32,585 nt of DNA from NCBI GenBank assembly GCA_903958395.1, contig CAJBSZ010000111.1:1-32585 (forward strand), in the 5' to 3' direction. Of this stretch, positions 1 through 32,585 are shown in pieces. Position numbers and translations under genes: made by a program. Within the stretch, counting starts at the first letter, position 1. Every line of letters begins with the position of its first letter. The notes beneath the pieces are model-generated. The model was not told where the DNA came from. It did no database searches and saw only the letters and a list, made by a program, of their open reading frames with translations. The stretch is from an uncultured bacterium (GTDB taxonomy: Bacteria; Verrucomicrobiota; Kiritimatiellia; CAIKKV01; CAITUY01).

Positions 1-45
1 CATCATCCACATCATCATCACAGCCGATAACCATATCTTTTTCAT
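1..45 (-). CDS. 5' end of an exported protein (runs off left edge)
   Basis: Only the first 15 codons are in the window, reading MKKIWLSAVMMMWMM. A Lys-Lys start followed by a hydrophobic stretch looks like the beginning of a signal peptide, so the product is probably exported. The start is supported by a GGAG ribosome-binding site five bases upstream of the ATG. The gene lies about 95 nt downstream of the predicted start point of the AraC-type promoter module at 147-211, so it is likely a member of that regulon. The product cannot be identified from this fragment. The intergenic DNA from 46 to 284 holds that promoter module; I see nothing else in it. Confidence 0.6.
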   Translation of the reverse strand, partial: MKKIWLSAVMMMWMM

Positions 46-146
46 GCTTTCTCCATCCCGTCCTTAAATAGCGGTGTTGTGATTTCATTCCTGCAGAGCG
101 CCACATTTCCAAATACCTGCAGCCCACTCCGACTCTTGATTTCAAT

Positions 147-211
147 AATGTATCAGAGCCATATTGTTCATCAAATGGACTTCTTGTGCACATCTTTGTA
201 CTTCCTGCGCA
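147..211 (-). promoter_or_regulatory. Operator/promoter module A (two half-sites, extended -10)
   Basis: On the plus strand the half-sites are TGGACTTCTTGTGCA (176-190) and TGTACTTCCTGCGCA (197-211), 21 bp apart start to start. On the minus strand an extended -10, TGATACATT (147-155), lies 20 bp from the proximal half-site. There is no good -35; the expected -35 position directly abuts the half-site. This is the layout of an activator-dependent promoter. It faces the left-edge gene that starts at 45. Confidence 0.7.
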
Positions 212-284
212 TTAGCGGAGTTTCGCTCACGCGCCAGGGCCGGGTACGGCAAGTCCAAGGGGAGAACAATCCGTCATTGTGCTT

Positions 285-577
285 TTACTGCTGCCCCTCA
301 GCCATAAACCTGACAGGCCCCAACAGGCCGGAGGGAAGAAGCGCCAGGCCGCCTCCATTCGCATTCGAAAGCGTGACGCGCTGAGCGGCCGGAAGCTTGG
401 AGTCGCCCAGCACCCGGTTGTTCCAGAGATTAACCACCGCGATCTCCATCTCATTTCCCTTCTCCTTCAAAACCCCCGAAGGAATCGCCACCCGCCACGG
501 CGCCGTCCACACCACGCCGAGCTCCCTGCCGTTCAACCTGACCTCGGCGAGATCCTTCACACACCGAGATCGAGATA
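285..577 (-). pseudogene. GH106-like glycosidase, C-terminal remnant
   Basis: The 91-residue reading frame matches the last part of the GH106-like protein at the right end of the window: DLAEVRLNGRELGVVW here against NLAEVKLNGRDLGVLW there, followed by the same NLW..NR pattern and a shared GL(L/I)GPVR ending. Such a galactose-binding-like beta-sandwich closes many large glycosidases. The homology extends upstream to a YLDLG motif (577), but a one-base loss near 558-564 shifts the frame between YLDLG and VKDLAEV. The catalytic part is absent. The piece is joined directly to a HzsA-like gene remnant. It is non-functional debris from a gene fusion or deletion. Confidence 0.75.
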
Positions 578-582
578 CATTT

Positions 583-1522
583 CAGATCCACCTAGGCGGC
601 CAGTTTCTCCAATTCCTCGGCGGAAAGTGCGACCCGCCCTCCGTGTCCGGCCACCAGCAGGTCAAAGAGCGGGCTGACGACGGCGCCATACTGGTACGGC
701 GGTTGAAGCGGCGGATCGCTCAGCCGCCCGATCCATTTGAGCCAACGCGTACTCGTCCGGTACGGCACCGGCGTCACCGTGGGATCATAGTCCGTGAGGG
801 TCAGATAAGGCCGCAGCCACCACCGCTTGGAATACCGCCCCTGTTTCGACCCCTCCGGAAAGGGGCTGCGGACGCGTTCAGCAGTTAGCGGGAAACGCGG
901 GTTCAACCCGCCAACCTGATGGCAGCGCACGCAGTGGCGATCGAGGATGGGTTGGATTTCGCGGATATAACTGAAGCCGCGCTCATGCCCATAGAACGGC
1001 GTCAGCGCACGGGGCGCGGCGCGCAGCGCCGCCGTGGTGCCGGACGCCCCCTGCACCAGCGGCGTCGTGTTCTTGTTCTCATGGCAGCCGACACAGGACT
1101 GGATTTCGCCCGGCTGCAGGGTGGTCCAGGAACGCATCGTCTGCACCGCACGGCCGCGGTCGTCGAGCAGTTGAAAATAGACCGGGGTGCGGGCCGGCAC
1201 GGTGAAATGCGCCGAACCGTCGGCCTCCACCGGCACGTCGCCCAGGATGACCTTGACGTCAAAGGCGCCGCTCGGCGATGCGATCGGCATCACCGACGCC
1301 CCATACTGCGTGATCGGCAGCGCCTCAGCCCCGTAGACGCGGTTGGTGCGGTCGGCCCAGCCCCAACCGATCTCGGCGGGTTTGTACCGCAGCGCCACGA
1401 CCCGCAGCTTTTTCACGGATCCGGGTTTCAGGCCGATGGCGGCGTCGCCCAGATACACATTCTGTACCGTGCAGCAGCCATCCGATCGGCGATACCCCGA
1501 ACATGATCGTCAACTTATTCAT
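583..1522 (-). pseudogene. HzsA-like di-haem cytochrome c protein, decayed
   Basis: The readable frame from 1458 down gives 288 residues resembling the C-terminal half of hydrazine-synthase-alpha-like proteins common in Planctomycetes and Verrucomicrobia. Two c-type haem sites are visible, CVGCH (residues 122-126) and CVRCH (176-180). The homologous frame continues upstream to about 1485 (TVQNVYLGDA) without a start. An ATG at 1522 with a GGGGGAG ribosome-binding site begins MNKLTIMFG but runs in a different frame, so the N-terminal half has been deleted and an unrelated gene start joined on. At the other end a TAG at 592-594 interrupts what looks like LAAWVDL in the family, and the sequence passes straight into a GH106-like remnant. 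The gene is broken at both ends. The stretch 1523-1679 holds no gene; a weak operator-like pair there is listed among the rejected items. Confidence 0.7.
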
Positions 1523-1679
1523 TAAGGCTCCCCCATCTTTCCGTTTTAGCCGGGACGTCATCTCTCTTCATGCACTCACACAATGCACGACCCCAACAGT
1601 TCTTTGGATATTTACAACATCCCCCCGACGCCACCAATGGATGAGGACTTTTTCAGGAAACAAAATGACCGAAGGCCGA

Positions 1680-3482
1680 CTATTGTATGGTCAGGACCAT
1701 GCCGACCGGCGTGGGAACAACAAACACCTCACGGGCATCGGCATCGTTCTGCAAGCTGAACCCTTTCGCGATACTCCACCCTGAAAAATCGGTTCTGCTG
1801 CAAACCCCGCCATAGGAAAACAAAGGCAACTTGTTGACGGGTTTGTCGCCGGAATATTGGAGGTTCACGGTCGCAACCGACGGCAGCGCCAAATTGCCGG
1901 ACACCCTAACCTCGTCGGCCGTATCCTGCGCCTTGTCATAATTGCAATTACACGTCGCGCCACTTGATAGCGATAGATTACCCGCAACGGTCAACGCGCC
2001 GACACTGTTCGTGTCTGCCGGCGATAGCGTTCCGACAACGACCACATCGCCGGTCACACTTCCCGTTCCCCCCAGCACTTGATTCGAGAACAGGGTCCAG
2101 CCGTTGGTCAGGCCCGTCACGTCCAGTCGCCCTCCGGAAACAACGACAATGGCCGGACTATTACTGATCAAGCCGCTTCCCGTGATTTTCAACGTTCCAT
2201 TTGAAATCACGGTGGCGCCTGTATACGTATTTGTCCCGCCCAACGTCTGAGTGCCCGCCCCCGTCTTGACCAGCGACAGGTTGCCTGCGATCCAACCGGC
2301 ATACACACCATTGGTGAACGCATAGCTCCCGCTGCCCGACAGCGTCAGCGTCGCATTGGTTGCGCTGGAGTTGGTCACTACAGGATTGTTGTATCCATAT
2401 GAGAGCACTAGCCCACCGATATTCTGGTTGTGTCCGTTGAGATCCAAAACGAGTCCACGAACAGGGTTATTAGCACTATAAGAAACCTGGACACCATGGA
2501 AGAAGTTATCCACATCCATCACCACCTTGTTATCGGAAGAGTCGGCAGAAAGGCTCACGGAACCAAACAACCAATTCGTGCTTGAAATCCGAACAACACG
2601 GGGAGAATTAACCGGGGCAATAGCCAGGATACCGCCCCCCAGATTCCCTGAGCCCCCGAACGAACCCTGACCTGTGAAGGTGATGTTCGACACTGTGTTA
2701 TTGGTTCCCCACAAGATGGTTGAATTGATAACCGCCGCCGTGCCGCCTCCCGCAAACCCAATGTAGCGACTATTATTCTTGTAATTACTAATCGTCACCG
2801 TTCCGGACCAGTTACATGCATTGCTGACAAGTATGCTGGAACTGAAGCCCGAAGTGACATTAGCCCCGTCAACCGTGACGTCCTTTGTTCCGGACACATT
2901 CATGATAAGGCCACCGGCCGCAATTGTGTCATGGTGCCTAAGGGTCACTGCGCCGCTACCCGCGCCACCAAGATGGTTAAGCTGCAGGAAACCGCTCGCA
3001 ACCGTGACGCCACCGGATAGCCCCGTATTATCGTTGGTAAGCACCAGCATGCCAGTACCCGCCTTGATGAAACCCTGACTGCCCGTGAGCAGGGATTTGA
3101 TCGTGGCCGTCCGGTTCGACACGTTGATCGTCGGAGTGTCCGAGCTTACTGAAAGCTCAATTGAGTTACTGATAACCGTCCAGTCACTGGACGCCGTCGT
3201 GGCATCCGCAAACTTCATCGTGCCAACCGTGACACCGTCCGCCACGTTCTGGGTGACAACTGAGGCGGCCGTTATGTTGAGTGTGCTGAAATCGGCCACG
3301 GCATCCTGCGAATCAGGATATGCCCCGGTATCCCAATTTGCGTTGTTATTCCAGTTCCCGCTGGCGTTGCCGCTCACCAGGTTGGTCCACACCGCCGCCG
3401 ATGCTGAACTGCAAATTGCTAGAAAAACGATAAAGAATGCGAAAACTCTGAACTTATCCCTGTTATGGCTCTTTTCCTGCAT
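1680..3482 (-). CDS. Exported PATR beta-strand repeat protein (PATR-1)
   Basis: A 600-residue protein with an N-terminal signal peptide (hydrophobic FAFFIVFLAICSSASA, cleavage near residue 30). The mature part is Gly/Asn/Thr/Ser-rich and carries autotransporter-associated beta-strand (PATR) repeats, seen as recurring GxGxLxL..NTYTG.T.ISNGTLKI-type units. No outer-membrane autotransporter barrel, PEP-CTERM or LPXTG signal is visible, so how it is anchored is unknown. A right-handed beta-helix that is surface-attached or secreted is likely. The start has a good AGAAAGGAAA ribosome-binding site. The first two thirds are close to PATR-4 (13132-14940) and the N-terminal 57 residues to the stub at 8111-8308; the C-terminal third differs. 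The promoter is module B, which has only one recognisable half-site. Confidence 0.85.
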   Translation of the reverse strand: MQEKSHNRDKFRVFAFFIVFLAICSSASAAVWTNLVSGNASGNWNNNANWDTGAYPDSQDAVADFSTLNITAASVVTQNVADGVTVGTMKFADATTASSDWTVISNSIELSVSSDTPTINVSNRTATIKSLLTGSQGFIKAGTGMLVLTNDNTGLSGGVTVASGFLQLNHLGGAGSGAVTLRHHDTIAAGGLIMNVSGTKDVTVDGANVTSGFSSSILVSNACNWSGTVTISNYKNNSRYIGFAGGGTAAVINSTILWGTNNTVSNITFTGQGSFGGSGNLGGGILAIAPVNSPRVVRISSTNWLFGSVSLSADSSDNKVVMDVDNFFHGVQVSYSANNPVRGLVLDLNGHNQNIGGLVLSYGYNNPVVTNSSATNATLTLSGSGSYAFTNGVYAGWIAGNLSLVKTGAGTQTLGGTNTYTGATVISNGTLKITGSGLISNSPAIVVVSGGRLDVTGLTNGWTLFSNQVLGGTGSVTGDVVVVGTLSPADTNSVGALTVAGNLSLSSGATCNCNYDKAQDTADEVRVSGNLALPSVATVNLQYSGDKPVNKLPLFSYGGVCSRTDFSGWSIAKGFSLQNDADAREVFVVPTPVGMVLTIQ

Positions 3483-3528
3483 GGCGTTTCCTTTCTACAT
3501 ACCTGCGAACCTTGCTGACTTGTCAACA

Positions 3529-3572
3529 AACGTAGCACAACAACTTTGCAGACGATATTGACTTTCTGATCA
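3529..3572 (-). promoter_or_regulatory. Promoter module B with a single half-site
   Basis: The proximal half-site TTGACTTTCTGATCA (3558-3572) and the extended -10 TGCTACGTT on the minus strand (3529-3537) keep the exact 20-bp spacing of the other modules. The region 3483-3572 aligns without gaps to 8309-8398 (module C), both 90 bp from the start codon. At 3573 the similarity stops, and the expected distal half-site near 3579 is missing, replaced by an unrelated inverted repeat. Confidence 0.6.
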
Positions 3573-3607
3573 TTTGTAAGCCTGTTCGGCTGGAAATGCC
3601 TTACAAA
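3573..3607. repeat. Inverted repeat between PATR-1 promoter and PATR-2 end
   Basis: Arms TTTGTAAG (3573-3580) and CTTACAAA (3600-3607) are perfect 8-bp inverted repeats around a 19-base loop that contains a small AGCC/GGCT stem. On the minus strand the T-run lies before the hairpin rather than after it, so it does not look like a standard intrinsic terminator for PATR-2, which ends at 3619. It begins exactly where similarity to the duplicated promoter at 8398 ends. Confidence 0.5.
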
Positions 3608-3618
3608 AAAAACATCAC

Positions 3619-6600
3619 CTACCGGATACGATATACCGAGCCCTGAGGGGGAGGAATAACATAGACACACTGCTGCTCAGTATCGTTCAGCAGCGTATAT
3701 CCAGGATTGATTATCCAACCGCTGAAATCCGTTCGCTCGCATGTCCCGCCATACGTGAACAAAGCCGCCCGCTTCGCCTGCAACGCACCGGAAGAACTGA
3801 CATTCACGGACGCCATCGCCGGAAGTGTCAGGTTCCCGGACACCCTCACCGTATCCGATGTATTCTGGCCGCCATCATAATTCCAGTTATAGCGCGTCCC
3901 GTCGGATATCACGGCATCACCGGATAGGGTCAACGTCCCGGCAGTATTCGTCCCGGCAGGTGAAAGAATGCCCCCGCTCGCAAGATTAACATTCCCGGTA
4001 ACAGTGCCAGCTCCGGCCAGCGCCTGATTGGACAAGACGTTGAACCCGCCTGCAATCAAAGACACATCCAGCACGCCAGCGGGACCAAGAACAATTGAAG
4101 CGTTGTTGCTGATCATCCCCGCATTCACCAACTTCAACACTCCATTTGATATGATCGTGTCACCGGTATAGGTATTGATGCCACCCAGCGTCTGCGTGCC
4201 AGCCCCCTTCTTGACCAGCGATAGGTTGCCTGCAATCCACCCGGCAGACGCACCATTGGTGAAACTGTACGTCCCGCTCCCCGACAGCGTCAGCGTCGCC
4301 ACCGTCGCGCTGGAGTTGGTCACCACCGGATTGTTGAACCCGTAGACAGTCCCGTTATTCGGCAACGTCAACCCGCCGATATCCTGGCTGTGGCCGTTTA
4401 GATCTAGCGCGAGTCCGCGGTCGGTGTTGTTGGCTATGTAAGACACGGGAGCCCCATGAAAGAAATTATCCACTCCCATCTTAATGACAGTCCCATTGCC
4501 AGATGTGTACAAAACCACGGAACCAAACGACCATGCATCGCTTGTCAACTGATTCGTCTGATTGTCGCCTGTAAGAGTCACCTTCAAGGAACCAGCTCCA
4601 AGATTTCCGGAACCGCTGAACGAACCTTGTCCCGTGAAGGCGATGTTCGATACCGTGTTGTTGGTCCCCCACGCGATAGTCGGATTGATAATCGCTGTCG
4701 CGCCGAAACTCGTGATCCCGAAAGATCGTGATGTATTCTTATAGTTGTTAAAAGTGATCGTCCCTGACCAGGAAATCCCATTGCTCACAATCATGTCACC
4801 ACTATAGCCAGACGTGGTATCGACCCCATCCAGGGTCACATCTTTTGTGCCGGATGCATTCACGATAAGGCGGCCAGGACCCGGGCTAACCGTGGCGCTG
4901 CTCTGAATGGTCAAGGTGCCGCCACCCGCCCCCCCGAGATGGTTAAGCTGCATGGTGCCGTTCGATACCGTGACGCCGCCGCTCAATACCGCGCTGTTGT
5001 CGTCCGCCAGCGTCAGCGTGCCGCCGCCCCCCGTCTTGATGAATCCCTGGCTGCCTGTGAGTCGGGAGTAGATCGTCGCTGTGCAATTCGTCACGCTTAT
5101 CGTGGGCGCTCCTGAACCGACGGCCAGCGCGATCGCATTGTTGGTCACTATCCAGTCGTGGCTTGCGGCCGTATCGGCAAACTTCAACGTGCCGACCGTA
5201 ACGCTGCTCGCGTCCTGCGTAACAGTTCGATTTGATGTAATGTCAATCTGGCTGAAATCAGCGATTCGATTGGTGCCTGATGCCATCGTGCCGTTCTGCC
5301 AGTTGTTGGCGTCGCTCCAGTTCCCACTGCCGTTGTTAGTCCACACACCGTCAGCGTCGGTGTAAACGGCAGTTAACTGCAAGTTGGTCGCGTTCACTAT
5401 AGTGGCGCTCAACGTCACCCCGGCAACCGTGTTGGTAACCACCGCGAAACTGCCCGAAAACCCGCCGGAAGCCGTCATAATAGACCGCGTTCCCGCCGAA
5501 GATATCGCTGTTATCAGGGTCCCACCCAATTGCGCGGAACCAGCCACAGCCAGCAGGTCGCAGGCCGAGCCGGACACCGTGACAGCATTCGTCGCTCCGG
5601 CCTCCAGCGCCACGTTGCCAGACACGTTCATCGTGCCGACCGCGCCCGCCGGAGAGCCAATCGCCAGCGTCCCGCCTGACTTGACCGTCAGCGCCGTGCC
5701 CGCCGCGCTCATCGCGCCCGTCCCCGACAACACGGCCCCGCCGTTCACCGTAACCGCCCCGCTTCCCTGAGCGCCGATACCATCAACTTGCAGCGTGCCA
5801 CCGTCCACGGCAATCGCGCCGCTCAGACCCGTGTTGTTGTTGGAAATAATGAGCGTGCCTGCGCCCTGCTTCGCAAAACCGCTCGTTCCAGCCAACAGCG
5901 CGCCAATGGTCGTGGTCACGCTGTTGCTGATGACCGGCGTGCCGCCGCCGGCGTCCAGCGTCAGCGTCTTGGAGGACGGATTGGCAATTAGAGTCCATGT
6001 GTCCGCGCCGCTGGTGTCGCCGAACAGAAGCCGGCCGAGGGTGCGATCTGAGTCCAGCGTGACCGTCCGCACGGCCGTGATGTCCACCTGGCTGAAGTCC
6101 GCGGTCTTGTTGGTGCCAGAAGCAATCGTTCCGCTTTGCCACCTGGCCGTGTTGCTCCAGTCCCCGTCCTGGTCCAAAGCCCACACCCCGTCCGCCTCTG
6201 TCGCCGGACTGGACGCGACAAGTTGCAGGACTGTCGCGTTCGTAACAACGCTAAGCGCAAGGCCGGGAAGCGTGTTGGTAACCACCGCGAAGCCCCCCGA
6301 AAACCCGCCGATGGCTGTCATGTTGGTGTATGTACCCGCCACAGAAATCGCCGCCGACAAGATTCCTCCCAATTGCACGGCACCCGCCACCGCCAGAAGA
6401 TCGCACTGCGCGCCCGAGGCGGTGACGTCATTCGTGCCGCCCGACTGTAACGTCACGTCGCCGGTCACGTTCATCGTGCCAACCGCGCTCCCCGGAGAGC
6501 CAATCGCCAGCGTCCCGCCTGACTTGACCGTCAGCGCCGCGCTCACCGAGCCCGTCCCGGACAACGTACCCCCACTGTCCACCGTCACCCCGCTCGCCAC

Positions 6601-8118
6601 ACTGCCGATAAGCTTCAGTGTTCCGTTGTTGATCGTCGTGTCCCCTGTGTAGGTACTGGCGCTAGCCATGCTCACCGTTCCCGGACCAGTCTTGAGCAAC
6701 GCGGCTGCCCCCCCGGGACCATCCGCCAACACGGCATAAACGCTGCCAACGCTTGCCGTGAATGCAGACCCATTCAAGGTCCCGTTTGAGATCACGCCAT
6801 CGGTCAGTGTCACCGCCCCATTGGTGCGGGTCAAGCCGCCAAGATTCAACAATGCCGTCGCACCGGCAACAGTCACCGCCCCGTTCGTCGCTCCCAGCGT
6901 ACCAGCCATGCAGAGCGCCAGCGTCCCATTGCTGACCGTGGTACCGCCCGAGTAGCTGTTCGCGCCGCCAAGCCATTGTGTGCCCGATCCCGTCTTGACC
7001 AAGGCCAGATTGCCCGCGATCCGGCCCGCATATGTAGTGTTGGTAAAGGCATATGTTCCGCTGCCCGACAAGGTCAGCATCGCCGCCGTCGCACTGGAGT
7101 TGGTCACGGACGCACCGCTCAAAGCGGAGATCAACGCAAGGCCGGCGATGTCCTGAGAGTTACCGTTGAGATCCAGCGCCATCTCGCGAGTCGTGACAGT
7201 TGCATAGAATTCCACCGGCTTGCCGTGAAAGAAATCAGGAACATCCATAATCACCTTGTTTGCCGTAGCCGAGCTTTGAAGTGTCACTTTTCCGAACGAC
7301 CAATTCGTACTGGCCAGACGCAACACCTTGCTGCCGCTGTCAATCCTGCAAGTGAGCACATCGGCCCCCAAATCGCCGGATCCGCCAAACGTAGAGCCTG
7401 GCGATGAACCGTCAGCTAAGAAGGTCACGGCTTTCGAAGAAAAAGGACCCGCCCCCCACACAATGTTGGGATTCACTGTGCCCGTGCCATTATTGTCGAT
7501 TCTCAATGCCGGTGTCCCGCACCGGGACACCGTTACGGTTCCCGACCAGATGTTATTGTTGCCGAACTGGAGGATCGTGTATTGATTGTTCAGTTGCTCA
7601 ATGTCGATGTTCTTTGTGAATGTCGTCCCGGTGAAGCTGAAGTACAGATAGATAGGCCCTGTTGCCGTGGCCGGCACGTTGCAGCGAAGCGTTCCCGTCG
7701 GAACGGCGGCGGCGGAACTGATGGTCAGTCCTCTGTTGCCCGAGCCCGACGTGCGGGCCTCCACGGTTACGTTGCCATTGAAGCCGGCGTTTCCGAGCGT
7801 CAGCACCGACGCCCCCTGCTTGAGCAGCCCGCTGGCGGCGGTGATCGTGCCGCCCGAGAAGGTGTAATCGCTGGCGCTATTGACCGTGACGCTGCCGGGC
7901 GTCACCCCGCCGGCGGTAATGGCCACCGTCCCCGCGCCGGAACCGAGAAAGCTTGCATCGTCGCCGTTGGTGTACGTCGCCGTGCTCCAGCTCGTGCTGT
8001 CCGGCTGGGTCCAGTTCATGTCCGTGCTGCCGTCCCAGGTGACAGTCGCCGCGAAGCCTTCATTTCCCCCGACCATGCACAATGTGAAAAAGAGGTATAG
8101 AATCTTCTTCTTATCCAT
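3619..8118 (-). CDS. Giant exported PATR beta-strand repeat protein (PATR-2)
   Basis: A 1499-residue protein with a signal peptide (MDKKKILYLFFTLCMVGG, cleavage near residue 23). It contains at least three long PATR modules, each opening with a W..N..W motif: residues 25-45, then ADGVWALDQDGDWSNTARWQ, then DADGVWTNNGSGNWSDANNWQ. Each continues into repeated SGGTLAIGSP.GA.GTMNV and NGTLKL-type strands. The third module and C-terminus resemble PATR-1 and PATR-4, while the first two modules are distinct. No anchoring signal is visible. An AAGGAG ribosome-binding site lies eight bases before the ATG, inside the preceding stub gene, whose stop overlaps this start, so translation is probably coupled. 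The natural role is unknown; surface adhesion or glycan binding is a reasonable guess. Confidence 0.85.
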   Translation of the reverse strand: MDKKKILYLFFTLCMVGGNEGFAATVTWDGSTDMNWTQPDSTSWSTATYTNGDDASFLGSGAGTVAITAGGVTPGSVTVNSASDYTFSGGTITAASGLLKQGASVLTLGNAGFNGNVTVEARTSGSGNRGLTISSAAAVPTGTLRCNVPATATGPIYLYFSFTGTTFTKNIDIEQLNNQYTILQFGNNNIWSGTVTVSRCGTPALRIDNNGTGTVNPNIVWGAGPFSSKAVTFLADGSSPGSTFGGSGDLGADVLTCRIDSGSKVLRLASTNWSFGKVTLQSSATANKVIMDVPDFFHGKPVEFYATVTTREMALDLNGNSQDIAGLALISALSGASVTNSSATAAMLTLSGSGTYAFTNTTYAGRIAGNLALVKTGSGTQWLGGANSYSGGTTVSNGTLALCMAGTLGATNGAVTVAGATALLNLGGLTRTNGAVTLTDGVISNGTLNGSAFTASVGSVYAVLADGPGGAAALLKTGPGTVSMASASTYTGDTTINNGTLKLIGSVASGVTVDSGGTLSGTGSVSAALTVKSGGTLAIGSPGSAVGTMNVTGDVTLQSGGTNDVTASGAQCDLLAVAGAVQLGGILSAAISVAGTYTNMTAIGGFSGGFAVVTNTLPGLALSVVTNATVLQLVASSPATEADGVWALDQDGDWSNTARWQSGTIASGTNKTADFSQVDITAVRTVTLDSDRTLGRLLFGDTSGADTWTLIANPSSKTLTLDAGGGTPVISNSVTTTIGALLAGTSGFAKQGAGTLIISNNNTGLSGAIAVDGGTLQVDGIGAQGSGAVTVNGGAVLSGTGAMSAAGTALTVKSGGTLAIGSPAGAVGTMNVSGNVALEAGATNAVTVSGSACDLLAVAGSAQLGGTLITAISSAGTRSIMTASGGFSGSFAVVTNTVAGVTLSATIVNATNLQLTAVYTDADGVWTNNGSGNWSDANNWQNGTMASGTNRIADFSQIDITSNRTVTQDASSVTVGTLKFADTAASHDWIVTNNAIALAVGSGAPTISVTNCTATIYSRLTGSQGFIKTGGGGTLTLADDNSAVLSGGVTVSNGTMQLNHLGGAGGGTLTIQSSATVSPGPGRLIVNASGTKDVTLDGVDTTSGYSGDMIVSNGISWSGTITFNNYKNTSRSFGITSFGATAIINPTIAWGTNNTVSNIAFTGQGSFSGSGNLGAGSLKVTLTGDNQTNQLTSDAWSFGSVVLYTSGNGTVIKMGVDNFFHGAPVSYIANNTDRGLALDLNGHSQDIGGLTLPNNGTVYGFNNPVVTNSSATVATLTLSGSGTYSFTNGASAGWIAGNLSLVKKGAGTQTLGGINTYTGDTIISNGVLKLVNAGMISNNASIVLGPAGVLDVSLIAGGFNVLSNQALAGAGTVTGNVNLASGGILSPAGTNTAGTLTLSGDAVISDGTRYNWNYDGGQNTSDTVRVSGNLTLPAMASVNVSSSGALQAKRAALFTYGGTCERTDFSGWIINPGYTLLNDTEQQCVYVIPPPQGSVYRIR

Positions 8119-8308
8119 GGGTGTTCTCCTTTATGAGGTTGGGATAGACCCCGGTATCCCAATTTGCGTTGTTATTCCAGTTCCCGCTCGCGTTGCCGCT
8201 CACAAGGTTGGTCCACACCGCCGCCGGTGCGGAACTGCAAATTGCCAGAAAAACGATACAGAATGCAAAATCCCTGAACTTATCCCTGTTATGGCTCAGT
8301 TCCTGCAT
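8111..8308 (-). pseudogene. 65-codon PATR N-terminal stub fused ahead of PATR-2
   Basis: The first 57 residues are almost the same as PATR-1, including the signal peptide and GNASGNWNNNANWDTG. The frame then ends with NLIKENTHG and a TAA inside the PATR-2 start region, overlapping that ATG by 8 bp. The stub keeps the intact promoter module C. It looks like the front of a duplicated PATR gene whose body was replaced by PATR-2, leaving promoter, leader and signal sequence. It may now act as a translated leader that couples PATR-2 to the AraC-type promoter. Confidence 0.7.
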
Positions 8309-8354
8309 GGCATTTGCCCCCCCAACACCTACTAGTCTTGCTGATCTTTAAAGA

Positions 8355-8419
8355 ATATTATCACAACAACTTTGCAAACGATATGGACTTCCTGATCACG
8401 TCTTTGGACTTCGTGAGCA
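8355..8419 (-). promoter_or_regulatory. Operator/promoter module C
   Basis: Half-sites are TGGACTTCCTGATCA (8384-8398) and TGGACTTCGTGAGCA (8405-8419), 21 bp apart. The minus-strand extended -10 is TGATAATAT (8355-8363), 20 bp from the proximal half-site, and is the best -10 of the set. It drives the stub and PATR-2. A 23-bp stretch between operator and -10 is nearly identical in module B. The rest of the 8309-8462 gap shows no other gene. Confidence 0.75.
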
Positions 8420-8462
8420 TCATTCAGAAGTCCTTCATTTCATGTCGTGAGAAATACGGATC

Positions 8463-11400
8463 TTACCTCTCAACACGAATCCGGTAGAACAGGGCGCCGG
8501 CTTGATCAACCACGTCGGTATAGCTATTCATTGGCGTCCGGGCTGCCAGATTGGTCGCCAGTGCGGAGAATCCGTTGTTCAGGTTGGTCGCGCGCTCCAC
8601 GGCATAAACCCGGTCTGCCACGCTCGGCCACTGCAGCACCACTTGTCCCGGGGCCGATGACACGAAGTTGCTCACCACCAGCACCGAGCCGCCGTTGGTC
8701 GGATCCGTGCCGGCTATGTACTCCTGCCAGTTCGTCATGCCATCATGATCCGCATCGACCAGCGCCGCCGTGTCAAAACCATTGCTATAGCCGTAGTTCG
8801 CCAACCACCACAGCGGTGTAGAGTTTGTGGCAAGTTGTTCAGCAAACACTGCGTCCAGCGACCTGTCATTCGTCACGGCAACAAACACATACTGCGAAAC
8901 AACTCCCTGCGTCATACCATCCACCAACACTGATCCGATGCCGTAGTACGGATCCGCGTGGATATCCACCGTCACGTTCGACCCATTCCACACCACCGTA
9001 TTCCCTGCCGGCGACACCCACCCATGCGGACCTGCCGTGGCCCGCACCGTCCAGGCAAACCCCCGGGGTATAACCGTGTCCACCACGAGGTCATCCACGG
9101 CAGCCATGCCATCGATGGTCAGCGATGACATCTGAGAAACATTTGTAACCGCCAACTGCATCCAACTCCCGCCCGCCACGCCCGCCGCATCAGGAGAGGT
9201 AAGCGCCACGGTATTCGTCAATACCTTCCCGTTGAGGTAACACTGGAACCAGCCACGCCCTGGGTATAAAGGATGCGCACAATGATGATCCAATTGAGCC
9301 GTCAGCCGCACCCATTCCCCGGTCGGAACCGGGGCATTAAGGTAATCGATCCAGCCGTTCGTCCCGCCCGCAGGCGAATAATGATAGGCCCGCAGCAGGC
9401 CCCCTGTGCCCAGAATGAATCCGCACTGGGCCCCATCGGCAGGCGGCGAATCGTCCGATAGCCGCGCCGGGAACCGGATCATCATATCAACCCAGGTATT
9501 CGTTCCCACCGGTCCCGCGATGCGATTGGTGACCGGCACCAGACCAATAGTCGCCACCCATTCGTGATTCGTCGCAATTGGAAAATGCCAGCTATAGGCG
9601 TTTTCAGGAACAATAAGAGATGGATCCCGTGAAATGGATACAGCACTGTCATCCGATGCAGACCAGCCACACCGCCCCACCAGCACGGTATTCGTCCTGA
9701 AGCGCTCGAACGACTCGCGGTAGGGAACACCGTTGGTCATCCCCTCCCCCACGGGCAGGAACCCTTCGGCCATCACCGCCAGCACCTCCGTCGCCATGTA
9801 CCGCAACTCCCATTCCTTAGGCAGTGTAACCGTGGCAAAAGTTCCCGAAATAGATCCCGCGCGGATCAACACGACATTCGTACCGGTCAATGCCACGCCC
9901 GAGATAGCAGCCTGGAGCGTACCCCCTAGCGTCAACTCGCCTCCAACAACCCAAACCGGTCCTTCATCCGTCGCACCAAGTTCCAGCGCACTGTCCGCCA
10001 GGGTTAAGTTGCCCTGTATATGCAACCCGGCCGGCAGAGCAACCAACCCCGTCACCCTGAGCGTCCCATTGGTGACCCAACCGCCGCCGGAGAACCCGGC
10101 GACTGTGAGCGAATACCCCCCCAGATCAAGCGTTGCACCAGTCGCCACCCACAGACTCGTGTTCGAGGGAATCGCGGCTGCGGTGGCCATCCTGAGCGTG
10201 CCCCCCTCGATAGCGGTGCCGCCCCTCCATGAACAGTCGGCATCCAACGTCAGGGTACCCATGCCATATTTGGTGAAACCACCATCCATCGCGTTGGTGG
10301 ACAGCAGCGGCACGCCAAGGGCCACATTCCGCCCGGCATCCGGGATGTCAAACCTTGCGCCTCCAGCACCCACGTTGACCACGACACCGGTTCCGAGCAG
10401 GGATGTCACGTTCGTTTGACCAATATAACGGAACAGCCCGCCATTCAACCCGATCTCCACGTTCCCTTGCATTTTCGTGAACGAAGTCGCCGTCTCAAAA
10501 ATACCGCCATCGAGGTAAAGATTCGCGTCGCCATACTTGCCGATCCTGAACATGTTGGTACTCGCATGGCGGAACAAACCTCCCGAGATCGTGAACACCG
10601 ACAACAGGTTTCCAGCCATGTAAACCGGCTCGTTGGCGATTTCCGTATACCCGATATTGGTCACACTGCCACCCGTGATCGTGAACGTGTTCCCGCCCCG
10701 CAGATAGAAGTTGCTGATCACCCCATCCGCCGACCAGATGGCGTTGTAACTCGACGCATAGGAGGACCCATATTCGGACAGCAAGCCCCCCATCATCATG
10801 TTCGTCCCCGAAAAGGTGATCTTGTTGCTCCAATAGACATCCCGTCCGCCTGTAACCGGGCCCGCGAGTTCCAAGGTCCCCGAGGATCCATTCAACACTT
10901 TCAGCGTGTCATTCAACTGGACGGGCACGGCCACCCGGTCGTTACCCCCGCTCAACTTGCGGATCACGGCATTGCTCGTGGCGACATCGAACATGAGACT
11001 CCCGCCCGGTCCCGGCAGCAACGCGACCGTGCCGGCCCCACCCCAGATTCCATGGCCCAGTTCCAAGGTTCCCAGCGTAGTGGCGCCATCCACCGTCACC
11101 GCCAGGTTGCTGTAGGCGCCGGCGGGCAGGTCGAAACTGAACCGCGCCACCGCCCCCATCCCGCCCGGGACGGACGGCAGCCAATTCGTCGCCTGGTTGA
11201 ATGAACCGCCTGTGACCGACCCCCAACACGCTTCGTTCGTTTGCGCCAGGGTCGACAGGCGGAAGTAGTCCAGATCGGGCAACTGACCGCTGCCCTTGAA
11301 CAGGAAGGCCAGATCCTGCTCCCCTGTCCCACTGACATTCGTGAGGACACAGCCACGTTCCCGCCAATTGGTGTAACTTCCCGTGGACACAAGATTGCAC

Positions 11401-13058
11401 GTGGACAACAAAACGCCATTGGTATCACCCTTGTGCACCTCGACCTGCCCGGCATTGGTGCCGGCAACGGAGAAATAACACCCCAGCACCTGAGGCACAT
11501 TAGTACCGAAATCTATCGGATAGACGGCATACATGCCATTCGTGATCCCCGCGAGGCAGAAGGTGTTCGAGGCATTGATGCCCCTGGTCATCTGCTCAGA
11601 ATGCGAAGCAGGGTATTCGGCATCAATCAGCCGGTCCAATCCATACGAGCGCATGACCAGGGACGGGGCCTGCTGCAGGGTAGTCATCCGCCACATGGTT
11701 TGCCAGGCCATGGACCCGGTTTGCCAGCAATACCGCTTGTCCTCGATGGCTGAGGTCCAAGCCACTCTCGGGGAATTGTTGCGGTACACGCCATTACTGC
11801 CGCCCGTGCGCAACGTGTACAGGGCTGATGCCGTCGCGTAGAATTGCCAGTCCCAGGCGTGGACGCTAAATTTGGGACCCGGAACCCGCAAGTCATACAT
11901 CAGTTTGACCCATAGCAAATGGTACGGAATCATCATGTTGGCGTAATCCACCGCGCCACCCCAGGAATAGCTCGACCACCACTCGATGTCTCTCGCTCCT
12001 GCCACGCCATTGCCGACGGTGTCATACTGCCGGTCAAAGGACGCCACCATGACAACCGGCGGCACGCTTGTGTCGTAGTACCTCGATGGCCAGACGTAGC
12101 CGAGCCGACCGAAGACGATGTTGGTTCCCGTGGCGATCGCCGTACGCCCGTTTTCCTGGAGGATGGTCGTCAACTGGTTCCCAATGCTGCCTTCGGTGCT
12201 GGACCCGATCCCGAGGGTGCGGATATTCGTTCCCGGATCGGGCCACATCCGGATGGCGCGGCTCTGGAACGCGCCGGAATAATGCGTCGCGCCCGCTTCC
12301 GCACTGGCAACATCGTAGGCGTTCTGAGCGATGGCGTCTCGCGTCGCCGGATCGAGACCGGTCGGCGAGTAGGCCAGGCTGGCGGCATTGCTGCCCGTCA
12401 GGCAGGTGTACAAGGAGCAGGCAGCGGAATAACTGCCGTTGGTATTGATCCCCACGCCGCCATAGGGCGAGGCAGGCACCGTCCCCTTGTAGTCCGACGG
12501 CAAGGTGTTCCACGCCCAGCCGGCGGGCGCCACCGTCACCCCCGCGCCATCCCCGACCCGCCAGGCATACTCGCGGACCAGCGCATTCGAGCTGGCATAA
12601 TCCTCGATCGTGCTCGTTTCAATCCAGGGCATCATGAGCACCGGTTGCGCGCCAGCCGCCCGGATCACGGCCGCGAGATGGTCAACCGCCTCGAAATGAA
12701 ATTCCACGGCACAAGCAAAATAGAACGGCTTGTCGATCATCACAACATGAGTCCAGTTTCCGGTACTGATCACAGTGAGGTTTGCGTCACGGTAGTCAGG
12801 ATGGTAATAGAAACCCAACAACGCTTCGGCATACCTGTTAGTGCAAACGATATCCTTGCCGTTCACCACCACATTTGAGTAGCGGCCATCCGCCTCAAGC
12901 TCAGCCTGCAGGAAACTGGCAATGTTCGTGGCGGCAAAATACTTCTGCGGATTCAAGATCAAGACCCGCGCGGAATTCGTCTGCCCGGCGGCACTTGACG
13001 TAACGGCACAGGCCAACAATATCAACAGTAACCTTGCCACTACCCTGTTTATTTTCAT
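8463..13058 (-). CDS. Exported multidomain protein: SGNH-like N-region, CBM6, PATR, LamG-like, Ca loop
   Basis: A 1531-residue protein starting at the ATG that opens MKINRVVARLLLILLACAV, a clear signal peptide; an upstream in-frame start would bury it. Rough order of parts: residues 25-490, a region with ARVLILNP and YYHPDY motifs recalling SGNH-type hydrolases but without a convincing GDS motif; 495-603, a CBM6-like carbohydrate-binding module (NVPQVLGCYFSVAG, ending LPDLDYFRL); 620-1105, PATR beta-strand repeats; 1115-1330, a LamG/concanavalin-like jelly roll; 1330-1405, a repeat of the GWVSPAG...YGIGSV type; 1415-1456, a DADHDGMTNWQEY calcium loop; then a C-terminal sandwich. The start is 73 bp after PATR-4 on the same strand with no visible promoter between, so co-transcription is likely. 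CBM6 suggests polysaccharide contact. The enzymatic activity is uncertain. Confidence 0.8.
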   Translation of the reverse strand: MKINRVVARLLLILLACAVTSSAAGQTNSARVLILNPQKYFAATNIASFLQAELEADGRYSNVVVNGKDIVCTNRYAEALLGFYYHPDYRDANLTVISTGNWTHVVMIDKPFYFACAVEFHFEAVDHLAAVIRAAGAQPVLMMPWIETSTIEDYASSNALVREYAWRVGDGAGVTVAPAGWAWNTLPSDYKGTVPASPYGGVGINTNGSYSAACSLYTCLTGSNAASLAYSPTGLDPATRDAIAQNAYDVASAEAGATHYSGAFQSRAIRMWPDPGTNIRTLGIGSSTEGSIGNQLTTILQENGRTAIATGTNIVFGRLGYVWPSRYYDTSVPPVVMVASFDRQYDTVGNGVAGARDIEWWSSYSWGGAVDYANMMIPYHLLWVKLMYDLRVPGPKFSVHAWDWQFYATASALYTLRTGGSNGVYRNNSPRVAWTSAIEDKRYCWQTGSMAWQTMWRMTTLQQAPSLVMRSYGLDRLIDAEYPASHSEQMTRGINASNTFCLAGITNGMYAVYPIDFGTNVPQVLGCYFSVAGTNAGQVEVHKGDTNGVLLSTCNLVSTGSYTNWRERGCVLTNVSGTGEQDLAFLFKGSGQLPDLDYFRLSTLAQTNEACWGSVTGGSFNQATNWLPSVPGGMGAVARFSFDLPAGAYSNLAVTVDGATTLGTLELGHGIWGGAGTVALLPGPGGSLMFDVATSNAVIRKLSGGNDRVAVPVQLNDTLKVLNGSSGTLELAGPVTGGRDVYWSNKITFSGTNMMMGGLLSEYGSSYASSYNAIWSADGVISNFYLRGGNTFTITGGSVTNIGYTEIANEPVYMAGNLLSVFTISGGLFRHASTNMFRIGKYGDANLYLDGGIFETATSFTKMQGNVEIGLNGGLFRYIGQTNVTSLLGTGVVVNVGAGGARFDIPDAGRNVALGVPLLSTNAMDGGFTKYGMGTLTLDADCSWRGGTAIEGGTLRMATAAAIPSNTSLWVATGATLDLGGYSLTVAGFSGGGWVTNGTLRVTGLVALPAGLHIQGNLTLADSALELGATDEGPVWVVGGELTLGGTLQAAISGVALTGTNVVLIRAGSISGTFATVTLPKEWELRYMATEVLAVMAEGFLPVGEGMTNGVPYRESFERFRTNTVLVGRCGWSASDDSAVSISRDPSLIVPENAYSWHFPIATNHEWVATIGLVPVTNRIAGPVGTNTWVDMMIRFPARLSDDSPPADGAQCGFILGTGGLLRAYHYSPAGGTNGWIDYLNAPVPTGEWVRLTAQLDHHCAHPLYPGRGWFQCYLNGKVLTNTVALTSPDAAGVAGGSWMQLAVTNVSQMSSLTIDGMAAVDDLVVDTVIPRGFAWTVRATAGPHGWVSPAGNTVVWNGSNVTVDIHADPYYGIGSVLVDGMTQGVVSQYVFVAVTNDRSLDAVFAEQLATNSTPLWWLANYGYSNGFDTAALVDADHDGMTNWQEYIAGTDPTNGGSVLVVSNFVSSAPGQVVLQWPSVADRVYAVERATNLNNGFSALATNLAARTPMNSYTDVVDQAGALFYRIRVER

Positions 13059-13131
13059 TTTGTCACATCCCGACTTCCGTTTCACGGCTTCTTGTTGCCG
13101 TGCATCCCGTAGGCCGCAATCCACTCCGCCC

Positions 13132-14940
13132 TTACCAAATTAGAATTACAGGGCTCAGCGAGGGAGGCACGACATAGATACACTTCTGCTCAGTATCGTT
13201 CAGAAGTTTATATCCGGGATTGATGATCCAGCCGCTGAAATCCGTTCGCAGGCAGGTCCCGCCATACGTGAACAATGCCGCCCGATTCGCCTGCAACGCA
13301 CCGGAAGAACTGACATTCACGACCGCCGACGCCGGAAGCGTCAGGTTCCCGGTCACTCTCACCGTATCCGAGGTATTCAGTCCGCCATCACAATTCCAGT
13401 TATAGCACGCCCCGTCAGACAACGTGGCGTCACCAGACAGGTTCAACCGCCCGGTTGTATTCGTCCCGGCCGGCGACAGGATGCCCCCACTCGCAAGATT
13501 AACATGCCCGGTGACGGTGCCGGCTCCGGCCAGCGTCTGATTGGACACGATGTTGAACCCGCCTGCGACTGAGGACACATCCAGCACGCCAGCGGGTCCA
13601 AGACAAATTGAAGCGTTGTTGCTGATCATCGCCGCATTCGCCAACTTCAACACTCCATTTGATATGATCGTGTCACCGGTATAGGTATTGGTGCCACCCA
13701 GCGTCTGCGTGCCCGGACCCGTCTTGACGACGGATAAATTGCCGCCGATCCGGCCCGCATACGCCCCGTTGGTAAAGTTATATGTTCCGCTCCCCGACAG
13801 CGTCAGCGTCGCCACCGTCGCGCTGGAGTTGGTCACCACCGGATTATTGAACCCGTACGACAACGTCAAACCGCCGATATCCTGATTGTGACCGTTGAGA
13901 TCCAACGTGAGTCCACGAGCAGGGTTATTAGCACTAAAAGAAACCTGAACGCCACGGAAGAAGTTCTCCACATCCATCACCACCTTGTTATCGGAAGAGT
14001 CGGTAGAAAGGCTCACGGAACCAAACAACCAATTCGTGCTTGCAAGCCGTACAACACGGGGAGAATTAACCGGGGTAATGGCCAGGATGCCGCTCCCCAG
14101 ATTCCCTGAGCCCCCGAACGAACCCTGCCCTGTGAAGGTGATGTTCGACACTGTGTTATTGATTCCCCACAAGATGATTGCATTGATAACCGCCGCCGTG
14201 CCGCCACCCGTAAACCCAATGAAGCGGTTATTATTCTTGTAATTACTAATCGTCACCGTTCCCGACCAGCTACATCCATTGCTGACAAGTATGCTGGAAC
14301 TGTAGCCCGTCCCTAAGACATTAGCCCCGTCAATCGTGACGTCTTTTGTTCCGGATACATTCATGGCAAGTCCACCGGCCGCAGTTGTGTCATGGTGCCT
14401 AAGGGTCACTGCGCCGCTACCCGCGCCACCAAGATGGTTAAGCTGCAGTAAACCGTTCGCAACTGTGACGCCACCGGATAGCCCCGTGTTATTGTTGGTG
14501 AGCACCAGCGTGCCGATACCGGTTTTGGTGAACCCCTGGCTGCCCGCGAGCAGGGATTTGATCGTGGCCGTCCGGTTTGTCACAGTGATCGTCGGAGTGC
14601 CCGAGCCTGCGGAAAGCGCAATTGCGTTACTGATAACCGTCCAGTCGCTGGACGCCGTCGTGGCATCCGCAAACTTCAGCGTCCCAACCGCGACACCGGC
14701 CGCCACGTTCTGGGTGACGACTGAGGCGGCCGTAATGTTGAGCGTGCTGAAATCGGCCACGGCATCCTGGGCGTCAGGATAAGCCCCGGAGTCCCAATTT
14801 GCGTTGTTATTCCAGTTCCCGCTCGCGTTGCCGCTCACCAGGTTGGTCCATACCGCCGCCGATGCTGAGTTGCAAATTGCCAGAACACCCATGATAGCGA
14901 AGATCCTGAAAACAACTCTACTATGCTTCTGATCCTTCAT
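13132..14940 (-). CDS. Exported PATR beta-strand repeat protein (PATR-4), mosaic
   Basis: A 602-residue protein with a signal peptide (FAIMGVLAICNSASA). The first two thirds are close to PATR-1 (same GNASGNWNNNANWD opening, nearly identical DNA around 14100 and 2640). The last third follows PATR-2 (shared NLASGGILSPAGTNT and FTYGGTC..TDFSGWIINPGY) and not PATR-1. No cell-wall or outer-membrane anchor is visible. I see no ribosome-binding site before the ATG, and the extended -10 of module D ends only 7 bp upstream, so the transcript may be leaderless. It is the first gene of a probable two-gene unit with the CBM6/PATR gene and is divergent from an AraC regulator. Confidence 0.85.
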   Translation of the reverse strand: MKDQKHSRVVFRIFAIMGVLAICNSASAAVWTNLVSGNASGNWNNNANWDSGAYPDAQDAVADFSTLNITAASVVTQNVAAGVAVGTLKFADATTASSDWTVISNAIALSAGSGTPTITVTNRTATIKSLLAGSQGFTKTGIGTLVLTNNNTGLSGGVTVANGLLQLNHLGGAGSGAVTLRHHDTTAAGGLAMNVSGTKDVTIDGANVLGTGYSSSILVSNGCSWSGTVTISNYKNNNRFIGFTGGGTAAVINAIILWGINNTVSNITFTGQGSFGGSGNLGSGILAITPVNSPRVVRLASTNWLFGSVSLSTDSSDNKVVMDVENFFRGVQVSFSANNPARGLTLDLNGHNQDIGGLTLSYGFNNPVVTNSSATVATLTLSGSGTYNFTNGAYAGRIGGNLSVVKTGPGTQTLGGTNTYTGDTIISNGVLKLANAAMISNNASICLGPAGVLDVSSVAGGFNIVSNQTLAGAGTVTGHVNLASGGILSPAGTNTTGRLNLSGDATLSDGACYNWNCDGGLNTSDTVRVTGNLTLPASAVVNVSSSGALQANRAALFTYGGTCLRTDFSGWIINPGYKLLNDTEQKCIYVVPPSLSPVILIW

Positions 14941-14947
14941 GGCGTCA

Positions 14948-15012
14948 TTGATATCACTAACATATTAATATAAAAATAGACCTTTTGAGCACATCTTTGT
15001 ACTTTATGAGCA
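14948..15012 (-). promoter_or_regulatory. Operator/promoter module D between PATR-4 and AraC regulator
   Basis: Half-sites are TAGACCTTTTGAGCA (14977-14991) and TGTACTTTATGAGCA (14998-15012), 21 bp apart. The minus-strand extended -10 is TGATATCAA (14948-14956), 20 bp away. On the plus strand, TTGATA (14948-14953) and TATAAA (14969-14974) could form a weak promoter (15-bp spacer) for the AraC gene at 15034. The operator would then sit in its leader, a layout that would allow autorepression. Confidence 0.65.
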
Positions 15013-15033
15013 TCAGCTGAAAAGGAAACACCT

Positions 15034-15882
15034 ATGCAATATTTCAAGGGAATACGGTTTTTGATGTGGGACAACATCCCCGACTACCGCCTTTTCCTTG
15101 AGCGCCAGATGAAGGATTACTACGTCCTTCAGCTTAACCGGTCAGGCCCCTTTCTCCATGCGGTCGGCAACAATCGTGCACGTCTCATCAAATCGCCTTG
15201 CGCCTGGTTCACCGGGCCCGGCCTCCGTTACCGTTTCGGCACCCCAAAAGGGCAGTCACGTCATCATAGCTACGTGTCCTTTAACGGTCCGGCGGTCACC
15301 AGGTTCATACGCGGCGGACTGGCACCGCTTACAAAGGAGCCCGTTCTCCTGACCGAGCCGGAACGTTTCTTCCAGACCATGGATGCCCTGTTTGAATGTT
15401 TGGGCCCGGATATTCGATTCACCAAGCCGGTTAAGAATATGCACGCCAGGGCCAGACACCTTGAAACAATTCCAGACCCGGACATGGCTGTATACCTTCT
15501 TGAAGGCCTTTTCCTCCAGCTCGCACGTCAGCCCAAAATCACCGCAAATGATCCGTCTGAACTGGCTATAAGAAACCTGGCACAGGCTGTCCGTGAAAAG
15601 CCTCTGGATGAATGGGATTTCGAAAATGAATCGAAGACTCTTCACATGAGCTATGCCCATTTCCGGCGCCTGTTCAGGAAATGGATCGGCGTCCCGCCGC
15701 TCGGATTCCTGCGCTCCTGCCGCCTGGACTGGTCAGCCATGCAGTTGCGACACTCCAACAAACCAATCAAGGATATTGCCGAAGAAGGCGGCTTCGAGGA
15801 CATCTTCTACTTCACCCGCATTTTCTCCAGCCACTTCCACACCCCACCCGCCCGCTACCGCCAGATATTCAGGGAAACCTGA
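15034..15882 (+). CDS. AraC-family transcriptional regulator (AraC-1)
   Basis: A 282-residue protein with a C-terminal pair of helix-turn-helix motifs (about residues 190-280). The second reads IKDIAEEGGFEDIFYFTRIF followed by H..PPARYR, the AraC signature. The N-terminal 170 residues would be the sugar-sensing cupin-like part; residues such as GPG.RYRFG fit, but the ligand is unknown. The start has an AAGGAA ribosome-binding site seven bases upstream. It is divergent from PATR-4 across operator module D, and its stop lies two bases from the converging GH2 stop. It is the best candidate to bind the 21-bp-spaced half-sites, because AraC proteins typically bind two direct half-sites two helical turns apart. 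The second AraC at 25932 is an alternative. Confidence 0.9.
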   Translation: MQYFKGIRFLMWDNIPDYRLFLERQMKDYYVLQLNRSGPFLHAVGNNRARLIKSPCAWFTGPGLRYRFGTPKGQSRHHSYVSFNGPAVTRFIRGGLAPLTKEPVLLTEPERFFQTMDALFECLGPDIRFTKPVKNMHARARHLETIPDPDMAVYLLEGLFLQLARQPKITANDPSELAIRNLAQAVREKPLDEWDFENESKTLHMSYAHFRRLFRKWIGVPPLGFLRSCRLDWSAMQLRHSNKPIKDIAEEGGFEDIFYFTRIFSSHFHTPPARYRQIFRET

Positions 15883-15884
15883 GC

Positions 15885-18800
15885 CTACTGCAAAAGCCTG
15901 CGTGCAAACAGAGCAGCAACAGGATTGAACCGTGTCCGCCCCGTCAGCGCAACCTGGCAGATCCGGTAACATCCACCACCCGCCTTCTTCTCCATAACCG
16001 CTCCCGCCTTGTGCCAGGGCTCCTGCCAGTTCCCTGTGGCAGTCTCCAGAACCATCTGCCATCTGGCTGGCACCGGATCCACAACGTTCGACAGTAACGG
16101 CGTCGCGTAACCGACCGATTCATCACACCAGAACTTCACATCATTCGGCTGCAACCCGGCCACCAGAGGATGTCCGGTCGCCCTCGAAACAAAGAACCTC
16201 GGCCCGATCCCACCCCTCTCAACTTTCACCACATCACCGCCAACTGCGTATTCACCCTCAGGCCATTCCAGCAACACGGCCACAGCGCCGCCCGCCACGG
16301 CTTTGTCCACCTCACCACGGCACCTCGCATAAACCGCCGGATCTTCACAGAGAATTACATCCCTCGCACATGGTCTGATTCCGTGCAGGGCCGCCGCTTG
16401 TGGCGCGCCGAGGACAGAAATTAATCCCATCTCCTTTGCCAATGCCGCCGCCCGACCATGGCGTCCACCCAGGATGTACGCCCGCCGCTCAGGCAGGACG
16501 GGCAGGCGTGTATGAATCTCCAGCGTCTGCATTGACTCGTGCAGAATACTCCCGCCTGCCGCACACAGGGTCAGCCGCACCACGGCCCGGCAACGCTCAT
16601 TAACCTCAGGCAGTTTAAACCTCAAACGTCCCTGCGCCTTCGGCGCACAAGCCGCAATATCCGCCTGCGTTTCGCCGGAATAAACAATCACATTCCTCTT
16701 GCGGGAACGCTCACTGGTCTCCCATTCCATCTGATACACCAACCGCGCCCCTCGCACCCGCTCATGCGTGTCATTGCAGACCCACACGTCAAACTCCGCC
16801 GTCTCTCCGCTCCAGAAATTCCAACGGTCAGACCTCAGCGATACCATCAATGGAGTCAGGGCATCACGATACGCGAAGTACGCCTGCTTGGGCTGACGAT
16901 CCACGTCCATCAGCGTCTTCATCCAGCCGGCTGGCCAGGCATCAATGAACAGGTGCCAGGCAAACGTGTTCATCCTGGCATCCCTGCGGTACGCCTCGGT
17001 CATCATCCGCGCAATCCAGGCCTGGTGCGCCTGGCTTGTTTTGATCCAATCCTCCAGCGATCCCGGCGTTTCGTACCAGACATGATGAAAACGCTCAGTC
17101 TGAGACATCCTGATTAATCCAGGACGCCACGCAGCCGGCGGATCACCCGGCTTGGGCAGCCAGCTTTCCGGGTAATATTTCCTCATGACCGGCAGATTAT
17201 CCAACCCCTCCGCTCCGAATTCGCCGCATCCGTAATGCCAGCCCGGCTTCACCTGCATCCAGTGACCGTGGTTCAACTTTCCGAGATCCACCCCCTGCCC
17301 CAGGTACCAGCCGCAGTAACAGTGATTGTCCGGCATATGCGCCGGAGCCGGCGGATCATAGTCGCCATCACACCACTTGATCACCCGGTCCGGATTCGCC
17401 TGTCTCACAACCCGGTCCGCCATCTCAAAAAAATCCTCCAGTTCCGGGCGCGTAAGATGACGGTGCGGCTTGCCCATCGCATTCGGAAACGGCTCGTTCA
17501 CGTAACTCACCAGCACGTTGCAGGCGTGCGGGCGCACCAGCCTCTCCATCTCCCCGGCCTGCCGCACCGCCTCACACATTTGATTGCGACGCAGACACCC
17601 AAACAGCGGCAGATCAGTCTGCGTCATCATCCCCAACCGGTCACAATACTCGTAAACTTCCTTCTGCACCGGCCGCTGGGTAAGTCGCAGAAAATTCATA
17701 TGGCAGATCCTGGCAAGCAGGATGTCGTCAACAAGCTGGCTGAAATCACCGCGCATCACACACTGCTGCTCATGCCCCATTGTGTTGGCGCCACGGAGCT
17801 TGACCTCCCGCCCGTTCAGATAGAATTTACCCCTGGGCTTGGACTTTTCATCCTGCCGGAATGAGCGCATGCCGAACTGCTGCTGCGCCGTATCACACAC
17901 GGCTCCATCCCCGTCCAGCAATTCCACCTGTGCCTGGTACAGCCACGGATGATCCACATCCCAGGTCCTGAATCCAGGCATCGCCAGCGGTACACGGAAA
18001 TAGTTCACCCCGGCCCCCGCCGACAGCACACGCCGCGGATCGCTGAATTTCTCCATGTCGCCATGTCCGCGGATCTCCAGCGAGACAGGCGTATACTCCA
18101 AACGGCGAATCACGGTTTGCCTGAAATTCCGTCCATACACTGAAACCCTCAACCGGACCGGCTTGTTCTCCACATCGCAGTTGAAAACCTCAACCCACGC
18201 CTCCGCCCGTTTTTCGTCCGGCACCGGACGCACAAAGACATCCCTTATGGACACCCTGCTCCCTGCCTCGATAAACACCGGCTGATAAATGCCCATGCCC
18301 GGCGGACAATGATGCCAACCCGCTTCAGGATCATCATAACCGGGCCCCGTTGCCGCAAATAGTTTGTCCCCCTCCAGGTCCTGCGCTCCGACATGCTGCC
18401 CCATACAAATTGCATCGTTCTCAACCTTGACGAGCAGCTCGTTCATTCCCTGCCGTGCATGACGCGTGAAATCAAACTCAAACGGCGCAAAAAAACCCTC
18501 GTGTGATCCGAGAAAGGCACCGTTCACGAATACATGCGCCTTGTAATCAACCCCGCGAAACTTGACGAACAACGCGCCCATGTTCATCATCTGGCGCGTC
18601 ACCTTGAACCGGGTCCGGTAAAATGTGACGGCCCGGCCCAGCGGCGGCCCGTAATGCGGAATCGTCACCCGTGTCCACGCTCCGGCACCCGAAATGGTTG
18701 AGGCAAAATCCCTGCGATCTTTCTCCGTCTCCTCCCTCCAGTCAAAAGACTTCAGCTCGATGGTCTTTCTCTTACTTTCCAAATCTGGGGCATGATTCAA

Positions 18801-19058
18801 CAAATAACCCGCCATGCGGGTGCGCTGACGGCGCAACTCATTTTCAAGATCCTTGGCCGTGCGCATCCTCCTTGCCTGATCCTGCAACCGACGCCGGGCC
18901 TTCCGATCCAGCGGCAGCACTTTGCGCGGCACTGGCGCCGGCCCCTGCGCAACCAGGTCATTACCGCGCCGCTCATAGCGCTCCGTCGCAATACACGCAA
19001 ACACATCCCTTTCAGACACGGAATCAGATTTCATTCCATTCATATCACTCCCGTTCAT
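15885..19058 (-). CDS. Glycoside hydrolase family 2 enzyme, cytoplasmic
   Basis: A 1057-residue GH2-type enzyme (beta-galactosidase, glucuronidase or mannosidase group). An N-terminal jelly-roll sugar-binding domain (VNGAFLGSHEGFFAPFEFD) and an immunoglobulin-like domain precede a TIM barrel with MGHEQQ...NFLRLTQRP. The acid/base Glu is in VSYVNEPF (near residue 519) and the likely nucleophile Glu in CGEFGAEGL (near 612). There is no signal peptide, so it should act inside the cell on imported sugars. The chosen ATG overlaps the symporter stop as ATGA, implying translational coupling. An ATG 15 bases further in has a clearer GGGAG site and is also possible. It is the last gene of the UroD-symporter-GH2 operon. 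The exact substrate cannot be read from sequence. Confidence 0.9.
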   Translation of the reverse strand: MNGSDMNGMKSDSVSERDVFACIATERYERRGNDLVAQGPAPVPRKVLPLDRKARRRLQDQARRMRTAKDLENELRRQRTRMAGYLLNHAPDLESKRKTIELKSFDWREETEKDRRDFASTISGAGAWTRVTIPHYGPPLGRAVTFYRTRFKVTRQMMNMGALFVKFRGVDYKAHVFVNGAFLGSHEGFFAPFEFDFTRHARQGMNELLVKVENDAICMGQHVGAQDLEGDKLFAATGPGYDDPEAGWHHCPPGMGIYQPVFIEAGSRVSIRDVFVRPVPDEKRAEAWVEVFNCDVENKPVRLRVSVYGRNFRQTVIRRLEYTPVSLEIRGHGDMEKFSDPRRVLSAGAGVNYFRVPLAMPGFRTWDVDHPWLYQAQVELLDGDGAVCDTAQQQFGMRSFRQDEKSKPRGKFYLNGREVKLRGANTMGHEQQCVMRGDFSQLVDDILLARICHMNFLRLTQRPVQKEVYEYCDRLGMMTQTDLPLFGCLRRNQMCEAVRQAGEMERLVRPHACNVLVSYVNEPFPNAMGKPHRHLTRPELEDFFEMADRVVRQANPDRVIKWCDGDYDPPAPAHMPDNHCYCGWYLGQGVDLGKLNHGHWMQVKPGWHYGCGEFGAEGLDNLPVMRKYYPESWLPKPGDPPAAWRPGLIRMSQTERFHHVWYETPGSLEDWIKTSQAHQAWIARMMTEAYRRDARMNTFAWHLFIDAWPAGWMKTLMDVDRQPKQAYFAYRDALTPLMVSLRSDRWNFWSGETAEFDVWVCNDTHERVRGARLVYQMEWETSERSRKRNVIVYSGETQADIAACAPKAQGRLRFKLPEVNERCRAVVRLTLCAAGGSILHESMQTLEIHTRLPVLPERRAYILGGRHGRAAALAKEMGLISVLGAPQAAALHGIRPCARDVILCEDPAVYARCRGEVDKAVAGGAVAVLLEWPEGEYAVGGDVVKVERGGIGPRFFVSRATGHPLVAGLQPNDVKFWCDESVGYATPLLSNVVDPVPARWQMVLETATGNWQEPWHKAGAVMEKKAGGGCYRICQVALTGRTRFNPVAALFARRLLQ

Positions 19059-21238
19059 CCGCCGATCTTGACCATCAGCACCAGTAAACCGACAATACCT
19101 GCGGATCCGATTGAGCACCAGGCAACACCCACCCAGTCTTCACGTTCCCATTTGCGAAATTCCCAGTCTGTCCCCGGGAACAGTTTCAGATGATCCATAC
19201 GGCCTGGATTTGCACGCGTTAATGCCATTTCACGTTCATCATCCTCGCGCGACCCCCGCACCGCCGTCCGCATTCTTCCATAAAATTGTGCCAGGAGCTC
19301 ATCCGGCTCCCTTCTCGTCATTAACGACACCACGACAAGTGCCAGAACCGGCACGATAATGCGGAACAGCATCGTAAGCGTCTCGTTGAAGGAATATGAA
19401 TTGCGCGACAGGTCCCAGCCCATCCGGTGGAGGAGTACCAGCTCAACCTTGAGAGCCCCGCGGCCTTCCATCACACCGTCGCGCAGCTTGAGGTCCTCGC
19501 TCCAGAAAACGGATTTCTTCGGCAGTAGCACTGTTTTATCAAACGAAGCCCCAACCGCCAGCGCAGCAGGCCGCTCGCCTTCCGCCCGTCCTGCCGCCTG
19601 CAGACGATCCCAGCGAGCAACGGCCCTCTGCCGTTCCCCGGCATCCATGCGGCTGGCAACGTACGTGCGCGTAACCGGCACAGGCTGCGTAACAACGGTC
19701 AGAGCCGGAAGCGTGCGAACCCCGGGCAGAAAAGGCAGGCCGAATGGCAGCAGAACCGTCATGATGAACATCACCAGCATGGAGGCCCAGGCGCCGGCGC
19801 GGGTGGCACGCCGCCACAGCATGCCGAGCAGAAAACTGGCGGCCAGTATCGAATTGAACATAACCATCATTTTCATCAGTCCGAAAATACTCCGGAACTC
19901 CATCGCCACCGCCATTGACACCACCATGTACAATACGCTGAATGTCCGGCCAGCCCATATATAATGACCCTCTGATCTGTTAACCACCAGCGGACGATAC
20001 AGGTTGCGAGTGATCAACCCAGCCGTTGTAATCATCATGGACGACTTGGATGCCATCAGTGCGGCAATCAGGCAGGCAATCATGAGTCCTACCAGTCCGA
20101 TCCCCAGCGGCCCCAGCAGGTCCCGCGTGGCATGGCCCCACACGTAATCGGGATCCTTAATCGTTCCGCCGTACAGCAGCAACGTCAGCAGCGCCGTGAA
20201 TCCCCAGATCACGATGGCATAGCGTTTCAGGAAGATGCCGTTAACAAACCCGAGCCGCGCCGTGTATTCGTCCTTTGCCGATCCGCACGCCGTCAGCTGG
20301 TTGGCCTGCACCAGCGTATTCATGATGCTGAGCAGGGAGAACGCCGCAATCCAGTACCAGGTAAACTCCATCATTGCCGGCGACCCCCAAAGCTCCAGGA
20401 ACGATGCAGGAAGAACCCTGTGCATGGCATCGAACGATCCCAGCACCCCGCTGCAGCCATGCATATGGTTCACCTTGATCATGGCAAATGGAATCAGAAG
20501 GAAGGTCAGGACAAGAATCAGAATACCCTGGATTAGATCGGTCATGAAAGCCGCGGCAAGGCCACCCGCACTCGCATAGATCAAGGTCACCAGCGCCACC
20601 ACGACAATCAGTATGTTTTCATTGAGGTAGGAAAACTCCTTGCGGGGATTGATCCTGCGGAGCTCGTCCAGCCGCGCCCGTTCTTCTGCCGCAAGCAGCG
20701 CATAATCAGCCGCCTCGAGCTTCTCCCTCTCCACCGCCTGCGCATACTCAACATGTTCAACCGTCGTCAGCGCCGTTTCGGGCTTCGCCGCAATCGCCGC
20801 CACGGTCTTACTCATGGCCGTCAACCCGATCGCCGCCACGATCACAAAAAAGAGAGTCTGGCACAAAGCATAGAATCCGGCCATCCGCCGTGATCCATAC
20901 CGGTCCTCAAAGAAATCGGCCAACGTCAGCAACCGCAGGCGGCGGTACCACACGGAACTCATCCATAACACAGGCATGATGAAGACACCGCCACAGACTG
21001 TGCCCCATATCCCCGCCAGTCCACTGGTATTCGCCACGGTTGTGGTTGTGGTCACCGACTCCACCGATGTCGCCTGCCCGAACGCGGCAAAGGTCTGTAT
21101 CCATTTGCCGAACCGGCGCCCGCCCAGAAAGAAATCCTCCTGGCTTTTGATCAGCCTCATGGCCCGCCAGGCAATGAAAAACACCACGACAAAATACAGG
21201 ACAACAACCGTCAAATCAGCCCAGTTCAATCCCCACAT
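19055..21238 (-). CDS. Sodium:solute symporter (SSS family)
   Basis: A 727-residue membrane protein. It starts in the SSS style (LNWADLTVVVLYFVVVFFIAW, then the conserved DFFLGGRRFGKW loop) and has about 13-14 hydrophobic segments, including ASAGGLAAAFMTDLIQGIL, the conserved SSS sixth-helix region. It is longer than usual because of two soluble inserts, a charged Ala/Glu-rich helical stretch near residues 150-200 and a large loop near 520-620. It would import a sugar or glycoside with sodium. Its start overlaps the UroD-like stop by 13 bp, with an AGGGG ribosome-binding site, and its stop overlaps the GH2 start, so the three genes form a tightly coupled operon. Confidence 0.9.
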   Translation of the reverse strand: MWGLNWADLTVVVLYFVVVFFIAWRAMRLIKSQEDFFLGGRRFGKWIQTFAAFGQATSVESVTTTTTVANTSGLAGIWGTVCGGVFIMPVLWMSSVWYRRLRLLTLADFFEDRYGSRRMAGFYALCQTLFFVIVAAIGLTAMSKTVAAIAAKPETALTTVEHVEYAQAVEREKLEAADYALLAAEERARLDELRRINPRKEFSYLNENILIVVVALVTLIYASAGGLAAAFMTDLIQGILILVLTFLLIPFAMIKVNHMHGCSGVLGSFDAMHRVLPASFLELWGSPAMMEFTWYWIAAFSLLSIMNTLVQANQLTACGSAKDEYTARLGFVNGIFLKRYAIVIWGFTALLTLLLYGGTIKDPDYVWGHATRDLLGPLGIGLVGLMIACLIAALMASKSSMMITTAGLITRNLYRPLVVNRSEGHYIWAGRTFSVLYMVVSMAVAMEFRSIFGLMKMMVMFNSILAASFLLGMLWRRATRAGAWASMLVMFIMTVLLPFGLPFLPGVRTLPALTVVTQPVPVTRTYVASRMDAGERQRAVARWDRLQAAGRAEGERPAALAVGASFDKTVLLPKKSVFWSEDLKLRDGVMEGRGALKVELVLLHRMGWDLSRNSYSFNETLTMLFRIIVPVLALVVVSLMTRREPDELLAQFYGRMRTAVRGSREDDEREMALTRANPGRMDHLKLFPGTDWEFRKWEREDWVGVAWCSIGSAGIVGLLVLMVKIGG

Positions 21239-22212
21239 AGGGTCCCCTTCGTCATCCGTTCATACGCCCACTGGTCCCATTCTTGCTTCACCCCGATGCC
21301 GGGCAGATCAGGATAGTTCTTGAAAATCAAACTACCGCCAAAGAGGTCTAGCATCAACCCCACCTCATGTTCGATCAAGGCTTTGTCCCCCGTGGGCAAC
21401 ACCTTCTGTATGTCCACCGGCGCCCACAACGTGGCCTTCCTCTGCCTCAATCGGTCGGCCAGGTCAGGCATGTCATAAATCCGGGGCTGGTCGAACTGGA
21501 AACAATCAACGCCGCAGTCCATCAAGTCGTCAAGCAGAGCCCGGTTACAGCCGCACGAATGAAGAAACACCTTCATCCCCAGCTCATGCGCCAGCCCCAT
21601 CAACCTTGAATACAGCGGCTTGAAATACTCGCGGAACATTTCCGGGCTGAACAGCGTGCTGGTCTGGGTCCCAAGGTCCTCGCCGATCCAGATTCCATCC
21701 GCCCCCGTACGCGCTGCCATTCGAATCTTGGTTTCGTACACACACGCAACCTTCTCATGAAGCTGATTCAACTCATCAGGATAAAGAGCCAGATCCAGAA
21801 GGTAATTTTCAAGTTTCCGGAGATAACGCGAATTGTCAAAGATCCAGCCTCCGATGTGGGCCAGACGGAAACGTTCTGGTTCAGCCTTAAATGCCCGCGC
21901 CATTTCAGCCCAGCATTCATCCCTGCCGTAGTCCGGGATTTTCATGGCGGCAAGCTTGCTCCAATCGTCCAGAACAGGTGTGAGAATTTCACCTTTGACG
22001 CATCCGCCAACCATCCTGACCCACAGATTCCCCCATTCATCATCGTAATACTCTTGATCACCCTCCACGCGCCGAAGCGGCGTATAGCCAGCCGCCGGAC
22101 CCGGCTGAACGATAAGCAGATCATCCATCCGTCCGCCGTCAAAATTCAAGCCGGACCTCGGCGCATCACACCGCTCCAGATTTGCAAAGATTATCTCCCG
22201 GGAATCTTTCAT
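21226..22212 (-). CDS. UroD/MtaA-family methyltransferase-like protein (UroD-2)
   Basis: A 328-residue protein of the uroporphyrinogen decarboxylase / cobamide-methyltransferase superfamily. Visible features are GADGIWIGEDLGTQ, the FSPEMFREYFKPLYSRL segment, and a zinc-type HSCG motif (His218, Cys220). The third metal-ligand Cys expected near the C-terminus of MtaA-like enzymes is not present; the equivalent region reads GSLIFKNYPDLPG. It is unlikely to be a haem enzyme because it sits first in a sugar operon. Transfer of a methyl group from a methylated sugar or a related C1 step is only a guess. The ATG has GAGG almost directly before it, a short spacing. The promoter is module E, about 57 nt of leader. 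Confidence 0.85.
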   Translation of the reverse strand: MKDSREIIFANLERCDAPRSGLNFDGGRMDDLLIVQPGPAAGYTPLRRVEGDQEYYDDEWGNLWVRMVGGCVKGEILTPVLDDWSKLAAMKIPDYGRDECWAEMARAFKAEPERFRLAHIGGWIFDNSRYLRKLENYLLDLALYPDELNQLHEKVACVYETKIRMAARTGADGIWIGEDLGTQTSTLFSPEMFREYFKPLYSRLMGLAHELGMKVFLHSCGCNRALLDDLMDCGVDCFQFDQPRIYDMPDLADRLRQRKATLWAPVDIQKVLPTGDKALIEHEVGLMLDLFGGSLIFKNYPDLPGIGVKQEWDQWAYERMTKGTLCGD

Positions 22213-22275
22213 TTCCTCAATAGAACTCCCTCAGTTTTGCCAGCATCGCGCGCGATTTCTCTATTTCCACGTTAA

Positions 22276-22340
22276 AGAGTATCACCCGGCTGTCTCCCGT
22301 GAAATGGACACTATGCTCCATTATTTGGACTTTCTGCGCA
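22276..22340 (-). promoter_or_regulatory. Operator/promoter module E for the UroD-2/symporter/GH2 operon
   Basis: Half-sites are TGGACACTATGCTCC (22305-22319) and TGGACTTTCTGCGCA (22326-22340), 21 bp apart. The minus-strand extended -10 is TGATACTCT (22276-22284), 20 bp from the proximal half-site. The module fills the 134-bp gap after the GH36 stop, so the UroD-2 operon has its own regulated promoter rather than depending on read-through. Confidence 0.7.
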
Positions 22341-22346
22341 CCTATG

Positions 22347-24497
22347 TTATTTATCATTCATCACAAATACAGCCGCAGAAAATGGCGTGGCCGCAAGTGT
22401 TACCTTTCCAGAACGAGTCATCTCGGGAGTTAACCCGCCTGACTCCAGCGTCCGGCCCATTGACCAGGCTCCGGGCCATGGCATGTCGAACTCAATCCGC
22501 TCCTTGTTGTTTCCTCCGAAACAATGAACAACCGCAAGCACCTGCCCTTCGTGCCTTCGCACTACCGCCTGCCAGCCTTCCGGATGATGATAATTCAAAA
22601 CCTGCGGCCCCACCCGCCGCACCTGCCCATGCTTGATGATCGGCCATACATCCCTGTAGAAGGCCATCGCCTCACAGACTAGTGCCCATTGATCAGCAGA
22701 CAACTGGTGAATATCGCCCGAGAGACACATCCGTCCCAGAAATGTTGACGCCAGTGAATAGAGAAGCCTCGGCATGCTGTCAGCCGGACGCAGAACAGCC
22801 CACACCTGTATTTGCCGAGCCAGCAAAAGCCGTTGCAGATTCGCCCCGATGATGGGTATATCCACAGTTTCGTGCGCATCCGAGAAACTCGTCATGGCAC
22901 ACCGGCAGACAATCGATGGCTCATGCCGATGTCCGCCCGAGGCGCAATTCTCAATAACGATACCCGGCAACTCGCTTCGCAACTTATCAAACCAGGGGTA
23001 AATCCCCTCCTCCACATGACGACGCAATCCTTCTCCCTGCGATTCCTCTCCGTCGCACCCCATTCCAATCGTCTCATTATAATCCAACTTAAGATAACCG
23101 AATCCGCCCTCCTTAAGTTGCTGAATCACCCGGCGGCCAAGGTAATCCTTGATCCACGGATCACGAAGATTCAAGAACCGACGCCCACGCACCGTCAACG
23201 GTTGGCCATCCCGCTTCAGCAGATGTTCATCCGCCTGAAACGCCTTTGAGGTCCGACCGGCAACCTCCGCCTCAAACCACAGCCCCGGAATCAATCCGCG
23301 GGCACGAACCGCATCAGTTACGGCACGCAGACCATTAGGAAACGACGGCTTGTAAACTTCCCAGTCACCCTGCGCCCATTCCCACTGGCCCGCCGCGCCA
23401 TACCAGCCCGCATCAATAACCAGATACTTCACCGGCGTGACCTGCAGCCGATCGGCCAGAGCAACAATCTCATCGTGATTCGGACGCCCCCAGCTCGTGC
23501 ACCAATCATTGAACACGATCGGCAGATCCTGTTCCACTAACGGCTGACGCTCCACCGCAGGAATCATCTGCGCATTCAAACGGTCACAGGCATCTTCAAG
23601 GGAACCCGAAACAACCGTCAGCACCACCATCGGCATCACCAGCGACTCACCCTGGACCAGTGTTTTCGTCCAATGTCCGAATTCGCGATCCGCCAATCCT
23701 CCAGAAACACAAAGATGATCATGCTTCCGGTAAAGCTCCATCTGCCAGGAACCAGCCCAGCAAACCTGTGCACCCCAGTACACCCCTGCAGGCCGGTCTT
23801 CCACCAACACCCGCGGAAAGAACCCACGGACAGGCATCGAACCCACCTGCCCGAACCGCTCGCTGAATGCCGCATGTCCAGTCCACGAACGGTCCAGCCC
23901 AAGGCTCTCCGCCGGTACACTTTCAAGCCTCCCCTCCGAACTCCATCCACTCCGGAACCGGTGAATCCACAATCGCCCGGCGGCATCCGCAGAATCAAAC
24001 GGAGTAATGCCATCGAGTGAAAAGCTAGTGACCGCCTCCAACGTAACTGGTCCGGTGCCCCGGTTTGTAACGGTAGTCCTTACTGTCACATACGGCGCTC
24101 CTGTATTCCACCTGACTTCATGCACAGCCTCCAGTCCACCCGCATGTGCCAGACGCGTTCGAACGATCAGCCCCTCACCGCCCTCGTCCAGATCCTGCGA
24201 AACAAACCGCAGTCCACCGGAGCCGCGCAGAGTACGCCCCTGCGCAAAACCGCCGGGATATTCCTCGCCCATCACCTTTACATGAACAAGTGGATCAATT
24301 ACCGAAGCTGGAAAAGGAGCGCCGTCATCCGGCAGATTTGCCACCTCCACACTCCGGGTACGCAAATCCTCCTGTCTCTCGGCCACTTCACCCAGGCGAG
24401 CCATAGGGATCAACGACATACCTATATTGCCGCAAGCCTCATCACGCACATAGCGCAACACCATGTCATTTAACACATAATCATTAATCGTTCTCAT
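22347..24497 (-). CDS. GH36 alpha-galactosidase-like enzyme, cytoplasmic
   Basis: A 716-residue enzyme of clan GH-D. The N-terminal beta-sandwich (to about residue 325) is followed by a TIM barrel. The barrel begins FNDWCTSWG and contains VIDAGWYGAAGQW, the nucleophile Asp472 in YLKLDYNET, and the acid/base Asp540 in SFSDAHETVD, with the conserved ENCASGGHR between them. Length and motifs fit GH36, which usually has alpha-galactosidase or alpha-N-acetylgalactosaminidase activity. There is no signal peptide. The ATG lies two bases after the UroD-1 stop; a TTG four codons upstream is possible but less likely. It forms a two-gene operon with UroD-1. Confidence 0.9.
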   Translation of the reverse strand: MRTINDYVLNDMVLRYVRDEACGNIGMSLIPMARLGEVAERQEDLRTRSVEVANLPDDGAPFPASVIDPLVHVKVMGEEYPGGFAQGRTLRGSGGLRFVSQDLDEGGEGLIVRTRLAHAGGLEAVHEVRWNTGAPYVTVRTTVTNRGTGPVTLEAVTSFSLDGITPFDSADAAGRLWIHRFRSGWSSEGRLESVPAESLGLDRSWTGHAAFSERFGQVGSMPVRGFFPRVLVEDRPAGVYWGAQVCWAGSWQMELYRKHDHLCVSGGLADREFGHWTKTLVQGESLVMPMVVLTVVSGSLEDACDRLNAQMIPAVERQPLVEQDLPIVFNDWCTSWGRPNHDEIVALADRLQVTPVKYLVIDAGWYGAAGQWEWAQGDWEVYKPSFPNGLRAVTDAVRARGLIPGLWFEAEVAGRTSKAFQADEHLLKRDGQPLTVRGRRFLNLRDPWIKDYLGRRVIQQLKEGGFGYLKLDYNETIGMGCDGEESQGEGLRRHVEEGIYPWFDKLRSELPGIVIENCASGGHRHEPSIVCRCAMTSFSDAHETVDIPIIGANLQRLLLARQIQVWAVLRPADSMPRLLYSLASTFLGRMCLSGDIHQLSADQWALVCEAMAFYRDVWPIIKHGQVRRVGPQVLNYHHPEGWQAVVRRHEGQVLAVVHCFGGNNKERIEFDMPWPGAWSMGRTLESGGLTPEMTRSGKVTLAATPFSAAVFVMNDK

Positions 24498-24499
24498 GG

Positions 24500-25618
24500 T
24501 TACCTGCAAATTCGTTTTGCCTCGTCATAGAGTGCCAGGATATTCTCAACCGGCGTCACGGGCTGCAGATTATGACACGGCCCGAGGATAAATCCGGTTC
24601 CGTCCGACGCCAGGGTATTTACCAGCATCCTCACCTCACTTCGCACATCATCAGGCGTCCCTCGCGGCAACGTCTGCTGATTGTCAACACCGCTGTGAAA
24701 ACAGAACGAAGAACCATACCGTGCCTTCAAGTCCCTCAAATCCCAGTCTCCACACCGCCACTGGATCGGGTTCAACACACGAACACCCATCTCGCTCAAC
24801 TCCGGCAACAGGGGGCGGCAATCACCATCATCATGATGAAACACTTCAACCCCATATTCCTTTGCCAGGTCAATGCCCTGCTGCATCCATGGCTTGTAAA
24901 ACTCCCTGAAGATGCCGGGACTGGTAATCAAGCCGGTCTGCGACCCCCAGTCATCCGTGACCTGGGTAAACTCAATCCGGCCGCGCGCCGCCTCAAAACA
25001 ACGGCGATGATATTTGAGAAAGAATGATCCAAGCTTTTCCAGAAGCTTCTGCGTAAATTCCGGATCCATCACCGGATCCATCAACGACACCTCCAAACCG
25101 CGAAGATAATTGTGATAAGTAAATACCGCGTGGTATCCCACGCAGACAGCGCGGGCGCCGCAACAGTCGATTATCTCCGGCAGTTTTGAGTAGTCATACC
25201 AGTCGGGATCAGGCCAGACATGATCATCAAGATCCGCCAGGGAAGTCGCGTTGCCCAGCGGATACGCAACCTGCTCCTCGTATGTTCCCGTCCCGTAATT
25301 CACCGTACGGTACTCAAAGCCCCATTCATTGCGGCGCCCCTTTTCCAGCCGGGGAATCTCAGGGCCGATGTATGGCGGAGCAATACTGAAGATGCCGTCA
25401 ACCCCCAGCTTGTCCCATAGCGCAATAATACCTGCAACACCTCGCGATAACGGACCGCCGCACAACCCGATATGCGGCGAAGAAGAATCCTTCCCCTCGG
25501 TAATGCCCAGTGCATTCATAAGGGCTTCCTGGACTTCCGGCGTAGCCCACATATCCGTCGGTATCCGGTCCACACGTTCATGCCTCACCGCCCGCAAAAT
25601 TCTTTCCCGGTTATTCAT
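24500..25618 (-). CDS. UroD/MtaA-family methyltransferase-like protein (UroD-1)
   Basis: A 372-residue UroD-superfamily protein (opening MNNRERILRAVRHERVDRIP, typical of this family). The start is set by an AAGGAG site six bases before the ATG; a longer in-frame extension lacks one. The usual metal-binding HxCG motif is HHDDG here (residues 261-265), so the Cys is replaced by Asp, while a conserved Cys348 near the C-terminus (LGPCHNLQP) remains. This is the reverse of the pattern in UroD-2. It is the first gene of the operon with GH36 and is transcribed from module F. The substrate is unknown; no corrinoid-binding protein is encoded in the window. Confidence 0.85.
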   Translation of the reverse strand: MNNRERILRAVRHERVDRIPTDMWATPEVQEALMNALGITEGKDSSSPHIGLCGGPLSRGVAGIIALWDKLGVDGIFSIAPPYIGPEIPRLEKGRRNEWGFEYRTVNYGTGTYEEQVAYPLGNATSLADLDDHVWPDPDWYDYSKLPEIIDCCGARAVCVGYHAVFTYHNYLRGLEVSLMDPVMDPEFTQKLLEKLGSFFLKYHRRCFEAARGRIEFTQVTDDWGSQTGLITSPGIFREFYKPWMQQGIDLAKEYGVEVFHHDDGDCRPLLPELSEMGVRVLNPIQWRCGDWDLRDLKARYGSSFCFHSGVDNQQTLPRGTPDDVRSEVRMLVNTLASDGTGFILGPCHNLQPVTPVENILALYDEAKRICR

Positions 25619-25715
25619 GCAATCTCCTTCTTTTCTCCTGTTTTCCTGATTACAGCCTTTTTCCGTTACCATCTGATTTAGATCATGAACAACGTGCCAG
25701 CATTTATTGGCAAAC

Positions 25716-25780
25716 AAAGTACCAGCATCCACTGGACGGGGAAATGGACACCTTGATCATTTCTTTGGACTTCCTGCTCA
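25716..25780 (-). promoter_or_regulatory. Operator/promoter module F for the UroD-1/GH36 operon
   Basis: Half-sites are TGGACACCTTGATCA (25745-25759) and TGGACTTCCTGCTCA (25766-25780), 21 bp apart. The minus-strand extended -10 is TGGTACTTT (25716-25724), 20 bp away, giving a leader of about 91 nt. It lies in the 313-bp divergent gap 25619-25931 before the second AraC gene. The rest of that gap holds no gene, only a possible GATAAT -10 at 25888-25893 on the plus strand. Confidence 0.7.
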
Positions 25781-25931
25781 GGACCATGCTCATGCGCTCA
25801 CATGGAACCATTGCGTGGAGGCCGCCGGTCATACTGTCGTTGTTCTGCTTCATACTCATATCGGAATCTACTTTTGAGTTTTTTCGGGATAATAAGGCGT
25901 AAACGTTAGGAAATGAATAGACAAATCGGAA

Positions 25932-26663
25932 ATGTGGCAAGTCAGGGGCGATAAGTCTTATGATGTTGTGCGTCGTTGGCAGGTGGGACAGCATTTGGTA
26001 GCCCTGCGGACGATCCGGGGGCATGGGGTAGTCTATGGAGACTGTGGCGAACCGGTGGAGGTGGATCCGGGATCTCTGCTTGTGTTCGAGGATGTCCGGA
26101 TCAATCGTTACCACTGCAAGGGACCTGTCTGGCATTTCTGGTGGTTTGAATTCACGGTGGAGGGGCCCGTGGGATTTCCGCTCTGGTTGCCGATCAAAAT
26201 CCCCTTGTCCCAAGTGGAGTCACTGATGTGCCAGGATGTGTTTTCGGCATTGCGCCGGACCGCGCCTGCCCAACGGGGGCTGGCCTCGGCAGGGTTGTTA
26301 TGGTTGTTGCAACGCTGGCGGAGTTCCGTGGCGGAATCCGGGATACGGTCGCCTCATGAAGCGGCCCTGGCACGGGTGCTGGAGGCCATGCACGAACGGG
26401 TTGACCAGTTATGGAGCGTTGGCGAGATGGCACGCATGGCGGGACTGGGAGAGCGGAGGTTTCGTCAGGTGTTTGCCGCCGCGACCGGACAGGCACCCAA
26501 ACGGTTCCACGAGGGACTGCGGCTGGAATATGGCAGGCAACTCCTGCGTGCGGGACGGATCAAGCTGGAGGATGTCGCGGATCGGACCGGCTTTTCCAGT
26601 GCATTCCACTTCAGTCGCGCATTCAAGAAACGCTTCGGGCACTCCCCCTCCCGGATCGGCTGA
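25932..26663 (+). CDS. AraC-family transcriptional regulator (AraC-2)
   Basis: A 243-residue protein with an N-terminal beta-rich sensor region (VDPGSLLVFEDVRINRYHC, HFWWFEF, as in cupin-type AraC sensors) and two C-terminal helix-turn-helix motifs. The last reads LEDVADRTGFSSAFHFSRAF with FGHSPSRI. The ATG has only a weak CGGAA upstream. A better AGGA site precedes an out-of-frame ATG at 25913 that opens a 13-codon ORF overlapping this start, perhaps a leader peptide. It is divergent from UroD-1 across module F and so is a second candidate regulator of the operators. The inducer is unknown. Confidence 0.85.
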   Translation: MWQVRGDKSYDVVRRWQVGQHLVALRTIRGHGVVYGDCGEPVEVDPGSLLVFEDVRINRYHCKGPVWHFWWFEFTVEGPVGFPLWLPIKIPLSQVESLMCQDVFSALRRTAPAQRGLASAGLLWLLQRWRSSVAESGIRSPHEAALARVLEAMHERVDQLWSVGEMARMAGLGERRFRQVFAAATGQAPKRFHEGLRLEYGRQLLRAGRIKLEDVADRTGFSSAFHFSRAFKKRFGHSPSRIG

Positions 26664-26740
26664 TCCTCGGCATCGGACTAAATACGCGCATCGACCGGAA
26701 GGGATATACGCCCGCCTGTGAAAGGCCCAACTAAAGCCGC

Positions 26741-26770
26741 TTGACCCATCCAACCGCTTTCGATTAGGGT
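26741..26770 (+). promoter_or_regulatory. Possible promoter of the mutarotase-like gene
   Basis: TTGACC (26741-26746) and TAGGGT (26765-26770) are separated by 18 bp, upstream of the AGGAGG ribosome-binding site. The -10 is poor. No AraC half-site is present, so this gene seems to be outside the regulon. The gap 26664-26792 shows nothing else. Confidence 0.3.
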
Positions 26771-26792
26771 CTTTTCCCAGGAGGATAACTTC

Positions 26793-27518
26793 ATGTCACC
26801 TTACGAACTCGAGATTCGCCAGATGGGATTTTTCAGAACGGCACTGATTGCGGGAGTGCGGCCCGGCCAATCGGACAACCTCAAGACAATCATGGCAACC
26901 CCGCCTGCCGATCTGAAACAATGTCTGAATGCGACCGGAATCCGCCAATTCTCTGCCTATGCCAAACGTTTCTCCGAGTCCGACTGGTGCATTGTCTATT
27001 TCGACTACAGCGGCCAGGACCGTGAGGCCACCGCCCAAGCGCTGGAATGCAGTTCGCCTTGGTGGAATCAGGTCACCGCATGCCTTGAGCCGCATCCCCG
27101 CGCCATTGGCAAATCATCCAAATGGACTAGAATGGAATGGATCAACCACGTACATGGTGCTGATATGAAAATTGCCACCACCGTCGAACGTGGCATGGTT
27201 GTCACACGCCTGCACCCCGACAAAGAACTCTGGTACCGCACACTCCATCAAACTAACTGGCCCGGCGTCGGGGACCAGATGGCCCGCAGCAACATCCGAC
27301 ACTGGACAACATTCCTGATCGAGGTGGGCCCGGAACTCTACATGTTCTCATATAACGAGTACATCGGCTCGGACCGCGAAGGCGACATGAAGGCGATGCA
27401 GGCCGATCCCGTTACGCAGCGGTGGTGGACGCATACCGAGCCCTGCCTGAACCCTCTGCCGGAAATGGCAGGCAAGGGCTCATGGGCGGGAATGACCCAA
27501 TTGCTGCAATTGCCCTAG
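26793..27518 (+). CDS. Two-domain L-rhamnose mutarotase-like protein
   Basis: A 241-residue protein made of two copies of the small ferredoxin-like mutarotase fold (DUF718/RhaM type). The first spans about residues 8-105 and the second 125-235. The second shows the family pattern clearly: VTRLHPDKELWYRTLHQTNW, FSYNEY, and MQADPVTQRWW followed by CLNPLP. Single-domain RhaM proteins are about 105 residues, so this is an internal duplication. The family interconverts alpha and beta anomers of L-rhamnose or related deoxysugars, acting in the cytoplasm. The first copy keeps ADLKQ..NATGI..FS and FDYSGQD but lacks the usual His at the equivalent position, so it may be structural. The start has a strong AGGAGG. 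Confidence 0.75.
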   Translation: MSPYELEIRQMGFFRTALIAGVRPGQSDNLKTIMATPPADLKQCLNATGIRQFSAYAKRFSESDWCIVYFDYSGQDREATAQALECSSPWWNQVTACLEPHPRAIGKSSKWTRMEWINHVHGADMKIATTVERGMVVTRLHPDKELWYRTLHQTNWPGVGDQMARSNIRHWTTFLIEVGPELYMFSYNEYIGSDREGDMKAMQADPVTQRWWTHTEPCLNPLPEMAGKGSWAGMTQLLQLP

Positions 27519-27643
27519 AGATAACCCTGCGCCAGGCAATCGGAGAACGACGCCAACACCTGCCCCAAGTCAATGAGCACCCGGTGTGCGGCCTCGACCT
27601 GTCGTCCACTGTAATCTTCACGCTGGCGCGGTTCGTGATTCAT
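27515..27643 (-). pseudogene. AbiEii-type nucleotidyltransferase, N-terminal remnant
   Basis: A 42-codon frame whose residues 15-37 (RQVEAAHRVLIDLGQVLASF then SDCL) match the opening of a known group of nucleotidyltransferase toxin-like proteins, normally followed by a VGGW motif. Here the sequence diverges after SDCLA and stops, so the catalytic part is lost. The ATG overlaps the preceding stop as TTATGA, the usual AbiEi/AbiEii coupling. It abuts and overlaps by four bases the end of the mutarotase-like gene on the opposite strand. Confidence 0.6.
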
Positions 27644-27855
27644 AACTTTAAACCCTCGGCTTTCCATGCAGGTTTCAAACGCTGTTCGAGCAATGCCTCC
27701 GCCGCTTCCTGCCCCCGGCCGCCGCAATGCCACAAATCCACATAAGTCTGAACCGCGTTGGTGCAAGCCAAGCGGTGATCGGACACCATACCTCCATCAC
27801 CCAGATAGAACACGCCCTCGTCATTAGGAATCAACACCACCAGATTCTCACCTGA
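27640..27855 (-). pseudogene. AbiEi-type antitoxin, C-terminal remnant
   Basis: The frame beginning near SGENLVVLIPNDEGVFY and ending TYVDLWHCGGRGQEAAEALL...GLKL resembles the C-terminal end of AbiEi-type antitoxins (QLYLDL..GRG.EAAE pattern). The N-terminal winged-helix part is absent; in its place the upstream DNA is the glycosidase at 27848-29746. It is from a different subgroup than the intact AbiEi at 30729-31334. Together with the toxin fragment it marks a toxin-antitoxin pair destroyed by deletion. Confidence 0.6.
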
Positions 27856-29746
27856 AGTCCCAACCCCAACAACTATCCCATTGCCACGTTTCAAACACCT
27901 TGCGCACTGTGGCATGGGCAATCTTCTTATCAACCCCGTCGCCAGGCAACATACCGTAAATACCGATTTGCCCGGGATGTTCCCAGTTCATGGTGGTATA
28001 GGTATTGGTCATGCCCTCCTGCTGAAGATAAAGACCATCCTGGACCGGTAGCGGAGCCAATGCTTTCAGCACCTTGTCCCACTCAGGATTGCGCGCCAGT
28101 CCCTGCCGCTCGCGCCACTCCTGCGCCACTCTCAGCCCGTAGCGCCAGTAGCAGAGATCGAATGCAGGATTGGTTGTTCGTTGGGCATTAGTGTTTTCGG
28201 GCATGGTCTTAATTCCGGGTCCAAGCCGATACGTCCGGGTGGGCTCATCCCATGCAACAAAAGAAGCCATGAACTCAGCCGTATCCTCAACAATGCCGTT
28301 CCACCGCGCCAGCGTCTGCGAGTTCGGATGCCGCCGATAATCCAGGTCAGCAAAGAAAATGGCATGAGGCTGCTGCCATATGAGAAACTCCCCGACTCCG
28401 GTCGGCGATTCCCACCCGCCAGGCCCCGTCTGCTTCTGCCAGCGCGCGCCTCGATAGCCCTGCTTGCGAGCCGTCTCGCGCGCCGCAGACCGGAATCGTT
28501 CATAGAAACCCAGACTGCGGTCGAGCAACGGCCAGCGATCCCAGAGCGCATAGTGCGCCGCATGCCACCAGTACATCTCCAGATGAAACTTACCGTACCA
28601 ACCGTTCGATACCAGCCCCCCCTCCGCAGGCGGCCAGGATCCAGCCTCGTTGGCCCTCATCACATACTGGGAAAGGACGATTCGCCGTTCGAGTTCCTTC
28701 CACCGTGAATCCTTGCTGCCGGACAGATCTATCGCCGCACCCGATCGCCAGAACGACTCCCATTCCGCCGCCGAAGCGCTCCGGCAAGCTTCAAAACCGG
28801 GCAGCTCACCTGCAGACGGTGTTTGCGAAAACGAACACACCAACTCAAATACTGCTGTCTCGCTTTTTGCCACGGCAAGTTCATACACCTGCGGCGAAAC
28901 CTCTTTCAGCACCGCCTCCCCTTTCCACGACAGGCGCACTTCGTAAACATCCTCGTCCATCCTGCGGCGCAACACGGCACTGCGCCCCTGCCCCTGCTCG
29001 ACGACGGTCGTATGGGGCAACGCAGGATCGTAAAAACTGGCCCACTGACCCCTGTTCACTTTTTCGCGAGCGACACAATACGGAAACTTCAGCGTCACAC
29101 TCATGCGCCCCGATCGTACCAGGTCCGACTCGACACGCACAGCCACGGCATCCAGTTTCGGATGAACGCACGTCTGCACTTTCACCGGCACGCTCCCCAG
29201 CGCATATTCGCTGGTCAGCAACCCCGTCCAAAGATCCAACCGCTGTTTGCGACTGGCCGGCGCCAGTTCGTCCTGCTTCGCGACAGCCCCATCGGCTTTT
29301 CGGAACTCGAATCCCAGCACGCCGAGATTCATCCGGTGTGGATTTGTCGCCATCCACCAGTGCAACGGCACCGTATCGTTTCCCACCTTGACCGTAGCGG
29401 GCACGTCGAGCTTGGTGGCGATCCCATTGGACAAGATCGTGGCCTCCCATTTCGGACTACAGGCATGCAGGTTGTGATGCTTCCCGTCCGGCAGCGGCGG
29501 CGTATGCCAGCCCCAGTGCGCGAATATTCCCGGCTGGTTGAAAGACTGCAGTCCGGTAAAATCCGCGTTGAACGCAAACTCCCCGTTCCCCACCATCATC
29601 AGGTCCTGAGCACTGCCCTCAATCGCATGCCGCGCCACCAAGGCCCGCCGGTCAATGGGTTCCGGCTGCGAACTCCCCCCGGCAACGGCGGACTCGCCAA
29701 AACTCCATGCCGCACAAAGACAAATCATAACGGCTTGTTTATTCAT
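27848..29746 (-). CDS. Exported six-hairpin glycosidase-like protein, 3'-truncated
   Basis: A 632-residue protein with a signal peptide (MNKQAVMICLCAAWSFGESAVAG). IDRRALVARH, VGNGEFAFNADFTGLQSF and the HLEMYWWHAAHYALW segment fit exported (alpha/alpha)6-toroid glycosidases of the GH65/GH95-like group. The family continues past QWDSCWGWDF with a long C-terminal part of the toroid; here a TGA follows one codon later and the DNA switches to an AbiEi remnant. The protein therefore lacks the end of its barrel and is probably inactive. The start is chosen for the signal peptide and a GAGGG site eight bases upstream; the 64 codons before it overlap repeat debris. A possible promoter is TTGCGT/TATAGT at 29838-29867, weak. 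Confidence 0.7.
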   Translation of the reverse strand: MNKQAVMICLCAAWSFGESAVAGGSSQPEPIDRRALVARHAIEGSAQDLMMVGNGEFAFNADFTGLQSFNQPGIFAHWGWHTPPLPDGKHHNLHACSPKWEATILSNGIATKLDVPATVKVGNDTVPLHWWMATNPHRMNLGVLGFEFRKADGAVAKQDELAPASRKQRLDLWTGLLTSEYALGSVPVKVQTCVHPKLDAVAVRVESDLVRSGRMSVTLKFPYCVAREKVNRGQWASFYDPALPHTTVVEQGQGRSAVLRRRMDEDVYEVRLSWKGEAVLKEVSPQVYELAVAKSETAVFELVCSFSQTPSAGELPGFEACRSASAAEWESFWRSGAAIDLSGSKDSRWKELERRIVLSQYVMRANEAGSWPPAEGGLVSNGWYGKFHLEMYWWHAAHYALWDRWPLLDRSLGFYERFRSAARETARKQGYRGARWQKQTGPGGWESPTGVGEFLIWQQPHAIFFADLDYRRHPNSQTLARWNGIVEDTAEFMASFVAWDEPTRTYRLGPGIKTMPENTNAQRTTNPAFDLCYWRYGLRVAQEWRERQGLARNPEWDKVLKALAPLPVQDGLYLQQEGMTNTYTTMNWEHPGQIGIYGMLPGDGVDKKIAHATVRKVFETWQWDSCWGWDFR

Positions 29747-29774
29747 CAACACGTCCCTCTTTCTGAACCGATCA

Positions 29775-29828
29775 AACCGGTTCGATAAGACCCGCCCCCA
29801 AGAGCGGCGCATCTTTTCTAAGTCGTGA
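29775..29828 (-). repeat. GH106 3'-end fragment, imperfect direct repeat
   Basis: This stretch matches 31454-31518, the end of the GH106-like gene, in the same orientation, with about six mismatches and an 11-bp gap (positions 31498-31508 are missing here). It is non-coding here. The two copies flank the intact AbiE gene pair. Confidence 0.7.
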
Positions 29829-29911
29829 TACACATGAACTATATTCCGATAGATGTCGAACACGCAACCCCACTTAGGATGGAATGCCAGAATGACAAAA
29901 CTCCCGTCTCT

Positions 29912-29933
29912 GAACTTCGAAATTCTGAAGTTC
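29912..29933. repeat. Small hairpin in the gap after AbiEii
   Basis: GAACTTC (29912-29918) and GAAGTTC (29927-29933) form a 7-bp stem with an 8-base loop, with further TTCGA copies alongside. There is no T-run, so it is a short palindromic repeat rather than a clear terminator. A second imperfect stem lies at 29979-29995. The rest of 29747-29998 holds no gene. Confidence 0.4.
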
Positions 29934-29998
29934 GACATTCGACAATCTGCTGTTTCTCCTGCTGCCGCTTAGGTCTCTGGCCGTTCTTAACGACCAAC

Positions 29999-30742
29999 TT
30001 AGGGTCTTGGGTCAATTAATCTGTCGCATAGACTGGAAATACTGATTCTGAGTTTCATCGCCAGCCCTGCGAGCTCTTCAGGGGCAAGGATTTCCCTGAG
30101 TTCCTTCTCAAGTTTGGCCTGATTCAATTCCGTCACTTCATGTTTCATATCCGAAACCAGTTCAGACAGAGACATGCGACGTTTCCGACCACCATGGGGG
30201 CCTCGCCGCTCAACGGATTCCAGTCGCCGCATGAGAACATGAAAATCAGGCTGGACTGCCATGACCGTAAAAAGGAAATAGGCATCGTATAAGTCCCTAA
30301 GCAGACGCCGCTCATTCCAGGCAGCTAATTTATGCGCCAGCGAGGATTCATAACTCATAACCCGGATGATTCGGCCCTGAAGTCTATGTTCATGAGCAAG
30401 ACGAATGGTGCTCAATTCTGTTGTGGAACAGTTCTCCGCTACCTGCACCTCCACCTGCACTCGGGCACCCGCGCCTACAACCTGGCACCGCAAACACTTT
30501 GAGTTCAGCGAATGCGTCACCGTCACATCATCTAACGCCTGCAATGCCTTGACCACCTCAGGCGCAATCTCCTTCTTTGAAGAATGCGGCACAAAGACAT
30601 AGTCCAAATCATTGGTGAATCGCGGACAATCAAGCAGCCGCAGAACCATGCCTCCTTTCAGGATGGCGCGCGGACCAAATATTTCGGCAAAATGGTTCAT
30701 GATCCGAACCATCAATCCTTCAAGTGCATCATGGCTTGACAT
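29999..30742 (-). CDS. AbiEii-type nucleotidyltransferase toxin
   Basis: A 247-residue protein of the DUF1814/AbiEii group. The nucleotidyltransferase core is visible as LKGGMVLRLLDCPRFTNDLDYVF (about residues 29-51), containing the GG and the DxD-type NDLDY motif; a later SYESSLAHKLAAWNERRLLRDLYDAYFL segment contains the conserved Lys and Asp of the family (K..A...R...RDL.D). AbiEii toxins are GTP-binding nucleotidyltransferases whose activity stops growth and can limit phage. The ATG overlaps the antitoxin stop by 14 bp; an upstream in-frame TTG is less likely. It is flanked by GH106-derived repeats, suggesting insertion into a glycosidase cluster. Confidence 0.8.
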   Translation of the reverse strand: MSSHDALEGLMVRIMNHFAEIFGPRAILKGGMVLRLLDCPRFTNDLDYVFVPHSSKKEIAPEVVKALQALDDVTVTHSLNSKCLRCQVVGAGARVQVEVQVAENCSTTELSTIRLAHEHRLQGRIIRVMSYESSLAHKLAAWNERRLLRDLYDAYFLFTVMAVQPDFHVLMRRLESVERRGPHGGRKRRMSLSELVSDMKHEVTELNQAKLEKELREILAPEELAGLAMKLRISISSLCDRLIDPRP

Positions 30743-31334
30743 TGAGACAATTCTCCACAAAACGGACAAATTTCGGATTGCGATAGTGTTTCAGATACTT
30801 GTTGATCCTCTCTTTGTCCAACCTGCCGCAATCTATGTCGCCAAACACATCAAACGGGAACCGGTGGCCTTTCTGATAGAAATACAACGTATCAATGTAC
30901 GCCTTCTCTGCGTCAGCCAGGCGAATACCCGATTTAAACTCAATGCCGAACATCAGATCCGGATTAATCCCTAAATGAATAACAGCCCCCATCCCGTTCC
31001 CATAATGCCTGCACCGTCCGACCTTCACCCCAGTGACCGTGTGCGCAGGAATTACGCCTATCAGCAGATGACGACTCAATACAGTGCCGAAGCTAATGTA
31101 AGATTCCGGATTTATTCGGCAGGATACCGCCTCCAAATTGAAGTTTTCAGTAACATAAATAGATTTGCAGAACCGACGCAAAACCCCGTTCGCCTGGAGA
31201 TTCCGGATACACCGAAACAATTCCACCTCGCTGGCGGGCGCAATTAGGTTCCGAAGATCCGACACAGTAAAAACACCCTGCATCTCTGCGGCGTGACGCT
31301 CCAGCCTTTGATAATCGGCAAACACTCTTTTCAT
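30729..31334 (-). CDS. AbiEi-type antitoxin / autoregulator
   Basis: A 201-residue protein beginning MKRVFADYQRLERHAAEMQG with a winged-helix DNA-binding N-terminus (VFTVSDLRNLIAP, ELFRCIRNLQANGVLRRF) followed by the AbiEi-type C-terminal domain (LSRHLLIGVIPAHTVTG, FGIEFKSGIRLADAEKAYIDTLYF). AbiEi antitoxins neutralise AbiEii and repress their own operon by binding inverted repeats, and matching repeats are visible at 31337-31372. The chosen ATG is only about 4 nt from the predicted transcription start, so the message may be leaderless; no ribosome-binding site is seen. The longer frame start at 31373 would lie inside the operator and is rejected. Confidence 0.8.
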   Translation of the reverse strand: MKRVFADYQRLERHAAEMQGVFTVSDLRNLIAPASEVELFRCIRNLQANGVLRRFCKSIYVTENFNLEAVSCRINPESYISFGTVLSRHLLIGVIPAHTVTGVKVGRCRHYGNGMGAVIHLGINPDLMFGIEFKSGIRLADAEKAYIDTLYFYQKGHRFPFDVFGDIDCGRLDKERINKYLKHYRNPKFVRFVENCLNVKP

Positions 31335-31336
31335 AA

Positions 31337-31373
31337 TGACAGATACTATACAGATATAGACATTATCTGTCAC
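31337..31373 (-). promoter_or_regulatory. AbiE promoter and operator
   Basis: On the minus strand -35 GTGACA (31368-31373) and -10 TATAGT (31345-31350) have an exact 17-bp spacer. Overlaid on them is a perfect 9-bp inverted repeat, TGACAGATA (31337-31345) and TATCTGTCA (31364-31372). A further ACAGATA (31350-31356) repeats ACAGATA (31339-31345) at 11 bp, one helical turn. Binding by the antitoxin would block the promoter. The rest of 31374-31420 shows nothing. Confidence 0.7.
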
Positions 31374-31420
31374 TATGAAATCTCAAGAAAACTCTCGTCT
31401 GGCATAACATTCCCACAGCG

Positions 31421-32585
31421 TTACCTGTCATATGGGTTTCCTCGCATCAATCGAACCGGCCCGATAAGTCCCGACTCCAACAGCGGCGCATCTTTTCGAT
31501 AAGGGTTATAAGTCGTGACTGCAACCCGGTTTGTTGCCGGCAGACCCGCGTCACCAATCAGCCGGTTGGGCCAGAGATTGGTCACCTTGACTTCCAACGT
31601 ATTCGTCCCGGGTTTCACATAATCGGTAACATCCACCCGGAATGGCGGTTTCCAAAGCACACCCAAATCCCTTCCATTCAATTTCACTTCAGCCAGATTC
31701 TTGACACGGCCGAGATCAAGGTAGAGGCGTGAAACGTGAGATGTGAGACGTGAGACGTCGGCATCAAATACCTTGTTATAGACCGCCGTTCCCGAGAAAT
31801 ACCTGATCCCCTCCTCCGGCCGCGCCGTCCAATCGCACAACGTCTCGAACTCCACGGCATGGGCTGGCCCTCCCCAGCGGGGATCGAACCGCACAGTCCA
31901 CGGACCGGCAAGTTCAAGGACCGTCGCCCCAGGGAGCATCTCCGAGTTTTGGCATCTCGTTGACACGCAAGGTGTAGGACAGGCTTCCCCGGCCACTGCC
32001 GGGGAGCCTGTGTCTGCTTCGCCGCAAACACCCTTCCCGCAAGCTCCCTCCTTACGTCGGGAAGCTTGCCCTACAAAACCCGGGAATGCGCTCGTCGTCC
32101 CCTCCACAACCGTATCCGCGGCCGGAAGCTCCACGGGCTCCCACGGACACAATAGATCCCGGTAGCGGCGGCCATTGACCCTATACTCCACATGCAGATA
32201 ACATGCGGCAGAAAGTTTATCAGCGCCTAGGTCGCGCACAGACAATTTTAGACCAGATGCCGTTGCCCGTGCCCGGGCAAACTCCGTGATATCCTTCATG
32301 GGATCCGCAGCCTCCACTCCGGCCACAGGCCGCCACACGGCTTTCTCGATCCTGAAATCACAATCAGGCGCCACGGCATTCTTCACAGGATCGAGCCGAG
32401 CCGCCTTTCCTGCATTCACGACCGGACGCCGGAACACGACAAACACCGAATCCGCCGGCCCGAACGGTATAGACACAACAGTCCGCCCATCCTTCTCCTG
32501 ACTCCAAACCAATGCATCCTCAATCCGCCCGGTTTCCGGGTACCACAACTCGGGGATTCTCCCGCCGACCCGGAAAATACAGTCC
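31421..32585 (-). CDS. GH106-like glycosidase, C-terminal part (runs off right edge)
   Basis: The frame is open to the window's right end, giving the last 387 residues. CIFRVGGRIPELWYPETGRI resembles the region after the catalytic domain of GH106-type alpha-L-rhamnosidase-like proteins (C.FRV.G..PELW.P.TG), followed by a galactose-binding-like sandwich ending GLIGPVRLMRG. Two insertions distort the linker: a 101-bp palindromic element at 31974-32074 (in frame, encoding a Cys-rich stretch) and a run of 7-bp repeats at 31728-31755 (encoding VSRLTSHVSR). Catalytic residues lie outside the window. It is the first identifiable gene upstream of the AbiE pair, on the same strand, 86 bp apart. Confidence 0.75.
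   Translation of the reverse strand, partial: DCIFRVGGRIPELWYPETGRIEDALVWSQEKDGRTVVSIPFGPADSVFVVFRRPVVNAGKAARLDPVKNAVAPDCDFRIEKAVWRPVAGVEAADPMKDITEFARARATASGLKLSVRDLGADKLSAACYLHVEYRVNGRRYRDLLCPWEPVELPAADTVVEGTTSAFPGFVGQASRRKEGACGKGVCGEADTGSPAVAGEACPTPCVSTRCQNSEMLPGATVLELAGPWTVRFDPRWGGPAHAVEFETLCDWTARPEEGIRYFSGTAVYNKVFDADVSRLTSHVSRLYLDLGRVKNLAEVKLNGRDLGVLWKPPFRVDVTDYVKPGTNTLEVKVTNLWPNRLIGDAGLPATNRVAVTTYNPYRKDAPLLESGLIGPVRLMRGNPYDR
31728..31755 (-). repeat. Heptanucleotide tandem repeat within GH106-like gene
   Basis: Four copies of YGTGARA (CGTGAAA, CGTGAGA, TGTGAGA, CGTGAGA) in a row on the plus strand. They encode a VSRLTSHVSR loop before the C-terminal sandwich. Being a multiple of 7, any gain or loss of one copy would shift the frame, so it is a possible on/off site. 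Confidence 0.6.
31974..32074. repeat. REP/MITE-like palindromic element inside GH106-like gene
   Basis: The ends are inverted repeats: GTAGGACAGGCTTCCC at the left and the complement of GTAGGGCAAGCTTCCC at the right, matching 14 of 16. An internal stem, CCCCGGC with GCCGGGG and a 4-base loop, lies near the left arm. It interrupts the coding frame without stopping it. No transposase is in the window. Mobility would have to come from elsewhere in the genome. Confidence 0.65.

Follow-up and report, generated by a model that had tools for sequence, protein, structure and literature searches.

UroD-1 and UroD-2, two proteins of a sugar-related operon in the window (the whole analysed stretch of DNA, 32,585 nt), have in our judgement an even chance of being corrinoid-dependent methyltransferases (MT1) of the UroD superfamily that O-demethylate methylated sugars. 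The evidence for this reading comprises the predicted fold, the conserved motifs, the corrinoid apparatus of the genome, co-occurrence across genomes, and the linkage seen in other phyla between the UroD-1 clade and corrinoid genes; from these we infer the use of corrinoid, the substrate, the residue roles and any metal. The corrinoid link of UroD-type genes is strong, and sugar O-demethylation is consistent with the local gene context. Methylated sugars are common in algal, plant, and bacterial polysaccharides, and the UroD-type proteins described here are part of a very large family.

The operon and the predicted folds

As read from the gene junctions, UroD-1, a GH36-like glycosidase, UroD-2, an SSS symporter, and a GH2 glycosidase form a single tight run of five genes (Table 1). 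According to the preliminary description, each UroD gene begins an operon with a glycosidase. There is one run rather than two operons; UroD-1 does precede the GH36-like gene, while UroD-2 is followed by the symporter, with the GH2 gene after it. For UroD-1, the ORF caller yielded a longer frame with a GTG start at 25732, which is unlikely, as a strong AAGGAG site is situated directly upstream of the preferred ATG. The closest NCBIfam model for the GH36-like glycosidase is beta-L-arabinopyranosidase, at 150 bits far below the cut-off of 1100. The GH2 of the operon shares 46% identity over 1047 aa with the GH2 adjoining a UroD-1 relative in locus L144. The second AraC-type regulator might also be tied to the operon, although this is a guess.

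Table 1. Genes of the operon, flanking genes, and codons of the active-site motifs, in window coordinates
Feature	Positions	Strand	Support
UroD-1, 372 aa, URO-D fold, HHDDG clade	24500..25618	-	PF01208 80.7 bits (longer ORF); AlphaFold2 pLDDT 95.2; RBS before ATG at 25618
GH36/melibiase-like glycosidase	22347..24497	-	ATG at 24497, ORF from TTG at 24509; PF02065 118 bits
UroD-2, 328 aa, URO-D fold, HSCG clade	21226..22212	-	PF01208 54.2 bits; AlphaFold2 pLDDT 92.1
Sodium:solute symporter (SSS)	19055..21238	-	PF00474 81.5 bits; start overlaps UroD-2 end
GH2 glycosidase	15885..19118	-	PF00703, PF02837, PF02836
AraC-type regulator, divergent from operon	25932..26663	+	PF12833, PF00165
L-rhamnose mutarotase-domain protein	26793..27518	+	PF05336 84.4 bits, best stretch 136-237
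Second AraC-type regulator, far end of run	15034..15882	+	PF12833 62.9 bits
UroD-1 H-x-D-G motif, His261-His262-Asp263-Asp264-Gly265	24824..24838	-	Invariant in 7/7 rows of alignment A1; His262 and Gly265 invariant in A3 (37 rows)
UroD-1 Cys348-His349	24572..24577	-	Both invariant in A1 (7/7 rows); His349 is the counterpart of the MtaA late Cys (profile alignments)
UroD-2 His218-Ser219-Cys220-Gly221	21550..21561	-	Invariant in 8/8 rows of alignment A2

Both UroD proteins score above the gathering cut-off of the Pfam URO-D family (23.9 bits), and for both a TIM barrel of the UROD/MtaA type is predicted (VIA Z 26.5 to 4ay7, with 310 residues of UroD-1 and 287 of UroD-2 aligned). The top Foldseek match of both AlphaFold models is MtaA, and in VIA-align decarboxylases tie with MtaA for both. 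Foldseek also returned xylanases, sugar epimerases, and a fucanase with E-values of ~1e-5 to 1e-4, which we take as the general likeness between TIM barrels. CdmB, the chloromethane enzyme of the same superfamily, is absent among the structural matches listed for either model, which excludes nothing, and it matches the profile built from UroD-2 and its relatives with an E-value of 1.2e-9, a remote profile match.

Sugar and corrinoid gene context

The genome that carries the window has 39 URO-D matches in a profile search. The 66 genes neighbouring its UroD genes include 12 AraC regulators, four SSS symporters, three sulfatases, two GH95 and two RhaT proteins, and one each of GH106, GH42, GH31, GH3, and GH65. 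Among 66 control genes, drawn from stretches not matched for gene function, no AraC family was seen in two or more.

These data bear on an alternative that we regard as unlikely but worth weighing, namely, that both proteins are corrinoid methyltransferases whose donor is not a sugar but a methoxylated aromatic or other small methyl compound that the plant or algal material also supplies, with the glycosidase neighbours reflecting co-regulation only. The UroD-type MT1s characterised in the available parts of the cited work indeed act on methoxy-aromatics or haloalkanes (PMC13222342; PMC8630106). Moreover, the wider UroD-1 clade has no shared sugar neighbour, the top family having two members among 119 of the 124 nearest neighbours, and distant control genes (119 of 120) look like these neighbours, with no difference in families. 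As the clade neighbours come from a simple longest-ORF gene call, some of them may be spurious. In locus L118, an HHDDG gene is found near a homocysteine S-methyltransferase, which suggests a methyl supply to methionine. On the other hand, the operon contains two glycosidases, a symporter, and an AraC regulator with zero aromatic-degradation genes, the UroD neighbours in the own genome are sugar genes and AraC regulators, and the two nearest relatives of UroD-1 (L080 and L144) are in sugar loci, too. The sugar link is local, applying to the own genome and the closest UroD-1 relatives only.

The own genome encodes two stand-alone 211-aa MtgC-like corrinoid proteins, two reductive activases (RACo), and methyltransferases of the pterin-binding kind; one RACo is adjoined by the methyl-THF:corrinoid methyltransferase, CdhD, and CdhC (acetyl-CoA-synthase genes), while no MttB was found in this genome. 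Hence, all three partners of an O-demethylase-type MT1 (corrinoid protein, activase, and folate-directed methyltransferase) are encoded, and the absence of such genes, named in the preliminary description as evidence against a demethylase role, does not hold. No corrinoid genes are located within the window, and those of the genome are unlinked to the operon.

Across 96 genomes of the phylum, RACo is present in 34 of the 35 genomes with at least two URO-D genes and in 2 of the 61 with fewer; the p-value of this association ignores relatedness. In this survey up to 19 URO-D candidates were scored per genome, the 39 of the own genome coming from a separate count. The discordant genomes are G157 and G172, with RACo and no URO-D, and G166, with two URO-D genes and no RACo; G172, belonging to genus g49, has RACo pieces. 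Within genera g26, g32, g33, g52, and g55, URO-D copy number and RACo vary together. RACo is also found in 46 of the 50 genomes with a UroD-1-clade gene. Co-occurrence cannot tell that every URO-D paralogue uses corrinoid.

Relatives of UroD-1 with the HHDDG motif are situated inside corrinoid gene clusters in one planctomycete, two acidobacteria, and one hydrogenedentote. In L148, the HHDDG gene is accompanied by RACo, a corrinoid protein, MTHFR, a pterin-binding methyltransferase, and five UroD genes; in L137 and L142, RACo is directly downstream of it; and in L118 a corrinoid protein and a Met_synt_B12-domain protein are encoded upstream. No corrinoid gene neighbours were seen for the UroD-2 clade. 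Loci L144, L152, and others are truncated by contig ends.

Active-site residues

MtaA-type enzymes bind zinc by His-x-Cys and a later Cys. UroD-2, as had been noted previously, carries HSCG (His218, Cys220) and lacks a Cys at the late position; HSCG also occurs in three more distant rows. UroD-1 has HHDDG in place of HxCG, which is better described as H-x-D-G, with Asp for Cys and one additional His. The C-terminal Cys348 of UroD-1 is present, as reported, but it is not equivalent to the late Cys of MtaA: when the proteins are aligned to 4ay7 with HMMER profiles, it is His349 that matches this Cys, Cys348 being paired with an MtaA Gly, and the spacing to the following Thr-Pro agrees. The His349 column is also that of the GHG His of uroporphyrinogen decarboxylase. 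In the columns matching the His-Cys-Cys of MtaA, UroD-1 has H-D-H and UroD-2 has H-C-P, so that neither carries the MtaA-type ligand set. The full set is found in 5 of the 152 rows of a FastTree tree, and the Cys/Asp switch at the HxC/DG position occurred at least 11 times in this tree, in which several long branches were flagged. The tree took ~97 of 112 UroD-like ORFs, with short, X-holding, and weak ones dropped along with C518 (235 aa) of the own genome. The constancy of HHDDG among the scanned loci is partly built in, because the peptide pattern used for the locus scan contained HHDD; a search of 39 genomes was free of this bias.

These residues bear on a second alternative, which we consider improbable. 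Both proteins could be metal or acid-base enzymes built on a UroD barrel that act, without using corrinoid, on a sugar or uronic acid set free by the glycosidases, by isomerisation, decarboxylation, or cleavage, the link to RACo coming from other paralogues. Sites of the H-D-H and H-C-x types unlike that of MtaA, the structural tie with decarboxylases, the His349 common to UroD-1 and UROD, and the distance of the corrinoid genes from the operon all point in this direction. However, at four loci in three phyla an HHDDG gene is the direct neighbour of a RACo or corrinoid-protein gene, and RACo accompanies the UroD-1 clade in nearly all genomes, as described above.

The preliminary description had proposed a complementary loss of metal ligands in the two proteins. 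This fails, since neither HHDDG with Cys348-His349 nor HSCG varies within its own clade, and the Cys/Asp swap recurs family-wide. Zinc is also an unsafe yardstick, because CdmB works without zinc and no metal is seen in its crystal structure, according to the available part of the cited work (PMC13222342). The heterodimer in which each protein supplies the ligands missing in the other is highly improbable: UroD-1 and UroD-2 do share one operon, UroD genes are often clustered (112 UroD-like ORFs across 74 of 76 loci), L146 has relatives of both UroD-1 and UroD-2 (46% and 43%) at most 5 kb apart, and CdmB of the same superfamily is described as a homodimer (PMC13222342), but the motifs are fixed separately per clade (A1, A2), only one in six own-genome UroD pairs at most 5 kb apart mixes H-x-C with H-x-D, this being the pair of the window itself, and out of 38 relatives, eight have a UroD-1 match and nine a UroD-2 match, with both only in two (G007 and G008).

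Proposed pathway and relation to known systems

If UroD-1 and UroD-2 are sugar O-demethylases, the symporter would import sugar fragments, from which the GH36-like and GH2 enzymes would release O-methylated sugar units. The two UroD proteins may then differ in the methylated sugar, or in the methyl position, that they take at the mouth of the TIM barrel. The ether oxygen would be activated in the conserved pocket, via a bound metal or acid catalysis; the candidate pocket residues are Asp223, His262, Asp264, and His349 in UroD-1, and Asp179, His218, and Cys220 in UroD-2. The two enzymes would share an MtgC-like corrinoid protein, the gene for which is located at another site of the genome. Its Co(I) would attack the methyl group, which would then pass to folate and the Wood-Ljungdahl pathway, while RACo would re-reduce the corrinoid.

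More tentatively, this may be one case of a broader anaerobic metabolism of methylated sugars. Such genomes would encode dozens of UroD-type methyltransferases, each under sugar control beside its own glycosidases and transporter, which together demethylate sugars with different methylation patterns. These enzymes would draw on a small number of corrinoid proteins and on one or two activases, with the methyl groups entering the Wood-Ljungdahl pathway, and their active site would have been repeatedly remodelled (H-C-H, H-D-H, H-C-x) according to the substrate. If true, the misleading annotation "uroporphyrinogen decarboxylase" would conceal many anaerobic demethylases that lend themselves to testing, and acetyl-CoA synthesis would draw methyl groups from sugar methyl ethers as well as from lignin methoxyl groups. 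In the literature searched, we found no paper linking UroD-type corrinoid methyltransferases to sugar O-demethylation. One described enzymatic route for sugar methyl removal employs a cytochrome P450, which oxidatively demethylates 6-O-methyl-D-galactose, an algal sugar methyl ether (PMC10033563, available part). The P450 route depends on oxygen and releases formaldehyde, whereas the corrinoid route would be anaerobic and the methyl group would be kept.

MtvB, OdmB, VdmB, and MtoB are known O-demethylases of the UroD superfamily, as listed in the available part of PMC13222342. UroD-1 and UroD-2 share with them and with CdmB the superfamily and the predicted fold. The corrinoid protein, activase, and folate-directed methyltransferase with which these known enzymes work are all present in this genome. 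Unlike the known UroD-type MT1s, which in the cited material are described together with corrinoid-protein genes (PMC13222342; PMC8630106), UroD-1 and UroD-2 are encoded in a sugar operon, with the corrinoid genes elsewhere. MtaA, MtbA, and CmuA (TIGR01463) resemble both proteins in that MtaA is the top Foldseek match and the His of the HxC motif is common. The motif residues differ from the H-C-C of MtaA, being H-D-H in UroD-1 and H-C with no late Cys in UroD-2, and the TIGR01463 scores, 35.7 bits for UroD-1 and 43.5 for UroD-2, are far below the cut-off of 235.4. Similarity to HemE comprises the fold and the position of UroD-1 His349 on the GHG His. In contrast to HemE, the UroD-type genes occur in sugar loci as tens of divergent copies, and TIGR01464 (cut-off 302.95 bits) gives only 11.2 bits for UroD-1 and does not match UroD-2.

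Gene order and sugar-related neighbors

The genome under study (5.2 Mb in 559 contigs, 93% complete), of which the window is contig C111, carries five minus-strand genes of the window in one run, as judged from Pfam matches and from reading of the junctions. The preliminary description gave correct coordinates and residue numbers for the two UroD-like proteins, UroD-1 (372 aa) and UroD-2 (328 aa), but assigned them to two operons. Instead, the ATG of the GH36-like gene directly follows the UroD-1 stop, and the UroD-2 and symporter genes overlap. A gap of 134 bp separates the GH36-like gene from UroD-2, and a small ORF, seen by eye, fills it and ends just before the UroD-2 start. Upstream of the run, the opposite strand encodes an AraC regulator and also a protein that contains an L-rhamnose mutarotase domain.

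Coordinates of genes in the window and in loci with UroD relatives (L-numbers)
Feature	Position	Strand	Basis or remark
UroD-1	24500-25618	-	Pfam
GH36/melibiase-like glycosidase	22347-24497	-	Pfam
Small ORF, ~45 codons	22213-22346	-	By eye
UroD-2	21226-22212	-	Pfam
Sodium:solute symporter	19055-21238	-	Pfam
GH2 glycosidase	15885-19118	-	Pfam
Hydrazine synthase alpha middle domain match	592-1458	-	PF18582, 112 bits
Four passenger-repeat proteins	1680-14940	-	600, 1499, 1553, 602 aa
AbiEii-type nucleotidyltransferase	29999-31373	-	Overlapping 214-aa ORF upstream
Ser-Glu-Asp UroD-like genes	L123:4749-5804, L153:11088-12149, L117:11809-12867, L146:3555-4688		Clade support 99
DUF1638-histidine kinase fusion	L030:5966-7867		Own genome, C147
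DUF1638 gene	L118:5592-6344		Adjoins HHDDG UroD and corrinoid protein

Among the 66 immediate neighbors of UroD genes in this genome, there are 12 AraC-type regulators, four SSS symporters, four genes of the Peripla_BP_3 kind, three sulfatases, two GH95, and two RhaT, with GH106, GH42, GH31, GH3, GH65, and glucuronate isomerase found once each. In 66 control genes from six stretches of the same genome, unmatched for gene function, no AraC family occurred in two or more genes among the 25 of 128 families listed, and a single occurrence is possible. In terms of identity, the two closest relatives of UroD-1 both lie in sugar loci. One, from Spirochaetales (L080, 64% identical), is accompanied by two solute-binding proteins, two ABC permeases, GH31, and AraC; the other, from Bacteroidales (L144, 55%, locus cut by the contig end), is accompanied by a symporter, an FAA hydrolase, and a GH2 46% identical to that of the window. 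Locus L141 has another GH2, 59% identical over 702 aa. Speaking against a sugar link, the neighboring genes in the wider UroD-1 clade have no family in common.

Pocket motifs and predicted fold

In profile alignments to MtaA (4ay7), His262 of UroD-1 corresponds to the His of HxC, Asp264 to its Cys, His349 to the late Cys, and Cys348 to a Gly. UroD-1 therefore lacks the late Cys of MtaA, and Cys348, previously taken for it, has to give way to the adjacent His349. In the same alignments the GHG His of uroporphyrinogen decarboxylases also falls on His349; a His at the late position is thus common to both, while UroD-1 adds a neighboring clade-specific Cys.

The HHDDG and Cys-His motifs are invariant in all seven aligned UroD-1 rows, and HSCG in all eight UroD-2 rows and also in three more distant ones. 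In a 37-row alignment of relatives and paralogues of UroD-1, Asp223, His262, and Gly265 are among the invariant residues, and His349 is nearly invariant. On a 152-row tree built without the motif columns, position 264 changed between Cys and Asp at least 11 times and position 349 between His and non-His at least eight times. The combination of H-D-H with Cys348 is seen in 73 rows, a count raised by the search pattern, which contained HHDD; the complete MtaA set, H-C-C, is seen in five. Combining a C type with a D type is no rule for close pairs (≤5 kb), since the window's own pair is the sole mixed one among six in this genome. Apart from the shift by one residue, the motif observation stands, while its interpretation as complementary loss, with each protein compensating for the other, fails, given clade-fixed motifs and recurrent changes on the tree. 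Neither motif represents decay, and a family with frequent retuning of this pocket is the apt description.

A further UroD-like kind, marked by Ser-Glu-Asp close to the C-terminus (labeled N-H-D-G-x-E), forms one clade on the same tree; in L123 and L153 its gene begins 7–10 bases past an HHDDG gene.

AlphaFold2 models of UroD-1 and UroD-2 are of high confidence, with mean pLDDT of 95.2 and 92.1, respectively, and the top Foldseek match of both is MtaA. By VIA-align, MtaA and UROD are tied: for UroD-1, Z 26.5, rmsd 3.3, 310 aligned residues vs. Z 26.8, rmsd 2.7, 305 aligned; for UroD-2, Z 26.5, rmsd 3.0, 287 aligned vs. Z 26.4, rmsd 2.8, 290 aligned. The modeled fold is compatible but does not single out a function.

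Corrinoid apparatus

UroD-1 and UroD-2 are probably corrinoid methyltransferases. Support for the corrinoid reading is good at the level of the family and of the UroD-1 clade, and less so for UroD-2. The genome has 39 URO-D, 17 B12-binding, and three B12-binding_2 matches, and it encodes both a corrinoid protein and an activase, the pair that the preliminary description had asked to look for. Two of the B12-binding_2 proteins are MtgC-like corrinoid proteins of 211 aa each, on contigs C139 and C30, below the NCBIfam cut-off for any named kind; the third, weaker match, on C147, adjoins a URO-D gene and a DUF1638/histidine kinase protein. The reductive activase of corrinoid proteins (RACo) is present in two copies, of which the AcsV-like one on C178 stands with CdhD, methyl-THF:corrinoid methyltransferase, and CdhC. 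No member of the MttB family was found in this genome.

A survey of 96 genomes from the phylum placed RACo in 34 of the 35 that have at least two URO-D genes vs. two (G157, G172) of the 61 that have one or none (Fisher 2e-22); G166 has multiple URO-D genes and no RACo. URO-D copies and RACo vary together inside five genera. RACo is also present in 46 of 50 genomes with a UroD-1-clade gene, drawn from 76 loci, vs. 36 of the 96 genomes sampled from the phylum. This is an association, and use of corrinoid by every paralogue is not thereby proven.

The loci themselves contain five RACo genes in 1.03 Mb vs. 0.31 expected from the density in the same genomes. In a planctomycete (L148), five UroD genes come after RACo, a corrinoid protein, methylene-THF reductase, a pterin-binding methyltransferase, and an amidohydrolase; the third of the five encodes an HHDDG protein that shares 40% identity with UroD-1. 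In two Acidobacteriota (L137, L142), RACo starts 16 bases past the HHDDG gene, or overlaps it, on the same strand. In Hydrogenedentota (L118), a corrinoid protein and a Met_synt_B12-domain protein run straight into the HHDDG gene, which also has homocysteine S-methyltransferase and DUF1638 genes beside it. RACo is 3.1 kb off on the opposite strand in L099, and adjoins a non-HHDDG UroD in L155.

No URO-D match in the window's genome resembles a true HemE: the best (575 aa, C539) reaches 215 bits, against about 360–438 for unambiguous HemE-like matches in sister genomes; as the assembly is 93% complete, absence of HemE is unproven.

Candidate substrates and other features of the window

The superfamily is very large and includes O-, S-, and halogen-demethylases (PMC10418091). 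MtvB, OdmB, VdmB, MtoB, and CdmB are members; CdmB does not need zinc and no metal was seen in it, and clades with unknown substrates are marked (PMC13222342). MtoB is active on methoxybenzoates (PMC8630106), and UROD is no metalloenzyme (PMC539065). In a word search of the text of PMC13222342, the terms sugar, carbohydrate, Verrucomicrobia, and Planctomycetes were all absent, and no sugar substrates for UroD-type corrinoid methyltransferases (MT1s) were met in the literature searched. Sugar O-demethylation by the putative demethylases of the window operon, raised speculatively before, is our best guess; that the two proteins are corrinoid methyltransferases acting on a methyl sugar has roughly even chances.

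Elsewhere in the window, the hydrazine synthase domain match lies far from an anammox setting. The four large proteins carry passenger-associated transport repeats; the two giants lie between the two smaller ones, and one giant has CBM6 in addition. The AbiEii-type nucleotidyltransferase and the 214-aa ORF are likely a type IV toxin-antitoxin pair.

Follow-up and report, generated by a model that had tools for sequence, protein, structure and literature searches.

An AbiE toxin-antitoxin pair between a GH106-like gene and a decayed copy of a GH106-like 3' end

Introduction

AbiE operons encode type IV toxin-antitoxin systems in which the antitoxin AbiEi binds inverted repeats, leading to autoregulation (PMC3985639, PMC7319586). 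Among the routes by which incoming DNA can be joined to a resident gene, homology-facilitated illegitimate recombination has been described for E. coli and for naturally competent bacteria (PMC3240628), and the same mechanism has been proposed for modules that displace old 3' ends downstream in the T6SS clusters of Vibrio (PMC5361080). Here, we describe an AbiE pair lying between a GH106-like gene and a second, decayed copy of a GH106-like 3' end in a contig of 32,585 nucleotides from an uncultured bacterium of the class Kiritimatiellia (hereafter the window), and we weigh the ways in which this arrangement could have arisen.

Results

A direct repeat of GH106 coding sequence

Positions 29771-29828 and 31450-31518 of the window align in the same orientation, with 51 of the 58 aligned bases identical (88%) and one 11-bp gap (gapped alignment; Table 1). 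The ungapped core of this repeat, 48 nt at 85% identity (29771-29818 against 31450-31497), was found independently by an ungapped search. Within the aligned copies are identical blocks of 10 bp and 16 bp, the former at the outer edge. The same-orientation repeat of about 88% identity with an 11-bp gap reported in an earlier note on this DNA is thus real, and its boundaries had been placed correctly to within 4 bp. Aligned locally, the two copies score 36; in 300 dinucleotide-preserving shuffles the mean score was 13.6 and the highest 20.8 (Gumbel p ~1e-9), which rules out chance similarity. The earlier note had also pointed to other inserts in the genome as places where the 54-65 bp repeat might recur; a genome-wide search found no copy beside another insert and no third close copy. 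As the repeat is GH106 coding sequence without a third close copy, a MITE or other repeat element is likewise ruled out.

Table 1 Features of the window discussed in the text
Feature	Position	Strand	Basis or remark
Second GH106 3' stub, C-terminal ~90 codons, without AbiE	285..581	-	sequence comparison
Part of a further AbiE-like pair, 323 bp, with the 3' end of the antitoxin gene and the 5' end of the toxin gene	27534..27856	-	96% identical to C134:8956-9278
Six-hairpin glycosidase-like gene, ends early at residue 632	27848..29746	-	homologues continue ~75-90 residues more
Repeat copy 2, decayed GH106-like 3' stub, 58 bp	29771..29828	-	alignment to copy 1
Segment between the repeat copies	29829..31449	.	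GC 48.4%
AbiEii nucleotidyltransferase toxin, 247 aa	29999..30742	-	Pfam AbiEii 3.8e-16; PADLOC
AbiEi antitoxin, 201 aa	30729..31334	-	PADLOC AbiEi 3.5e-31
Inverted repeat, 17-bp arms, 18-bp spacer, spanning the AbiEi start codon	31329..31380	.	94% complementary
GH106-like alpha-L-rhamnosidase gene, 3' part	31421..32584	-	NCBIfam rhamnoside_JR; AlphaRhamBT4145 partial match; Glyco_hydro_2_N2
Repeat copy 1, codes for the conserved motif at the C-terminus of the GH106-like protein	31450..31518	-	alignments

Copy 1 belongs to a gene whose assignment as GH106-like rests on the C-terminal jelly-roll domain of rhamnosidase type (rhamnoside_JR, E=9.5e-48, 161 bits against a cut-off of 50), the catalytic part lying beyond the contig end at 32585. 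The protein has an intact C-terminus (...DAPLLESGLIGPVRLMRGNPYDR*, stop codon 31421-31423), and the tail encoded by copy 1 reads ...TTYNPYRKDAPLLESGLIGPVR. This tail carries SGLLGPV, a form of the SGLxGPV motif conserved in the other GH106 3' ends of this genome. Because copy 1 lies inside the GH106-like ORF, 9-10 codons before its end, the earlier description of the repeat as a gene end is correct.

The genome holds about 20 GH106 3' ends, including two tandem pairs 3.3-3.4 kb apart on contigs C95 and C477. Among the ~19 other ends examined, none scored above 24 with copy 1 or above 16 with copy 2, whereas the two copies reach 36 when aligned to one another. The two copies are thus a specific pair, related beyond what the family motif would give, and these scores rule out a conserved GH106 C-terminal motif in an unrelated paralogue. 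In one relative (G032), head-to-tail GH106 genes have 3' ends that are 72-90% identical over 106-150 bp.

An intact AbiE pair in AT-rich DNA

AbiEi and AbiEii, adjacent on the same strand with the antitoxin first and a 14-bp overlap, are the only genes between the copies; no integrase, transposase or excision gene is present in the 1.6-kb insert. The antitoxin scores below cut-off with NCBIfam TAA_AbiEi (7.6e-10), as it does with the Pfam AbiEi models, and its homologues in relatives are full-length at about 200 aa. Using published definitions of the toxin motifs (PMC3985639), we found motifs I-IV in the translation of AbiEii and in its alignment with the homologue from the relative G045: LKGG-x13-DLD (hGG-x13-DhD), KLAAWNER and RDLYD. 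Both genes are complete, so that the pair is intact, as had been claimed earlier. The further claim that the pair lies exactly between the copies is right as to the placement of both genes, which are nevertheless set back from the copies by ~170 bp of non-coding DNA on one side and ~115 bp on the other.

The inverted repeat over the AbiEi start codon is probably the AbiEi operator, by analogy with described AbiE operons. The predicted pair most probably acts as a typical type IV toxin-antitoxin module, an activity that we infer: AbiEi would repress its own promoter at the inverted repeat and would counteract the nucleotidyltransferase AbiEii.

GC content is 48.4% between the copies and 59% in each of the two neighbouring genes. 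On the contig, no window of 1621 bp is lower in GC, the minimum being reached at 29800, and the AT-rich stretch coincides with the span from copy to copy. The AbiE pair is thus compositionally foreign from one copy to the other.

Copy 2 is a decayed stub close to the next gene

Copy 2 is non-coding: it is frameshifted by the 11-bp deletion, has Glu in place of the invariant Gly of GPV (EPV) and then runs into an early TGA. It breaks off abruptly at 29828/29829, and no GH106 homology was found at 29829-30000, although a large deletion would remove such homology too. At its other end, copy 2 is separated by 26 bp from the start codon (ATG) of the six-hairpin glycosidase-like gene, which is operon spacing. 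Elsewhere in this genome, the gap from a GH106 gene to the following start tends to be a few tens of bases, so the stub resembles the end of the original upstream gene or of a former one. The six-hairpin frame is itself open for 64 codons upstream of the likely ATG (29747-29938), running through the stub in another frame, probably by chance.

Other scars on the contig

The locus is broken more than once. In place of the 3' end of the six-hairpin gene stands the fragment of a different AbiE-like pair (27534-27856). The pair on contig C134 to which it is 96% identical is apparently complete and matches AbiEii and, below cut-off, AbiEi_2. The truncated gene and the apparently illegitimately joined fragment make it more plausible that illegitimate joining has been at work in this row of genes. 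Contig C134, 10 kb of the same genome (L152 4688-10005), carries an IS200-like (Y1) transposase gene with an AbiE-like pair on either side. Near the start of the window, the second GH106 stub is apparently frameshifted at its beginning and lies directly behind a gene with an HZS_alpha-type domain.

Gene order and AbiE loci in relatives

A same-strand GH106 gene followed by the six-hairpin gene was found in none of 146 relatives, none of 346 genomes of the class and nowhere in one scan of 84,980 species genomes, some loci offering only 1.5 kb of flank. This gene-order search did return six-hairpin homologues, none of them behind a same-strand GH106 gene. In a locus from the same genus (L117), the GH106 and six-hairpin genes are convergent, and in two others (L130 and L133), the GH106 gene is downstream. 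Neither an empty site nor a donor locus was found among the relatives searched.

A duplicated gene end is absent from all 15 other AbiE loci in relatives of the class. The only clean and unique flanking repeat among them is that of G045, a 137-bp element with inverted ends rather than a gene end. There, a direct repeat with ends GGACAGTCA...TGACTGTCC brackets the AbiE pair (L100 936-1094 and 2763-2913, 137 bp at 96%), and these are the sole two copies in that genome. Repeat-flanked AbiE was rejected as a general rule: the other two high scorers, L098 and L104, consist of intergenic DNA with internal repeats, which gives matches in inverted orientation as well.

Discussion

The duplication is real, and ordinary recombination or gene decay seems a better account of it than a new mobile element. 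We tentatively favour a reading in which the AbiE pair came in beside a related GH106 3' end, with one junction formed by homology and the other by illegitimate joining. We infer both the order of events and the recombination route. Foreign DNA carrying a related GH106 3' end and the AbiE operon would have recombined by homology with the resident GH106-like gene, and its other side would have become attached, by illegitimate joining, within the final 58 bp of that gene. The resident gene would thereby have taken the incoming 3' end and stayed complete, with AbiE landing behind it, while its own 3' end was displaced downstream and decayed, and the next gene would have kept its start site. One insertion event explains the complete gene, the diverged displaced end, the abrupt inner edge and the foreign composition together. 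Several observations speak for it: the score of the copies against each other (36) is above that with any other GH106 3' end examined in this genome, the edge of the stub is abrupt, the AT-rich span fits the copies, the stub lies 26 bp before an ATG, and a further toxin-antitoxin fragment, at 27534-27856, has apparently been joined illegitimately in the same row of genes. Moreover, a copy of 88% identity at a locus lacking an integrase is more easily read as one of two diverged alleles than as a recent target-site duplication. Against it stand the missing empty site or donor locus among relatives, and the fact that none of the 15 other AbiE loci shows a duplicated gene end. This reading also has to assume a homologous stretch.

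A tandem duplication, which needs no incoming GH106 DNA, is also a realistic possibility. Two tandem GH106 genes would have stood here; AbiE would have entered between them and the second gene would have been deleted save for its last 58 bp, so that the repeat would be the remnant of a paralogue. The head-to-tail genes of G032 with their similar 3' ends, the ~20 GH106 3' ends of this genome with the pairs on C95 and C477, and the AbiE-free stub at 285-581 of the same contig are all in keeping with this. Three events would nonetheless be needed (duplication, AbiE insertion and a deletion sparing only 58 bp), the genome's other GH106 3' ends are unlike the stub (scores of 16 or less), and around the stub no GH106 homology was found beyond its 58 bp. 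Because a tandem origin requires three events and no more GH106 sequence is seen near the stub, we place insertion in one event slightly ahead.

We consider it unlikely that the GH106 3' end was duplicated locally, by template switching or otherwise, and that AbiE entered between the copies only afterwards and independently. This history would suit a short, clean-edged stub on a contig bearing other scars, but calls for two independent events at one place, and the 12% divergence and the 11-bp deletion mean that the duplication must be old.

Still more doubtful is that a mobile element bearing AbiE integrated site-specifically at the 3' end of the gene, with a recombinase supplied in trans and att-like copies restoring the gene. 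The geometry (an intact gene with its 3' end, cargo and a displaced 3' end), the identical 10-bp block at the outer edge and the AT-rich insert are in keeping with this, yet the 1.6-kb insert lacks an integrase or excision gene, no further copy of the repeat adjoins an insert anywhere in the genome, and the repeat is absent at the 15 AbiE loci of relatives. The earlier note had read the locus as resembling integration at a gene's 3' end. That reading is supported in part, by the foreign composition, the non-coding partial end and the operon spacing; the missing integrase, the lack of the repeat beside other inserts and the 15 AbiE loci leave the site-specific route unsupported, and the ordinary tandem GH106 duplication that the note named as refuting its reading is, as set out above, a realistic possibility. 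We give very little credence to the broader idea that a small integrase-less AbiE cassette moves between the 3' ends of GH106 genes in the class, each time giving the gene a new C-terminal end.

The locus is a clear small example of a toxin-antitoxin pair settling behind a metabolic gene without breaking it, and the ~20 GH106 3' ends of the genome offer homology for such insertion events. Nothing in it is categorically new: AbiE was known before, as were GH106 arrays and homologous insertion from one side.

Compared with the AbiE type IV systems (AbiEi/AbiEii, DUF1814), the pair is alike in antitoxin-toxin order, motifs I-IV, the inverted repeat at the AbiEi start and protein sizes, while no AbiE protein found in this bacterial class is more than 46% (AbiEi) or 44% (AbiEii) identical to its counterpart here. 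The neighbouring gene resembles the GH106/alpha-L-rhamnosidase family in its C-terminal jelly-roll domain and SGLLGPV tail, with the 3' part alone on the contig. Integrative elements that use gene 3' ends likewise keep the gene complete and leave a partial copy of its end on the far side; here, in contrast, there is no integrase, the copies are imperfect and the cargo is only 1.6 kb. The Vibrio T6SS effector-immunity modules and Rhs tips share with this locus a new toxin-type module with the old 3' end of a gene left downstream, whereas the shared gene here is a glycosidase and the case is that of a single event at a single locus.
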